In this document: positions 1 through 49,780 of the stretch, piece after piece | How the letters are laid out: each line of letters starts with the position of its first letter | Numbering within the stretch: the stretch's first letter is position 1 | Source of the DNA: a virus | DNA: 49,780 nucleotides | Direction: 5' to 3' (one strand) | Virus record (IMG/VR): IMGVR_UViG_3300021478_000040 | Location: 1-49,780 of that record | Position numbers and translations under genes: made by a program | Notes under the pieces: generated by a model | Seen by the model: the letters and a program-made list of their open reading frames with translations, nothing else | What the model was told of the DNA's origin: nothing | The model's database searches: none

Positions 1-2595
1 GCAGGTGCTGCTGGTGACGGTACGGGTACTGGTGGTGGTGAAGGTGCTCCCGGTGGTGGCGAAGGTGCACCCGGTGCTGGTGAAGGTGCAACCGCAGGCG
101 CTGAAGCTGGTGTAGGTACTGGCGATACTGGTGAAGGTATAGGTGTTGGTCAGGGTGATGTTGGTACAGCTACCGGTGACACCGCGTCTGCAAGTGCTGA
201 AGCTGGTCCCAGTGCTGCTCCGGGTGATGTTGGTGATAGTACTGATGGGTTAGCGTCAACCGCAGATGCAATTGGTGAAGAAAGTCCTGACGTTCCTAGT
301 GAAATGTCGCTTGATATAGCTCCGGATATTCCGGAATGGTATATGGAGCCAGACCCATTTAGTATAAGTCTAAACCCGGAATTCGAGGATTTGACAGACC
401 CGCAATCAGAACGAAAACTAGTAATGGAGGCAGATCAGGCAGAAGTTGATAAGTTGCTGGAAGAACAAAAGCAGCAAGAACAACCACTAGGCAAACCAAC
501 AGAATTTTCAGACGAAGAAGTTAAAGCAGCATTACAAAAGGGGTCTACACCCGATCCATCGGCGACAAGGGTTTATATTGGAACGCCCGGAATTGAAACT
601 CGTACGGAAGTAAAAGGTCCTGACGCTCTTCCTGTCACTGCTCCTAATGCTGCTACTGTTAGTGTTAATGCTGCTCCTACTGTTGCCACTCCTAACCCCG
701 GATTTTCAGCCGCAGCGCCTACTGAACCTCTCGCTCCTGCCGGTGGTACAGCACCCTCTGCATTTGATCCTACTGGTGGGGTATCTTCTACTGCTCCTAC
801 CCAACAAGCTCTTACTACTCCTGCGTCGTTAGCACCTGTTAATCCTGTTATTGCCGGTGCTAATCTTAGTCCTCAATTTGCGATGCCTTCGCTTGCTCAG
901 ATTACTCCTGCGTTTACGGCACCTACTGCATTTCAGTCAGAAGGCATGCCTTCGCCTTATCAAGTAGCGCAAAATATGTTACCGCCAGTAGTTGTTCCAG
1001 CACCTCAAGGTCAGGTTCAACCAGCACCTCAACAGCCATCAGTTCAAGCGCCGCCATTTACTGATGTTGCTCCTCAGTATAAAAAAGATTTAGATTATAT
1101 AACTCAACATGGCGGACATAACTCTGTCCTACCAATGGTTAGTAGAACACAAGCTACTAACGTGCCTGCTCATCAGCAAATTCCCGGTGCTCCTCTAATA
1201 AACCCGCAGCTTGCTTCTGCTTTACGTCAAGCAGGTGAAGCTTATACAAAAGAAACAGGACGCCAACCTCAATTTGGTGAGATGTCACGTGGAGCAGACG
1301 TGCAAGGTCATTACTGGGCAGATAGCCACCATGGGGCTCTTTATCCTGCCGCGCCTCCCGGTGCATCGCACCATCAACAAGGTAATGCCGTTGATTTACC
1401 AGAAGCATCAGGATTTAGAGCATGGTTACAAAGTGGAAATCATGCAGCTCAATTTGGAATTCGTTCTGGTTTTATTTCTAGAGACGCCCCACACACTGAA
1501 ATGATACCGGGAAGATCAGCACCTATATCCATACCTACGCCTCAAGGTCGGCCGACTGATCAGCCAGCACCAACACCGCTGCCGGTAGAACAAACGCCAC
1601 CGAATACTATGCCGGGACAACCAGCACCAACTGCGCCAACACCAACATCTGAAGTACCACCGATGGTTCGTGGTGAGCAACCGTCTTGGGGTTTCATAGG
1701 CCCTAACCAACAAGCACCAGCGCCAGCACCTCTACCGGTAGAACAAACACCACCGAATACTATGCCGGGGCAACCAGCACTTGCGCCGCTACCAGCATTT
1801 CCTACGTCACCTATAGTTAGCTCTCCTCTGTCGCTTACAGCGCCTCAACTAGCTCAGCAGGCAGCCTTACAGGCTCAACGAAATTTGGCTGCTAACCAAC
1901 CATTACCAGTAGAACAGACGCCGCCAAATACCATGCCGGGGCGACCAGCATCGATAACACCGACAGCACCATTACCAGTAGAACAGACGCCGCCAAATAC
2001 TATGCCGGGGCGACCGGCAGCCATAGCGGCAACGCCGTTACCGGCGGTCCCAACGTCGCCAGTTCAACAAACGCCGTTAGCACCGATAGCACCGTCGATA
2101 ATGGCACCCCCGCAACAAACACCTCGTGTACCGCAAAACGTAGTAATGCCTCCACCACTTACGGTACCGCAGCAAGTGCCGCATGTACCGCAAGACGTGG
2201 TAATGCCTCCACCACTTACAGTACCGCAGCAAGTACCGCATCTGCCGCAAAATGTAATAACGCCGCCAGTACTTGCGCCGAAAGATCAAACACAGTTTCC
2301 ACAAACGCTGCCAGCGGTCCCTACGCCACCAGTTCAACAAGCACCACTACCACCTGTGCAAGCGCCACAGCCTTTACCAGTAGAGCAAACGCCGCCGAAT
2401 ACTTTGCCGGGACAGCCAGCTTTTGCACCACCGGCACTTGTTTCTCAACTGCCACCAACAGGCTTAGGATCAAACGTAGGTGGCGGTTTTGTACCGGGGT
2501 CTAATCTTGCTGGTTTTGGTGGTTTTGGTTTGGGAGGAGTGAACACGCCTCAAGAGCCATATCTTCTTCGAAAATTTGGTAGTGCGTTTACATGA
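1..2595 (+). CDS. Virion-associated M15 peptidase, Pro-rich (3' part of a gene spanning the window ends)
   Basis: The frame is open from base 1 to the stop at 2593-2595 and is continuous with 49700-49780, giving about 892 residues if the molecule is circular. The N-terminal part is Gly/Ala/Asp-rich and low complexity. A peptidase M15 (VanY/D-Ala-D-Ala carboxypeptidase) signature follows: S-x-H-x2-G-x-A-V-D at nt 1366-1395 and D-x-x-H-x-E near nt 1484-1501, which matches the zinc ligands of that family. Downstream, the motif PLPVEQTPPNTMPG is repeated five times (starts 1576, 1729, 1900, 1969, 2371), and a second Pro/Val/Gln repeat occurs three times at about 2125-2280. The stop overlaps the terminase start (ATGA). 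By inference this is a particle-borne murein hydrolase on a long flexible stalk. Codon use is more AT-rich than in the terminase that follows. Confidence 0.75.
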   Translation, partial: AGAAGDGTGTGGGEGAPGGGEGAPGAGEGATAGAEAGVGTGDTGEGIGVGQGDVGTATGDTASASAEAGPSAAPGDVGDSTDGLASTADAIGEESPDVPSEMSLDIAPDIPEWYMEPDPFSISLNPEFEDLTDPQSERKLVMEADQAEVDKLLEEQKQQEQPLGKPTEFSDEEVKAALQKGSTPDPSATRVYIGTPGIETRTEVKGPDALPVTAPNAATVSVNAAPTVATPNPGFSAAAPTEPLAPAGGTAPSAFDPTGGVSSTAPTQQALTTPASLAPVNPVIAGANLSPQFAMPSLAQITPAFTAPTAFQSEGMPSPYQVAQNMLPPVVVPAPQGQVQPAPQQPSVQAPPFTDVAPQYKKDLDYITQHGGHNSVLPMVSRTQATNVPAHQQIPGAPLINPQLASALRQAGEAYTKETGRQPQFGEMSRGADVQGHYWADSHHGALYPAAPPGASHHQQGNAVDLPEASGFRAWLQSGNHAAQFGIRSGFISRDAPHTEMIPGRSAPISIPTPQGRPTDQPAPTPLPVEQTPPNTMPGQPAPTAPTPTSEVPPMVRGEQPSWGFIGPNQQAPAPAPLPVEQTPPNTMPGQPALAPLPAFPTSPIVSSPLSLTAPQLAQQAALQAQRNLAANQPLPVEQTPPNTMPGRPASITPTAPLPVEQTPPNTMPGRPAAIAATPLPAVPTSPVQQTPLAPIAPSIMAPPQQTPRVPQNVVMPPPLTVPQQVPHVPQDVVMPPPLTVPQQVPHLPQNVITPPVLAPKDQTQFPQTLPAVPTPPVQQAPLPPVQAPQPLPVEQTPPNTLPGQPAFAPPALVSQLPPTGLGSNVGGGFVPGSNLAGFGGFGLGGVNTPQEPYLLRKFGSAFT

Positions 2596-4145
2596 ACTAT
2601 CCTTGGAGCACGCCTACTGACAGACGAACCGAAATCAATGGCAAGCTGAAAGACTTTGAATGGTACCGTGAAAAGTATCTCTATATCCGCCCACGCGAAG
2701 GCGGCGCGCGCAAGCTGTTCCGGATCAATGCGGCTCAGACCGTGCTGAACAACCGGCTGATCGCGGAACTCAGGGAGTTCGGCAACATCCGGGCGCTGGT
2801 GCCGAAGGCGCGCCGGATGGGCGTCTCCACTTACATCAGCGGTCGGTTCTTCCACCGCACAGCCACTCAGCGGGGCTGTAGAGCCCACGTGGTAGCTCAT
2901 CGCAATGATAGCGCAACAAATGTCCATAGGGAAGTCAAAGAGTTCTACGCGGGGCTGCCAGTGCCCCTACGACCCTCTCTGGGAGCATCCAATGCCAGAG
3001 AGTTGCTGTTCGACAAGCTACAGTCGACTTACAAAGTTTCGTCCGCTGAAGGTGGCGATATTGGGCGATCTGACGATACCCATCTGCTCCATATGTCAGA
3101 AGCCGCGTTTTTCGACAATTCGGAAGATTTGTCCTCCGGACTGATGAAGACCGTGCTGGATATTCCTCGCACCGAGATCATCATGGAAAGCACCGGCAAC
3201 GGTGCTTCCGGCATGTTCTTCGACATGTGCGAGCAGGCGCACCGCGACAAGAACAAAGGGCTTTGGCGGCTGCACTTTCTGGCGTGGCATATCATGCCGG
3301 AATACGTTCACGAGCCGCCGCCAAACTGGGAGATGCCGCGCGAGTTCGCCGATTACGGTAAGCTGCACGGTCTGACCCCGGCGCAGGTTTATTGGTACTG
3401 GCGCGAGAACTACACGCTCGCCACCATGAACGGCGGCCAGCCCGACAGCATCCACCGGCTGACGAAGCAGGAATTTCCGGCAACCTATGCCGAATGCTTC
3501 ATGACCGACAGCACGATGGACTTCTTCCCGGCCTCGCTGGTGCAGCAGGCCATGCTGTCAAAGATCGAACCTACCGCAGGCGCGCTCAAGATCATTTCAG
3601 TCGACCCGGCTGGCGATGGCAGCGACGATCCATGGGTTTGTGACCGTCAAGGCTGTGTAGTTGGCAAGCGTATCTGGGGCGCAATCAAATCCAAGGACCA
3701 GAATGTTCAGGCTGACTGGCTGGTATCCGCCTTCCGGCGTTTCCAGATGGACGCAATCCTGATCGATAGTGGCGGTCTCGGCAAGGGACTGGTCGATGCC
3801 TGTCGCTTGCGGATGCGCAATCAGGCTGACCGCATCGTTGCCGTCAATTTTGGCAGCGGCGCTAATAACGCTGTGCAGTTTGGTAATAAGCGTGCTGAGT
3901 TGCATTTTAAATTCCAGATGTGGCTGCAAGGTCAAGTCAGAATGCCGAATGACAAACTGCTGCAAGAAGAATGCGCGACCTACAAATGGGGTACTGGCGG
4001 CTGTCGCCGCGACGAACTTTCGCGATTGTTCATGACACCAAAGGAAAAGATACGCATGGAAATCGGGCGGTCGCCAGACCGGCTGGATGCTTTGGTCAAC
4101 AGCTTCGGTATCAACGATTACGCACTACAGTCTAATATGGCCTGA
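2592..4145 (+). CDS. terL: Terminase large subunit
   Basis: This 517-residue protein is the ATPase-nuclease motor that packages DNA into the prohead. Visible motifs are a deviant Walker A (PKARRMGVST, residues 71-80), a Walker B-like stretch ending in S-E (residues 163-170) and the coupling motif MESTGNG (198-204). The C-terminal RNase H-like nuclease has acidic blocks VDPAGDG (about 337), LIDSGG (about 390) and DRLDALVNSF (about 495). The start codon overlaps the stop of the peptidase gene (ATGA), so the two are translationally coupled. It ends convergently with the (-) head operon, overlapping its last gene by 14 nt. I did not recognise a small terminase subunit nearby. Confidence 0.93.
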   Translation: MNYPWSTPTDRRTEINGKLKDFEWYREKYLYIRPREGGARKLFRINAAQTVLNNRLIAELREFGNIRALVPKARRMGVSTYISGRFFHRTATQRGCRAHVVAHRNDSATNVHREVKEFYAGLPVPLRPSLGASNARELLFDKLQSTYKVSSAEGGDIGRSDDTHLLHMSEAAFFDNSEDLSSGLMKTVLDIPRTEIIMESTGNGASGMFFDMCEQAHRDKNKGLWRLHFLAWHIMPEYVHEPPPNWEMPREFADYGKLHGLTPAQVYWYWRENYTLATMNGGQPDSIHRLTKQEFPATYAECFMTDSTMDFFPASLVQQAMLSKIEPTAGALKIISVDPAGDGSDDPWVCDRQGCVVGKRIWGAIKSKDQNVQADWLVSAFRRFQMDAILIDSGGLGKGLVDACRLRMRNQADRIVAVNFGSGANNAVQFGNKRAELHFKFQMWLQGQVRMPNDKLLQEECATYKWGTGGCRRDELSRLFMTPKEKIRMEIGRSPDRLDALVNSFGINDYALQSNMA

Positions 4146-4311
4146 TACGTATTCCCATTTTATCTCGTTTCGACGGATCATCCACATCCAGCATGTCAGC
4201 CTTGGCTTCATGGAGACGGCTTCTCGCGCGATGCTTGTCAGCAAGCTTGCGATGGTCGTCAGCCGTCATACTCTTGACTTTTGCATTGGGTTTGGCGGCT
4301 TTCTTTTTCAT
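4132..4311 (-). CDS. Small basic phage protein, last gene of the portal operon
   Basis: This is a 59-residue Lys/Arg/His-rich protein with no domain I recognise. I start it at 4311 (MKKKAAK) because a good Shine-Dalgarno (TGGAGGA) sits 7 nt upstream; a longer frame to 4326 would need a GTG inside that site. Its 3' end overlaps the terminase 3' end by 14 nt. The position suggests a head-associated accessory protein. Function unknown. Confidence 0.65.
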   Translation of the reverse strand: MKKKAAKPNAKVKSMTADDHRKLADKHRARSRLHEAKADMLDVDDPSKRDKMGIRIRPY

Positions 4312-4874
4312 ACTTTTATCCTCCACCCTGCACCTGAAAACTGCCCTTTGGTAGCACCGGAGTTGATGACAGCTTCGGTGTCTGCATATTTGCTGTTGAA
4401 TTGCTTGTTGCGCGGGTCCATGCCTTTGTACATGTCGCTAAGCTGCTGACGCTTCAGCTTGTCATAAGCCTGCGTGATGCGGATATCGCGCTCCATCAGC
4501 ATAGGTTTCATAATTTTTCCGGTCTTGTCTACGCCGGAAACCTTGCCTTCGAACAGAGCTAACAGATGCGGATCAGTGACCGGCTTCCAATGGATGCGCA
4601 TCGCTGCTGCCAGTTCCTGTGGCGTGTCATTGATGATGTGGAATGACTTCTGCGGATATTTTTCCCGCTCCGGAATGTACAGAGGAAGTTCGCGGTTCAA
4701 AGTCAGACTGGCAATGATAGTGTCAATGTCCTGTGCGTCATTACCGTTTGACAGTGCTGCCATAGCATCATCGACCGCAGGAGCTTCCGGAATATCAGCA
4801 GGCGGGTTTGGCACGAGGTTTTCGGAAAGACCGCCGGTCGGAACAAACGGGCTGAAAGGAGGGGTTTCAGGCAT
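4308..4874 (-). CDS. Hypothetical head-operon protein, 188 aa
   Basis: This soluble 188-residue protein has a Pro-rich N-terminus (about residues 1-35) and then a mixed helical region. There are no membrane segments and no catalytic motif I can name. It lies in the (-) portal operon, 10 nt after the membrane-protein gene and overlapping the next start by 4 nt. Its place between portal-associated genes suggests a role in head assembly or a minor virion component. Function not recognised. Confidence 0.75.
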   Translation of the reverse strand: MPETPPFSPFVPTGGLSENLVPNPPADIPEAPAVDDAMAALSNGNDAQDIDTIIASLTLNRELPLYIPEREKYPQKSFHIINDTPQELAAAMRIHWKPVTDPHLLALFEGKVSGVDKTGKIMKPMLMERDIRITQAYDKLKRQQLSDMYKGMDPRNKQFNSKYADTEAVINSGATKGQFSGAGWRIKV

Positions 4875-4884
4875 TTAGCATCCT

Positions 4885-5160
4885 TTACATATGTTGGGCG
4901 GCGCGGGTGGATATGGCGGCAAAGACTCCACTTGGGAGTTCTGCTTTCCCGAAGTGAAAGGGATTACCACCGCCACCCACTAGCACAGTGATCAGAAAAA
5001 TCAGAGCTAACAGCAATACAATTACCCAAACGCCTTTTTTGATCTGCTCTGGGATCGGCATGATGAAACTTTCGATCACCCAAATCGCCAAATATACAAT
5101 TCCGCACAGGATGATCAGGCCAATCAAAAACCAAAGTACGTTGATAGCGATTGCGGCCAT
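4885..5160 (-). CDS. Small membrane protein, 91 aa
   Basis: Two strongly hydrophobic stretches (about residues 4-30 and 42-61) separated by a short basic loop predict a two-pass inner-membrane protein with a soluble tail. ATG at 5160 abuts the stop of the upstream gene. Sitting in a head operon it is unusual, and it could be a holin-like or membrane-anchored factor. However, the probable lysis cassette is at 34.2-35.3 kb, so I leave the function open. Confidence 0.7.
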   Translation of the reverse strand: MAAIAINVLWFLIGLIILCGIVYLAIWVIESFIMPIPEQIKKGVWVIVLLLALIFLITVLVGGGGNPFHFGKAELPSGVFAAISTRAAQHM

Positions 5161-5777
5161 TATTTTTTACCCTTCGCTCGCTGATCTGCGGCATAAGCCG
5201 TTCCAAGCGCGGTCGTGATATATTTCTCGCGCTGCTCCTTGGTAGCGTTGCGCGTGAACTTGTCGGCTGCACTCTTAATAGTGTCAGCAATTTCCTTCGG
5301 GGCATCTGATAGTTTTGCCCACGGTCCGGAAGTACGGCGTGGAATAGCGCGTCTGGTATCACCAGACGGAGCATCAGTCTTTTTGCGTGCAACTTTCTTT
5401 TCTTCTTTTTCTTCGTCTTCTATTTCATCTGGTTCTTCTGTTTCTTCAAATTCTTCGGCGACTGCTTCTATAAGTCGGTCCGCAAATTCATCTGCCGACT
5501 TGAAGGATTGCGGTTCCATGTTCTTACCAAACTCTACCGCTCTGGCGCTGCGGCGTGGATCGACGCCGAACCATGGTGCTTTAACTTTTAAAGCTGCGCG
5601 AATATCGGCATTGGTGAATTGCACCGGGGTTGCTTTGACATTTTGCAAATGCAGTTCTGCGAGTTGTTGCGTAGCTTTTCTGGCAGCATTGATATCGCCA
5701 GCCTGTACGGCGCTATCAAGCTGACGAGTTAAGTCATTTTGCATTTGAGTACGCAACATTTGTTCAACGTCTGACAT
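5160..5777 (-). CDS. Charged coiled protein; possible scaffold
   Basis: This 205-residue protein is highly charged. It has an acidic Glu/Asp run (about residues 124-146) followed by basic Lys/Arg segments, and helix-forming N- and C-terminal parts. Size, charge pattern and position downstream of portal would fit a scaffolding protein, but no diagnostic motif is visible, so this is inference only. Alternatives are a head-completion or DNA-binding protein. It abuts the genes on both sides (2 nt from the GroES-like gene). Confidence 0.7.
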   Translation of the reverse strand: MSDVEQMLRTQMQNDLTRQLDSAVQAGDINAARKATQQLAELHLQNVKATPVQFTNADIRAALKVKAPWFGVDPRRSARAVEFGKNMEPQSFKSADEFADRLIEAVAEEFEETEEPDEIEDEEKEEKKVARKKTDAPSGDTRRAIPRRTSGPWAKLSDAPKEIADTIKSAADKFTRNATKEQREKYITTALGTAYAADQRAKGKK

Positions 5778-5779
5778 GA

Positions 5780-6259
5780 TTAGCTCCCGTAGACTGTGCG
5801 CTCACGAACCCCGATTTCAGGTTCAAGAGGCAGACTGGGCTGCACCATGCCAAGTTTTTCATCGTCGCCTTCTTCCCATTCCAGTGTCTTGGGATCAGGC
5901 ATGTCGGCTGCTGCGATGATGCCGATAACGTCATTGAAAGAAGAAATATACCGCCAGCCGCCGGACACGACAATGCCTTTGCCAGCTTGAAACATCGTCC
6001 CGGCACCAAAGCGGATAATCACCCAGTCGCCAATATCTGCATCCTGTCGTGACAATCCCTGACCGTCTTTGTACTGAAAAGCCAGCGGTCCTATGTTGCG
6101 AATGATGCCAGCTTGTACGCTATGCTGACTGAACTCACGCCACATGTCAGGTGTGACGATGCTGCCAATTTTTCGTGGCGGTAGTGGAATTTGAATGGAA
6201 ATGTAATCGCGTGCCGGTTTGACCTTGTGATGCGGAATTTCAAAACCGTAGATGCTCAT
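5780..6259 (-). CDS. GroES-like co-chaperonin
   Basis: The 159-residue protein follows the GroES beta-barrel pattern. It has an N-terminal P-A-R-D-Y-I-S-I strand, a mobile-loop-like GSIVTPDMW segment, a G-I-I-R-N-I-G turn, then D-I-G-D-W-V-I-I-R-F-G and a closing D-V-I-G-I-I-A strand (residues about 15-118), followed by an acidic tail. GroES-family caps work with GroEL to fold substrates, and phage versions (T4 gp31) adapt the host chaperonin to the capsid protein. It sits next to portal in the head operon, which fits that role. The call rests on pattern resemblance. Confidence 0.6.
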   Translation of the reverse strand: MSIYGFEIPHHKVKPARDYISIQIPLPPRKIGSIVTPDMWREFSQHSVQAGIIRNIGPLAFQYKDGQGLSRQDADIGDWVIIRFGAGTMFQAGKGIVVSGGWRYISSFNDVIGIIAAADMPDPKTLEWEEGDDEKLGMVQPSLPLEPEIGVRERTVYGS

Positions 6260-6262
6260 GGT

Positions 6263-8260
6263 TTATCCTTGTCCAATTCCGCCATTAGTTGTTCCGGGGG
6301 CTGGTCCAACAATTGGCATACCCATTGGAGGGCTACCGCTTGGCCCTGCCGGATTGGGTCCGCCGGGCGGCCCGACAGCAGTTCCGCCACCAATCGGTCC
6401 CGGCGCACCGTTAAGACCGCCTTGAGGTGGTGGCTGAGCGGGTGGTCCAGCCATTCCCTGATTGTTGCTTCCGATGTTATTCGTGTCACTGTTCAGTTGC
6501 TCCATTGTCTTTTCAAGCTGTGCAACTTGGATACGCATTAAATCAATATTACCGGGGACTTGTGCTGCTTGCGCCAGTGCCAATACGGCTTGTGCGAATT
6601 GCAAAGCTGATGTTGCATTTGCCTTGATACGGTTGGTCTTTTCTTTTTCCATGCTCAGCATTGTTTCAACTTGTTCTTGTGGCGTCGCTTGTGGGTCCGG
6701 CGGTGGTGGCGCAATTAGTTTTTCCGGATTTGGAAAACGCATAGTTTGCGCATAGCGAAGCGCAACTTCATGCGGGTTGAAGATCATCGGTAATTGCAGC
6801 ATGTCATGGTAAGTCTGCGCCGTTATGCCACGATGCATTTCCGTCGCCATGTTTGGATCGGCAGTTATCTCAATAGGCATCCTGCCATCGATATTTTCCG
6901 GCAAATGATCCATGGCATACGCCATGGCCGCGAAAGCCCGTACTTCTTCGGTCATACTGCCGATGATGCGGCGATGGACCGCGCTGTGCTGTTGCGCGCC
7001 GTTATCGATAATGCCTTTTGCCAGAGTAGCGGTCATTGATGCCGGAGCGTTTTCCAGCAAATTCAGGGTACCAGCCAAGCGGTCACCCAAAGTCATCAGC
7101 TTGTCGAGCGACTGAAACATGCCCGGCGTAACTTGCTTGCTGGGAAAAAACGATATCACATCGTTGATGGGGCGACCGTCCGTATTGATGCTGGTCAGGC
7201 GGTTGCCTTTCAATTCAATTTTGTCCGGCAAACCGATGCCGCCAGTCGCGGCAATACCGCCGTTTTCGGATGATAATTTTGCAGTATCGTCTATCGATGC
7301 CAGCAAGCGGTCCGCTGAATGTTCTGTCCTGCCGAGTAACCAGCCGAAGCCGCGTGGAAAAAATGCACCTTTCGGATCGGGTATCATTTTATAGGCGTAG
7401 TAACGTCGCACTGGATGGAATACCAACATCTCTTTGGTGTCGATAATTGTTTTTCTAGTCCAGCGTGGAAGGACTTTGACTGCGCAAGGTACGTCTTCAA
7501 GATTTACTGTAATGGTGTACGGTTCGTCGTAACCGTCACCATCCATGTCCAGCCACATATCGACTTCATAAAAATCCTGCGGTTCTTGCGGGTCGATGTC
7601 GTCAAAATTTGGTTCGTAGTCGATCCAGTGTCCCATTTCAATTGAACGCTGAATTTCATAGGGATACTTTTCAATTTTGTGAGTGATGCGCGGCACTCGA
7701 TCAAGCGTCTTTGCGCTTTCATTTATGATTACTTCATTGACGTTGAGAAACGCGCTGCGAAACTGTCCTTCATGTTCGTCAAACCAGCGTTTGCGCCAGC
7801 CAAGACCGGTCACTGCCATGTGCAAGATCAGCGGGTCGGTATCCGTTACCCAATCCGGGTCTACCGTACGTAGCTGCGAACAAACCCAAGCAGCCAGAGG
7901 CTCGCCACCGGGCTCTGATGCTTTCACCAAATCCGGTTCTGAAAGCAGAGCGCCTGTAATACGTGCGGTAGCTTGAATGACCGACGACAGTATCAATGAA
8001 GTAGAAGGAAGCTGGGTATCTTCCATGCCGCCGGATTGTTCACCGGGCGGCATGCTTCGATTGGCATCTTTGTCAATATCGTCAAGATAGCCGTTGGCTT
8101 TTCCAAGCCATTCCGCCATCGACATTTCATCGATCTTCACCAATTCGATAACGTGATCAGCAAGCTGGTGGCAGTCGCTCTCACCCAGCCGTTCTGCAAG
8201 GTTGCCGATGTCTTCGGGAGCCTTCAGATCGAGTTTTAACTCAGGGCTCTGAAATTGCAT
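6263..8260 (-). CDS. Portal protein
   Basis: This 665-residue protein is the size of P22-type portals. It begins with a helical N-terminus and a core with the LPSTSL...SSVIQATARITGALL type segment. The wing/stem region includes a PRGFGWLLGRTEHSADRLLASIDD helix, and the C-terminus (from about residue 595) is long and Gly/Pro/Asn-rich. It forms the dodecameric ring at the capsid vertex through which DNA passes. It is the first gene of the (-) operon, has a good ribosome site (AAGGATCG) and faces away from the capsid gene across a 107-nt divergent spacer. Placement opposite to the terminase strand is unusual. Confidence 0.85.
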   Translation of the reverse strand: MQFQSPELKLDLKAPEDIGNLAERLGESDCHQLADHVIELVKIDEMSMAEWLGKANGYLDDIDKDANRSMPPGEQSGGMEDTQLPSTSLILSSVIQATARITGALLSEPDLVKASEPGGEPLAAWVCSQLRTVDPDWVTDTDPLILHMAVTGLGWRKRWFDEHEGQFRSAFLNVNEVIINESAKTLDRVPRITHKIEKYPYEIQRSIEMGHWIDYEPNFDDIDPQEPQDFYEVDMWLDMDGDGYDEPYTITVNLEDVPCAVKVLPRWTRKTIIDTKEMLVFHPVRRYYAYKMIPDPKGAFFPRGFGWLLGRTEHSADRLLASIDDTAKLSSENGGIAATGGIGLPDKIELKGNRLTSINTDGRPINDVISFFPSKQVTPGMFQSLDKLMTLGDRLAGTLNLLENAPASMTATLAKGIIDNGAQQHSAVHRRIIGSMTEEVRAFAAMAYAMDHLPENIDGRMPIEITADPNMATEMHRGITAQTYHDMLQLPMIFNPHEVALRYAQTMRFPNPEKLIAPPPPDPQATPQEQVETMLSMEKEKTNRIKANATSALQFAQAVLALAQAAQVPGNIDLMRIQVAQLEKTMEQLNSDTNNIGSNNQGMAGPPAQPPPQGGLNGAPGPIGGGTAVGPPGGPNPAGPSGSPPMGMPIVGPAPGTTNGGIGQG

Positions 8261-8367
8261 TCGGCGATCCTTGGATTGAGTGTATACAATGTCAAGTCCT
8301 ATTTTGACAGTTTTATCCTAAATATGGTAGTGGTACCTTGCACACTCCAGTCAAATAGGAGGCGGCC
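8261..8367. promoter_or_regulatory. Divergent control region between portal and capsid genes
   Basis: The 107-nt spacer contains TTGACA-like elements on both strands and the motif AGTGTATAC at 8279-8287. On the (-) strand it reads CTTGACATTGTATACACT, which closely resembles CTTGACAATGAATACACT upstream of the ssDNA-binding protein gene (near 17531-17551). No full -35/-10 pair with standard spacing is present, so the start sites cannot be assigned. AGGAGG at 8357-8362 is the capsid ribosome site. Confidence 0.5.
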
Positions 8368-9294
8368 ATTCAAGTCATCGACAGATCACTTCAGCCCTCG
8401 CAGTATTGGCCCGGTCTTCACGCCTTGTTTGGCATGGACTATGAGCGCCTTACTCCAATTTACACCAGCTTTTTCGATCAGAAATCTTCCGAGAAAGCAT
8501 TCGAAGAATTTATGACGGAGCGCGCTGGCTTGGGGCTTGCGGTTCAGCAACCTGAACTCGAACCGGTCCAATTCGATTTTCCAAATGAAGGCTATCGCAC
8601 TCAGGTCACTCACGCCAGCTACGGTCTCGGCGTGGCAATTTCCCGCGAAGCCAAAGACGACAATCTCTACGAGGATGTCGCTTCGCGGATGATGAAGGAG
8701 CTTGCGTATTCCGCGCGACAGACTGAAGAGTATATCGCGCATGCACCGCTGCAAGTTGCCATTGATGCCGTGAACGGCATCCGCGCCGATGGCGTACCAT
8801 TGGCTTCGGCTTCGCATCCAACTGCTTCCGGATTGCAGTCCAATCTTCTGACGTCCGCTAATGTTTCCGAACTGGCTTTCGAGAATGCAGTTATCCAGAT
8901 TGGTTACACTCGCAACGGTCGCGGCTTCCTTATCAATGTGCTTCCCAAGTGCGTCATCCTCTCCCCTGAGAGTGGACCGGAAACCAGACGCATCCTTGGT
9001 TCACCGTTGCAGTGGAATGCACAGACCAACAACATCAACGTGCTTCGCGCAACCGGCGCGCTTCCCGAAGTCATCGAAACTCCCTATCTGGTTTCGAAGG
9101 ATGACTATTTCATCCAGACCTCGATCCAGAACATGGACAACGGCGAAGGCTTCACATTCTGGGAGCGATCTGGTCTCGAAACCCGCGAAGATAGCAACTG
9201 GAGTAACCAAGCTTCGCTGATTGCAATCTGGTTCCGTTGCTCCGCATCCATCATTGACTGGCGCTCTACCTATATGTCCCCCGGAGCAACCTAA
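8368..9294 (+). CDS. Major capsid protein
   Basis: I start this 308-residue protein at ATT (8368-8370). A perfect AGGAGG lies 5 nt upstream, a stop (TAG, 8356) closes the frame just before, and the residues read from ATT (QVIDRSLQPSQYWPGL) look like a normal capsid N-terminus. Later candidates, TTG 8425 and ATG 8434, have no ribosome site. Segments such as SREAKDDNLYEDVA, LASASHPT and LPKCVILSPES resemble HK97-fold capsid proteins of the Mu gpT type. It forms the icosahedral shell. It is the first gene of the (+) head-neck module. Confidence 0.8.
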   Translation: MQVIDRSLQPSQYWPGLHALFGMDYERLTPIYTSFFDQKSSEKAFEEFMTERAGLGLAVQQPELEPVQFDFPNEGYRTQVTHASYGLGVAISREAKDDNLYEDVASRMMKELAYSARQTEEYIAHAPLQVAIDAVNGIRADGVPLASASHPTASGLQSNLLTSANVSELAFENAVIQIGYTRNGRGFLINVLPKCVILSPESGPETRRILGSPLQWNAQTNNINVLRATGALPEVIETPYLVSKDDYFIQTSIQNMDNGEGFTFWERSGLETREDSNWSNQASLIAIWFRCSASIIDWRSTYMSPGAT

Positions 9295-9846
9295 TTGCAT
9301 GGTGAGAAACCAAAATTCGGCAGGTTTGAAACTTGGGGCGCCTGTAGTCGCTGCGGCGCGCGGGTACGCTACAATACACTTGCCCGCGAGCGTCTGACTG
9401 GATTGCTGGTTTGTACCAAAGCAAGTGGAAGACCGGTAAGGCCCTGTCTTGATCCATGGCCGCCGGTCTATGATTTTCAAGTCACTCCGGATAGATCGAT
9501 AGAGCCACCGCCAGAGCCGCTTCCGGCTCGCTGGGGGTTGGATGACGTTTTTTCGGTAAAAGCTGGGATCAAGACTGCTACTGACGATGCTGCGCGAGTG
9601 CAAGCGCTGATGATCCCGCCAAATAACCAGAGAGGTACTGCTAGTTTCATCAACTATCAGACTTCGTTACACCAGAACCAAGACCGCGCTACACTAATTT
9701 ACACCAATCCGGCTGATTACGATGGCACTTTCATGCCGTCTAATTCAGTGCGTACTGTTGAGCCACCGGATGCAAATGAGCAGCTTGAAAACTTGCAGGA
9801 AGACAGCGGGTGGGTACCACCATGGACGGTGGTCAAAAGCATCTAA
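9295..9846 (+). CDS. Zinc-ribbon phage structural/assembly protein
   Basis: This 183-residue protein starts at TTG right after the capsid stop, with GGAG 8 nt upstream. The N-terminus has C-S-R-C (about residues 17-20), a T-G-L-L-V-C and an R-P-C-L-D-P-W-P-P segment, a four-cysteine zinc-binding pattern common in phage proteins encoded just after the capsid. The rest is low in motifs. It is likely a small head or head-closure component, by position only. Confidence 0.75.
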   Translation: MHGEKPKFGRFETWGACSRCGARVRYNTLARERLTGLLVCTKASGRPVRPCLDPWPPVYDFQVTPDRSIEPPPEPLPARWGLDDVFSVKAGIKTATDDAARVQALMIPPNNQRGTASFINYQTSLHQNQDRATLIYTNPADYDGTFMPSNSVRTVEPPDANEQLENLQEDSGWVPPWTVVKSI

Positions 9847-10067
9847 CATTTCAACGTGGAGACCGGGTTAGACTTACTAACCGTGCAGCAAATATGGCGA
9901 TGAAAGGTTATGCTAAATTGCGGCGTAAACAATTTCACGACTGGCATGCGCGTCGGGGTACAGTAATGTTCAAGCCAACGGTTGGTGGAAGTTGTGTAGT
10001 TATCAAATGGGATGATGCGAAGTGGGGCGATAGTTGGCCTAAAAATGCAATCGAGAAAGACGAATAG
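9822..10067 (+). CDS. Small SH3-like hypothetical protein
   Basis: This 81-residue basic protein has the pattern of a small beta-barrel: G-D-R-V-R-L at the N-terminus and repeated short strands with G-S-C-V-V-I-K-W. I chose ATG at 9822; a GTG at 9810 in the same frame is possible. It overlaps the preceding gene by 25 nt and its stop abuts the gp4-like gene (TAG-ATG). It is a KOW/SH3-type fold by eye; function unknown. Confidence 0.65.
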   Translation: MDGGQKHLTFQRGDRVRLTNRAANMAMKGYAKLRRKQFHDWHARRGTVMFKPTVGGSCVVIKWDDAKWGDSWPKNAIEKDE

Positions 10068-10751
10068 ATGACAACTGCTGCCGATGTTATCGGAAATGCA
10101 TTACATCTATATGGTATTCTGGATCAGACAGAAGACCCGTCAACTGTTGATATTGCTAACAACGTAGCAGTGCTAAATGACATGCTTCGCAGCGAACATG
10201 TTGATGGTGCTGCGCAATATTTAATGAACCGTGTAGTGGCGCAGGTTCCGGCTGGTACTACTGGTTCAATATATTCATTCGTAGTTGGTACCGCCAAAAG
10301 TACTTATCCCGTACAAATTGATGCGGTCGCTATAAAAGCTATTTGGTGCAACGATATCAGCCCCACCGTTAATCGTGAGACGCGACAGGCACCTATTGCC
10401 GATGTAGTGCGTACCACTTATCCGGGTATCATTACCAAGTGGCATCAGGAAAGACAGGTGGATGGCTCTATTCGCGTTACTGCATGGCAACCACCGCGCT
10501 CTGCTACTACTTGCTTGATTGAGTATGGCGGGCGTATCGGCGCGATTACCGCCACCGATGGAAGCGACACAATAAACCTGCCGCCAGAAGGCATCCATGA
10601 TGTAACGCTGATGCTGGGCAGACGTATTCACGGTACCTACGGACGCAATCCGCAAGCAATTGCTGCAATACTTGCTGATAGCGAAACAGTAGACCGTCGC
10701 TGGCGTGACTGGGCTAAAGGACAGCAGTGGCTTCGATTTGTGAGATCGTAG
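10068..10751 (+). CDS. P22 gp4-like head-to-tail adaptor
   Basis: The 227-residue protein resembles the packaged-DNA stabilisation protein gp4 of P22-like phages. It has a helical N-terminus (TTAADVIGNALHLYGIL), a central beta-rich part and a C-terminal helix pair ending in RRWRDWAKGQQW. In P22, gp4 binds below the portal ring and closes the filled head. The next gene is gp10-like, reproducing the P22 neck order, which strengthens the call. Confidence 0.75.
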   Translation: MTTAADVIGNALHLYGILDQTEDPSTVDIANNVAVLNDMLRSEHVDGAAQYLMNRVVAQVPAGTTGSIYSFVVGTAKSTYPVQIDAVAIKAIWCNDISPTVNRETRQAPIADVVRTTYPGIITKWHQERQVDGSIRVTAWQPPRSATTCLIEYGGRIGAITATDGSDTINLPPEGIHDVTLMLGRRIHGTYGRNPQAIAAILADSETVDRRWRDWAKGQQWLRFVRS

Positions 10752-12173
10752 ATGCCGCCACTTGATATATTCGGTTCTTTTGCAGACCCGTTCAATCAAG
10801 ATCAGGGTGCGGCAAAACTTGTAAATTGCCGGATAATTATCCGCAAACAAGAAGAACAGAAACCAGCACGAACACGTCTCGTTGGTTCTCCCGGCCTGAC
10901 AGAAATTTGCAAACCAACTACATCTCCATGCATCGCATTGTGCCATGCAGTCGGCACCATATGGTCCGCTCATGCAGATGGTAGTATTTATTACGATGTA
11001 GAAACTGCGTCCCCTGTTTATTCCGGTGTTGTAACTGTCGGCGCACCGCCTATCATCCGATTGGCAGAAGACCGCACTTGTCTGGTAATTGCTTCGAACG
11101 GTACCGGTGGCGGTGGTACTGGTTCTGGTTACACCGCAACACAAGGTGGCGGTTTGGTTTTTGCTAATCTGCAAGGAACTATTAATTTTGATCCTTCTGC
11201 GGTTTGCAATCTAGACAATTACACAGTATGGACCGGAGCATCTAATACCTACGCTAATCAATCCGACAAAATGTATTCGTCTACTCCACTGGCACCGGCT
11301 ACCGTTGATGCCAATGCATGGGCAACGGCTGAAGCCAGAGCAGACCCTGTACTGGACGTAGTAACACTTGGCCGTACATTCTGGCCGTTTGGCAGCCGGT
11401 CTGTTGAGATGTGGTATGACCAAGGTGGCAGTTCTGATTTTGCTTTTACCGCATTCACCAACTCGCTGATTGAAGTTGGACTGGCAGCACGTCGCACACT
11501 TGCAAGCATCCACGGCATTGCCATGTGGGTAGGAACAGACCGCCGGGTATGGCTGGGCAGCGGGCAGTCAGGTCAGCCAGTATCGCCGGGTTGGGTTGAT
11601 TTGTTGTTGCAACAAACAGACCTTACCAATCTAACCAGCTATATGTACGCGCAAGGTGGCGACGTATTTTACATACTGACCTCGGAAGGCTCGTGGTCAG
11701 TTGAGATGGCTGTATCATCGATGACGTGGGTTTATCGTCAGACAGCAGAACGCGCGGATCACGCAGGCAGATGCGCCGTGGAACATGATGGTGGTGTCTG
11801 CTACGTCGGTCTTGATACCGGTGAAATCTGTTCACTTAATCTGGCCTCTGCAAGCGAACCGGCCGGATTAATGGAACGATCTATTACCACTATGTGGATT
11901 GGAATGCAGGAAGCTCGCAACGTTATTAATCAGATTGATGTTACCAGTTATATGGGACCGGACGCAGGGACATTTACGCTTCAATGGTCGGAAGATCGCG
12001 CTATTACTTGGAGGGGAACTCGTCAAATTGTATGGCCTGAACCCGGTACCCGCCGTGCTGTTGCGCGTGCCATGGGTACTTCGCGCCGGAGACAAGTACA
12101 GCTGTCTTACATCGGTGCAGCGGCACCATTTGAAATGGATGAATTCTTTGTACAAGTAAGCGAGGGTACCTAG
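10752..12173 (+). CDS. P22 gp10-like tail hub / DNA stabilisation protein
   Basis: The 473-residue, beta-rich protein has the order typical of P22 gp10-type proteins: an N-terminal segment (FGSFADPFNQDQGAAKLVNC) followed by propeller-like repeats with W-V-G-T-D, G-D-V-F-Y-I-L and C-Y-V-G-L-D strands. gp10 sits under the gp4 adaptor and carries the tail needle or spikes. The gene starts directly at the gp4-like stop. Its end overlaps by 4 nt the end of the oppositely oriented phosphoribosyltransferase gene. Confidence 0.75.
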   Translation: MPPLDIFGSFADPFNQDQGAAKLVNCRIIIRKQEEQKPARTRLVGSPGLTEICKPTTSPCIALCHAVGTIWSAHADGSIYYDVETASPVYSGVVTVGAPPIIRLAEDRTCLVIASNGTGGGGTGSGYTATQGGGLVFANLQGTINFDPSAVCNLDNYTVWTGASNTYANQSDKMYSSTPLAPATVDANAWATAEARADPVLDVVTLGRTFWPFGSRSVEMWYDQGGSSDFAFTAFTNSLIEVGLAARRTLASIHGIAMWVGTDRRVWLGSGQSGQPVSPGWVDLLLQQTDLTNLTSYMYAQGGDVFYILTSEGSWSVEMAVSSMTWVYRQTAERADHAGRCAVEHDGGVCYVGLDTGEICSLNLASASEPAGLMERSITTMWIGMQEARNVINQIDVTSYMGPDAGTFTLQWSEDRAITWRGTRQIVWPEPGTRRAVARAMGTSRRRQVQLSYIGAAAPFEMDEFFVQVSEGT

Positions 12174-12847
12174 CCTTGTTTGTTTTTCAGGTAGTCTGCA
12201 AGATACAGATCAAAATCATTGAGACTGAACATCGAGCCAACAGTCAATTCTCTATATAGCAATTTGATTTTATTGTTTTCTGGTTTGTCTGTTTTGTGAA
12301 CTACGGCATAGCAATGGTCTGCAATTGGAATTGCTTGGTTATACAAAACATTAGCAGCATGACAAGCTGTCTTATGCGTCTCTGAAACAATATCATCAAT
12401 TATCATAGCCAGTTTGTTTTTTAGAACTTTACCTTCTAGCCAGTTCTTTTTGCCGTAAGTTTTTCGATCTTTCCTGATGGAAAAAATATTTACGTCAAAA
12501 CCGCGATTACAACACGCAATTGCGATGCCGGTCAGCAATGGTGTCGATGCACTTTCAACACCGCATAATTGGATAGCGCCACTTTTAAGCATCTCTTCAT
12601 ACCTAGACATAAAATCTTGAACGATAACGTTCAAGATTTTAGCATCGAAGAATGCTTCTCTTAAGTAAAATTGCCAAGTATAGTATCCACTGCCTTGATT
12701 TAGATAAGACGGAAGTTCTTTACTTCCGGGTTCTACTCTTACGATACAGTTATCGTTGATGAATTCGCGGACAAACATGCGATCTTCAAGACGTTTGGAT
12801 ATTTCATAAGCGCTGGCCAATGATGAACTTTGAATAGGTAGGGTCAT
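12170..12847 (-). CDS. Orotate phosphoribosyltransferase-like protein
   Basis: This 225-residue protein has the type I phosphoribosyltransferase layout. G-V-E-S-A-S-T-P-L (about 96-104) matches the PyrE substrate region, R-K-x2-K-x2-Y-G-x5-E-G (125-139) matches the flexible catalytic loop of orotate PRTases, and A-M-I-I-D-D-I-V (147-154) matches the PRPP site. The usual T-T-G-G that follows is replaced by S-E-T-H, so activity is uncertain. It lies on the opposite strand inside the neck module, and its start is only 2 nt from the start of the fibre gene at 12850. Its ribosome site (AGAGGAG) lies within that gene. It could support pyrimidine or modified-base metabolism. Confidence 0.65.
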   Translation of the reverse strand: MTLPIQSSSLASAYEISKRLEDRMFVREFINDNCIVRVEPGSKELPSYLNQGSGYYTWQFYLREAFFDAKILNVIVQDFMSRYEEMLKSGAIQLCGVESASTPLLTGIAIACCNRGFDVNIFSIRKDRKTYGKKNWLEGKVLKNKLAMIIDDIVSETHKTACHAANVLYNQAIPIADHCYAVVHKTDKPENNKIKLLYRELTVGSMFSLNDFDLYLADYLKNKQG

Positions 12848-12849
12848 CT

Positions 12850-13299
12850 ATGACAGCTCCTCTTAAGAAAACGCCGCCGCCACCGCCAATTGCCATCAAT
12901 GATCCGATATTCAATCGTTGGCTTCATGATTTAACTGCTTTTATTCAAGAAGGCGGCGGCATAGATACCGGAAACATACCGGGTTACGATACTCTGGTTT
13001 CGCAAGTTAGTACTAACACGTCAAACATTGCCACCAACACATCAAACATCACTGCAAACTCCGCGAACATTGCTACCAATACAGCCAACATTGCTACCAA
13101 CACAACCAACATCGCCACCAACACCGCGAACATCGCCACCAATACGTCGAATATCGCTACGCTAACTGCGCGCTCGCAAGTCCGGCACGGGACCGTTGCG
13201 CCTACTGCCGGTCTCGGTGTTGATGGCGACTGGTACTCCGACACATCAGCAAAGCATATCTACGTCCGAGTTACTGGTTCGTGGGTTTTGATTGTTTGA
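12850..13299 (+). CDS. Coiled-coil fibre or tail stalk protein
   Basis: This 149-residue protein has a Pro-rich N-terminus (KKTPPPPP), a short helix, then about seven heptads of the type N-T-x-N-I-A-T (residues about 55-105) and a C-terminal cap (GDWYSDTSAKHIYVRVTGSWV) resembling the end of phage fibre proteins. The heptads predict a trimeric coiled coil with Ile in the core. It is read divergently from the phosphoribosyltransferase gene with 2 nt between the start codons. It is probably a tail needle or fibre. Confidence 0.7.
   Translation: MTAPLKKTPPPPPIAINDPIFNRWLHDLTAFIQEGGGIDTGNIPGYDTLVSQVSTNTSNIATNTSNITANSANIATNTANIATNTTNIATNTANIATNTSNIATLTARSQVRHGTVAPTAGLGVDGDWYSDTSAKHIYVRVTGSWVLIV
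13012..13161 (+). repeat. 21-nt tandem repeats coding for heptads
   Basis: Imperfect 21-nt units (ACATTGCCACCAACAC type) repeat about seven times and encode N-I-A-T-N-T-x heptads. Unit number could vary by slippage, changing the stalk length. Confidence 0.7.
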
Positions 13300-13741
13300 C
13301 CCATGGCCAAGCTAAGTTGACGTAACCGTTAATTATTTCTTTAAAGCTATTCAGCGACCGTGCAATTAGATATGTATGACCAAGTTTTTCCCATTGTTTT
13401 TGGAAATACTCTTGCGCTTTTGACTGCACACCATCCTCGTTTTTCATTTCGATAGCGATGCCGTGACCGGGAATGAACATTAAAAAATCTGCCACACCCG
13501 GAATGACACCCATGCGCTTAAGCTTCATCGCAGTAGCGATGTCGCGATGCTCGCCGCTAGGAACATGGAAGATCAGCAAATCCGGATAGGTCTTCCGGAC
13601 CCACTGCCACGCATGCATTTGAGTTTCTTTTTCAGAAATTTGGCGGGAAGAGCCCTTTGGCAAGCGCTTCTTTTTCTCGGGCTTTGACCCAAGTTTCGAC
13701 GGCGACTTTGACGCCTTCGGCGCGGTCTTCAACTGCGTCAT
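13271..13741 (-). CDS. VRR-NUC domain nuclease
   Basis: The 156-residue protein has a basic N-terminal tail (residues 1-35) and a PD-(D/E)XK fold of the VRR-NUC type: E39 in the first helix, R-M-G-V-I-P-G-V-A-D (76-85), A-I-E-M-K (96-100) with D85, E98 and K100 as catalytic candidates, and Q110. Such nucleases cut branched or flap DNA. It overlaps the upstream ribbon-helix-helix gene by 110 nt in another frame and is probably cotranscribed with it. Likely roles are recombination, repair or packaging-junction cleavage. Confidence 0.8.
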   Translation of the reverse strand: MTQLKTAPKASKSPSKLGSKPEKKKRLPKGSSRQISEKETQMHAWQWVRKTYPDLLIFHVPSGEHRDIATAMKLKRMGVIPGVADFLMFIPGHGIAIEMKNEDGVQSKAQEYFQKQWEKLGHTYLIARSLNSFKEIINGYVNLAWPWVKQSKPTNQ

Positions 13742-13859
13742 GGTTCCTTACCAGCCAATCCAGCCGTGCGGCCATGGCGGTGCTGACCCGCGCCGACACG
13801 ACGACGGTCTGGTTGCCTCTGATCCTGCGTTTGGTCTTGTGAAGCTCTTCTGGTATCAT
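13632..13859 (-). CDS. Ribbon-helix-helix DNA-binding protein
   Basis: This 75-residue protein has a strand (QTVVVSARVS, residues 17-26) followed by two helices (TAMAARLDWLVRN and RAEGVKVAVETWVKARE), the layout of Arc/CopG-type dimeric repressors. The ATG at 13859 lies 7 nt from the -10 of a strong promoter, so the message would be leaderless. GTATAC palindromes next to the promoter could be its operator (inference). Its end overlaps the VRR-NUC gene. Confidence 0.65.
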   Translation of the reverse strand: MIPEELHKTKRRIRGNQTVVVSARVSTAMAARLDWLVRNHDAVEDRAEGVKVAVETWVKAREKEALAKGLFPPNF

Positions 13860-13865
13860 CCAGTT

Positions 13866-13894
13866 AATATAGTGTATACAGCTTAGGAAGTCAA
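13866..13894 (-). promoter_or_regulatory. Sigma-70-like promoter for the RHH/VRR-NUC genes
   Basis: On the (-) strand TTGACT (13894-13889) is followed by 17 nt and TATATT (13871-13866). TGTATACACTAT spans the spacer and the -10. The predicted start falls at or within one base of the ATG at 13859. On the (+) strand the same segment holds the ribosome site (AGGAAG) of the ejection protein gene. Confidence 0.6.
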
Positions 13895-13898
13895 TGTT

Positions 13899-14582
13899 AT
13901 GACAGACCTTGCTGCGGCTATCGCTCCTGCTTTAGGTGGGTTGTTTGGTGGTCTTTCCAGTCTTGCATCGACACAAGCTGGTATCAGTGCTGTCGGTGAT
14001 CTGACCGGAGCGGGTATGGCTGAAGTACAGCCATACGCCAACCAAGGGTTTGGTTACCTCAATCCTATAAACAGCCAGCTATTGAGCGCGGATCAAGGTG
14101 GCAGCGCAGCTTCCGCAGTTCTTGGGCAAGATCGTATCAACGCTCCTAATCCAGTCGACTTCGAAGACTTCGCAAAGAACTACAACACGTCGGAAGGCGC
14201 GCAATATCTCATGAAGACCGCAGCAGCCGCGCAGGATAATAGCGCAGCCGCTCGCGGCGGTCTTTTGTCCGGTGCCAATCTTCGTGCTCAGACCGGTATT
14301 ACAGAAGGCATCGCCAATCAGGATTTGTTAGAGCAATACAAAGCCGAGGCGGCTGGTCAACAGCAGAATTTTCAGCAACAAGAAACTTCCTATCAGAATA
14401 TGTACGGACAAGAAGCCTTGGGACTACAGGCCGGTATTGCCGCAGCAGGTACTGCTGCGCAAGGCGCTCGCGCTATTGGCAGTCTCTATGGAACGCAAGC
14501 TTCCAACCTCGCTTCCAGTGCTAACTCATTTGGTAGCGCTTTAGGTGGTGTCTTTACTGCGATTGGAAACGCTTTCAAGTAG
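13899..14582 (+). CDS. Putative ejection (DNA transfer) protein, gp7-like
   Basis: The 227-residue protein is Ala/Gly/Ser/Gln-rich, with hydrophobic Gly-rich stretches near both ends and a central segment (NYNTSEGAQYLMKTAAAAQ, then RGGLLSGANLRAQTGI) seen in internal virion or DNA-transfer proteins of short-tailed phages. Such proteins leave the head first and help build the channel across the cell envelope. AGGAAG 8 nt before ATG supports the start. It probably acts with the large protein at 35824-40758. Confidence 0.65.
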   Translation: MTDLAAAIAPALGGLFGGLSSLASTQAGISAVGDLTGAGMAEVQPYANQGFGYLNPINSQLLSADQGGSAASAVLGQDRINAPNPVDFEDFAKNYNTSEGAQYLMKTAAAAQDNSAAARGGLLSGANLRAQTGITEGIANQDLLEQYKAEAAGQQQNFQQQETSYQNMYGQEALGLQAGIAAAGTAAQGARAIGSLYGTQASNLASSANSFGSALGGVFTAIGNAFK

Positions 14583-14590
14583 TTTACTTG
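14576..14590. terminator. Small hairpin between convergent genes
   Basis: CAAGTA-GTT-TACTTG forms a 6-bp stem exactly where the (+) ejection gene and the (-) RHH gene end. There is no T-run, so it is at best a weak bidirectional terminator. Confidence 0.3.
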
Positions 14591-14805
14591 CGGCGCGTCT
14601 CCAGTTCTTTTTCAACTGCCAGCCGCATGAAGTCACCTTGAAATTCGTTAGGCTTCAGAGCCTTGTTGACGCGCTTCAAAAAGCCTTTGGGCATACGGAC
14701 GATAGTCTTGTCCGGATACATCAGCGGGCGGCCATTCGGACGCACTATCTTCTTCCTTCTGGTACGCTTGACCGGCTTGGTGTCATGGTTCATTTCGGTT
14801 TCCAT
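14584..14805 (-). CDS. Small basic ribbon-helix-helix-like protein
   Basis: This 73-residue protein is rich in Lys/Arg (KRTRRKK, residues 13-19) and has a strand (KTIVRMP) and helices (FLKRVNKAL; FMRLAVEKELETR) in the order of MetJ/Arc-type proteins. It follows the DNA polymerase gene closely (2 nt gap). It may be a transcriptional regulator of the replication block. The fold is recognised by pattern only. Confidence 0.6.
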   Translation of the reverse strand: METEMNHDTKPVKRTRRKKIVRPNGRPLMYPDKTIVRMPKGFLKRVNKALKPNEFQGDFMRLAVEKELETRRK

Positions 14806-14807
14806 TT

Positions 14808-16706
14808 TTATTTCCTCATTCGTGGAGCGCTATAACCCTCTGCGTCAAGTGGTAGGTCCCCGGTCCAAGAACGCGGTCGCCGCATGATTGCGCGCATCTG
14901 CTCCTCGCGCTGCTTTGCGATTTCCATTGGAGCCAATGCCACGATGCTATCGTATACGTCAAGTAACAAAATGATATCAGGCAGTTCTTTTTCGATATCG
15001 TTTTCGCAAGCGGTAATGATATCCCGCGTCATGGACTGGCAGGAAATCTCCAGCAGGCTGCCACCGAAGACTTTCTGCGGCAGCATCGCGCCAAACTTGG
15101 CACGGAAGAACCCCATGTTGCCGTCCTCACTGACGAAGACCGAGTAGTGAGGAATGGTGCGGCTGCTTGGCAGGATCATCCAGATGGTGGTGCCGTCTTT
15201 TATCAGCGATATCGCACCTGCCTGAAAGACGCGTCCCGGCAGGTCGTAATAGCAATTTATAAATGCATCCTTCAACTGGTTCCAAAGCCGCACCAACTTC
15301 GGATTAGCTTTGCGGTAATCTCTGATATCGTCTTGCGCTCGCTGGTCGCTGATAAGCGTTCCAACTCTGCGCATGTGCGCTTTGTAAGTCCGCCAGCCTA
15401 ACTGGTAGTTGCTGCCTAGCGTGATTGTTTTGCCGTTGTAGCGCTCTCTTGGATGAGTTTTTTCTGTTGCCGATTGGGGCAAATTCCACATGGTAATGGC
15501 GTTATGCATGTATAGGTCACCACCTTGGGCAAGGAGGCTGAGACGGTCGCCATCACCGGCTTGCCACAGGGCCAGACGTAGCTCTGCGTTCCGCAAGTCG
15601 TTATCAATAATCGCGTACCCGTTCGGCGCAACAATGCATCCGCGTAGTGCATCTGTGAGAGCAACATTAGAATATTTGAACCCTGCCTTGAGACCCTTTA
15701 TCAATTCATCGATCTGATACTTACCAGACGGTCGCGCGATGTTGAACATATTTGCACCTTCGGAAGTGCCGCGTCCAGACCGTGCGCCATGATAGCGGGT
15801 TGCGTCTTTGTAAAAACCTCCGACGTGCCTGTCCAGCAACGCCTGCGCCTTCATCGGAGCGCTGCCGCCATTCTCCTGCACCAGTTCCAGCACCGCGCGT
15901 ACGTCCGGATGCAGCTTTGGATTTTCCAGAGCTTCTGCAACCTCGTGCTTCTTGGTGCCAAGTAGACCAGCCATGCGGGGAAATTCATTAGCCCACTGTC
16001 CTATCCGCTGGCGCTGCGTGACCGCCGTGACAACGTTATCAGTTATCTCACGCAGTTGCGTAGATACTTCATGCTCGATTTCGGAACGACGCGCCGCGAT
16101 GGCTTGCGCCAATTCGATATCTATCGGCAGTCCGATATCATTCTTGCGCCATGACCGCTCGAATATTTTGCATTCTTCCGGGTTGAGTTCTGGCAATAGA
16201 CTGTGAACGTTCATCAGGCAGCGGACATCCTGTACGTTATACTGAAGCAGTTCGCGAAACGTATTGATGTCCTCTTCAAACGTTCCATCTCGCTTTGGCT
16301 TGCACGTTTTCATCACCAGTGCGCGGCCACGCGGGTCTTTGCCTTGAAGGTTCAGCGCCATGCAAAGTTCTTCCAGCCCGCCCGGCAGCGACAGCGATTG
16401 CGCCCGCGCCATGGTGCAGGAGACTTTCTGGACCGGAATTTTAAGGAAGGGGTTCTGTCCCATCAGGATGTTGGCATCGAAGCCGACGTGATGGGCAACT
16501 ACCCGGTCGCATGCATAGAGATCAGCGTAAAGCTGGCTTATCAGGTGGGTACCCAATTGGGGGTGAACCGGGCAGGCAGTATGCATGGTACCATTAAAAT
16601 ACCACACGGCAGTTGTGATCTGAGTAGAGAGATCGGAGGCGTAGCGTCGGGCACCAGCCGTTCTTAGGTCTACTCTGGATCGAGTTTCCAGATCAACGAA
16701 CAGCAT
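14808..16706 (-). CDS. Family A DNA polymerase with 3'-5' exonuclease
   Basis: This 632-residue enzyme replicates the phage genome. The exonuclease domain shows D5-x-E7 (LFVDLET), A-H-H-V-G-F-D77 and Y156-x3-D160. The polymerase domain has motif A with D370, E375 and R377 (IDNDLRNAELRLAL), motif B with R422-x3-K426-x7-Y434, and motif C Y585-D586-S587 where H-D-E is usual. A GGGAGG ribosome site precedes ATG 16706. It is cotranscribed with the ssDNA-binding protein (22-nt gap). No RNA polymerase of the T7 type is present. Confidence 0.9.
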   Translation of the reverse strand: MLFVDLETRSRVDLRTAGARRYASDLSTQITTAVWYFNGTMHTACPVHPQLGTHLISQLYADLYACDRVVAHHVGFDANILMGQNPFLKIPVQKVSCTMARAQSLSLPGGLEELCMALNLQGKDPRGRALVMKTCKPKRDGTFEEDINTFRELLQYNVQDVRCLMNVHSLLPELNPEECKIFERSWRKNDIGLPIDIELAQAIAARRSEIEHEVSTQLREITDNVVTAVTQRQRIGQWANEFPRMAGLLGTKKHEVAEALENPKLHPDVRAVLELVQENGGSAPMKAQALLDRHVGGFYKDATRYHGARSGRGTSEGANMFNIARPSGKYQIDELIKGLKAGFKYSNVALTDALRGCIVAPNGYAIIDNDLRNAELRLALWQAGDGDRLSLLAQGGDLYMHNAITMWNLPQSATEKTHPRERYNGKTITLGSNYQLGWRTYKAHMRRVGTLISDQRAQDDIRDYRKANPKLVRLWNQLKDAFINCYYDLPGRVFQAGAISLIKDGTTIWMILPSSRTIPHYSVFVSEDGNMGFFRAKFGAMLPQKVFGGSLLEISCQSMTRDIITACENDIEKELPDIILLLDVYDSIVALAPMEIAKQREEQMRAIMRRPRSWTGDLPLDAEGYSAPRMRK

Positions 16707-16728
16707 GGTGCCCTCCCACGTGGGACTA

Positions 16729-17475
16729 TTAGCGCTGCGGGAAGCCGCCGGGCGCGTTAAAATTGCCGGGGGCAGTAAACCCCTGTTGCGCTGGCGGGCT
16801 CACAGGCGCGGGCGCTAGGCCGCCAGAAGGAAAAGGATTAGGAGCCAACCCGAACCCCTGCTGCTGCGGCGCGCCGCCGCCTCCAAACCCGGTCACGTTG
16901 AGACCCTGTGCCTTGGCCTGTTCCATTAGCTCAGCAGCACTGACCGAAGTACCGATAACAATCTCATCGCCCGGTGCCGTGAAGACAACCTTGTTGATGT
17001 AGCATTTGACGGCGCGGGGATTGTTGGAGTTCACTGCGAGCGCAGCAGCAACCATGACGTAATCGCCGCTCTTGACGTCTACGCGATTGCGCAATGGCGT
17101 TATCACCCCGCTCTGCACGATGGATACTTCGATGGGCGAACTAGATGAACCCATCAGGGTCCAATGGCCTGCGCGCCATTCTGCCGGTGCCTTGCCGGGA
17201 TCAGCAACATCGCCATCCCTGATCGGCCAAGCGATCTGCGCATACGGAACAGGCGCGAGTGCTTCAGTATACAGGCTCTGACAAGCTTGCGTGAAGTTTG
17301 CCAGAGCCGGTTCTTCAAACCATTGAGCGCGGGTTTTCTTGACGATAACGGTCACCAGATAATTTGGTTTCTCAACGGGCTTGCCCATGTATTCTCTGGA
17401 AGGTTCCCATAGATTGCGCATGCCAGCGATACGCGCATCATAGATCGCAGCGGCTTTGTAAATTCGTTGTGCCAT
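16729..17475 (-). CDS. ssDNA-binding protein (DUF2815/gp2.5-like)
   Basis: This 248-residue protein has an OB-fold-like core (residues about 1-165; WPIRDGDVAD, W-x-L-M-G-S-S, R-N-R-V-D-V-K-S-G-D-Y) and a flexible Gly/Pro/Gln-rich C-terminus (170-248), the layout of DUF2815-type phage ssDNA-binding proteins. It would coat single strands at the fork and recruit the polymerase encoded next to it. An acidic tip, usual in gp2.5, is lacking; the tail ends in GGFPQR. Confidence 0.7.
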   Translation of the reverse strand: MAQRIYKAAAIYDARIAGMRNLWEPSREYMGKPVEKPNYLVTVIVKKTRAQWFEEPALANFTQACQSLYTEALAPVPYAQIAWPIRDGDVADPGKAPAEWRAGHWTLMGSSSSPIEVSIVQSGVITPLRNRVDVKSGDYVMVAAALAVNSNNPRAVKCYINKVVFTAPGDEIVIGTSVSAAELMEQAKAQGLNVTGFGGGGAPQQQGFGLAPNPFPSGGLAPAPVSPPAQQGFTAPGNFNAPGGFPQR

Positions 17476-17514
17476 AGTTCATTCCTTCATTGGTTCAAGA
17501 GTTCAAAAGCTCAA

Positions 17515-17551
17515 CGCGATAGCATTATCGGATAGTGTATTCATTGTCAAG
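17515..17551 (-). promoter_or_regulatory. Control region upstream of the SSB/polymerase operon
   Basis: On the (-) strand CTTGACAATGAATACACT (near 17551-17534) gives a perfect -35 hexamer, with GATAAT-like sequence 15 nt further down. It is followed by the inverted pair GATAGCATTATC (17518-17529). The first element is nearly the same as that upstream of the portal gene, suggesting shared control. Confidence 0.5.
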
Positions 17552-17687
17552 CCTATTAAATTTCGATAAAATTTTTTCCCAAAAATTTTTCAAATTACTT
17601 TCCCACACACTAGAACTAAATATATGAGAACAAAGAAAAACAGTATAATAATCCAGCCGCCATGATCTGGTGGTTCATTCCACCAAC
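17552..17687. other. AT-rich spacer with no gene
   Basis: This stretch holds A/T runs (AAATTTCGATAAAATTTTTTCCC type) and no convincing open frame on either strand. It may be a terminator or promoter region for the flanking (-) genes. Confidence 0.4.
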
Positions 17688-17864
17688 TCATTTCTTATCG
17701 AGCGCGGCGCGGGCAATATCCTGCAAGGTGAAGGCGTCGAGTTCTTCACAATCCATAATTTCCCGCAGCGTCGCCTCCAGCATCTCGATACGCTTTTGCT
17801 GCTCGGCGATGGTGGCGATCAGATATTCGATATGACTAGCAGCATTCTCAGATTGTTTGTTCAT
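17688..17864 (-). CDS. Small coiled-coil protein, 58 aa
   Basis: ATG at 17864 overlaps the stop of the nuclease gene by 1 nt (TGATG), indicating translational coupling. The product is an acidic, almost fully helical peptide (IEYLIATIAEQQKRIEMLEATL, residues 12-33, heptad-like) that ends in ALDKK. Codon pattern and coupling support a real gene. Function unknown. Confidence 0.6.
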   Translation of the reverse strand: MNKQSENAASHIEYLIATIAEQQKRIEMLEATLREIMDCEELDAFTLQDIARAALDKK

Positions 17865-18886
17865 CAGTAACTCGCCTTAAGTTCCGGTTCGGGTTTGTGA
17901 CTAGCCATCTCAGCATACAGTTCAGCTTCGGCTGATAATTTCTTTGCGGCTGACGGAGTGATCGGTTTAACGCCTCTGACACCATGCATCTGATAAAGTT
18001 TTTCCGCAGCCTGACGTTCGTCATTCCAAGCGGTCCACTTGCGGGTTGGCTTTAGTTCTGCACCGTTGACCGTTGCGCCGTTCTTGAGACGGCTGGTCAG
18101 TTCGTTTTCCAAAGTCTCTTTCATGTCGCTGACGCCGCGAATAATCCGCAGCATTCGCACCAACTCGATGGGCAGCAGTATTTGGGGATCGCGCGAGATC
18201 GCCGCCATCAGGAAGTTGGCATCCTGCGACATGGCCGGGCATCTTGAGAAGGCTGGGCACCAGCGGCAATGCGGTCCCGGTATCGGCGGTCCGACATAAG
18301 CAAGGGCGTTCTCAACAGCTTGTCGGTGCGCTTCGACTTCGGCGCGAGTGTGAAGATGCTGTTTGAAACCGTCTTGCTGTTCCGGATTGATTTTGTTCAT
18401 CCAACTGTTAGGCTGGAAGATAACAAGTCGGAACCATTGCACATTCGGATAGTCTTCAAGGAATGTTGCCGCGTAGGTCAGCAATTGTTTGTTGTCTTTG
18501 GCTTCAACATCCCAACTGCCGTTTTTGAAATCAAGAATGGTAATAACTTCCTGTCCAAGATGACTGGCATCCAATTGACCCCAGCATCCTTTCATCAGCC
18601 AGACACGCTTTTCGATCTGCAACTGACCGGCACCCAACTGCTGTACGAAATGGCGGATGTATGCTGCTACTTCGTAATCTGGCATGTTCTTGAGTTGAAC
18701 CCATGGGGCGGGTGGTGGCGGCATTTCACCTGTGCGTAAAGCGCGCTCGACTACGGTATGAACGCGCGTGCCTTCCTGCGCCGCGAGGCTTGGCCGTTGC
18801 GGCAAGCCCTGCGACAGCGTAGCAGATGGCGGACATTTCAACCAGCGGGCAGCAGATGATGGTGCATAGATGGCGTGTTCAGTCAT
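17864..18886 (-). CDS. Cas4/RecB-like nuclease (DUF2800)
   Basis: The 340-residue protein matches DUF2800: S-S-A-A-R-W-L-K-C18 at the N-terminus, E38-G-T-x-V-H43, G-Q-L-D106, and D119-F-K121 as the PD-(D/E)XK core, followed by a Q-L-x-T-Y-A helix. C207, C210 and C216 with C18 form a probable [4Fe-4S] site as in Cas4/AddB. It is a likely ssDNA exonuclease working in recombination or processing next to polymerase and SSB. It overlaps the small upstream gene by 8 nt. Confidence 0.8.
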   Translation of the reverse strand: MTEHAIYAPSSAARWLKCPPSATLSQGLPQRPSLAAQEGTRVHTVVERALRTGEMPPPPAPWVQLKNMPDYEVAAYIRHFVQQLGAGQLQIEKRVWLMKGCWGQLDASHLGQEVITILDFKNGSWDVEAKDNKQLLTYAATFLEDYPNVQWFRLVIFQPNSWMNKINPEQQDGFKQHLHTRAEVEAHRQAVENALAYVGPPIPGPHCRWCPAFSRCPAMSQDANFLMAAISRDPQILLPIELVRMLRIIRGVSDMKETLENELTSRLKNGATVNGAELKPTRKWTAWNDERQAAEKLYQMHGVRGVKPITPSAAKKLSAEAELYAEMASHKPEPELKASY

Positions 18887-19058
18887 TGGTCTTACCTAGT
18901 TGAAACATAGTCATACCTTTTAACGCTTCCTCAATGCTTTTGTACGCGCCGTATTCGAATGGCTTGCAGTTTTCAACGCTGCATATGAGGTAATAAAATT
19001 CTCCATCACACGTGATTTTAGCTTTTAACAGCAGTCCTTCTTTGGAAGTTGTTTTCAT
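18879..19058 (-). CDS. Small hypothetical protein, 59 aa
   Basis: I start it at 19058 (MKTTSKEG), where ATG overlaps the TGA of the upstream gene (ATGA); a longer frame to 19121 is only the shadow of that gene. The product is compact with alternating strands and one helix (SIEEALKGMTMF). No family recognised. It overlaps the nuclease gene start by 8 nt. Confidence 0.6.
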   Translation of the reverse strand: MKTTSKEGLLLKAKITCDGEFYYLICSVENCKPFEYGAYKSIEEALKGMTMFQLGKTND

Positions 19059-19417
19059 TGCCATGGCCATTGATTGTTGATGGTGCAAGAATGCCAAATT
19101 GTCATGTCGCCATGGCGACATGACCGATTGGATAGTTTTTGTTTCCGTCCGGTGTTCTCGATGATGTTTAAATATTTAGCATGAAGAAAGACCGGTCCCA
19201 ATGCCGAATGCGTCACGTCAGCACTATCGACACCCTGCATTGCCAGTCTGATCCAAACTTCATCAGCAGTGAACTCCGGATATATGCGAGCACACCATAC
19301 GACAGCCAAAAAGGCTGCTGCATTCCATGCATCCGGCGCGTGAGCCTCAACTCGTTGCAATGCGTCGCTGATAGCGGCTCTGGTGCGTTCATATGGGTTA
19401 ACTGGAGGTTCGCTCAT
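19055..19417 (-). CDS. Small winged-helix-like phage protein, 120 aa
   Basis: Start at 19417 (MSEPPV) is supported by TGGAGAG 4 nt upstream. The N-terminus is helical (RAAISDALQRVEAH). The C-terminal half (ALGPVFLHAKYLNIIENTGR followed by SCRHGDMTIWHS) has the look of a small winged-helix domain found in proteobacterial phages. Probably DNA-binding; no exact function known. Confidence 0.65.
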   Translation of the reverse strand: MSEPPVNPYERTRAAISDALQRVEAHAPDAWNAAAFLAVVWCARIYPEFTADEVWIRLAMQGVDSADVTHSALGPVFLHAKYLNIIENTGRKQKLSNRSCRHGDMTIWHSCTINNQWPWQ

Positions 19418-19439
19418 GATACTCTCCAAAAAGATGGAA

Positions 19440-19455
19440 GGGAGCTTTCGCTCCC
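19440..19455 (-). terminator. GAAA-loop hairpin between replication genes
   Basis: GGGAGC-TTTC-GCTCCC on (+) reads on (-) as GGGAGC-GAAA-GCTCCC followed by TTCCATCTTTTT. It has a strong stem and tetraloop but an interrupted T-run, so it is an attenuator or partial terminator just after the gene ending at 19461. Confidence 0.5.
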
Positions 19456-19460
19456 AACCT

Positions 19461-19688
19461 TTATCCAGTTTTCTCGAGTTCTGGAATGTAGTCTGCTAGA
19501 ATTTTTAAGCCTTCCGGTGCGATCTGCCATTCTATTGCGCTGCCACTTTTACGAAGTTGATTTACAAACATAAGTTTATGCAGCGATGTTAACGAATGAC
19601 GACCGTTGATCGAAATGCCATAGCGCCACTTACCATCGCGAAGGCTGGTAAGTGCCGCTAGTTGATTTTTAGTCAGTCTATAGCGCAT
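19461..19688 (-). CDS. Small winged-helix-like protein, 75 aa
   Basis: The 75-residue protein has helix-helix-strand character (LTKNQLAALTSLRDG, LTSLHKLMFVNQL, IEWQIAPEGLKIL), resembling a minimal winged helix. It follows the gene ending at 19692 by 3 nt, so it is in the same operon. Possible regulator; not recognised. Confidence 0.6.
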   Translation of the reverse strand: MRYRLTKNQLAALTSLRDGKWRYGISINGRHSLTSLHKLMFVNQLRKSGSAIEWQIAPEGLKILADYIPELEKTG

Positions 19689-19691
19689 GAC

Positions 19692-20111
19692 TTATCCCTG
19701 TATCCCAAGTTGCGGCGCGATCTGCTTCAACTGCGCTTCGGTCATGCGCGGGATGAAAATTTGCTTGATCTGATCCAGCGTAGCTTGGGCTGCTTCCGGT
19801 CCAATCTGTTGCCGGAACCATGTCACGACGGCATCAGACGGTTGCCCGCTCGATACAGCACCGTCAATCCGTGCAAGAATTGCAGTAACCAAGGGGTGAA
19901 CCGGGGGCGTCCCGCCATTGGCACCGGGAAAGCCGGTAGAGGCTGGTGGCGGTGTAAAAGCCTGTAACGGCTGCGCATCGCGAATGGCTTGAGCGGTCTG
20001 TTCGATAGGCGCAGCTTCTTCAGCTTCTTCCTTCTTGCTGCGGGTTTTCTTGCCGCTGATCCGGAAAGCTTCGTATTCTTCCATGCTGTCGAATTCTACC
20101 GTAATTTTCAT
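19692..20111 (-). CDS. Hypothetical replication-block protein, 139 aa
   Basis: Start at 20111 (MKITVEFDSMEEYEAF) has TAGGAG 8 nt upstream. It has a short strand-helix N-terminus, a charged K/E linker (about 24-36), a Pro/Gly-rich middle and a helical C-terminus with Q-I-F-I-P-R-M-T. Not recognised. Its 5' end overlaps the end of the gene at 20108. Confidence 0.6.
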   Translation of the reverse strand: MKITVEFDSMEEYEAFRISGKKTRSKKEEAEEAAPIEQTAQAIRDAQPLQAFTPPPASTGFPGANGGTPPVHPLVTAILARIDGAVSSGQPSDAVVTWFRQQIGPEAAQATLDQIKQIFIPRMTEAQLKQIAPQLGIQG

Positions 20112-20317
20112 GCGACTTCTCCTAACCCGTTTCGTTTGATTAACCGACGAACGAGGCAACGAGCCTTAACCTCACCCCGGCGGTCTGAACACGATAGGCT
20201 GCAAACGATCATTGGAAGACCCGCAGCCCTGATCTTAATATGCTTGCTGCCATACTCTACGTTGTAGGCAAGTCCGGCCTGTTTCAGTTCGTCAATGGTT
20301 GCGTCAAGCGTACTCAT
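20108..20317 (-). CDS. HicA-like small fold protein, 69 aa
   Basis: This basic 69-residue protein has the helix-strand-strand-strand-helix pattern of dsRBD/HicA-like folds: IDELKQAGLAY, then KHIKIRAAG, PMIVCSLSCSDRR, ending in CLVRRLIKRNG. The catalytic His of HicA is not clearly placed. The start overlaps the helicase stop (ATGA). It may bind nucleic acid with the helicase. Low certainty on function. Confidence 0.6.
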   Translation of the reverse strand: MSTLDATIDELKQAGLAYNVEYGSKHIKIRAAGLPMIVCSLSCSDRRGEVKARCLVRRLIKRNGLGEVA

Positions 20318-21933
20318 GTCTGATGCACCTTACCATTTTTGTCATACCAGCCCTTGATGGTCATGCGTCCGTTTGATGCCTTGAGCAAATATACGCTAAC
20401 GATATCGCTTGGCAAGATTTTGAATGGCCAGATCACGATCACATACTTTGTCGGAATGTGCCAACTGGCACCATTCATGAAAGGCGGTTCGCATACTTCC
20501 TGCCACGGATTGGCTTTGATGATGTCTGAGACATTGACCAGTTCGTTGGTTGCGCCGTTGATGCTAAGGTCTTTTCCGGCTTTTTGGACCGACGTGTTGT
20601 CATAGCCACAATGCGGACAGATAGGGTGAAGCCACGTTGCGTAAATTTGAGAGCAGGCGTTACAACTTTTAACGGAAGTTTGTCGCAAGCCACAATGAGG
20701 GCAGACAGCACCGTGATAATGCTGATCAAATCTTTCCGCGCAACCTTTGCATTTCGTAGCGCTTGAATGAACTGCTCTACACGATGGGCATGTTCGGCCA
20801 TATTCCCACGTCTCCCATCTTTCACTGCATTGTTCGCAGACCAGTATCGCGCCGGGTGCGGCGGCGATCTGATCCAGTGAGCCATGGCGAGCGACGTTGC
20901 CGCCGTAGTCCAAGACTGCGCAGTTCTGCGCGAACGGTGTAATGCGCGCGCCGCGTCCCAGCGCCTGCGCGAAGAACACCGGGCTCTTGGTAGCCCGGCA
21001 GAATGCCAGCATGTCGATGTCGACGACGTTGAAGCCGGTGTCGAACATCGCGACCGAGATCATGATCGGCAGCAGCCGTTCCCTGAACCGCGCGACCATC
21101 TTCTCACGCTTGCCCTTGGGCGAGTGACTGTGAACTGCCGCCGCTTCGACACCCAGATCAGCAAAGTTCTTTTCCAGCGTGTCGGCATGCGCGATATTGC
21201 AAGCGAACACCAGAACACATTTGCGCTTCTGGCGTTCCATTGTTTCCACAATGCCCTTGGAATGAACAGGCGACAGTGCGATGGCGCGGGACGCCTGCTC
21301 TTCAAGGTCATAGTCTTCCCCGATGACCTTCAAGCCTTCGACATCAATCTCAGCAGCAGTGCTCGAATAGGCCGGGATCAGCGGCTTGACATAGCCGTCC
21401 TGTAGCGCGTCCAAGAAGCTGTACTTGAAGATAATCGGGCCGAAGGTCTTTTCCAGCGAGCCGGTCCCATCGGCGCGGAATGCCGTGCCGGTCAGCCCAC
21501 GCACTTTGGCATTGGGGATCGCTTCGAACACCTGCCGGTAGCTGGACGTCTTGTTGACCGGCGTGCGGTGAACCTCATCGACAAGGATCAGCGTCACGTC
21601 CTGAAAGTATTGCGTGCGCCGGACCACCGTTTGCACGGTACCCACCGTGATCTTGGAATAAACGTTCTTGGCAATGGAGGCGGAACAGATGCCCGGCTTG
21701 AGCCCAACTTGCCGACAGGCTTCGGTGTTCTGGATTACTAGCTCTTTGTTATGCGCGAGGATCAACGTACGTCCGGTGTTGTGGCTGGCGAGCGCGCCAA
21801 GGATCAGCGACTTGCCGCCCGCGACGCTCACTTCCGCAACCGCGTATTTGTCCGGATACGCAAACAGCGTATCGATGCAAGCAGTCTGGTGCAGACGGAG
21901 GGTAAGGTCTTGTTTCACAGGAAATCCTGCCAT
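20314..21933 (-). CDS. SF2 DEAD/DEAH-like helicase with zinc ribbons
   Basis: The 539-residue ATPase has motif I S-V-A-G-G-K-S (36-42), motif II D119-E-V-H122, motif III L-T-G-T-A-F-R (147-153) and a motif VI-like Q-A-L-G-R-G-A-R (about 322-329). Then come six C-x2-C pairs (about 368-450) that make three tandem zinc ribbons, and an extra C-terminal region. It probably unwinds or remodels DNA during phage replication or recombination. Its 5' end overlaps the preceding gene by 19 nt. Confidence 0.85.
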   Translation of the reverse strand: MAGFPVKQDLTLRLHQTACIDTLFAYPDKYAVAEVSVAGGKSLILGALASHNTGRTLILAHNKELVIQNTEACRQVGLKPGICSASIAKNVYSKITVGTVQTVVRRTQYFQDVTLILVDEVHRTPVNKTSSYRQVFEAIPNAKVRGLTGTAFRADGTGSLEKTFGPIIFKYSFLDALQDGYVKPLIPAYSSTAAEIDVEGLKVIGEDYDLEEQASRAIALSPVHSKGIVETMERQKRKCVLVFACNIAHADTLEKNFADLGVEAAAVHSHSPKGKREKMVARFRERLLPIMISVAMFDTGFNVVDIDMLAFCRATKSPVFFAQALGRGARITPFAQNCAVLDYGGNVARHGSLDQIAAAPGAILVCEQCSERWETWEYGRTCPSCRAVHSSATKCKGCAERFDQHYHGAVCPHCGLRQTSVKSCNACSQIYATWLHPICPHCGYDNTSVQKAGKDLSINGATNELVNVSDIIKANPWQEVCEPPFMNGASWHIPTKYVIVIWPFKILPSDIVSVYLLKASNGRMTIKGWYDKNGKVHQT

Positions 21934-22469
21934 TCAAAGTAACTTTCAATCGGGTCTCTTCTACGCCATGCGGCACTGAAAAATGCTTGGCGCGCTCTTT
22001 CTGCTTTTACTCCAAATCGCTTGCCAATAGCTTCATATGATATTTTTTCTTTTCTTAACCTGACTACGAGGCGACTAAATTCATATCTAGCTTGTTGCAT
22101 TGCTACTTCTTTAGGAAGCCGTTCTTTATAGAAGTCGAAGCGTGATCTCACATAAGTATTTGCAATTCCTGCGCGGTATAGATGTCTTGCTTGTCGTCCC
22201 CGGCGTATATTGCTGTATTTCCTCATGTGAAAAATAACAAAATTATCTTCTTGTTTTCTAAAAGCTTGTTCAGCAGCTATCGGATCAACAACACCGATTT
22301 CAACCAGTTTGCATGCAGCCCATTCAACTATTTGCAAACGTGTGTAAGGATAAAAACGAGAACTTACATAACCAGTCAATTTCAGTATGGCAATTTCTGC
22401 ATCGATACCGGTGCGCAACTTGTTGTCCGTTGCGGTCACTTCGATATCAATGTCTATCTGCGATTTCAT
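21915..22469 (-). CDS. Hypothetical protein with C-terminal helix-turn-helix
   Basis: The 184-residue protein is basic and helical. ISYEAIGKRFGVKAERARQAF (about residues 147-167) fits a helix-turn-helix, so it is probably DNA-binding. ATG 22469 lies 6 nt after a TATACA -10 element, so the message would be leaderless. As the first gene of the replication (-) transcript it could be an early regulator or replication protein. No family recognised. Confidence 0.65.
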   Translation of the reverse strand: MKSQIDIDIEVTATDNKLRTGIDAEIAILKLTGYVSSRFYPYTRLQIVEWAACKLVEIGVVDPIAAEQAFRKQEDNFVIFHMRKYSNIRRGRQARHLYRAGIANTYVRSRFDFYKERLPKEVAMQQARYEFSRLVVRLRKEKISYEAIGKRFGVKAERARQAFFSAAWRRRDPIESYFEWQDFL

Positions 22470-22475
22470 GCTTTA

Positions 22476-22505
22476 TGTATACGCTATCGCTATCGCAAAG
22501 TCCAA
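22476..22505 (-). promoter_or_regulatory. Promoter of the (-) replication operon
   Basis: On the (-) strand TTGGAC (22505-22500), 18-nt spacer containing GCGATAGCGATAGCG, then TATACA (22481-22476). The ATG of the first gene is 6 nt downstream, matching a leaderless start. Confidence 0.5.
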
Positions 22506-22520
22506 TCACGATATTGTGAC

Positions 22521-22549
22521 TTGACATTAGCGATGACGCTATTTATAAT
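22521..22549 (+). promoter_or_regulatory. Perfect consensus sigma-70 promoter on (+)
   Basis: TTGACA (22521-22526), 17 nt, TATAAT (22544-22549): exact consensus. It faces the 3' end of the (-) gene 22539-22793, so it would make a transcript antisense to the two small (-) genes and could read on to the GcrA gene at 23007. Confidence 0.65.
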
Positions 22550-22793
22550 TAGTCAACACGTAACTCACCAGTTCAGTGATTGTCATCCTTTGATCTGTAG
22601 TGCGAGGATGTCCTTCAACCTTGAGCATCAGCGAAATGCCGTCTGGCATGACGGTATAGGCATTCATGTCGATGCCTTCGTCTACTATAGCAAATGAACC
22701 TTTTAGCTGTCCATTGATAGTGACGCTGACGCGGACATGAGTGTCCATGAATTCGATGTAGTTAAGAGGTTTCGGTTTTTCCCACGGGTACAT
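22539..22793 (-). CDS. Small hypothetical protein, 84 aa
   Basis: The 84-residue product is beta-rich (THVRVSVTINGQLKGSF and GISLMLKVEGH) with a C-terminal helix. AAGGGAG 4 nt upstream of ATG supports the start. It overlaps the upstream small gene by 32 nt. Not recognised. Its last codons overlap the perfect (+) promoter. Confidence 0.6.
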   Translation of the reverse strand: MYPWEKPKPLNYIEFMDTHVRVSVTINGQLKGSFAIVDEGIDMNAYTVMPDGISLMLKVEGHPRTTDQRMTITELVSYVLTNYK

Positions 22794-22950
22794 CCATCTC
22801 CCTTTGCTCCCAAATCTTGCAAGCTTCCTCCGCTTTTTTCGCCGTTCGAATGTTAGTCTGCACGACTACACATTCTTTGAACGTTGCGCTTACTCTGACA
22901 ATTTCATAGATACCGTCAGTCGATACTGCCAGATACCACCCTCTTGACAT
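22762..22950 (-). CDS. Small hypothetical protein, 62 aa
   Basis: This 62-residue protein has short strands (WYLAVSTDGIYEIVRVSATF) and a C-terminal helix (AKKAEEACKIWEQRE). It is the first gene of a two-gene (-) unit, divergent from the GcrA-like gene with a 56-nt spacer. Function unknown. Confidence 0.55.
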   Translation of the reverse strand: MSRGWYLAVSTDGIYEIVRVSATFKECVVVQTNIRTAKKAEEACKIWEQREMDVPVGKTETS

Positions 22951-22973
22951 TGTATTGCTCCCCCAATTAATAC
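22944..22973 (+). promoter_or_regulatory. Candidate promoter of the GcrA-like gene
   Basis: TTGACA (22944-22949), 18 nt, TAATAC (22968-22973). Directly downstream is GATACGTTATC (22980-22990) and then GGAAAGTC before the ATG at 23007. The -10 is weak, so an activator may be needed. Confidence 0.4.
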
Positions 22974-23006
22974 TTATCGGATACGTTATCGGAAAAGGAA
23001 AGTCAA

Positions 23007-23411
23007 ATGAAAGTTGATTGGACGCAAGAGATGAAGGATGAATTGGTTAACCTCACCAATGATAGCCATTGTTTTACTTACAAAGAAATTGCAAGAGCGA
23101 TGAGCGCCAAATTTGGCGTAACGTTCACCAAGAACAGTCTGATCGGCAAGGCTGCCAGACTGAAGCTGCCTCCACGCAATACTCCAGAGCCCAAAATGGA
23201 GAATGACATGATCATGCCTGCTAACGCCATCCTCAACAGAAGGCGAGGGCCAATTACGATCTATCAGCTACGCGACGATAGATGCAAATGGCCTATCGGC
23301 AACAAGCCACCATATTTATACTGTGGAAAAGCTACTGGAGAGATTGGCTGTTCTTGGTGTGAAGAGCATCGCAGGAAAGTGTTTGGCCGCTTTGTTCAGT
23401 CTGCCGGATAA
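23007..23411 (+). CDS. gcrA: GcrA-type cell-cycle regulator homologue
   Basis: This 134-residue protein follows GcrA in both parts. The N-terminal helix-turn-helix has W5 and then IARAMSAKFGVTFTKNSLIGKAARL (residues 28-52). The C-terminal sigma-factor-binding type domain has C93-K-W-P-I-G, Y-C106-G and C115-x2-C118-x2-H121. GcrA binds near CcrM-methylated GANTC sites and works with sigma-70 RNA polymerase in alphaproteobacteria. A phage copy could recruit host polymerase to phage promoters or mimic cell-cycle control. It is one of very few (+) genes in this part of the genome and overlaps the convergent gene by 16 nt. Confidence 0.8.
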   Translation: MKVDWTQEMKDELVNLTNDSHCFTYKEIARAMSAKFGVTFTKNSLIGKAARLKLPPRNTPEPKMENDMIMPANAILNRRRGPITIYQLRDDRCKWPIGNKPPYLYCGKATGEIGCSWCEEHRRKVFGRFVQSAG

Positions 23412-23626
23412 GATTTAGCATGCTTCCTTGACTGATCATGCTTGTGTATGTAATCCGCACATTTTGCCGCTCTGCTTTGCCAATCGTTCCAACGGTCACT
23501 TTGACACTGTGAAGGATTGCGCATACAAAAATTTTCTTCCACAGTGTTGAATTCGGGATCGCAATCTTTATTTTTGGCGGCAAAAGCGCACGTCGTCATC
23601 AGCAGCAAAGCAATAAGCGTTTTCAT
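23396..23626 (-). CDS. Secreted small Cys-rich protein
   Basis: The 76-residue protein begins with a typical signal peptide (MKTLIALLLMTTCAFAA, cleavage after AFA or nearby). The mature part is about 60 residues with four cysteines (DC, FC, QC, KC) that could form two disulfides. It is therefore likely periplasmic. GGGAGGA precedes ATG, which abuts the primase-helicase stop (TAA-ATG). Possible roles are superinfection exclusion or envelope modification; neither can be shown from sequence. Confidence 0.65.
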   Translation of the reverse strand: MKTLIALLLMTTCAFAAKNKDCDPEFNTVEENFCMRNPSQCQSDRWNDWQSRAAKCADYIHKHDQSRKHAKSYPAD

Positions 23627-25912
23627 TTAATCCTCCCACGGCATTTTGAACGCAAACGGAACTGAATGTCGGGTCGGCTGTCGCGGGTCTTCCCAGTCAT
23701 CTCCCATCAGCCAGACCGTATCAGAATTGAACTTGGCAAGGCCGCGATGCTTCAAGCTGGTCAGCGCGTCTTTGCCGTTGACGAAGCCAGCTTCAATCTC
23801 CTTGATCGCAACATCGGTCAGGATCATGTAGGTGGCTTCCGGCGGCGCGTCATTCGGCGCATATTGCGCTTTGACTTCACTAGTTGCCTTTGTTTTCTTA
23901 CAACGTTTCAGCACGTCGATAACACCCTTTATCCGTTCGCGATAAGGCAGGTTTACCGCCATGTAGAAGCCGCGTGACGGGCGCGTTACCTGATTAGTTT
24001 TGATAAGTCTACCCAGATAAGTCGCTACATTCTTTTCGCTGATGCCAGTGCGTACGGCAAGATCGCCTGCTGTCAGGGCGCATGCCGCAGCATGCAGCGC
24101 CATCAGCACATTATGAATTTTAGTGCCTTCATTCGGCATAAATAATTCTTGTGCAGTTTGCGCAGGCTTCCACATTGGTCCGCCATCTTCCTTATCCATT
24201 GTAAAATCAAATCCGGCGATATCACGCATGTAACCTTCGACATGCATCACGTCGCCTTGCTTGCCGATAATGATGCTGCCATCCGTCGCGCCAGCTATGC
24301 CGAACGAACCGCTAATGCTATCGATAGCGTCATCCACTCTACCTTTTTTGGTGTGATGTACAACCAAAATCATGACGTTGCATTCGACTGAAAGTTTTTG
24401 GATCGCGCCTATGATTTTGTAGTCCACCTGATAAGCATCGTCATTTCGATTGGAAGTGCCGCGAACGCGCTGCAACACATCGATTACTACAAATCGAATA
24501 GCTGGAAATAATCGCAGATGCTCCTTGATGTCATCCAACAGAGTACCGGTGCCATCCGAATTGACATAGAAAGGACCATCAACCGAGTAACGAAACCGGG
24601 TATTCTTGAGAAAATCAAAACCCTTCGGTCGCAATATATTAATACGTTCTTTGACGCGACGTTTGCCATCTTCCAGCATATACATCAGCACTTCACCCTG
24701 CTCGCATCGTTCGCCCCAGAATGTGCCGCCTTCCGCGATGCTTAGCGCCAATTCCAATACAATCCAACCTTTACCGACTTTTGGTTTGCCTGCGAGGATG
24801 ATGCAGCCGCTGTCGGTAAAAAACCGATTGACCAGAAATTTTAATGGCGCAATGTTCTCACGCATCAAGTCTTCGCCGGTCTGACCGGGATGTCCGCGAC
24901 CGCTTGGCAATATCAGCGGGTGCTTTGCCTTGAACACTTCAACGCTTTGCGCCAGTCCCTTCGATGCGCCAACGCCGCGCGCGAAATCGCGCTGGTCGCC
25001 ATGGCCCAGCGATCCCGGCAACATCGCGAAAGCCTGTTCGGCGACATGACCGATGTTTATTAATAATAAATTATTCACGGTCTCGAATTCCACGAACGTT
25101 GGACATACGGCGCGCGCGGCATCTACCAGCGTCGGTGCGCGACCGCTGGCCTTGATCAGCGCGCCATACCTGACACCGAGATGATGCAGCTTGGTGCCGC
25201 GACCGGAGCCGGTCGGGCTATTCTGCACGTCGGTCAACAAAACCTGCATCTCATTCTGGAATTGCGCGAGGCTTTGCGGTGTCAGCATCGCGAGATCAGC
25301 GGTGCTGAGCGGCGTAGCCTCGAAAAGCATGCTTTTTGCAGGCTGCAACGAGTAGCCAGCGGCAGCCACGCTCGCCTCCAGCGCCAGCCGCAGCGTCGTG
25401 GCGGCCACGGTCGGCGGATACTGATCGAAGATGCTCGCGCCTTCGTGCCAGTATTGCGGCGGATCACTCGGCAGCGGCGCGGTGTTGCGATAGTCACCCC
25501 AATAGACCAGTTGCTTGCCTGCACCCAGCAATTGCACCGGTCCGAATTTCTCTTGCTTGATGACGCCGGGATCGGTGAACAGCAGCGTGGCAGGACGTCT
25601 GCCCCATCTCCATTCGGTAGGATGAAAGAACGTTTGCAGGGTACCAGCAAAAAGCATGCTTTTCGCATGGTCATCAATGTCGCAATCGAGCCCGCGCGCT
25701 TCCTTCGGTCCGAGCACCGGATGAAAGATCAACCCGCATTGGATGCCGATGCCGGTGCAAGCGTCTGAGTTTGCTATCTGTAATCGCGTTTCGAGCGGCA
25801 GCAAGTTCCAGCCTTGACCGCCCAACGGAACCTTACCCGCGACCGGAACCGGCAGCAGCCCGTGCGTCGCATGCAGTTCACGCGCGAGCTTGACCAGTTC
25901 TGGATGTGTCAT
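23627..25912 (-). CDS. Primase-polymerase/helicase fusion
   Basis: This protein of about 761 residues (start MTHPELV at 25912; TTG 25930 possible) has an N-terminal Prim-Pol (AEP) domain with L-D-C-D-I-D-D (about 75-81). It also has a RecA-like AAA_25/RepA helicase domain: Walker A GKPKVGKG (375-382), Walker B F-V-V-I-D (about 470), and I-L-V-V-H-H-T-K-K. A winged-helix-like C-terminus follows. The Walker A has Gly where Ser/Thr is usual. It would prime and open the origin. Two copies of AAAAGCATGCTTTT inside the gene encode A-K-S-M-L-F in the same frame. Confidence 0.8.
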   Translation of the reverse strand: MTHPELVKLARELHATHGLLPVPVAGKVPLGGQGWNLLPLETRLQIANSDACTGIGIQCGLIFHPVLGPKEARGLDCDIDDHAKSMLFAGTLQTFFHPTEWRWGRRPATLLFTDPGVIKQEKFGPVQLLGAGKQLVYWGDYRNTAPLPSDPPQYWHEGASIFDQYPPTVAATTLRLALEASVAAAGYSLQPAKSMLFEATPLSTADLAMLTPQSLAQFQNEMQVLLTDVQNSPTGSGRGTKLHHLGVRYGALIKASGRAPTLVDAARAVCPTFVEFETVNNLLLINIGHVAEQAFAMLPGSLGHGDQRDFARGVGASKGLAQSVEVFKAKHPLILPSGRGHPGQTGEDLMRENIAPLKFLVNRFFTDSGCIILAGKPKVGKGWIVLELALSIAEGGTFWGERCEQGEVLMYMLEDGKRRVKERINILRPKGFDFLKNTRFRYSVDGPFYVNSDGTGTLLDDIKEHLRLFPAIRFVVIDVLQRVRGTSNRNDDAYQVDYKIIGAIQKLSVECNVMILVVHHTKKGRVDDAIDSISGSFGIAGATDGSIIIGKQGDVMHVEGYMRDIAGFDFTMDKEDGGPMWKPAQTAQELFMPNEGTKIHNVLMALHAAACALTAGDLAVRTGISEKNVATYLGRLIKTNQVTRPSRGFYMAVNLPYRERIKGVIDVLKRCKKTKATSEVKAQYAPNDAPPEATYMILTDVAIKEIEAGFVNGKDALTSLKHRGLAKFNSDTVWLMGDDWEDPRQPTRHSVPFAFKMPWED
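25323..25336. repeat. AAAAGCATGCTTTT palindrome, copy 1
   Basis: Perfect 14-bp palindrome within the primase-helicase gene, identical to the copies at 25650, 26185 and 26209. Confidence 0.7.
25650..25663. repeat. AAAAGCATGCTTTT palindrome, copy 2
   Basis: Perfect 14-bp palindrome within the primase-helicase gene, in the same reading phase as copy 1. Confidence 0.7.
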
Positions 25913-25944
25913 GGAAATACCCCGAAGCAAATCATTCTACGCTT

Positions 25945-26124
25945 TTATTCGTCGGGTTCAATTGGTTCGTCGCACTCATACTGCTCCATGATGTCCGGTC
26001 GCCATCCTGTCATTTTTTCTTCGTGGCATGCTTCGCATGTGTAGCACATAAAAATACCATGACCGTCATATTGCGGTTGGCGTCGCTCTCCTGATCCGCA
26101 TGGGCAATAAAATCTGTCATCCAT
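25945..26124 (-). CDS. Small zinc-finger protein, 59 aa
   Basis: Start at 26124 (MDDRFYCPCGSG) has GGAGGTGAC just upstream; the longer open frame to 26337 only translates the AAGCATGCTT repeats. Cysteines at C-P-C-G (7, 9) and C-Y-T-C-E-A-C (27, 30, 33) can bind zinc, and the tail is acidic. It precedes the primase-helicase by 32 nt in one operon and may be a replication accessory factor. Confidence 0.65.
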   Translation of the reverse strand: MDDRFYCPCGSGERRQPQYDGHGIFMCYTCEACHEEKMTGWRPDIMEQYECDEPIEPDE

Positions 26125-26137
26125 TGTCACCTCCATC

Positions 26138-26224
26138 ATAAGCATGCTTTTTAAAGCATGCTTTTTGCGATAACGCAATCGATTAAAAGCATGCTTTTTC
26201 GCCGGACTAAAAGCATGCTTTTTC
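26138..26224. repeat. Cluster of four AAGCATGCTT palindromes
   Basis: Cores at 26140-26149, 26153-26166, 26185-26198 and 26209-26222. The last two are in 24-nt direct repeat and both continue into TTTTTCGCC. It lies upstream of the zinc-finger/primase-helicase operon. Iteron-like arrangement; see findings. Confidence 0.7.
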
Positions 26225-26280
26225 GCCTCAGCCCCCCGGCCCGGCGGCCCGCCGCGCGCCCGCGCGCCGAATTCCCGGTG

Positions 26281-26375
26281 TGGCAAAAATGTCACTGTTG
26301 CATTTTTGTCACAGTTCCAATGCACGTCAACGTGCATTGGAACCGATTGTGGTATATCGTATACTGTATACCAGA
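26281..26375. other. Structured non-coding segment (candidate origin or leader)
   Basis: It holds AAAAATG (26285-26291) inverted as CATTTTT (26301-26307), two direct TGTCAC units (26290, 26307), and a perfect 13-bp stem with TCAA loop (GTTCCAATGCACG, 26314-26326, with its complement 26331-26343). TGGTATA...TATACCA (26350-26373) follows. Just before it (26229-26275) is a very GC-rich stretch. No gene is visible in 26125-26375. Confidence 0.5.
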
Positions 26376-26723
26376 TCAGGAGCCAAGATAGAAATACCAG
26401 CGCTGGTCATCTCCCTGATAGATTTGACCGCTTTGTTCCGCGCCTTCCCTGATCCGCGCGGCGATCTCTTGGCAGGTAATGGCTTGCAAGTCGGCATCAT
26501 CCCAAGCCGCGATTTCCTCGCGCGACCATGCGCCAAACCCGGCGAAGTATTCGCGGGCAGCATCCAATGCAGTCTCACTGGTCAAGAGAACATGTTGCCG
26601 TCCATATTCCATGGCGTTGTTCCACGTGATGCACGCGGCATCCTGACCGTGCTCCATACACGAACCTGATAGTTCAATCATGTCATCAGCATCTTCGATC
26701 ATGTGGGTAATATCTAGTTCCAT
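26376..26723 (-). CDS. Conserved phage/plasmid hypothetical protein, 115 aa
   Basis: The 115-residue acidic protein has the pattern W-N-N-A-M-E-Y, FGAWSREEIAAWDDADLQA and G-D-D-Q-R-W-Y-F-Y-L-G, which I know from small proteins of proteobacterial plasmids and phages without assigned function. It is the last gene of an accessory (-) series and is followed by the structured non-coding segment at 26281-26375. Confidence 0.7.
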   Translation of the reverse strand: MELDITHMIEDADDMIELSGSCMEHGQDAACITWNNAMEYGRQHVLLTSETALDAAREYFAGFGAWSREEIAAWDDADLQAITCQEIAARIREGAEQSGQIYQGDDQRWYFYLGS

Positions 26724-26788
26724 TTTACTGTTCTTTCGATTAGGAGCCCGGTGAGGGGCTGTCCATCTGGCCTATGGGAAGGTAGCGG

Positions 26789-26815
26789 GCCGTCCAAAAT
26801 AACGCATGGACGGCC
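26789..26815. other. Hairpin GGCCGTCC / GGACGGCC
   Basis: An 8-bp GC stem (26789-26796 with 26808-26815) encloses a loop containing AAAATAACGCAT. It lies 10 nt after (on the (-) strand) the stop of the gene at 26826 and may end that transcript, though there is no T-run. Confidence 0.4.
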
Positions 26816-26825
26816 TGCTAATGAG

Positions 26826-26996
26826 TTAGCTTGCGATTTCGTCAAGGGTCGCGGTTGACCAAACCCATAACCGTTCCTCTATGATGTAATTTGAACCGGT
26901 CTTTGCCTTGCGCGCTTCAGCGTACCTCTTGGCTTCGTTGAGGGTACGGAAGCGATCAAGCTCAATCTCGCTGCTAGACGATAGAACGTAAAACAT
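26826..26996 (-). CDS. Small hypothetical protein, 56 aa
   Basis: ATG 26996 has AAAGGA 10 nt upstream. The product has a short strand, a helix (LNEAKRYAEARKAKTG) and a W-V-W-S strand, a compact alpha/beta peptide often seen in plasmid accessory regions. It is preceded by the conserved hairpin leader (27012-27057). Function unknown. Confidence 0.6.
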   Translation of the reverse strand: MFYVLSSSSEIELDRFRTLNEAKRYAEARKAKTGSNYIIEERLWVWSTATLDEIAS

Positions 26997-27011
26997 ATCA
27001 GCATCCTTTCT

Positions 27012-27057
27012 GTTGCTAGTACGCCCTTAAGCCCGGTATCCTTGGCAGGAGCCGGGC
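27012..27057 (-). ncRNA. Duplicated hairpin leader element, copy A
   Basis: On the (-) strand the 5' leader of the 56-residue gene forms a GCCCGG...CCGGGC stem with an inner TCC/GGA pair. It is followed by the conserved tail TTAAGGGCGTACTAGCAAC. A run of 32 bases (27012-27043) is identical to copy B at 28790-28821, while the hairpin loops differ. No T-run follows the stem, so it does not look like a plain terminator. Confidence 0.5.
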
Positions 27058-27077
27058 ATAAGCGCGATGTCGAGGGC

Positions 27078-27581
27078 TTAGATTTTTCCGGCACACTCCG
27101 GACCGAAACCAAGTTCAATTGATGACGGCACGGTCAGCTTGCGACCGCAGCGCCCGCAACGCCCCTCATGCCAGATTTCAAGCTGATCGGGGAGAGTGTT
27201 GCGGGCGAGCGCGCGCCACGTCCAATTGAAAGCGCGAGCGCTAGGCGCGTCTTTGGAGATGTCGCCGGGTCGCGGTATCTTGCGGCCGAGCCAGAACACG
27301 CCGCGCGCGATCCGGCCCAGATACTGATAATCGCTTGTGTTATCCGGACCAGACAGCAAACCGACGAAATGAGCCTGACCATCTTCCGACATCGTGAGGC
27401 GATAAGTGAACCGAGCGCCGGTCTTCTTCGAAACCAGCGTGACAACCGATTTCCCGGCCAGCATGAACCGGGTTGCATCAAGCGCGGTCATCAGTCTGCC
27501 GCGCATATCATCGGTAGTATCTTGGCACTTCATTTCAGCGCTGTCGAGTTCGTGGTTCAATCCGGCAAAAAAGTCAGTCAT
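27078..27581 (-). CDS. DUF6011-like zinc-binding protein, 167 aa
   Basis: The 167-residue protein ends in C-G-R-C-G-R-K-L-T-V-P-x-S-I-E-L-G-F-G-P-E-C, the DUF6011-type zinc motif (residues about 142-164). A middle part has F-T-Y-R-L-T strands. DUF6011 occurs widely in phages and plasmids; its role is unknown. It is preceded by the palindrome GATAGCGCTATC (27608-27619) and a TTGACA element on (-). Confidence 0.75.
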   Translation of the reverse strand: MTDFFAGLNHELDSAEMKCQDTTDDMRGRLMTALDATRFMLAGKSVVTLVSKKTGARFTYRLTMSEDGQAHFVGLLSGPDNTSDYQYLGRIARGVFWLGRKIPRPGDISKDAPSARAFNWTWRALARNTLPDQLEIWHEGRCGRCGRKLTVPSSIELGFGPECAGKI

Positions 27582-27607
27582 GGCATGCGCTCCAATCGCG
27601 GAATTGC

Positions 27608-27619
27608 GATAGCGCTATC
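27608..27619. promoter_or_regulatory. GATAGCGCTATC palindrome upstream of the DUF6011-like gene
   Basis: Perfect 12-bp palindrome, identical to 28863-28874. TTGACA lies on (-) about 20 nt further upstream, so it sits in the core promoter or just downstream. Candidate operator. Confidence 0.5.
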
Positions 27620-27654
27620 TCTAGCGCTACCGCAACGTCGCTGTCAAGAGATAA

Positions 27655-27933
27655 TTATCGCTTGTATGTGACTGACCGATTAGCGTTGAGAAGGGTTGCA
27701 GTAAGCGGCGGTTCATAGTTGCAGGCAGTCAAGAACCGATCAGCATCAAACCGACCGTTAGACCGCCGACAGGCGGCGACGAATTCGTTGACGATTGATT
27801 GCCATTGCACCATTTTGTTGGCGTCCCAATGTTCGGCGGGCTTGCTGTCGCGCAAGGTGGCAGCGATCAGGCAGAAATGCCGGTGTTGCAGTTCAATATG
27901 CTTATTCGCGGTGCGGATGTCTTTCATATTCAT
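27655..27933 (-). CDS. Conserved accessory protein, 92 aa
   Basis: The 92-residue helical protein (HFCLIAATLRDSKP, then RFDADRFLTACN) is like small proteins repeated in Rhizobiales plasmids and phages. ATG overlaps the upstream TGA (ATGA), with GGAGTG just before. It is the last gene of a four-gene coupled operon that starts at 28769. Function unknown. Confidence 0.7.
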   Translation of the reverse strand: MNMKDIRTANKHIELQHRHFCLIAATLRDSKPAEHWDANKMVQWQSIVNEFVAACRRSNGRFDADRFLTACNYEPPLTATLLNANRSVTYKR

Positions 27934-28247
27934 TGTTCGTCACTCCATTCAAAGGTTTCAGTTTCGTCGTTCCATTCCATGCCTACGGGGATCAGCCATA
28001 AGTCTCCGTCCTGATAAAGCCGATACTTCACGCCGTTTTCATCAGTCACGATAGCGTTGTCACTAACTTCAATCCATACGTCCCAATAATATTCATGGTC
28101 CGGACCGGTCTCTAATATTTTCCAATCGTCAGCATTGACGCCTTCCACATGTTTGGACCGGTTCAAGAATGAGCTGGCGAAATCGCGCGGAATGTAGATG
28201 CCGCGATGGTCATCAAGCCACAGCAAAGGTTCAGGTTTGTCAGTCAT
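27930..28247 (-). CDS. Hypothetical acidic protein, 105 aa
   Basis: I start it at 28247 (MTDKPEPLLWLDDHRG), which overlaps the upstream gene by 8 nt; the longer frame to 28457 is a shadow. It is an acidic beta-rich protein with W-D-V-W-I-E-V and Y-R-L-Y-Q-D-G-D-L-W-L-I-P-V strands. Translational coupling on both sides supports it. No family name. Confidence 0.65.
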   Translation of the reverse strand: MTDKPEPLLWLDDHRGIYIPRDFASSFLNRSKHVEGVNADDWKILETGPDHEYYWDVWIEVSDNAIVTDENGVKYRLYQDGDLWLIPVGMEWNDETETFEWSDEQ

Positions 28248-28509
28248 GATAGGCACTCTCGATTTGTTCGCCGCTATGGTCGCAAACCAGACCGGCATCC
28301 TCCCAGTTGATTTCCATGGCGACGACGCGCCAGCCATTGTTGCTGCGATCATGGATCGCTTCAATGATATTGCGGCGTTCCGCCTTGGCTGACTTGAATG
28401 ACAGCGCTGCGCCGTCACTGGTAATGAAGTAGAGCGGATATCCGCCCGGCCATGCATACGGACCGTGACGCATCGCAGCGCGAAAGTCAGAGATTGTTTT
28501 GATGTTCAT
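28240..28509 (-). CDS. Conserved accessory protein, 89 aa
   Basis: Start at 28509 (MNIKTISDFRAAMRHG) overlaps the upstream TGA (ATGA). Conserved features are YAWPGGYPLYFITSDGAALSF and a C-terminal INWED-x-L-V-C-D-H-S-G-E-x-I-E-S-A-Y. This family recurs in plasmids and phages of proteobacteria. Function unknown. Confidence 0.7.
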   Translation of the reverse strand: MNIKTISDFRAAMRHGPYAWPGGYPLYFITSDGAALSFKSAKAERRNIIEAIHDRSNNGWRVVAMEINWEDAGLVCDHSGEQIESAYHD

Positions 28510-28769
28510 GTGCGCACCCTCGCATAGGACCGAATACGCGAGCGGCCTTGCGTATAGCTCTCGCGAATGATCGGCATGCCGCCGTGCTTTGCCTGATAGG
28601 CTGCGAGGAACTTGCTCGCATCGCAATCCTCTTCAAGGTAGAGCGTTTCGCCTCTATGGTAAGAAAAACGGCTGAAATCGAGCGGCGACAGATTGACGTC
28701 GGCCAGATCGGCAAACGTGACTGCAAGCCAACCATGCGCGTTGTCCGTGTAGATAGTGAATGTTTTCAT
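28506..28769 (-). CDS. Conserved accessory protein, 87 aa
   Basis: The 87-residue protein has W-L-A-V, the segment S-P-L-D-F-S-R-F-S-Y with Y-L-E-E-D-C-D-A-S-K-F, and a basic end (SRIRSYARVR). It belongs to the same kind of plasmid/phage accessory families as its neighbour. It is the first gene of the coupled operon and is preceded by the second copy of the hairpin leader and a GGAGG-type ribosome site. Confidence 0.7.
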   Translation of the reverse strand: MKTFTIYTDNAHGWLAVTFADLADVNLSPLDFSRFSYHRGETLYLEEDCDASKFLAAYQAKHGGMPIIRESYTQGRSRIRSYARVRT

Positions 28770-28789
28770 GAGTAGAAACCTCCATTCGG

Positions 28790-28833
28790 GTTGCTAGTAC
28801 GCCCTTAAGCCCGGTATCCTTTCGGAGCCGGGC
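28790..28833 (-). ncRNA. Duplicated hairpin leader element, copy B
   Basis: It has the same stem (GCCCGG / CCGGGC) and tail as copy A. The loop here is GAAA, a GNRA tetraloop, instead of the longer loop in copy A. It lies 21 nt upstream of ATG 28769. Conserved stem and tail with a changed loop suggest a functional RNA. Confidence 0.5.
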
Positions 28834-28862
28834 TTGCAAACCTCCAATGGCTGGGACGTCAG

Positions 28863-28874
28863 GATAGCGCTATC
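28863..28874. promoter_or_regulatory. GATAGCGCTATC palindrome in promoter spacer
   Basis: On (-), TCGACT, 18 nt, TATCCT surround it and place the palindrome across the spacer/-10, upstream of leader copy B. It is flanked by GGAAAGTC (28881-28888), as at 22980-23005. Confidence 0.5.
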
Positions 28875-29081
28875 GCTTTCGGAAAGTCGAGCAAAAACCC
28901 GGTTCCATGCAGTCACAAACACGTTACATGGTACCATGCATTAGATTGGCAGCGGAGCCCGTACAGGTGGGTTTCAGTTGACCGGTATACGATATCGGAT
29001 TTTCAAAAATAACGCATGGGCGGCGAATTCGTGTTTTGTTCTATAGTGTATACGTATACGAATACAACCTACAGGTTGCAG
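28875..29081. other. Non-coding region with short palindromes
   Basis: No convincing gene. It holds CATGGTACCATG (about 28927-28938), a second copy of the AAAATAACGCATGG segment (about 29007-29020) and ATAGTGTATACGTATAC (29043-29059). The content looks regulatory. Confidence 0.4.
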
Positions 29082-29120
29082 ACAAGAAAAATCCCGGTTC
29101 CAATGTATGGGACCGGGATT
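29082..29120 (-). terminator. Rho-independent terminator
   Basis: On (-) a 12-bp stem (29109-29120 with 29090-29101, one mismatch) and 7-nt loop are followed by TTTTCTTG. It ends the transcript of the gene at 29147-29398. Confidence 0.7.
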
Positions 29121-29146
29121 AGTAGTTCCAATGTATTGTGTTGGGA

Positions 29147-29398
29147 TTAATCGTCGTCGCGTTTGAAGTAATAGCTCTGACCGGACCAGATTACGGTTCC
29201 GTTATCGCGTTGACGGCGGAACTCAACGCGGATGTCGCCGGAGCAATTGGGGATGTATCCATTAGGTGGATCAATCTCGCGGTCATACTCGCGGGCAATC
29301 ATGTTCGCGAATTTGTCCATGTCCATTTTCTCGTATGGTCCCATGCGGCGCGTATACAGAACGATGTCGGTTGTGGGTTCATAGATTACGACGAACAT
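29147..29398 (-). CDS. Small hypothetical protein, 83 aa
   Basis: Start at 29398 (MFVVIYEPTTDIVLY) is fixed by TAGGAGG 8 nt upstream. The product alternates strands and one helix (KMDMDKFANMIAREYDREI) and ends in a charged tail. It stands alone between a GTATAC-containing promoter region and a good terminator, which supports a real monocistronic gene. Function unknown. Confidence 0.65.
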   Translation of the reverse strand: MFVVIYEPTTDIVLYTRRMGPYEKMDMDKFANMIAREYDREIDPPNGYIPNCSGDIRVEFRRQRDNGTVIWSGQSYYFKRDDD

Positions 29399-29799
29399 AT
29401 ACAGTCCTCCTATGGGTTGAGCGTATACATTACATGACTGCGGTGCAGCATACAATAGGTTTATATTCACACGTGGGAAGTGTGTGGGATCGCATGTTGG
29501 GAGCATGTTGGGGAATTTTTAGCTGAGTTGAAATTATTGGCTTATTTGGAATAACCCCACATTAAAAAGGCCGCTTTTAGGGTATGTATGTGGGGAATGT
29601 AGGGAGCAAAATATCGTTCCGGGTTTGTTCTTAGATTAGTTGTGCATTGCACAAATTATATTTTCCCCACATCAGTTCCCACGCACTTCCCACACTTTGT
29701 ATACACCCTTAACTCTATGACCGGTTTATGTTAATTCCTCTAGTACTACAACCCCACAAAACAGACTCTAGAATGCCCTTTTTGATGTGGGGAAGCTAA
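29399..29799. other. AT-rich non-coding region with TGTGGG repeats (candidate origin)
   Basis: No gene is visible in 400 nt. Short G-rich units of the TGTGGG(G)AA type occur about ten times on both strands (around 29472, 29483, 29496, 29506, 29555, 29590, 29665, 29676, 29687, 29752 and 29786). TTGTGCATTGCACAA (29640-29654) is an odd palindrome and TGTATACAC lies at 29699-29707. The pattern resembles iterons with AT-rich DNA between them. Confidence 0.5.
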
Positions 29800-30240
29800 T
29801 TAGCGCTTAAATCGGTCGATTATATGCAAAGCCGGGCTGATTTCAGAAAGCGCATAAAAGGCGATTGGAGCACGGTCTTGGGCTGTAAACAGTAGGTTGT
29901 AGCATTCCCCGTAGAATAGCGCTTCGACAACTCCTCTTGCTCTTCCCATTTCTAATCGAGCGTTTACGAGACTTAATGCGTCGGTCGCATGGTTGATGTT
30001 CCATTGCGCAGCCTCGTAACTGAGAACGGCAGCGAATAAGAGATTGCAGGTATCAAGAACCAAATCAGCTGTGGGATTGTCGAGCCGCAGCATTTCGCGC
30101 TTAATCGGCATCAACTCTAAACCCGGTCCTTTCAAGCCGCGCGCGCCAGCGTCAAGGATTTCTTGAAGCTCGTTGCGCGCTTCGTAAATGCGAAGTTCAA
30201 ATTTTCCGGTGAACAGACCAGGAACAAGTTCATTTGCCAT
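29800..30240 (-). CDS. Hypothetical helical protein, 146 aa
   Basis: The 146-residue protein is mostly helical and has no motif I recognise. AAAAGG precedes its ATG. It is flanked on both sides by TGTGGG-type sites (29471-29795, and the inverted TGTGGG-N5-CCCACA at 30277-30293), so it could be the protein that binds them, by analogy with iteron initiators. That is inference from position only. Confidence 0.65.
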   Translation of the reverse strand: MANELVPGLFTGKFELRIYEARNELQEILDAGARGLKGPGLELMPIKREMLRLDNPTADLVLDTCNLLFAAVLSYEAAQWNINHATDALSLVNARLEMGRARGVVEALFYGECYNLLFTAQDRAPIAFYALSEISPALHIIDRFKR

Positions 30241-30241
30241 G

Positions 30242-30270
30242 TTGTGAACCTTTTAGTTTGCGTATACACT
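30242..30270 (+). promoter_or_regulatory. Promoter of the (+) accessory cassette
   Basis: TTGTGA (30242-30247), 17 nt, TACACT (30265-30270), overlapping GTATACACTAAT. Downstream is the inverted repeat TGTGGG-ATTAA-CCCACA (30277-30293) in an operator-like position before ATG 30308. Confidence 0.5.
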
Positions 30271-30307
30271 AATGATTGTGGGATTAACCCACAGGGAGAT
30301 TGACGTT

Positions 30308-30613
30308 ATGAAGCATACCCCCACCGGTCCAATCGAAACTATCGAACTCGCGACCATGGTCGACGAACTCGCGGAACTCAAAGCGATGATCGCTCCGCTA
30401 CAGGAACGGGAACAGGCGCTCAAAGACGCGTTGAAAGCCAGCGGTCGGGAACGCATCGATGGAACCGAGCACACGGCGGTCGTCAGCCTGTCGGAACGTG
30501 AGACGGTTGATGCCAAAGCGTTGCGGGCCGATCTGGGCGAAGATATCATTCGGCCCTATCTGCGCCAAACCCTGGTGACGGTCATCAAGCTGACCGCCCG
30601 CAAAACCCATTAG
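30308..30613 (+). CDS. Conserved phage protein, 101 aa
   Basis: Start at 30308 (MKHTPTG) has AGGGAG upstream. A helical N-terminus (LATMVDELAELKAMIAPL) leads to a small alpha/beta domain with S-E-R-E-T-V-D-A-K-A-L. This layout is common among small early proteins of proteobacterial phages. Function unknown. It opens the (+) cassette. Confidence 0.7.
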   Translation: MKHTPTGPIETIELATMVDELAELKAMIAPLQEREQALKDALKASGRERIDGTEHTAVVSLSERETVDAKALRADLGEDIIRPYLRQTLVTVIKLTARKTH

Positions 30614-30623
30614 GAGCCCGCCC

Positions 30624-30776
30624 ATGCATGGCATGCTAGGGTTGGCTGGGTTGCTGGGGCTGATCGCTTTTGCTTTCGGAGAACGCACCGCTGTGGCTGT
30701 GGCGCGCGTTCTGATCGGGTTGGGGCTGGCGGTCGGGCTGTGGCTGGCGTTCATGATCGTCGGCGAGCGGCTGTAA
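30624..30776 (+). CDS. Two-pass membrane micropeptide, 50 aa
   Basis: ATG 30624 has TAGGAG 9 nt upstream. The 50-residue product has hydrophobic stretches (about 4-18 and 27-46) around a short charged loop (GERT), predicting two membrane passes. It is followed by a strong hairpin. Role unknown; possibly envelope modification. Confidence 0.6.
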   Translation: MHGMLGLAGLLGLIAFAFGERTAVAVARVLIGLGLAVGLWLAFMIVGERL

Positions 30777-30780
30777 GCGA

Positions 30781-30825
30781 GTTCCAATGCCCGGTGACGG
30801 TCTGACCGCTGCCGGGCATAGGAAC
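30781..30825 (+). other. Two-tier hairpin
   Basis: A 14-bp outer stem with one mismatch (30781-30794 with 30812-30825) encloses a 4-bp inner stem CGGT-CTG-ACCG (30798-30808). It lies just after the 50-residue gene, with no T-run, so it may be a structured 3' end or processed RNA. Confidence 0.5.
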
Positions 30826-30831
30826 TTCCTT

Positions 30832-30862
30832 TGGCATCTGGTATACCGTATACCAGATGCCA
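30832..30862. repeat. 31-bp perfect palindrome
   Basis: Each 15-base arm reads TGGCATCTGGTATAC around a single central C (30847). The half GTATACCAGAT recurs at 26366-26376. It could be an operator, a cruciform or a hairpin. Confidence 0.7.
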
Positions 30863-31110
30863 GCAGGTACCGGATCGCGCACGAGGGTGGTCGCGCCGCT
30901 GTCCAGACCGGTAACATCGACTGGCGGCGGCGGAGGCATTTTTCAGACACCACATATAACCAATTCTGTATACGCTCCCAGTTAGAAATTTTCTGTATAC
31001 AGTAGACGCGAAGCGAAGTAATGAAGTTTTATAAGTTATTGACATCCTCGCCGGGATACGGCAAGTTAGCGATATCGTAATCTTTAACCCATCATTCATG
31101 GAGCCACCCC
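30863..31110 (+). other. Non-coding leader of the micro-gene cascade
   Basis: It has no convincing gene. It contains TGTATAC twice (about 30968 and 30998), TTGACA at about 31039-31044 and TTAGCGATATCGTAA (31066-31080). These are candidate control elements for the genes starting at 31111; no clear -35/-10 pair can be fixed. Confidence 0.4.
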
Positions 31111-31275
31111 ATGCAAATCCAGACGGCCACTAAGGAAGAACTCGGTCTGCTTATTCTGGGACTGCGGTCGTTCTACATTGCCGACCAGCGCGACCTTCAC
31201 AAACGCCTGCTCCAGCAACTCGAAAACGAACTACGCACTCGCTACGGCATGCGGTTGGAAAACAACGCGTCATGA
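31111..31275 (+). CDS. Small helical protein, 54 aa
   Basis: The 54-residue product (MQIQTATKEELGLLIL...) is helical with leucine heptads (LHKRLLQQLENELRTR). A ribosome site (GGAG) precedes ATG 31111. Its end overlaps the next start (ATGA). It is the first gene of a cascade of overlapping small genes. Function unknown. Confidence 0.6.
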   Translation: MQIQTATKEELGLLILGLRSFYIADQRDLHKRLLQQLENELRTRYGMRLENNAS

Positions 31276-31355
31276 TCTATGATTATGCCATTCCCGGCCT
31301 GATAATAGTGATATCGTTAATTATTTTCATCGTAGCAATGAAAGCCAGACCATGA
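31272..31355 (+). CDS. Single-pass membrane micropeptide, 27 aa
   Basis: ATG overlaps the upstream TGA (ATGA). The product is almost all one membrane helix (PGLIIVISLIIFIVAM) with a basic end. Its own stop overlaps the next start in the same way. Small size makes it uncertain, but coupling on both sides argues for translation. Confidence 0.5.
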   Translation: MIYDYAIPGLIIVISLIIFIVAMKARP

Positions 31356-31417
31356 TTTTTGACAGCCGGCATATTGCCGTTAGCGTTATCACTTTTTTAA
31401 TCTGGATGTACCTGTGA
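31352..31417 (+). CDS. Membrane micropeptide, 21 aa
   Basis: It has an ATGA overlap with the gene before and a GTGA overlap with the gene after. The product is MIFDSRHIAVSVITFLIWMYL: a charged N-terminus and a hydrophobic helix. It is the shortest member of the cascade and could be real or only a reinitiation relay. Confidence 0.4.
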   Translation: MIFDSRHIAVSVITFLIWMYL

Positions 31418-31602
31418 GTAAGCGCCCGGTCACCATCCGCAACATGGCGTGGCGCAGGGGACTGGCCATCCACAAGGCCAGACGCGGCGGCTGGTACGTC
31501 ACCCTGATCGGCAGCGGCATCCTCTACGCCACCCACTCTTGGCCTAAAATTGAACAATTCATCAGGACTTACCCGGTCCTCGTTTCAAGGAAGCAGGCAT
31601 GA
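31414..31602 (+). CDS. Small basic protein, 62 aa (GTG start)
   Basis: GTG at 31414 overlaps the preceding TGA (GTGA). The 62-residue product is basic (RNMAWRRGLAIHKARRGGW) with a short hydrophobic segment (YVTLIGSGILYA). It continues the coupled series. A 9-codon frame (31599-31628) then links it to the next gene. Confidence 0.55.
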   Translation: MSKRPVTIRNMAWRRGLAIHKARRGGWYVTLIGSGILYATHSWPKIEQFIRTYPVLVSRKQA

Positions 31603-31627
31603 CCGGGCGAAAGCAGAGGTTTTTATA

Positions 31628-31882
31628 ATGACCATCGATAGCGATATCGGAAAACACTTCACCGCGCAATTGCGCCGCCTGACCCTCGACACCATCGATA
31701 CCTGCCGCCGCGCCGATCTCGATGACCACATTGTCGCGGCCATGCTGGTCACAGTGCTCGGCCATGAACTGGCGCTGACCGGCCATATCATCGGACTTGA
31801 CCAGCCGCAGTTTCTGGATTTATGCCATGATTTGTGGCTGTCGATGCAGCGGCGGCAGCGCAACCGGAAGCAGCGGCCATGA
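31628..31882 (+). CDS. Hypothetical protein, 84 aa
   Basis: Start at 31628 with AGAGG upstream. The product is helical, with a hydrophobic middle (HIVAAMLVTVLGHELALTGHII) and a basic tail (RRQRNRKQR). The first codons contain GATAGCGATATC (31637-31648). Its end overlaps the next start (ATGA). Not recognised. Confidence 0.6.
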   Translation: MTIDSDIGKHFTAQLRRLTLDTIDTCRRADLDDHIVAAMLVTVLGHELALTGHIIGLDQPQFLDLCHDLWLSMQRRQRNRKQRP

Positions 31883-32112
31883 ACCACTGTCCGAATTGCC
31901 ATAAATATCTCGACGCCGCCACCTGCATCTCCAGTCAGGGTGCCGCTCCGGAGCCGGACGACATCACCATCTGCGCCTACTGCGGTCACCTGATGGCGTT
32001 CGACGACGCTCTCAGGCTGCGTCAACTCACCAGCACCGAGATATACGCCGTGGCAGGCGATCCGCTGATACTGGCGGCGCAACGCGCGAGGAGCAAAATC
32101 AATGAGCGATAA
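31879..32112 (+). CDS. Zinc-ribbon protein, 77 aa
   Basis: ATG 31879 (MNHCPNCHKY) overlaps the upstream stop. C-P-N-C (4-7) and C-A-Y-C (34-37) form a zinc ribbon. The C-terminal part is helical. It overlaps the methyltransferase start by 11 nt, suggesting it may act with that enzyme. Confidence 0.65.
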   Translation: MNHCPNCHKYLDAATCISSQGAAPEPDDITICAYCGHLMAFDDALRLRQLTSTEIYAVAGDPLILAAQRARSKINER

Positions 32113-32785
32113 CAAAACCTTAAGAATGCAGCACCACTATGCCCGCTTACGCAGTTTCGAGCAGCGGATGCGAAATCCGGGCTTCAGGTGCATGTTTGAT
32201 CAACGCAACCAAGCGTTGAGCAATGCGCTGCCCCGGCTGTCGAAGCCATTGTCTCGCTGCCGCATCCTTGATTTCGGCTGCGGTCACGGCGTGATGTCCG
32301 GCTGGCTGCGCAATCACGGCGCGCGGCCCGAACATCTGACCGGCACCGATATCCAGCCCGCGCGCATTGCTGAGGCCCGCCGCCGCTATCCCGACCTCAA
32401 CTTCATGGTCAGCGGCGACTGGCTGCCGTTTCCGGACAAATCGTTCGACGTCGTGATCTGCTTCACGGTATTCTCCTCGATCCTCGATCCGGCCATCCGG
32501 CAGCGGACCGCAGCCGAAATTACCCGCGTGCTGGCACCGGGCGGTGTCATCATCTGGTATGACATCCGCTATCCCAACCCGGCCAACAAGGACTTGCGCG
32601 CGATGACGCTATTGGATATCCGGCGGCTGTTTCCGTTGCTGGATGACCAGCTGGAGCCGTTGACCTTGCTGCCGCCGCTGGCAGAACGGCTGGGACCGCT
32701 GACCGACGCGCTCTACCCGCTCCTTGCCAGCTTCCGGTTTCTGCGCAGTCATTATTTCGGTCTGCTGCTCAAGAAAAAATCATGA
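32102..32785 (+). CDS. Class I SAM-dependent methyltransferase
   Basis: The 227-residue protein has Rossmann motif I I-L-D-F-G-C-G-H-G (55-63), acidic D83 in G-T-D-I, D106, and motif IV F-D-V-V-I-C-F-T-V-F (115-124). This is the Methyltransf_11 pattern of small-molecule, lipid or sugar methyltransferases. It lacks the N-P-P-Y or D-P-P-Y of N6-adenine DNA methylases, so DNA is not the obvious target. Placed among membrane micropeptides, surface (LPS or lipid) modification is an attractive but unproven role. Confidence 0.8.
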   Translation: MSDNKTLRMQHHYARLRSFEQRMRNPGFRCMFDQRNQALSNALPRLSKPLSRCRILDFGCGHGVMSGWLRNHGARPEHLTGTDIQPARIAEARRRYPDLNFMVSGDWLPFPDKSFDVVICFTVFSSILDPAIRQRTAAEITRVLAPGGVIIWYDIRYPNPANKDLRAMTLLDIRRLFPLLDDQLEPLTLLPPLAERLGPLTDALYPLLASFRFLRSHYFGLLLKKKS

Positions 32786-32907
32786 AGCTCCTGATTATCA
32801 TCACCTTATGGTTTTCCGTCATCGGCTGCCTGTTCGGAGGTTTCCTGCTCTACAGCCGTGTCTCTCCCGACGCCAGCCATCCTGAAACCATCGGCAACCA
32901 GTTTTGA
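32782..32907 (+). CDS. Membrane micropeptide, 41 aa
   Basis: It has an ATGA overlap with the methyltransferase stop. One membrane helix (LLIIITLWFSVIGCLFGGFLLY) has a Cys after V-I-G that could suit a lipobox (V-I-G-C), so it might be a tiny lipoprotein. It ends in a TTGA overlap with the next gene. Confidence 0.5.
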   Translation: MKLLIIITLWFSVIGCLFGGFLLYSRVSPDASHPETIGNQF

Positions 32908-33191
32908 ACTGGTACCGGATTTTCGGCCTAATTATTTTACCGCTGTCATTGTGGCTGGTGATTATTCTGCTATGGATGTGGCTCTTCAAAGGCTGGTCGA
33001 TGCCCTTTACTCATCCCAATTTCGGCAAGATGGCGCGCGTCGAACTTTGCGGTCGCGAGGTCCGGCTGGTTTTCGTCGCCGACAATATCGTCGAAGCCAG
33101 TAATCTTGCCGGGTATCTGGTCGGAAAACTGAAAGATGGTGCAGTCAACATCACCCTGATGGGTCGGCCAACCAGTGTAGAGGAAACTTGA
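32904..33191 (+). CDS. Membrane-anchored protein, 95 aa (TTG start)
   Basis: The TTG at 32904 overlaps the preceding TGA; there is no ribosome site, so translation is probably by coupling. An N-terminal membrane helix (IFGLIILPLSLWLVIILLW) is followed by a soluble domain of about 60 residues with strands (RVELCGREVRLVFVAD). It closes the cascade. Confidence 0.6.
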   Translation: MNWYRIFGLIILPLSLWLVIILLWMWLFKGWSMPFTHPNFGKMARVELCGREVRLVFVADNIVEASNLAGYLVGKLKDGAVNITLMGRPTSVEET

Positions 33192-33219
33192 TGTTCAACT
33201 TAAACAGAGGAGGAAAAAC

Positions 33220-33792
33220 ATGCGACCATTTCTAGCTTACATCATGCCGGTCGATAGCGGTCCGGTCGATCCGGGGTTTGGCGTCGGTGGACCCGGCGGT
33301 CCCGGCAGCCCCGGTGGACCCGGAGCGCCGGGGCCGGTGTTTCCATCTCACCCGATTTACAATCCACCCTATCCCGATCACAGCCTGCCGCCTTTCCCAG
33401 CGCATCCGATTGCACCGGGCGGTCCCGGCGGGCGTCCTCCGGGCATCTGGGGTCCGCCTGACATGGCTCAGGGCTGTTGGGGTGGCGGCATGGGACCGGG
33501 TGTCAAACCGCAGCCGCCTTCCGGAGGAACGCCGTCGCATCCCATCGTACTGCCGCCGGGAACCATTCCGGGGTTGAAGCCCGAGCACCCGATCTACATC
33601 CCGCCAAGCAGTCCGGGCGTGCCTACCCATCCGATTGTAATGCCGCCGGAAGGCGGCACCGAACCGCCGGAAGTGGCGGCGAACTGGGACGCCAGGACCG
33701 CTTGGACCGAACAGACCGGCTGGGTGGTGGTGCTGATGCCTTCGGAGCAGCACCCCGGCGTGCCGACGCCATCGACAGCGCCGCCAGCTTAA
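33220..33792 (+). CDS. Pro/Gly-rich protein with HPI repeats
   Basis: The 190-residue protein has a collagen-like G-x-P run (about 23-42), then five H-P-I units (S/A/E/T-H-P-I followed by Pro-rich turns), and a short strand at the end (GWVVVLMPSE). AGAGGAGG precedes ATG 33220. Similar HPI-repeat proteins occur in Rhizobiales phages, probably as structural or surface components; function is not established. Confidence 0.65.
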   Translation: MRPFLAYIMPVDSGPVDPGFGVGGPGGPGSPGGPGAPGPVFPSHPIYNPPYPDHSLPPFPAHPIAPGGPGGRPPGIWGPPDMAQGCWGGGMGPGVKPQPPSGGTPSHPIVLPPGTIPGLKPEHPIYIPPSSPGVPTHPIVMPPEGGTEPPEVAANWDARTAWTEQTGWVVVLMPSEQHPGVPTPSTAPPA

Positions 33793-33842
33793 GTTAGGGT
33801 CTGCGTGCTCAGTTGTGGTGACCGAGCATGGCGTATCTTGCG

Positions 33843-33882
33843 AACCTCCCGGTGTGAACCCCTTTCACCGGGAGGTTTTTTA
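33843..33882 (+). terminator. Strong Rho-independent terminator
   Basis: A perfect 12-bp stem (AACCTCCCGGTG with its complement 33866-33877) and 11-nt loop precede TTTTTTAATT. It ends the (+) cassette, and the A-run before it gives some activity on (-). Confidence 0.85.
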
Positions 33883-33900
33883 ATTAAAAGTCGTTCCTCC

Positions 33901-33990
33901 TCATGGCCGTATCAGCAATGCGAAGATGATGACAGCAGTCAGGCAGAACGCGGCGATGCTGATGATTTCATAAATATCGAAATCATTCAT
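33901..33990 (-). CDS. Membrane micropeptide, 29 aa
   Basis: ATG overlaps the stop of the upstream gene (ATGA). The product has an acidic N-terminus and one membrane helix (SIAAFCLTAVIIFALLI). It is like the micropeptides in the cascade at 31272-31417. Confidence 0.45.
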   Translation of the reverse strand: MNDFDIYEIISIAAFCLTAVIIFALLIRP

Positions 33991-34187
33991 TTCTTGCCGA
34001 TCTCCGGATATTTGCGTTTGACGGCTGAACGTACTTTGGCCTTTTCCGCAGGCGTGCCGTGCTGGCTGACCCGCGCCAGCGCGTTGCGGGCATGAGAAGC
34101 GTCTTCGATGGGGTAGGCACGCTTGCCGGGCAGCGCAAAACTCTTCTTTGACAATGATTTGCGTCCTTTGGTGGTCAATTTTGCCAT
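33987..34187 (-). CDS. Conserved small basic protein, 66 aa
   Basis: Start at 34187 (MAKLTTKGRKSL) has AGGAGG 6 nt upstream. The pattern LPGKRAYPIEDASHARNAL and KAKVRSAVKRKYP is a small family frequent in phages and bacteria. It is probably helical and nucleic-acid- or protein-binding; function unknown. It is divergent from the lysis genes. Confidence 0.7.
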   Translation of the reverse strand: MAKLTTKGRKSLSKKSFALPGKRAYPIEDASHARNALARVSQHGTPAEKAKVRSAVKRKYPEIGKK

Positions 34188-34215
34188 TGGTTCCTCCTGT
34201 GTTATGCTTGGTACC

Positions 34216-34488
34216 ATGACAGAACTCAGGGAATGGGTAAAATCCAATTCTGCCTTGGTGTATTTTTTGTTTGCGCAGGCCGTCGCGCTGATCAGCGGTG
34301 GTGCGTGGGCGCTAAGTTATTTCAACACGCTTGAGAACCGCGTAAACACACTCGAAACGCGAGGAAGTCCGCATCTCAATATCATCGACAACCGGCTCAC
34401 AGTTTTGGAGAGCCAGACCAAGGAAAACAAGGAACGGCTTGAAAGGGTCGTTGACGTCATGACCAAGAGGTTGAACATAAACCCATGA
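34216..34488 (+). CDS. Membrane protein with coiled coil, putative holin-like
   Basis: Start at 34216 (MTELREWV). Of 90 residues, one membrane helix (LVYFLFAQAVALISGGAWALS) is followed by heptads (LENRVNTLE, IIDNRLTVLESQ). It heads a coupled trio that ends in an endolysin gene, so a holin or spanin-like role is likely. The start has no clear ribosome site. Confidence 0.6.
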   Translation: MTELREWVKSNSALVYFLFAQAVALISGGAWALSYFNTLENRVNTLETRGSPHLNIIDNRLTVLESQTKENKERLERVVDVMTKRLNINP

Positions 34489-34718
34489 CTGAGCGCGGTG
34501 CCAACATTGCGAGCCTGCTGGATGCTCTCAAGAGCCAACCATTGATGCTAGGGCTGCTGTTGGTGATTTTCGCGCTGATTGGTTTTGTCTATCTGCAATC
34601 TTCGCAATTTAATCAGCAACGTGCCGAGAATGTTAAATTATTCGTAAGCGTTCAGGCTGAAGTTCAGAAACTGTTGAGCCAATGCATCGTGCCGCCGCCG
34701 GGAGGGACTGGAAAATGA
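34485..34718 (+). CDS. Small membrane protein of the lysis cassette, 77 aa
   Basis: It has ATGA overlaps with both neighbours. One membrane helix (LMLGLLLVIFALIGFVYL) is followed by a polar helical part and a C-I-V-P-P-P-G-G end. It could be a holin, spanin subunit or antiholin. No lipobox. Confidence 0.65.
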   Translation: MTERGANIASLLDALKSQPLMLGLLLVIFALIGFVYLQSSQFNQQRAENVKLFVSVQAEVQKLLSQCIVPPPGGTGK

Positions 34719-35266
34719 ACGAAGAACACAGTTTAACGGTTGCAGGCGCGAAATTGATCCAACATTTCGAAGGATGCTTAAAGTTGCATGAGGGTAAATA
34801 TAAAGCTTATAGGTGTCCAGCTAATGTGCTGACCATCGGATGGGGGCATACCAATCATCATGGACGAAAATTCGACGCGGCTTCAATTTGGACGGCTGAA
34901 GAATGCCATCAGGCATTCATGGAAGACATGCAAGGCTTTGAGCGCGACGTCCGCAAGATGGCTACCGTCCCGCTCACAGATTATCAGTTTTCTGCGCTCG
35001 TTTCCCTTGCATACAACATCGGTAGCTCAGCGCTCAAAGGATCAACCCTGCTGCGAAAACTCAACTCCGGCGATTACGTCGGAGCCAGCCACGAATTCAA
35101 AAAATGGAACAAGGCCGGAGGAAAAGTCTTGAAGGGACTGACGCGACGACGCGCCAGTGAAGCAATCATGTTCGCCGGTCTCAGCGATGAAGATTTCGAC
35201 GGTGTGGCCGACGATCCGATGCCGCAACAGGTGGATGATCCTGATGAAACCGCTAGTAATGGTTGA
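34715..35266 (+). CDS. Endolysin (GH24 lysozyme)
   Basis: The 183-residue protein starts at 34715 (MNEEHS), coupled to the membrane gene. The phage lysozyme catalytic triad type E-C/D-T is visible as E19 (HFEG), C34 and T40 in VLTIGWGHT, with an extra ~6 residues between E19 and C34. C-terminal L-x-R-R-x-S-E-A is typical of GH24. No signal or SAR segment, so release needs a holin. It degrades host murein at lysis. The acidic tail (about 160-183) is unusual. Confidence 0.9.
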   Translation: MNEEHSLTVAGAKLIQHFEGCLKLHEGKYKAYRCPANVLTIGWGHTNHHGRKFDAASIWTAEECHQAFMEDMQGFERDVRKMATVPLTDYQFSALVSLAYNIGSSALKGSTLLRKLNSGDYVGASHEFKKWNKAGGKVLKGLTRRRASEAIMFAGLSDEDFDGVADDPMPQQVDDPDETASNG

Positions 35267-35438
35267 GTGGGCCGTTTACGATTATATTCCGTGCAGACGG
35301 CGTGTAGTCATCGTTACGCTTGGTGAAGCCTTGCAATGGGTGAAAGAAGGCGCAGAGCTAAACATGTATCCGATTGACCCGGAACTGTTCAAGGAATTCG
35401 AATATGTCGGTCAACCCCCGTCCCAACGCGCAGGCTGA
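35244..35438 (+). CDS. Small hypothetical protein, 64 aa
   Basis: ATG 35244 has AGGTGG 9 nt upstream and lies inside the end of the endolysin gene (23-nt overlap). The product has strands (RRRVVIVTL) and helix (GEALQWVKEGAE) and a Tyr/Pro-rich end. Unknown. Confidence 0.5.
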   Translation: MKPLVMVEWAVYDYIPCRRRVVIVTLGEALQWVKEGAELNMYPIDPELFKEFEYVGQPPSQRAG

Positions 35439-35595
35439 CGACGAAGCGATAGCGGAGATGTCGCGATGGCTGAAGCAACACAAAATGGTTGGATTGGGCA
35501 CCCGGTCGGGAAAATTGCTGATAATTTCAGCGAGGGAATTCTACGGGCTGGAATTAAAATCTCTGACGATCTGCGAGAGCAATTCGACGATTTGA
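35404..35595 (+). CDS. Possible small protein, 63 aa (overlapping)
   Basis: AAGGA 8 nt before ATG 35404 supports translation, but 130 nt overlap the better frame at 35466-35783. The product is MSVNPRPNAQADDEAI... with a basic middle. It may be real or a chance frame. Confidence 0.3.
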   Translation: MSVNPRPNAQADDEAIAEMSRWLKQHKMVGLGTRSGKLLIISAREFYGLELKSLTICESNSTI

Positions 35596-35783
35596 CGGTC
35601 GATGACGTGACGCTCCGCGCCAAGTACATCAATTTTTGCCATGCCATTCATGAAGAACAAAGAGAGATTGTCATCAGATCGAGAGCGGTCTGGGCGCAAG
35701 CCAAATTGACGTTGGGGCTGCAAGGCAATTGGCGTTACGAGGACGGCAGGGTCTACCCCGTGGACGAAACGGCAACAAAATGA
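35466..35783 (+). CDS. Hypothetical protein, 105 aa
   Basis: ATG 35466 has GGAG upstream. The product is mainly helical (LREQFDDLTVDDVTLRAKYINFCHAIHEE) and ends in a strand-rich W-R-Y-E-D-G-R-V-Y. It lies between the lysis genes and the large ejection protein. No family recognised. Confidence 0.6.
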   Translation: MAEATQNGWIGHPVGKIADNFSEGILRAGIKISDDLREQFDDLTVDDVTLRAKYINFCHAIHEEQREIVIRSRAVWAQAKLTLGLQGNWRYEDGRVYPVDETATK

Positions 35784-35789
35784 TATCTA

Positions 35790-35812
35790 GGTACCAGTTT
35801 TTGACTGGTACC
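35790..35812 (+). other. Hairpin next to the ejection-protein ribosome site
   Basis: GGTACCAGT (35790-35798), loop TTTTG, ACTGGTACC (35804-35812), then AAGGAAAA and ATG 35824. The stem abuts the ribosome site and might affect translation or RNA stability. Confidence 0.5.
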
Positions 35813-35823
35813 AAGGAAAAGTC

Positions 35824-38800
35824 ATGGACGACGATGTAACTGGTGCCGACATTGGCCTCGATACAGTTAATCTGTCGCCAAGCAGCGGTCTTGATCCTTC
35901 AAGGCTGGTGCGATCTGTCCCGACTGCGGCAACCGGAGGGACTTTTCCCCAGACAGCATTTGCCTTGCTGCAACCGGTTTCAACTACACAGGATGTTACC
36001 GGCTCGACAGTAGCTCCAATCGCGCCAGCGCCGGGGCAGCCGGTTAATCTGGCACCGCCTAATCCTGCAAATCTGGTGATAAATCCGCAGAGAGGGCAGC
36101 CGGTTATTTCGCAAGGTTCAATTGCGCCGATGGTGCAGACGGCGCAAACAACGTCACCGCAGGCGCAAGGGCAGCCAAACATAGGGTCGGTATCGCCTTA
36201 TCAGACCCAACCTGCTCCGTCAGGGGTGCGACCGATACCGGGCACCGGGACCGGTCCGTTTGGTAGCAACCAGACCATGTATCCGGCTGTCGATCCCAAC
36301 ATGAACCCGCTGGAAACTGCCAGAGGAATATTGAAAGGAGAAGCTGACAGGGCGCTGAACGCAGCCAATAACCCGATGCGCAAATTCTGGTTTGGTGAAA
36401 GTACCAAGAAAGATGCTGCGGAAGCTGCTCAAAAATATCAGCAGATCGATCAGATCGACAAGCAGTTGCAGGAGCAGAAAAACAACCAGATGAAGGCGGA
36501 TAATTCCGGCATTCCGCGTAATCAGCAGACATGGACGCAGACCAACGATACCGTGGTGGAAAATCTGGTTAACAGGATGCGTGGCGGCGATCAAACTGCC
36601 ATGGATGCTTTGGTAGCGCGTGGTCAGAAAGACCTTGTGGCAGCTTATCAGCCCGACATGGTTGCTGCGATGGAAAGTCAACATAAACAAGGTTTGCAGA
36701 TCAAAGACAGGCTTGATAGCGCTACGACAGACAAAGAATACAATGAAATTCGCAACGAATTGACCGACCCTCAACATCCATTAAGCGGTATCGGCTTCAA
36801 TATTCCCAGATCATTAGGAGAATGGCAGGCACAGCGTGCGCAACGCGATGAAGCTGGGCGACGCGCGGGCATAGCAATCAGCAGATATCAACAACAACGC
36901 GCTCAATATACCGATTTTACCGATCAAACTGACAAGGATATGTCGAAAACTCAGACCGAGAACATGCGGATGTCCAACGGCGAAGTAATGCCGGGAACAA
37001 CTGCAAAAGTTCATCTTGGTTACGGTGTTAATGGCGTTGCTGATGTTTATGGTTCGAATGATCTACGATTGTTTGGTGCAGACAAAGGTAAGGAAGGTAC
37101 GTGGGGTAATTACGGACCTAAAGAACGAGAAACAATCGGCAAAGAACTAGAAACCGCGTATCCTAAAACGGAACGCGAGAAAACTGTCTCGTTTCTTCGC
37201 ACCTATAAAATGGCGACGACCGGCAGCGACGGCAAACCATTGATTGGCGCAGACCAGAAACTTATTAACACTAATCCGAATGTTCAGCAGGCCATTGCCG
37301 AAGGTTTTGCGGCTGCGATGCGCGGTGGCGCTGGCGGTGCTAACGGTCAATTGATGAAAATCGAACTGGCAAAACGCGGTCCGGTTCAGGAAGGTCTGGA
37401 TAAGCTGATAGGAGCTTATGCTGGCGGCAAAGGCGTTATTACCGGAGAAATGTCTCCATATCTTTCCAAATTGACGCAGGGACAAATTCGCTACGTTCTG
37501 GATTTTCTCAAGGACTACAACATTAAAGATATTTCCACACGACTTAACGGCGTAGCAGAACATATCGGTTCATACGGTGGACGACTGGATCAGAGCGGTC
37601 TAGAACCAGAATTGCAAGATACGCTTAAAGGTGCGCATGCTTATGGCCGCGATACCGAAAAACTTTATAGATCGCAGTTACCGGCAATAGTTCGCGATCA
37701 CGACCGGATATATCTGGATCGCGGTGTGGCTGGAAGAAGCGTACCGGGTGCTTCGGTCAATCCAATACCGCTTTCGGCATTGCCGGGATTGACCCCGGAA
37801 CTGGCTAACCCTCCTCCTTCCGCCGCTCCAGTCGCACCTAGCGGCGGCAGCGTACCGCCGCCCCCGGCAAGCCCCCCTGCTACTCCTCCGGCGGGCGGCG
37901 GTGGCGTACGTGCAGGCACGCCACTGCCCTACAATCCGCGCGCAGGGCAGTATGGAGGCGTAGCACCGGCTGCGCCTGTAACGGCTGCGCCTGCTGCCCC
38001 GGTAGTGCCTGCTGGCGGTGCATTTCCTGCTACCGGTGCCGCACCTGTTCCTTTCACGCCAGCGCCCGCCATGGCTGCTCCCGGTCCTCTCCCTGGTCCC
38101 AGATCGAGCCTGTCCGACACGATAGGCAACGTAGCATCCAATGTGCTGGGTATTTCTTCGGCGCAGGCAGCGGAACGACCGCCTGCACCGTGGGATGTAG
38201 TTAAGCGGCCTGCTTCTGCTGTCGTAACTGCTCCCGGTGCCAGAGCACAACCATCTGGGCCGCTGAACGTACTTCAGCAGGCTACTGCTGCCGCTCCTGC
38301 TCCTACTGTTGTCGCTCCTGCTGCGCTTCCCAGTTCATGGGGAGCAGGTGTTGGTAATGTACCTGCTCCTGCGCCTGTTCCGCCTAGCGTTCCGACGCCG
38401 CAGCAACCCGGTGGACCGGGGACTGGCATTGTGCAACCACCTCCACCTGTTGCTGCTCCGCAGGGTGTCAGACCCGGCGGGACTTTTTCACAAGGTGTGC
38501 CGAGTAACGGTTTTCCGGCTCATGTTGCCGCTCATCCTAATGCGCGAACTGTTTTTGGTGTTGCTGGTCAGACTGCGCAGAATGTCAGCAATAATCCGGT
38601 TATTGCCAACAATTCGGCCATTGTAGCTACCAGTTCGGCGCACAGTGAAAGTAATTTTCAGCCGGATACGCTTCACGATAAGGATAAGAATGGAAATTAC
38701 ATCGGTTATGGATTGTTTGGTCATAACGACAACGGTGGTCGTTTGTCGGCAATGCAGCAGTTTGCTGGTGTGCCGGTAACCGGAAAACCTGATCAGAAAA

Positions 38801-40758
38801 TTCCAGTCAATGTACAAACTTCATTCTTTGTCAGGGAAATGTCGAAAGCAGCAGATAGCGATCCGTTTATCGCGAAAGTGCTTTCTGATCCGAATGCGAG
38901 TGCAGAAGATTTGACACGTGTTCAAATTCGAATGGAAAGACCGCAAGGTTACAAAGGACCGGGCACTGAAGAACAGGCGAACCGTTGGGCTCAACGTCTG
39001 GCCAATACCAAGGCAGCAATGAGCGGGGATGGTGCTGGCAGTACGTCTCTTGCCGTATCGCAGCCTGCTGTGATGCCTTATCCAAATCCGACAACTCGCG
39101 AACAAGCATTAGCCAACTACCAAGCTGGCGTGCGTCAGACAACTCAGGAAACTGCGACAAGACAGCAAGTTATGAACGAACGAGCAGCACAGGCAACTCG
39201 TTCAGCTGCTCATCTCGCACCTGCGCTTGGTGGCGCTGCCGGTGGCGTGATAGGTTCAGCCCTACCGGGTGTCGGTACGGTTGCTGGTGGTGCAATTGGC
39301 GGTACGATTGGTGGCGGTATTGAAAATTACTTTACAGGTACGCCGGAACAACAAACTCCTCGCGGCTACGCTGAAGCAGCAGGGTGGGGAGGAGTTAGAG
39401 GAGCAGTAACTAACGTTCCCGGTATGGGACCAGTAGCGACTGCTGCGCGTGTCGCAGGCAGCACTGCAATTCCAGCTGCCAAACAATGGTATGAAGGCGG
39501 TGATGCTGGTCAGATATTTGACGCTGGCATGAAAGGGATGGCAGAAGGCGTATTCGGTGAAGCCTTCGGGCGCGGCCTTGGCTTGGGTCATCAGGTATGG
39601 AATTCACTTTCGACATCCGGAAAATCCGAATTGTTGGCTGCTGGCAAGATATTGGCAACGCAAGAAGCAAAGATTGCCGGTCCGGGCGGCAAGATGATTG
39701 ATAATCCAGTTTGGCAGCAAGCTGAGGCAAGCGTCAAAAAGTTGCATCAGGACCCGGATACAGTGGCTTATAATTATAAACAGACTGAAGCAACTATCGC
39801 CGCAGGAGGAATACCGAAGACAACAGGCGAAGTGTTGACGCAGCGTCCGGGTGCTGTTGCGGAAGCAAAAATTGGTCGTGAACAGTATGATCCTATTCGA
39901 CAGCAAATTGCTGAAGCGCCAAAACCAAGTGCTGCGAATGCTCCGCAGTTCAAGCATGATCCGGAAGCGATTGTTGGTAGTGCTGCGGTACCGGAAAGAT
40001 TTAGGGCTGATGCAGTTACTGCCAAGAAAATAATGACAACTGGAAATGGACCGGTACCAGTTGTTCCGAAAACTTGGAAAGAGGTGTGGAATAATCAAAT
40101 TGATGCGCGTGCAAGTTTGTTGGATAAAGAACGCAAAGCAGAAGCTGCGCCATCATATGCTAATCAAAAAGAAGATATGAAAGCTTACCGTGCTATGGCT
40201 GATAAGGTTCGCGATCAGCAACAGCATATTGCTGAGAGTTTGCTACCGCCGGATAGAGCTAAAGCCGTGATGCAAAATCTTGACGAAGCAGACAAAGCGT
40301 ATCGTGAAGCAAAAATAGCTGGAGGCAAGGATATCGTTAAGACGATTGCTCAAGGTGGTGACGATGGACGCGAAGCACTGGCTGCATTTAATAAACTAAT
40401 GGGTAAAACCCCTGATCCTGCTGCGCAACGTATGATGAATGCGCTAGTTGCGTTGCATAACAAAACTGGAGAACGTCTTAAAACCGGAGGATGGGCTGCT
40501 GCTTCTTACGCAATAGCGCACATACCGGGAGTTGGTCCGATTGCCGCAGGTACCATTGGTGCGGTCAGGGGACTTCACTTGTTGCAACAGCATATGCTGG
40601 AAAGAGCAGCGGGCAAAACTGCAACATTTGCTGATTTAATAAAACGCGAAGTGTCGGCTAAAACTAGGCAGCGTTATGTAAATGCGTCATCTTCTCTTGC
40701 TGGTCCTGCTGTAACGCAGGGGGTGAATATGTTGCAGAGTGATGAGGCTGCACCATGA
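35824..40758 (+). CDS. Large ejection protein with tail-lysozyme domain
   Basis: This 1644-residue internal virion protein has an N-terminal Pro/Gln-rich part, then a helical region (about 170-620) and an Ala/Pro/Gly-rich linker (about 640-910). The phage tail-lysozyme-like domain (about 925-1060) includes S-A-H-S-E-S-N-F-Q-P (candidate catalytic Glu), D-K-D-x-N-G, G-Y-G-L-F-G and later R-W-A-Q-R. After it come a Gly-rich hydrophobic stretch (about 1135-1165) and a helical C-terminus. Like T7 gp16 it probably enters the cell first, opens murein and helps DNA entry. A hairpin and AAGGAAAA precede ATG. Confidence 0.75.
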   Translation: MDDDVTGADIGLDTVNLSPSSGLDPSRLVRSVPTAATGGTFPQTAFALLQPVSTTQDVTGSTVAPIAPAPGQPVNLAPPNPANLVINPQRGQPVISQGSIAPMVQTAQTTSPQAQGQPNIGSVSPYQTQPAPSGVRPIPGTGTGPFGSNQTMYPAVDPNMNPLETARGILKGEADRALNAANNPMRKFWFGESTKKDAAEAAQKYQQIDQIDKQLQEQKNNQMKADNSGIPRNQQTWTQTNDTVVENLVNRMRGGDQTAMDALVARGQKDLVAAYQPDMVAAMESQHKQGLQIKDRLDSATTDKEYNEIRNELTDPQHPLSGIGFNIPRSLGEWQAQRAQRDEAGRRAGIAISRYQQQRAQYTDFTDQTDKDMSKTQTENMRMSNGEVMPGTTAKVHLGYGVNGVADVYGSNDLRLFGADKGKEGTWGNYGPKERETIGKELETAYPKTEREKTVSFLRTYKMATTGSDGKPLIGADQKLINTNPNVQQAIAEGFAAAMRGGAGGANGQLMKIELAKRGPVQEGLDKLIGAYAGGKGVITGEMSPYLSKLTQGQIRYVLDFLKDYNIKDISTRLNGVAEHIGSYGGRLDQSGLEPELQDTLKGAHAYGRDTEKLYRSQLPAIVRDHDRIYLDRGVAGRSVPGASVNPIPLSALPGLTPELANPPPSAAPVAPSGGSVPPPPASPPATPPAGGGGVRAGTPLPYNPRAGQYGGVAPAAPVTAAPAAPVVPAGGAFPATGAAPVPFTPAPAMAAPGPLPGPRSSLSDTIGNVASNVLGISSAQAAERPPAPWDVVKRPASAVVTAPGARAQPSGPLNVLQQATAAAPAPTVVAPAALPSSWGAGVGNVPAPAPVPPSVPTPQQPGGPGTGIVQPPPPVAAPQGVRPGGTFSQGVPSNGFPAHVAAHPNARTVFGVAGQTAQNVSNNPVIANNSAIVATSSAHSESNFQPDTLHDKDKNGNYIGYGLFGHNDNGGRLSAMQQFAGVPVTGKPDQKIPVNVQTSFFVREMSKAADSDPFIAKVLSDPNASAEDLTRVQIRMERPQGYKGPGTEEQANRWAQRLANTKAAMSGDGAGSTSLAVSQPAVMPYPNPTTREQALANYQAGVRQTTQETATRQQVMNERAAQATRSAAHLAPALGGAAGGVIGSALPGVGTVAGGAIGGTIGGGIENYFTGTPEQQTPRGYAEAAGWGGVRGAVTNVPGMGPVATAARVAGSTAIPAAKQWYEGGDAGQIFDAGMKGMAEGVFGEAFGRGLGLGHQVWNSLSTSGKSELLAAGKILATQEAKIAGPGGKMIDNPVWQQAEASVKKLHQDPDTVAYNYKQTEATIAAGGIPKTTGEVLTQRPGAVAEAKIGREQYDPIRQQIAEAPKPSAANAPQFKHDPEAIVGSAAVPERFRADAVTAKKIMTTGNGPVPVVPKTWKEVWNNQIDARASLLDKERKAEAAPSYANQKEDMKAYRAMADKVRDQQQHIAESLLPPDRAKAVMQNLDEADKAYREAKIAGGKDIVKTIAQGGDDGREALAAFNKLMGKTPDPAAQRMMNALVALHNKTGERLKTGGWAAASYAIAHIPGVGPIAAGTIGAVRGLHLLQQHMLERAAGKTATFADLIKREVSAKTRQRYVNASSSLAGPAVTQGVNMLQSDEAAP

Positions 40759-40823
40759 TCCATACTGAAACTGCCATGATGATAAGCATGGACATCATTT
40801 CAATAATGAGAGCGGCAATGTAG
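40755..40823 (+). CDS. Micropeptide, 22 aa
   Basis: ATGA overlap with the ejection-protein stop. The product is Met/Ile-rich (MIHTETAMMISMDIISIMRAAM), amphipathic or membrane-associated. It could be real or a coupling relay to the gene at 40827. Confidence 0.35.
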   Translation: MIHTETAMMISMDIISIMRAAM

Positions 40824-40826
40824 TTC

Positions 40827-41147
40827 ATGACCGTCAATCCTTTCTCACAAGGTCCGATGAAGTTTCCAAGCGTTTTGTTCTTGGAAGCGATTGCTGCCGG
40901 TCACACCGACAAGGCGGCAGCCGGGATAGCCAGTTGGACAATTGCAGAAGCTGATATATTTAAGAAAGATAACGAACGCGACTACGAAATAGCTGACAAC
41001 AAGCGACAGCATACTTACGAAGAATATCTGATGGCGACCGGGCGTGGTGTAGATGTAGCTCGTGTCGCACTGCGGCAGGAAACCAGTTCGTGGGTTCAGA
41101 AAGCGGAACCGATGCCGGTCAAAATACTTGAAGACTACGTTGATTAG
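40827..41147 (+). CDS. Hypothetical virion-region protein, 106 aa
   Basis: The 106-residue helical protein starts at ATG 40827 or 40857 (MKFPSVLF, with AAGG upstream). The middle is charged (FKKDNERDYEIADNKRQ) with Y-E-E-Y-L-M. It lies between the ejection protein and the next structural genes; no function assigned. Confidence 0.6.
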   Translation: MTVNPFSQGPMKFPSVLFLEAIAAGHTDKAAAGIASWTIAEADIFKKDNERDYEIADNKRQHTYEEYLMATGRGVDVARVALRQETSSWVQKAEPMPVKILEDYVD

Positions 41148-41157
41148 GGAGAGTGAC

Positions 41158-41565
41158 ATGACAGATACCACTACCACTAAGCCTGTTGAAAAACCTGTTG
41201 ATAAAGCTGCGTTGAAACAGAAGCTGAGCGTGAAAATCAACGAAATGTTTGGCAAGGACGACAAGGCTGATCCAATTGTTGTCGAAAGGGTCAATCAGAT
41301 CGTTAATGATGCCGTATCCAGCATGCCTGATACACCAAAAGAACCTTCCGCAGAAAAGCCTAAAGATGCATTGATACGCAGGTTGAAGGAACAGGTTGAA
41401 GCAGTGAAGGCCGGTTCTGACCCCAAATCGGAGTTAGTGAAAAAGATTGATCAGGTCGTTGCGGCGGTCGAAGCTGCGATGTCTGAAAGTGCTGCTGCGA
41501 AGCCGCCAGTAGCTCCGGTAACTCCGGCAGCCCCAGCGGCCCCGACACCGCATCCGAAGACTTAA
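41158..41565 (+). CDS. Charged Ala/Pro-rich protein, 135 aa
   Basis: Start at 41158 (MTDTTTTKP) has AGGGAGAG upstream. A Thr/Lys/Pro N-terminus is followed by helices (VERVNQIVNDAVSSM, KSELVKKIDQVVAAVEAAM) and a Pro/Ala tail. It may be a scaffold or minor virion protein; not recognised. It ends against the convergent SprT-like gene with a 4-nt overlap. Confidence 0.6.
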   Translation: MTDTTTTKPVEKPVDKAALKQKLSVKINEMFGKDDKADPIVVERVNQIVNDAVSSMPDTPKEPSAEKPKDALIRRLKEQVEAVKAGSDPKSELVKKIDQVVAAVEAAMSESAAAKPPVAPVTPAAPAAPTPHPKT

Positions 41566-42176
41566 GCTTCTTCCATCGCTTCTTCACAGTCACCGCAGAT
41601 TAGCTTTGCGGTGACTTTTGCCCATGCATTCTGGCCGCACTCCGGACAGACGAACTTGAATTTCGAGGTTTTGCCTTTCTCCTTTTTGCTGGCAGTAATG
41701 ACGTCGCCAAACAATTCCATGTCGTTATTTTTCTGGAACTTTTCAAAAGCAGTTTCAAACGGACCATCTTTGACGATGTAGTGGCTGACATAGCGCCCGG
41801 TCTCGGCACCGCCGGGTTTTGCGGTATCGCTGGGGTACAATCCGATTTCTTTCATCATCGCCGCCCACTGCCGGTTGTGATAGGCATTCTTGGGCGGCTT
41901 GCCATGCTCCTGCTGAAGCTGGTGCACCATCTCATGCGCCAGCGTGGCGAACGTCTCACGAGGCTTGCGCTCGCGGATATGCGACGGGTTGAGCGCGATT
42001 TCGTGGACGGTGGTTTTGCTGCCATTCTTGGCAAACCGGTCAGCGCAGAAGTAGCCATAAGCGTGACGGTGACGATGCAGCAGGATCAGGCTGTCTGACA
42101 GCTTGCCTTTGAATAACTCCTTGTTGAAGAAGTTAAAAGCGTCGCACAGCACATCGTAGGTTTCCATCGGTTTCAT
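41562..42176 (-). CDS. SprT-like zinc metalloprotease
   Basis: The 204-residue protein has the SprT fold signature: FNFFNKELFKGKL (14-26), the zincin motif H81-E-M-V-H85 with H100 in Y-H-N-R-Q-W as a likely third ligand, and a C-terminal zinc ribbon (C-P-E-C ... C-G-D-C). SprT/Spartan-type enzymes cut protein-DNA crosslinks; phage copies are known but their role is unclear. It is an isolated (-) gene among structural genes, with its own promoter at 42213-42240. Confidence 0.8.
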   Translation of the reverse strand: MKPMETYDVLCDAFNFFNKELFKGKLSDSLILLHRHRHAYGYFCADRFAKNGSKTTVHEIALNPSHIRERKPRETFATLAHEMVHQLQQEHGKPPKNAYHNRQWAAMMKEIGLYPSDTAKPGGAETGRYVSHYIVKDGPFETAFEKFQKNNDMELFGDVITASKKEKGKTSKFKFVCPECGQNAWAKVTAKLICGDCEEAMEEA

Positions 42177-42212
42177 TGTGGTGACCTTCAGTTTTTTGAT
42201 TGCGATATCGTT

Positions 42213-42240
42213 ACTATATACCTTTTCACGGTACCGTCAA
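42213..42240 (-). promoter_or_regulatory. Promoter of the SprT-like gene
   Basis: On (-): TTGACG (42240-42235), 16 nt, TATAGT (42218-42213). Downstream, TAACGATATCGC lies at the expected transcription start. Confidence 0.6.
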
Positions 42241-42320
42241 GAGGCTAAAAATAGCGCTTTGTGTATACACGGATACGGTTTAAAGTCGCGGTACCATTAA
42301 CCCCAAGAAAGGGAACCGAA
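42241..42320 (+). promoter_or_regulatory. Leader region of the tail structural genes
   Basis: TTTGTGTATACACGGATAC (42258-42276) gives a GTATAC motif in the upstream leader of the gene at 42321. AAGGGAAC is the ribosome site. No full -35 is seen. Confidence 0.4.
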
Positions 42321-43115
42321 ATGGTCAGCTTCCTTAACGCGGGTACCCTCGGCGGGGGTTTCCGGCATTATTCCGGTCTGGTGCCTGTCAGCCTTGGCAG
42401 TGGCGACCCCCATCATGCTTCGGTCAGGATTTTTCACGTTCCGGCTGCCAACGCGGCTGCGATCTTCCGTGGCGACATCGTTGTGGCTGCCAGTGCAACC
42501 ATTGGCATTCAAGGTGGCGGCGATCTGCCTGCTAATATTTCAGCGCCTTCCGCGTCGGTGGTGATTGGCGGCGGTGGTGGTTCTGGACTTGGTAACCAGT
42601 CCATTGCGCCGAATGTCACCCGATGGGTGCCCGGCGATACGACATCGCTGATTGTCGGTGTTGTTGTCGGCTTCGGTCCAATTACGTTGTACATGGCCAA
42701 AAACGGTTTTCAGTACGTTCCAGCTTCGACTGAAGCATGGCTGGCTGTGGAAACAGACCCGTTTGTTGAAAGCTATATTACGGTGCCGACTGTGCCCGGT
42801 ACCGCATTCAATCTCAATCTGCTCTCCGGTGCCGACGTGCAGGCCAATGCCGGTCAACAATCGGCGCGGTTTGGTACTTCCGGTGTTTCGCTTAATCCAG
42901 CTATCGCCTTAACGGCTACACTGCCGTTGCGTGTGCTCGGCAGCGGCGAAGAAATTGGTAACGATCCGACAGCCGCTGGTTTTGTCGCCAAAGTTGCTTT
43001 TAATCCTGCGAGGCATTTCCGTGGCGCTAGCAGCACATTCGTGCCCGGTCTTCTCGCGGCTGATACCAAAGCACCTGTCCCAGCTACCGGTCCCATTCCT
43101 GCCGCGAAGGCATAA
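42321..43115 (+). CDS. Virion structural protein, 264 aa
   Basis: Start at 42321 (MVSFLNAGTLGGGF). The product is beta-rich with Gly-rich loops (VVIGGGGGSGLGN) and repeated FGPITLYMAKNGF-type strands, resembling head-decoration or tail structural proteins. It heads the (+) unit that leads to the fibre genes. No exact match known to me. Confidence 0.65.
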   Translation: MVSFLNAGTLGGGFRHYSGLVPVSLGSGDPHHASVRIFHVPAANAAAIFRGDIVVAASATIGIQGGGDLPANISAPSASVVIGGGGGSGLGNQSIAPNVTRWVPGDTTSLIVGVVVGFGPITLYMAKNGFQYVPASTEAWLAVETDPFVESYITVPTVPGTAFNLNLLSGADVQANAGQQSARFGTSGVSLNPAIALTATLPLRVLGSGEEIGNDPTAAGFVAKVAFNPARHFRGASSTFVPGLLAADTKAPVPATGPIPAAKA

Positions 43116-43118
43116 TCT

Positions 43119-43508
43119 ATGGCTGGCATCGATCTTCTAAATCAATTTCCAAATTCGAGAATGGCTGCGGCTGCCAAGATAGGGCAGTCGCGGTTTTATT
43201 CTGCTGAAGAAACTACAGTTACGACTACCGGAGCAAAATCCGGTAGCGCTACAATGGCCAGTAAGGCTGGCACTACATCGACAGCAACGTTGCTGACATT
43301 GTGCGGTCTTACTACTTCGTTTACTGAAATCATGTTCACTATTGTAACGTCAGCAACCGGCGTTGCAATTTCGTACGGCACTGGTGCTGCTGTGGTTTAC
43401 CAGCAAGGACAGACAGCAACGTTTTCCAACGTTTCTCTCACGGCAAACCAGATTACAGTTCTGACTGCTATCGCTGACGTAGTGACTGTCAATTATGTTG
43501 GGGTGTAA
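43119..43508 (+). CDS. Virion structural protein, 129 aa
   Basis: This Thr/Ser/Ala-rich beta protein (TTSFTEIMFTIVTSATGVAIS, then V-T-V-N-Y-V-G-V at the end) looks like a small virion decoration or tail component. AAGG precedes ATG. Not recognised. Confidence 0.6.
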   Translation: MAGIDLLNQFPNSRMAAAAKIGQSRFYSAEETTVTTTGAKSGSATMASKAGTTSTATLLTLCGLTTSFTEIMFTIVTSATGVAISYGTGAAVVYQQGQTATFSNVSLTANQITVLTAIADVVTVNYVGV

Positions 43509-43513
43509 TTGTC

Positions 43514-43882
43514 ATGCTCCCCGGAAGCAGCAATCTCAATATCTACCGGGGCGATACTGGGCGTTGGCAATTCAATCTATGGACCGACGTTGCGAGGACC
43601 CAACCGGCTGATCTTACCGGAGTGCAAGTTAATGCTTTGATACGAGATAAAGCACTTGGTGGTAATTACGAACAGGCGCTAACTTGTACTGTAGCATTGC
43701 CAAATACCATCAATATGGTGCTGACTTCATCGCAAAGTGAAAGCTTGCCAGCGGTAGGTGTCTGGGATTTGCAGCTGGCTTATCCCAGTGGAGATATTTT
43801 TACCATCCTGAAAGGTAATGTGATTGTAACGCAGGACGTTACTTATTTCAAAGTTGCACCTCAGTTGGCGCGGATAAAATGA
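43514..43882 (+). CDS. Fibre-adaptor-like beta-sandwich protein, 122 aa
   Basis: The 122-residue protein has [17 protein letters not shown], then P-A-D-L-T-G-V-Q-V and [11 protein letters not shown], a pattern common in small proteins encoded just before phage fibres (BppU N-terminus-like). Probably links fibre to the tail. Its stop overlaps the fibre start (ATGA). Confidence 0.6.
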
Positions 43883-45831
43883 ACCAAATTACCACCATTG
43901 ATGTGCATTTTGATCCTTCAAAGGTGGCTGCTGTCGATGTGCATTTTGATCCTTCGACAGTGGAAATGGTTGAAGGTCCCATCATTATCGGACCAAAGGG
44001 TGATCCGGGTCCGACAGGACCGCAAGGTCCGACAGGCGTACAGGGACCGCAAGGTCCGACAGGCGTACAGGGACCGCAGGGACCGCAGGGCTCGACAGGC
44101 GCGGCTTCGACAGTGCCGGGACCACCGGGTGCTACCGGTCCGCAAGGTCCGCAGGGTCCGACAGGCGCGGCTTCGACAGTGCCGGGACCACCGGGCGCGG
44201 CTGGACCGGCAGGACCGCAGGGTCCGGCAGGCCCAGCGGGACCGCCCGGTTCTAGCGGCACCGGCACCGGCAACGTCAACGGTCCCGCCAGCGCCGCCGA
44301 CAACAACATCGCGGTGTTCAACGGCACCACCGGCACGGTCATCAAAGATGGCGGCGTTGCGGTTGCTGCGTTGGCCCGGATTGCCTCGCCGGTTTTCACT
44401 GGCGATCCGCAGGCGCCGACGCCGGCAACCGCAGACAACGACACTTCGATTGCAACGACGGCGTTCGTCAAGTCACAGGGATATGCGTCGAGCGCATCCG
44501 TTCCCGTTCCCGCAACTGCAGTGCCGGTCATCGAGAGCGGCACCGGCGCGGTCGGCACTTCGGTCAAGTACGCGCGCGAAGACCACGTGCATCCGATAGC
44601 ATCCGGCGGTGGCTCGGCGGTGTACGTATCGGACACTCCGCCGGCCGGCGCCGCCGACAACTCGATGTGGTTCGAAAGCGACACCGGTTTATTGTTCGTC
44701 AGATACAATGACGGCAGCTCGACGCAATGGGTGATCGCCGCCCCGCAGCCGGACCTGACGACGTTTTTGCAGACCTCGCAGGGCGTGCGCTACGACACCG
44801 CGCAGGCGCTGACGGCGCCGCAGCAGCAGCAGGTGCGTCAGAACATCTACGCCGCGCCATTCGACGCCATGGCCTACAACGGCCTGCAGATTAACGGCAA
44901 TTGTGATGTCAGTCAGGAGAACGGCACCACCCAGATATATGGCGGCGCCGGCGGAACGACTATCGTTAAATATATTGCGGATGGTTGGACGGTCCAGTCT
45001 GTCGGCGCGCAGTCTATTTCGTGGCAAGGGGCCAGCAGCCCCGGTCTACCCGGATACGCAAACGCTGTCGCATTATGGCTCAACGTAGCTAATACCGCTC
45101 CCGCTGCGGGAGATTATCTTTTCTGTGCCAATGTCATTGAAGGCTATCGTATCGCGCGGCTCGGATGGGGCGCGGCAAACGCACAGCCGATATCGATAGG
45201 CTTCTGGGCTTTAGCTCCTGTCGGCGGTACCTACTCCGGCGCAGTGCGGAATGCTACGGGTGCCCGGTCCTATGTGTTTTCCTTCACACTTCCTGCCAAC
45301 ACATGGCAGTGGGTAACACTCACGATCCCCGGCGATACCGCGGGTACGTGGAATGCAACGAATGGCGCGGGAATATATCTGTGCTTTACCGTGATGTGCG
45401 GCACCAGTTTCCAGGCTGCGCCCGGTAGTTGGCTGGCTGCCAATGCTTTCGGCCCTACGGGGGCATTCAACGGCGCCGCCAACGTGGCAAATCGCTTTAG
45501 CATTACAGGGCTGATTGTATTGCCGGGGCTTGAGCTGCCGTCGCAGGCCCGTGCGCCGCTGATCATGCGGCCCTACGATCAGGAGCTGATCACGTGCTAC
45601 CGCTATTATGAAAAAATCGGCATGACGATGGCTCCAACTACAGGCATTTATAATAATACATCCTGGTTCAAAGCGACCAAACGGGCGGCTCCTACAGTCA
45701 CTTTGATACAAGGAAGTCTCAATGGGGGAACAGTAGGTCCGCTTTCTTATTCGCCGTGGGATGGCCTGCGTCAGGTTACTGCTCCGAGTGCGCCAATCGA
45801 CGCGCAATTTTCAATCGACGCGAGGCTGTGA
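43879..45831 (+). CDS. Tail fibre with collagen-like shaft
   Basis: The 650-residue protein has an N-terminal segment, a G-x-y collagen-like shaft (about residues 36-130) and a phage fibre motif ([11 protein letters not shown] then [12 protein letters not shown], about 175-205). A C-terminal receptor-type domain (about 335-650) has [13 protein letters not shown] and the end [14 protein letters not shown]. This last domain is paralogous to that of the next gene. It likely binds the host surface. Confidence 0.8.
43981..44250 (+). repeat. Collagen-like coding repeats
   Basis: Units of the GGTCCGACAGGC / GGACCGCAGG type encode repeated G-P-Q, G-P-T and G-V-Q triplets, with two longer units [11 protein letters not shown]. 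Prone to length variation. Confidence 0.75.
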
Positions 45832-46973
45832 TGCTGGATTTCCCGAGCGCGCCGACTGTCGGCCAGAAATATCCGCAGCCACCGCTGGCCGGGGTGCCGG
45901 TCTATAGCTGGGACGGCGAGAAGTGGACGACGCCGACCCAAACCGGCATCGGCGCTGTCAGGTACGACATGCCGCAGGGTCTGACCATCAACCAGATGGC
46001 GCAGGGCCGCAGCAACATCGGGAGCCTGAAAAAAAATTACATCATCAACGGCGCGATGATGGTTTCGCAGGAGAACGGCGCGACGGCAGGGACGGCCAAC
46101 GGATATTATGCTGTTGATCAAATTTCACTTAGCGGTATCGGCTCATATACCGCGCAACAAGTAGCAAGCCCTACTCCGGCAGGTTCTCCAAACAGGTTGC
46201 GCGTAACCGTAACAGCAGCCCACACGGTTGCAGCAAATGATCTTATTTGGTTGGAAGACAGACTAGAAGGGTTGCGGGTAGCTGATTTGCGTTACGGGTC
46301 AGCCGCCGCCAAAACCACTACTTTACAAATTGGTGTCAAGGCTCCCGCCGGAACCTACTGTATTGCGTTTGTCAATATCGCTGGCGCGCCCCGGAGTTAT
46401 GTTGCTGAGTATGTTGTAGCGGCTGGCGAAGCAAACACCGATACAGTTAAAACTGTAACCATCCCCGGCGATGTAGCCGGTACATGGGTAGCAGACAACA
46501 CCACAGGCTTAGTTGTTCGCTGGGCTTTGATGGCTGGAACCAATTATCAACAAACAGCCGGATCATGGCAGAGCAGCGGCATTACTGCTTCACCAAATCA
46601 ATTCAATTTATTTGGTACTAACGGCAACACGTTCGAACTGTTCGACGTCGGGCTCTACGAGGGTGCCGTGGCGCCGCCGTTCATGGTGCCGGATTACGCC
46701 AGTGAGTTGGCGCTGTGCATGCGGTACTATGAAAAGGGAACGCAGAACTTTATCAGTTACATGGCTGCGAGCGGTTATCTCGGTGTACAGGTAACCTTTC
46801 GCGCGATGAAAAGAGCATTACCGACCCTCAGTGCATTGCCAGTAGCGGTCACTAACGCGACGGTTCTTGCTGTAGACACCGCTGCTACTGACGGATGCAG
46901 AATGACCGTACAAGCGACAGCAACAGGCGCTGTCAGCCTTGGAGCAACTTGGACGGCGAATGCGAGGCTCTAG
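45831..46973 (+). CDS. Second tail fibre, paralogue of the previous
   Basis: Start at 45831 ([15 protein letters not shown]) overlaps the preceding stop by 1 nt. The 380 residues contain a short N-terminal adaptor and a domain aligned with the end of the previous fibre: NGAMMVSQENGATA, V-T-I-P-G-D-V-A-G-T-W, Y-Q-Q-T-A-G-S-W and L-A-L-C-M-R-Y-Y-E-K-G. Tandem paralogues suggest two receptor specificities or a heteromeric fibre tip. Confidence 0.75.
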   Translation: MLDFPSAPTVGQKYPQPPLAGVPVYSWDGEKWTTPTQTGIGAVRYDMPQGLTINQMAQGRSNIGSLKKNYIINGAMMVSQENGATAGTANGYYAVDQISLSGIGSYTAQQVASPTPAGSPNRLRVTVTAAHTVAANDLIWLEDRLEGLRVADLRYGSAAAKTTTLQIGVKAPAGTYCIAFVNIAGAPRSYVAEYVVAAGEANTDTVKTVTIPGDVAGTWVADNTTGLVVRWALMAGTNYQQTAGSWQSSGITASPNQFNLFGTNGNTFELFDVGLYEGAVAPPFMVPDYASELALCMRYYEKGTQNFISYMAASGYLGVQVTFRAMKRALPTLSALPVAVTNATVLAVDTAATDGCRMTVQATATGAVSLGATWTANARL

Positions 46974-47252
46974 ATGGCAGACTATCAACTCACCGCAACC
47001 GACAGCGTGATCCGTACCGCAGACGGCGCCTGCATCCCCAACGATCCCGCCAACCGCGATTGGGTTGAGTACCAGAACTGGCTGGCCGATGGTGGTGTGC
47101 CCGACCCTTACGTCGAGCCCCCGCCGCCACCACCGCCGCCGCCGAGCCCCGAGGATCAGGTATTGTTCAATCACGAGAACCGCATCCGCGCCATCGAAGG
47201 CACGCCGCCGCTAGTATTGGCAGAGTTTATTAGCAAGTTGGGAGCAAAATGA
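46974..47252 (+). CDS. Small fibre-associated protein, 92 aa
   Basis: The 92-residue protein has D-S-V-I-R-T-A-D-G-A-C-I-P, W-V-E-Y-Q-N-W-L-A-D-G-G, a run of nine prolines and a helix (FNHENRIRAIEG). Such proteins follow phage fibre genes and may act as fibre-assembly chaperones or tip proteins. Confidence 0.7.
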   Translation: MADYQLTATDSVIRTADGACIPNDPANRDWVEYQNWLADGGVPDPYVEPPPPPPPPPSPEDQVLFNHENRIRAIEGTPPLVLAEFISKLGAK

Positions 47253-47389
47253 TGCCAGCTAAGTACGAAGCGATGCGCGACAAGTTCAAGCAGCAAGGTC
47301 TGAAGGACAAAGCCGCGAAGAAGAAAGCAGCGAGGATTTACAATGCCCAAAGAAAAAAGGGCCAAGCCCCGGTTACCCGAAAGGGCTGA
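47249..47389 (+). CDS. Small basic protein, 46 aa
   Basis: ATG overlaps the upstream stop (ATGA), with a second ATG right after. The sequence (M-P-A-K-Y-E-A-M-R-D-K-F ... KDKAAKKKAARIYNAQRKK) is a short Lys/Arg-rich helix family I recognise from many phages. Function unknown. Confidence 0.65.
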   Translation: MMPAKYEAMRDKFKQQGLKDKAAKKKAARIYNAQRKKGQAPVTRKG

Positions 47390-47519
47390 ATACGCGCCCA
47401 ACATGGAAACTTACTTTCTAACCAAGCGTTCCGGCTTGTTCCAGCCGGGACAGCCGTTTATACTGGCTTTCGCGGTACCGTCCAAAAAGCCGGTCAAAAC
47501 GAAAGGCAAACTAAAATGA
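47343..47519 (+). CDS. Small basic protein, 58 aa (overlapping)
   Basis: ATG 47343 lies 47 nt inside the preceding gene. The 58-residue product (MPKEKRAKPRLPERAEY..., then F-I-L-A-F-A-V-P) ends in an ATGA overlap with the next start, which supports it. Unknown. Confidence 0.5.
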   Translation: MPKEKRAKPRLPERAEYAPNMETYFLTKRSGLFQPGQPFILAFAVPSKKPVKTKGKLK

Positions 47520-47761
47520 CCACATTCAAGAATGAGGTTAACGCCTTCGGTAACAGCGCTGGCGACAGTCTGAGTGAGCACGTCACCAGTTGGAGCGGTC
47601 ATGGTTCGATGCCGATGGGCAAGCTGAAACGCTACCCCGGTGCGGTTGGCAATATCTCAGGTGGCAATCGCCGTCTGGCAAAAGCTCAATATGGTACTGG
47701 CGACGGTGGCACTACTGTACGCGGCACCAATGCATTCACCAAAGGCGGGAAGGGCAAATGA
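47516..47761 (+). CDS. Small Gly-rich protein, 81 aa
   Basis: ATGA-coupled. The 81 residues are rich in Gly/Ser/Asn, with strongly polar repeats and a K-G-G-K-G-K end. Possibly a minor virion protein. Not recognised. Confidence 0.6.
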   Translation: MTTFKNEVNAFGNSAGDSLSEHVTSWSGHGSMPMGKLKRYPGAVGNISGGNRRLAKAQYGTGDGGTTVRGTNAFTKGGKGK

Positions 47762-48178
47762 ATGTTCTACCGGCCCGGCGGCACCGCTGGCAGGATCAAC
47801 GCCCAGTATGACGAAGTGTATGCTGACTTCGTTAATGGCGCGACTGACTTCCTGCCGATCAATAAAGGCGACTGGATTGCAGTCAACGCCTGCCGCGCGT
47901 CCATTGAGTTTCAAACTCCTGCATCATCTATTGTAACGAAAGTGCCAACAGCACCTGAAATGGAAATGCTGCTGGAAATGAAGACCATTGGCGGTCAGCA
48001 CCACAGGGAAAGCTGGCCGATTGACCAATGGCAGAACCTCGTGGTGGCTGTAGGCATGCGCGCGCATCGCGCGGGATGGGTGCGATTGCGTATTCTCAAC
48101 ATCAATAATGTTGATGGAAGCGGTCTCGCCATGGCGTTGCAGGTTACGCGAACTGGTGACAGCGGAGCAACACCATGA
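47762..48178 (+). CDS. Virion-region protein, 138 aa
   Basis: AAGGG 8 nt before ATG. The protein (MFYRPGGTAGRIN...) has WIAVNACRASIEF and M-A-L-Q-V-T-R-T strands and looks like a compact beta protein. By position it belongs to the tail-tip set. ATGA overlap with the next gene. Confidence 0.6.
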   Translation: MFYRPGGTAGRINAQYDEVYADFVNGATDFLPINKGDWIAVNACRASIEFQTPASSIVTKVPTAPEMEMLLEMKTIGGQHHRESWPIDQWQNLVVAVGMRAHRAGWVRLRILNINNVDGSGLAMALQVTRTGDSGATP

Positions 48179-48798
48179 GCGGCTTCAGCACATCCCGTTC
48201 CAGCGTCGATAACGTAGCCAAACTGTATGGCTCTATTTTGCGCGGCTATGGACCGCCGGTTCCGAAAGCCGGTGTGGTGGGCGATCTTTATATTGATGTG
48301 CAGACTTTGAACTTGTTTGAAAAACGCAGTACCGGCGGTCTTGATGACTGGGGTCATTATCTTTTTACGGTGCCATCATCTTACGGAAATACCTTGAAAT
48401 GGTTTGGACCGAGCAGACCCAGCAACGCACTTGGTGTTTCCGGCGACTACTTTTTGCAATGGGCCGGTTACGACAATTACGGAATGCAGTTGACAATTTT
48501 CGGTCCGAAATTGATAGCTGGATGGTCTGAAAACGGTGGTGATACAAGTAGTGGTGGTCCGGTTATTGCAGTGACCGGTGTATATCCGCTTGGCTTGTCG
48601 AGTGAAGGTTCAGTTCTGACAGACATCGCACCTAGTCAGTTGATTGCTGTCGGACTGTCTGCGGATTATGTCATTCCGCTGACGGTTACTGCTGATCCCG
48701 GCAATTCTGTACCGCCAGTTGGACTGCCAAATACCGGGAAGCTGGTTCTCGTAACACTTAACCCTCTCTACACAGCAGAGGATGAGCATGCCCTATAA
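48175..48798 (+). CDS. Tail fibre-like protein, 207 aa
   Basis: The 207-residue protein has a G-Y-G-P-P-V-P-K-A-G-V-V-G-D-L-Y-I-D unit like those in phage tail-fibre repeats, W-G-H-Y-L-F strands and Gly/Ser-rich loops. It likely forms part of the adsorption apparatus. It overlaps the next gene by 11 nt. Confidence 0.6.
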   Translation: MSGFSTSRSSVDNVAKLYGSILRGYGPPVPKAGVVGDLYIDVQTLNLFEKRSTGGLDDWGHYLFTVPSSYGNTLKWFGPSRPSNALGVSGDYFLQWAGYDNYGMQLTIFGPKLIAGWSENGGDTSSGGPVIAVTGVYPLGLSSEGSVLTDIAPSQLIAVGLSADYVIPLTVTADPGNSVPPVGLPNTGKLVLVTLNPLYTAEDEHAL

Positions 48799-49690
48799 CC
48801 CATCAACGGACTTAGTAGGTCTCTGGCGTGCTGCTTCGGGTGGCGTCGAAAAAGCCCAGATGCCGGGATTGGATTTTGTAGTAGCTGCGCTTGGTCGCGC
48901 CGGTCTGATGCGAATTGTAACTTCTCAAACAGCACCGACGACCAATCAAAGCACAACAGCATGGTTTCAACCGGCCAATCCGAGTTATGCAAGCGAGGGT
49001 TCGCTGTTTTTGTGGGACCCGAGTTTAAACATGTATGTTCCAGCTACGCCGGAACTGTTTCATAGTGGTGACAGTAGCGGTGGTGGCGATGGCGGTGGCG
49101 GCAGCGGAGGAACGGGTATGGTTATCATTTCAGGTACGGCACCTTCTAATCCGGCTACCGGAGCGGAATGGTGGGACGGTTCAGTTTTACGCGTATTCGA
49201 CGGTACGCAATGGAAAATTGTTGGACCCGGCGGTGCAGCCGGTCCGATCCCAACTACGACAAAAGCATTTTCTATAACGCAAGCGTCAGCATTGAGTATC
49301 GGAACGTCAACGTGGACTATCGTTCCGTTTGCTGCCACTCCATCACTTGATGGATTTACTGGTTGGAATGCGACAACGCATGTGTACAAACCGACGCGAG
49401 CCGGTGTGTATGACTTTTTCATCAGAGGTTATATGACATCACCAACTGGTGGCTGGACAGCCATAAATTTGTTGAAGAACGATCAGGGCACCTACAACCC
49501 TAATAACCTTGAACAAGTTTGCGAAAGCCAATTTGGAGGGGCCGCAGCAACTACTATTTTGTCTTGTTCAGGTATGTCCTACATGAATGGAACGACGGAT
49601 TTTGTCAGGATGTGGGCCTATACATCAGACCCTGCGGGTCAGTTCCTTGTTCAGAATTTTCCAAACATCGAAGCATATCTGCTGCCGTGA
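48788..49690 (+). CDS. Tail fibre with C1q-like tip
   Basis: I start it at 48788 (MPYNPSTDLVG) because AGAGG lies 6 nt upstream. The ~300 residues have an N-terminal adaptor, a Gly-rich linker (GGGDGGGGSGG, about 97-107), a W-W-D-G-S-V-L-R-V-F-D-G-T-Q-W unit, and a C1q/TNF-like jelly-roll (about 150-300: G-V-Y-D-F-F-I-R-G-Y, L-L-K-N, M-W-A-Y). Such tips bind sugars or proteins on the host. Confidence 0.65.
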   Translation: MPYNPSTDLVGLWRAASGGVEKAQMPGLDFVVAALGRAGLMRIVTSQTAPTTNQSTTAWFQPANPSYASEGSLFLWDPSLNMYVPATPELFHSGDSSGGGDGGGGSGGTGMVIISGTAPSNPATGAEWWDGSVLRVFDGTQWKIVGPGGAAGPIPTTTKAFSITQASALSIGTSTWTIVPFAATPSLDGFTGWNATTHVYKPTRAGVYDFFIRGYMTSPTGGWTAINLLKNDQGTYNPNNLEQVCESQFGGAAATTILSCSGMSYMNGTTDFVRMWAYTSDPAGQFLVQNFPNIEAYLLP

Positions 49691-49699
49691 GTTAACCAG

Positions 49700-49780
49700 A
49701 TGTTTGCTGCTTACCTAGCTTCTTTAGGACGTCATCTGATGTCGATGGATGGCGGCGATGGCGGTGGCGGCGGTGGCGGC
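49700..49780 (+). CDS. 5' end of the M15 peptidase gene (continues at base 1)
   Basis: ATG at 49700 opens 27 codons that run to the last base of the window in phase zero and become Gly-rich (MDGGDGGGG...). Frame 1 at base 1 continues with the same Gly/Ala/Asp composition and has no stop until 2595. The start lies 10 nt after the stop of the fibre gene ending at 49690. A clear Shine-Dalgarno is not obvious, so an internal ATG (49739 or 49745) could also be used. This is the best evidence that the window is a closed circle. Confidence 0.7.
   Translation, partial: MFAAYLASLGRHLMSMDGGDGGGGGGG

Follow-up and report, generated by a model that had tools for sequence, protein, structure and literature searches.

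A 32-nt repeat present twice in a viral genome belongs to a structured RNA family found in many phages, and across this family the element is anchored to the stop codon of the gene upstream of it and not to the start codon of the gene that follows. By comparative sequence analysis, we show the structure of the element, its covariation, its spacing, its spread over unrelated phages, and the diversity of the genes that flank it. As judged from Rfam and from open-licence PubMed Central papers, the family appears to be undescribed so far.

The repeat and its two copies in the window

The window, i.e., the whole stretch of DNA that we analyzed, is a 49,780-base virus record; it encodes a DNA polymerase A, a DnaB-like ATPase, and further tailed-phage replication genes, and the annotated homologues nearest to it are remote. 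A repeat search of the window yielded two segments with 100% identity over 32 nt (27012-27043 and 28790-28821), exactly where the initial annotation had reported a duplicated hairpin with 32 identical bases. The 25-nt core of the repeat (with up to 3 mismatches) occurs at these two places only in the window and was absent from all of 100 shuffled sequences. Both copies fold, on the minus strand, into the previously described GCCCGG/CCGGGC stem and an inner stem UCC/GGA, and their apical loops differ as had been claimed, UGCCAA being present in one copy and GAAA in the other (fold z about -3.0 each). The stem is followed in the window by UUAAGGGC, and no U-run comes directly after it, which agrees with the annotated absence of a T-run.

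The element of the family is composed, in this order, of an imperfect stem of six pairs (P1), one mismatch, a second stem of six pairs (P2), an asymmetric internal loop with C on its 5' side and UA on its 3' side (C/UA), a third stem (P3), a cap, and the tail RKUAG. Scores in the following list refer to model R1 of the family; both window copies match it at E about 1e-11 and both were part of its training alignment.

27012-27043, strand not specified: 32-nt repeat, copy A (repeat search, family D18)
28790-28821, strand not specified: 32-nt repeat, copy B (repeat search, family D18)
27078..27581, minus strand: upstream gene of copy 1, 167 aa, phrog_20259 (E 1.4e-42), TAA at 27078-27080
27058..27077, minus strand: spacer of copy 1 from stop codon to P2, 20 nt
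27014..27066, minus strand: copy 1, canonical element (R1 54.2 bits, E 1.8e-11; fold z -2.96)
within 27058-27066, minus strand: 5' strand of P1 of copy 1
27052-27057 paired with 27031-27036, minus strand: P2 of copy 1
27051 (C) and 27037-27038 (UA), minus strand: internal loop of copy 1
enclosed by the C/UA internal loop, minus strand: P3 and apical loop of copy 1
27023-27030, minus strand: 3' strand of P1 of copy 1, then the tail
26826..26996, minus strand: downstream gene of copy 1, 56 aa, with the Shine-Dalgarno-like site AGAAAGG
28792..28842, minus strand: copy 2, atypical element (R1 52.2 bits)
28506..28769, minus strand: downstream gene of copy 2, 87 aa, a widespread phage protein

At copy 1, P2 is located 20 nt after the TAA codon at 27078-27080, the distance typical of the family, and the first paired base of the fold lies 11 nt past this stop codon. 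The position of the 27-kb copy relative to the TAA had escaped the initial annotation, as had the lack of a proper outer stem at the 28.8-kb copy. What had been described as a conserved tail, TTAAGGGCGTACTAGCAAC, proved to be only partly a tail: a portion of it (TTAAGGGC) is the 3' strand of P1, and the window version of the family motif RKUAG follows.

Copy 2 possesses intact P2, C/UA, and P3 parts, several of its six P1 pairs are broken, and no stop codon is found at the family distance. It sits in the 5' leader of gene 28506-28769, where it is preceded by a terminator-like hairpin and a palindrome and heads an operon. In three other phage loci (L010, L014, and L158), homologues of this gene follow an element that is stop-anchored at 20 nt, and the copy 2 leader diverges from relatives at the P2 boundary. 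The upstream gene of copy 2 and the greater part of its P1 have probably been lost.

The small genes that follow the two copies on the minus strand are unrelated to each other, as had been noted before, and neither the 56-aa nor the 87-aa protein has a match to a PHROG family. Judged by its 512 relatives in viral contigs, the 87-aa protein is a common unnamed phage protein; most loci of these relatives are without the element. Since 77 other phage loci with homologues of gene 28506-28769 (702 kb) gave zero matches at E 0.05, the element is not tied to this gene family.

Other features were noted in the same part of the window. The palindrome GATAGCGCTATC is present at 27608-27619 and 28863-28874 (0.13 occurrences expected with one mismatch allowed), each time directly upstream of a minus-strand gene block, and a third copy with one mismatch is located at 31637; the palindrome is likely an operator. 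On the minus strand at 29078-29128, gene 29147-29506 is followed by a strong hairpin, AAUCCCGGU...ACCGGGAUU (z -4.3), and then by UUUUUC; this is a likely terminator that would separate the gene from the operon led by copy 2. Inverted repeats of the AAAAAGCATGCTTTT type at 25309-25340, 25636-25667, and 26140-26196, near the DnaB-like gene, are possibly replication-origin or regulatory repeats. A 46-nt repeat that contains GTATACxGTATACCAGAT palindromes is present at 26331-26376 and 30813-30862, with direct and inverted matches.

Distribution and covariation of the RNA family

An exact search of viral contigs with the 20-nt tail of the window returned nothing; the structural pattern alone succeeded. 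Pattern scans in which P2 was fixed, and other parts were later freed, located the element in some 60 viral contigs. In L010 and L014, the same hairpin is present in different sequence, with several copies each. Two models built from 64 (R1) and 80 (R2) sequences gave 98 unique matches in 71 loci, contig duplicates being removed by sequence identity around the element only, and 72 unique matches on full or nearly full records. The pattern searches bias this set toward GC-rich P2 stems and toward TTNRGGC after P2, and the E-values are approximate; the records are fragments of uncultured phages, and their gene starts are predictions. In whole records, a phage carries 1-6 copies, which are grouped within a few kilobases on one strand.

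Searches of annotated phages and plasmids by blastn with consensus elements did not find a true member; the matches in Pseudomonas phages (about 92-kb myophages) comprise the stem only, and some lie beneath annotated terminators. A strict pattern scan of the GTDB bacterial genomes gave a single chance-like match that resembles coding sequence, and none was seen among the best 15 candidates per genome in 385 genomes chosen class-wide around that of L141, a sample from which absence is not inferable. Rfam 15 gave no gathering matches in the window or in 12 relative loci and none up to E 10 in 26700-29200; four loci gave sub-threshold chance matches only.

In an alignment of 80 sequences (A6), 93.9% of cells are paired compared to 76.2% after shuffling and about 55% or less after sliding, and double changes are found in 13 of the 15 pairs. 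The early scans imposed P2. When P2 was left unspecified in the search, all 14 elements recovered (a list of 15 lines, two of which are one site) possess six of six P2 pairs in varied sequences that include GCGCCG/CGGCGC, GGCGAG/CUCGCC, and GCCCCG/CGGGGC. Wobble pairs in which the 5' partner is U and the 3' partner is G outnumber the reverse G-U type by 64 to 8, and this asymmetry indicates that it is the RNA of this strand that is structured. In an unbiased search, the C of the internal loop was kept in 37 of 40 elements and the UA in 31 of 40; a few variants carry a perfect stem in place of C/UA. P3 comprises at least three pairs and is closed by interchangeable caps, e.g., GAAA, GCAA (GNRA), or UUCG, and in L158 a long extra hairpin is present within P3 with C/UA retained. 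A variant without C/UA in a 94-kb phage (L151:987-1040) is enclosed by an extra outer pairing, CCUCUG/CAGAGG.

The initial annotation had proposed a structured RNA and not a terminator; the many phage relatives, their compensatory changes, and the absence of a T-run strongly support this proposal. The recent duplication without further copies that it had named as the refuting outcome is contradicted by the many further copies that covariance-model and pattern searches recovered.

Spacing to the upstream stop codon

We found that P2 starts 19-23 nt past the stop codon of an open reading frame (ORF) of at least 50 codons in 78 of the 98 matches, compared to 2.9% of random positions on the same strand. 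A looser second test, which admitted shorter ORFs and used full records, placed 56 of 72 elements at 17-25 nt (5.5% for random positions). For about 20% of the matches, the automatic count did not find a sizeable ORF that ends at the required distance; in several of these exceptions, inspection by eye revealed a stop codon about 20-23 nt away, either that of a very short ORF or one hidden by a spurious ORF. At the remaining ORF ends of these loci, hairpins do not peak at that distance. The stop codons used are TAA (36), TAG (33), and TGA (14), and the spacers are C/A-rich, G-poor, and weakly conserved, which argues that the spacing is kept and not the sequence. The distance to the next start codon varies from about 2 to more than 100 nt (often 20-40 nt), and in L153 a terminator-like sequence follows the element with no start codon nearby. 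The earlier description of the hairpin as a leader of the downstream gene therefore holds for the 28.8-kb copy only and not for the family, in which the upstream-stop spacing is fixed and the start distance is loose.

Where members fold cleanly, pairing begins 11-14 nt past the stop codon; weak pairing between spacer and tail is frequent in the energy folds, and this clean distance is seen in part of the set only. Further candidates were rejected. Recoding of the stop codon (SECIS or readthrough) does not fit the use of all three stop codons and spacings of 19-23 nt that break the frame, the core sites of an integron attC are missing, and a second hairpin with anti-Shine-Dalgarno loops (AUCCC/AUUCC) was not clearly above shuffles.

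A candidate element at gene junctions and its alternatives

The leading edge of a terminating ribosome lies about 11-13 nt beyond the stop codon. We tentatively favor a reading in which the hairpin is a phage-specific intercistronic mRNA element that acts at the terminating ribosome and marks where one gene of a polycistronic transcript gives way to the next. We infer that the hairpin touches the ribosome and protects the 3' end, and that a host factor takes part: with its base about 11-14 nt past the stop codon, the hairpin would stay folded and abut the terminating ribosome, and this roadblock position would shield the upstream message from 3'-5' decay and fix its 3' end. The same roadblock would control the hand-over to the next cistron, and a host factor (RNase, ribosome, or RNA polymerase) would read the C/UA loop and the RKUAG tail. 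Several points speak against this boundary model: a plain roadblock would need no conserved C/UA loop or UAG tail, any function of copy 2 in the window must do without an upstream gene, the automatic count leaves about 20% of the matches without a suitably placed stop codon, and the clean 11-14 nt distance is confined to part of the set. It is doubtful whether the family also represents a new class of phage RNA that has the terminating ribosome as its working partner, touches it by virtue of the spacing and, together with a host factor that reads the C/UA loop and the UAG tail, decides at each gene junction if the message is cut, protected, or re-translated.

The genes around the element are diverse. 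Their proteins group into 62 families on the upstream and 65 on the downstream side, the named ones including ArdC-type anti-restriction proteins, methyltransferases, DUF932, DUF6011, and a DNA polymerase III beta-like protein. Of 24 large phage records, at most 7 had any one protein family in common (blastp at 1e-6 with a coverage filter, which remote homology could escape), and this lack of a common phage protein favors a host factor or none. That any factor reading the element is a host factor is our guess, as the simpler option, and the remote homologues and similar plasmid hairpins lead us to guess that the hosts are alphaproteobacteria.

Several known systems resemble parts of the boundary model. 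REP sequences and the element are both extragenic GC hairpins near stop codons, and REP stems are internally irregular. Some REP hairpins lie closely after stop codons, and their distance matters for translation, which is affected only when they are less than 16 nt from the stop codon (PMC12306157). Unlike REP, the element is phage-borne, present in 1-6 copies in one orientation with tight 19-23 nt spacing, and has its own P1/P2/C-UA/P3/RKUAG anatomy; REP carries a conserved GTAG 5' of the hairpin and reaches high chromosomal copy numbers, whereas the element has no GTAG and carries RKUAG on its 3' side. The E-hairpin of the galE-galT junction is likewise a GC hairpin at a cistron junction; it fixes the 3' end there and blocks 3'-5' exonuclease so that stable upstream mRNA is formed, and GC hairpins at gal cistron ends block 3'-5' exonucleases (PMC9239205). 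It is, however, a single site with a simple stem and no conserved family, and a fixed spacing rule is absent from that paper. None of REP, the galE hairpin, and the HK022 putRNA discussed below has the anatomy of the element.

The SAS/ESAS sequences of cluster K mycobacteriophages, short repeats of unknown function, partly with inverted repeats, beside many small non-structural genes (PMC3203893), resemble the element in adjoining small phage genes; SAS lie 3-7 bp ahead of start codons, whereas the element keeps a fixed distance from the stop codon before it and its RNA pairs covary. On rhizobial conjugative plasmids, a hairpin (GCCCGGCUCCGAAAGGAGACCGGGC) that gives weak R1/R2 matches is present 23 nt after the stop codon of a ParB-like gene (in L207, gene end 11977 and hairpin 12001). 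Unlike the element, it is without the C/UA loop, P1, and the UAG tail, and the adjoining junctions bear other hairpins at other distances. Three of these plasmids (L206, L207, and L209) carry a cluster of ParB-like, DUF932, DUF6117, strawberry-notch, and toprim genes with GC hairpins at variable stop distances at the junctions.

Among the rival explanations, an RNA operator, in which a regulatory protein bound to the C/UA hairpin and tail would repress or activate translation of the next gene and the genes following multiple copies would form a regulon, is unlikely. The conserved internal loop and tail, the multiple copies in one gene cluster, and the frequent position 20-40 nt ahead of a start codon fit such an operator; it is the distance to the upstream stop codon that is fixed and that to the start codon that is loose, however, and no common phage gene offers itself as the regulator.

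We consider it quite unlikely that the element is a dispersed REP-like repeat, or a recombination joint between modules, with little regulatory role. The location near stop codons of an imperfect hairpin whose internal loop is asymmetric would suit this reading, as would the P3 that is sometimes common to the copies within one phage (L010, L014), the diverse flanking genes, and the break of the copy 2 leader from its relatives at the P2 boundary. Such a repeat would not explain the single orientation to the upstream gene or the fixed spacing despite varied spacers, and the one-strand U-G wobbles and many compensatory changes indicate selection at the RNA level.

A little less probable still is an action of the nascent hairpin on host RNA polymerase, by pausing or by resisting Rho termination at the junctions. 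The precedent is the HK022 putRNA, a phage cis-acting RNA with irregular stems that works through the host machine, RNA polymerase being acted on without phage proteins (PMC9378689). Rho is known to target junctions at which RNA is left untranslated (PMC9239205), the spacer is rich in C and poor in G, and a common phage gene is absent. But put consists of two stems near early promoters, whereas the element is one hairpin that recurs at successive gene junctions, and an action on RNA polymerase needs no fixed stop spacing. A second hairpin is not consistently present: 64 of 74 tails reach -2 kcal/mol or lower, compared to a shuffle mean of 58.6.

A riboswitch for a small molecule is very improbable: the compact conserved internal loop and the multiple copies would suit one, but the flanking genes are unrelated and many are of unknown function, no expression platform is linked to a start codon or terminator, and Rfam gave no match. 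Equally improbable is an ordinary terminator or a recent local duplication, suggested by the GC-rich hairpin after a stop codon and the two identical 32-mers but refuted as a full account by the absent T-run and by dozens of diverged relatives with compensatory changes elsewhere; a terminator scan of the window did not report the hairpin.

The RNA family is common in uncultured phages and is used between small genes, including those for anti-restriction proteins and methyltransferases, and its covariance model is usable for the annotation of phage genomes. The fixed distance to the stop codon links RNA structure to translation termination, as few known bacterial elements do, and the family thus offers a testable case of gene-junction control in long phage transcripts.

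Follow-up and report, generated by a model that had tools for sequence, protein, structure and literature searches.

A chain of tiny overlapping genes in an uncultured tailed phage: a probable exchangeable accessory cassette with a methyltransferase related to bacterial polysaccharide-locus enzymes

Gene-order comparison indicates that the chain of tiny overlapping genes at positions 31111-33191 of the window (the whole stretch analysed, IMG/VR virus record IMGVR_UViG_3300021478_000040, positions 1-49,780) occupies a slot for swappable accessory cargo and is not one fixed machine, because the same slot is empty in one related phage (L061) and differently filled in others (G005 among them). The region is probably best understood as a hypervariable accessory operon that is modular in content and translated by reinitiation, with a methyltransferase as cargo that would act on a glycan of the host surface. 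The related uncultured phages help to separate what appears to be a lineage-wide habit, the use of tiny overlapping accessory genes, from cargo that is specific to one lineage.

The window encodes a terminase large subunit, a capsid protein, a head-closure protein, a tail fibre and an endolysin, together with a DNA polymerase, an exonuclease, a helicase and a primase/helicase. Caulobacter, Roseobacter and Pelagibacter phages are among the phage-record matches of the capsid protein, and the endolysin is similar both to a gene-transfer-agent endolysin and to SpmX; the host of this uncultured tailed phage is therefore probably an alphaproteobacterium. The terminase query recovered 26 IMG/VR loci, including long contigs usable for gene-order comparison, and the coiled-coil gene at 30272-30613 (plus strand) recovered further related loci; some of the contigs compared are fragments. 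Most structural and replication genes are about 50-97% identical to those of related phages, and the region from the coiled-coil gene to the lysis and tail genes is mostly unmatched. Elsewhere in the window, a 763-aa gene at 304-2595 has a GC3 of 0.29, which is unusually low, and matches neither a known family nor any gene of ten related contigs. An orotate phosphoribosyltransferase-like gene (12170-12847, minus strand) lies on the opposite strand between head genes; just two of the ten contigs have it.

The chain consists of ten frames on one strand covering 2081 nt. All nine frames and the 9-codon link described in an earlier note, with their positions and joins, are present in the sequence. 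Consecutive frames overlap by 4 nt (ATGA, GTGA or TTGA), by 1 nt (TAATG) or, at the single exception to this stop/start pattern, by 11 nt between the 77-aa and methyltransferase genes. A further TGATG extends the chain to a 14-codon frame (33191-33235), within which the gene at 33220-33792 starts. In dinucleotide-preserving shuffles, a span of 2081 nt was reached in none of 60 randomizations of the whole contig (largest 1825) and in none of 500 of the region (largest 2058). The chain is longer than every shuffle, yet the excess is modest and not every link is meaningful. Since other coding regions hold chains nearly as long (seven members at 33805-35438, in the lysis region, and seven on the minus strand at 17525-19530), dense packing is a general property of this contig.

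There is a real chance, which we nevertheless place below even, that the very small frames (27, 21, 9 and 14 codons) are for the most part not genes and that counting every NTGA as a start has in part produced the chain, given that a frame ending in NTGA (N other than C) supplies the next start codon for free. These frames have no homologues; the 9-codon link arises by chance in 60% of shuffled spacers and the 27+21-codon link in 3-6% (weakly significant); and when only frames of at least 20 codons are counted, the longest chain has five members, a length often reached by shuffles. However, the full chain beats all shuffles, and the cassettes of related phages also carry small membrane peptides, unrelated in sequence. 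Scores based on codon usage told the small frames apart from other frames only poorly and are not counted for or against them.

The upstream edge of the slot is the coiled-coil gene, found in nine related loci at 39-74% identity, directly followed by a 50-aa membrane protein (30624-30776, plus strand) kept in seven loci. Just before the cassette lies a GTATAC-palindrome-rich region (30835-31005). The window contains 19 copies of GTATAC against 5.1 expected, densest at 28985-31000 and with single copies scattered from 8282 to 42263. In the pre-cassette interval, the window and four related phages have four to eight copies; L065-L068 have no copy there. These copies often take the form GTATACnGTATAC within a larger palindrome, and a conserved GGTACCG...GGTGGT...GGTACCGGTAA block is seen downstream of the palindromes. 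Together, palindromes and block have the look of a promoter region or of a region bound by a regulator, and the GTATAC-rich region is probably the promoter/operator of the cassette in a subgroup of the related phages.

The genes of the chain, all on the plus strand, open with a 54-aa accessory frame (31111-31275), preceded by an SD-like GGAG, whose homologue in G005 (57% identical) sits in the other early operon of that phage. Two candidate genes follow through ATGA overlaps: a 27-aa membrane peptide (31272-31355; hydropathy 3.0, clear transmembrane segment, no homologue) and a 21-aa hydrophobic peptide with a weak transmembrane segment (31352-31417). The 62-aa basic protein (31414-31602, GTG start, charge +11) belongs to a recurrent family with homologues about 44-55% identical in G006, G018, G023, L061/L062 and L065. 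Its AlphaFold model is alpha-beta-beta-beta-alpha (pLDDT 84); phage records gave no match for the protein, and the predicted fold has no significant match in the PDB or among viral structures. The 9-codon frame (31599-31628) is probably a coupling spacer or a product of chance. It leads to a second recurrent family, an 84-aa protein (31628-31882) predicted to form three helices (pLDDT 88; no significant match among viral structures), with homologues in G005, L061/L062 and G023 and three in G018. The 77-aa protein (31879-32112) carries CPNC...CAYC, a CxxC...CxxC pattern with weak zinc-ribbon matches, and has no relative in the related phages or in a single-protein IMG/VR scan. After the 227-aa class I SAM methyltransferase (32102-32785; Methyltransf_11, 1.4e-18) come a 41-aa peptide (32782-32907, ATGA overlap) with hydropathy 2.5, a clear transmembrane segment and no convincing homologue, and a 95-aa protein (32904-33191, TTG start within a TTGA overlap) with an N-terminal transmembrane helix and no homologue in the related phages or the single-protein scan. 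The earlier note assigned the product types correctly: the 27-, 41- and 95-aa products are clearly transmembrane and the 21-aa one weakly so, and the basic protein, the cysteine-pair protein and the methyltransferase are as described.

A 190-aa Gly/Pro-rich protein (33220-33792), with a strong SD (AGGAGG) upstream and weak matches elsewhere in G018, closes the plus-strand run. Behind it the slot also contains a minus-strand pair overlapping by 4 nt, a DUF6582 protein (33987-34247) and a 29-aa membrane peptide (33901-33990). The downstream edge is a pre-endolysin membrane protein (34216-34488, plus strand), whose homologues in G005, L061 and L062 likewise lie shortly before the endolysin. The endolysin of the window (34682-35266, plus strand; phrog_7, 1e-51) is 71% identical to that of G005.

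At the equivalent place, behind the coiled-coil gene and often a GTATAC-rich region, related phages carry other chains of small overlapping genes, with at least eight 4-nt overlaps in the run 987-4533 of the compared stretch of L061. Only the 62-aa and 84-aa families recur in these cassettes, and they persist in phages lacking the methyltransferase, the zinc ribbon and the 41-aa and 95-aa membrane proteins, none of which has a convincing counterpart in any related phage compared. The junction between the two recurrent genes is itself variable: a 9-codon bridge in the window, a direct overlap in G018 and an intervening 125-aa gene in L061. From the 84-aa gene to the pre-endolysin gene there are 11 nt in L061 and 2.3 kb in the window, where the interval holds the zinc-ribbon, methyltransferase, 41-aa, 95-aa and 190-aa genes and the minus-strand pair. 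In G005 the same interval encodes a protein of 218 aa whose N-terminus is signal-like and whose tail resembles PEPxxWA-CTERM (31.8 bits against a curated cut-off of 35); this PEPxxWA-CTERM-like secreted-protein gene lies on the reverse strand of record IMGVR_UViG_3300047409_000125, near 18.0-18.7 kb. Over a wider region, other relatives carry an HNH-like gene whose score falls just under its cut-off, a SprT-like gene or a gene for a pentapeptide-repeat protein; the last of these is within the slot of L065, at about 7300-7990. Flanks are thus conserved while content is exchanged between relatives. At the DNA level, the cassette of the window matches nothing in the phage record collection, and no other contig was found to have its full gene list.

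This comparison bears on the proposal of a single co-translated system. The dense, co-directed chain makes coupled translation something to be expected, and similar overlapping chains do occur in the relatives; the "single system" part is not supported, because relatives hold other genes and the genes that persist change their neighbours and junctions. The relatives offer no opportunity to see the methyltransferase kept and the small frames lost, the pattern that the earlier note named as refuting, because no phage relative carries the methyltransferase.

The methyltransferase scores 67.7 bits against Methyltransf_11 (PF08241; curated cut-off 21.2) and has a SAM motif, LDFGCGHG, that is conserved in the alignment with its kin. 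It has no relative in the single-protein IMG/VR scan, and a profile scan of IMG/VR returned only distant viral methyltransferases. Its best kin are bacterial, from Mesorhizobium escarrei and from genomes of the same class and phylum, at 36-47% identity over most of the length and with a common C-terminal stretch, FLRSHYFGL. In a maximum-likelihood tree with few bacterial sequences, the phage enzyme and six bacterial proteins form a clade of seven rows (support 99/97), and 16 other viral methyltransferases and one bacterial paralogue fall outside it. Five of the six bacterial members are encoded in polysaccharide loci: with Poly_export, glycosyltransferases, a UDP-sugar dehydrogenase and an epimerase in M. 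escarrei (L001), in L072 and L073 between GT2 enzymes and flippases of the MurJ type, adjoining GT2 in L074 and in L093, on a reading of the sequences themselves, alongside glycosyltransferases, a sugar transferase and a gene resembling a flippase. The sixth (L076/L094) lies outside any polysaccharide locus. The phage gene has no glycosyltransferase, flippase or export gene as neighbour and is therefore named here a phage homologue of the clade and not part of such a locus. Its GC3 of 0.76, above the 0.29-0.68 of the large phage genes sampled, fits acquisition.

From this ancestry and locus context, the substrate is most likely a glycan of the host surface, and the surface of the infected cell may be altered as a consequence. 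The earlier suggestion of action at the envelope is plausible for the methyltransferase, given its kin, and survives for that product only. A literature search on phage-carried surface methyltransferases found nothing directly to the point. It is unlikely, if conceivable, that the enzyme instead targets nucleic acid or protein, in counter-defence or host takeover, and that its likeness to polysaccharide-locus enzymes reflects ancestry only. Class I methyltransferases switch substrate easily, and the enzyme has generic, low-scoring matches to phage families of tRNA methyltransferases and DNA methyltransferases as well as to Mad2. However, these matches span only the SAM-binding core, and the full-length kin, including the FLRSHYFGL stretch, are mostly polysaccharide-locus enzymes. 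A reading as a DNA methylase was ranked below the glycan reading, and a reading as a defence system was rejected, PADLOC having given nothing beyond a partial match of the methyltransferase core to Mad2 (118 of 492 positions).

It is also rather improbable, slightly more so than a change of substrate, that 31879-33191 is one functional unit acquired together, in which the membrane proteins would keep the methyltransferase close to the inner membrane, the site of lipid-linked sugar synthesis. The four genes of this interval overlap one another, all four are absent from relatives whose flanks join or hold other cargo, and the bacterial kin of the methyltransferase adjoin flippases and membrane glycosyltransferases. 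Against this, no homologue was found for the three partners, so that co-inheritance cannot be shown, and the bacterial enzymes lack comparable small membrane partners among the larger genes read. Least probable of all is an extension of the same idea, in which zinc ribbon, methyltransferase and two membrane proteins would form a compact glycan-methylation unit that alters the surface of the infected cell and keeps out other phages; the slot, which in G005 holds a PEP-CTERM-like surface protein, would then be dedicated to surface-modifying cargo.

The hypervariable accessory operon thus remains the favoured reading, and its working can be outlined. The cassette would begin behind the coiled-coil gene and the GTATAC-rich region and reach to the lysis genes, with a single transcript starting after the control region and covering the small genes. 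Ribosomes would stop and then restart at the overlapping stop/start codons, from gene to gene. The genes would be exchanged as modules, so that their products, largely independent small accessory proteins, need not act together, and the membrane peptides may be unrelated to the methyltransferase. During infection, the latter would most likely methylate a sugar of exopolysaccharide, capsule or LPS, or of a lipid-linked precursor, and the methylated glycan could mask the phage receptor against competing phages.

Termination-reinitiation at overlapping stop/start codons couples translation in bacteria and archaea (PMC6728339), and the 4-nt and 1-nt overlaps of the ATGA/TGATG type are identical here. 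The chain differs in stringing together many such links. The methyltransferase shows full-length homology to the bacterial polysaccharide-locus clade (36-47% identity) but is embedded among tiny chained genes, with neither a glycosyltransferase nor a flippase alongside. Phage serotype-conversion clusters comprise gtrABC and O-acetyltransferases, gtr combining a flippase with a bactoprenol glycosyltransferase. Like them, the cassette carries a phage gene expected to alter a surface sugar; unlike them, it would do so by methylation and has no glycosyltransferase, flippase or acetyltransferase. No match to a gtr-type flippase or bactoprenol glycosyltransferase was found among the cassette proteins. 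No integrase was seen among the proteins of the window that were searched, so that a lasting surface change of a lysogen is not supported.

The closest comparison is with the hypervariable accessory regions, early or "moron" type, of tailed phages, in which conserved flanks enclose rapidly exchanged small genes. The cassette shares with them the conserved flanks, the small genes mostly of unknown function and the dense overlaps on one strand, and differs in lacking a DNA-level match and in a gene list found in no other contig. The earlier impression that no described system has this layout is accurate for that particular list; exchangeable series of tiny, overlapping genes are commonplace in phages. 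Apart from its methyltransferase cargo, the cassette appears to be ordinary phage accessory biology, and that enzyme, whose clade is one of bacterial sugar-coat enzymes, provides a concrete case, open to experimental test, of a phage gene that may alter the surface of its host.
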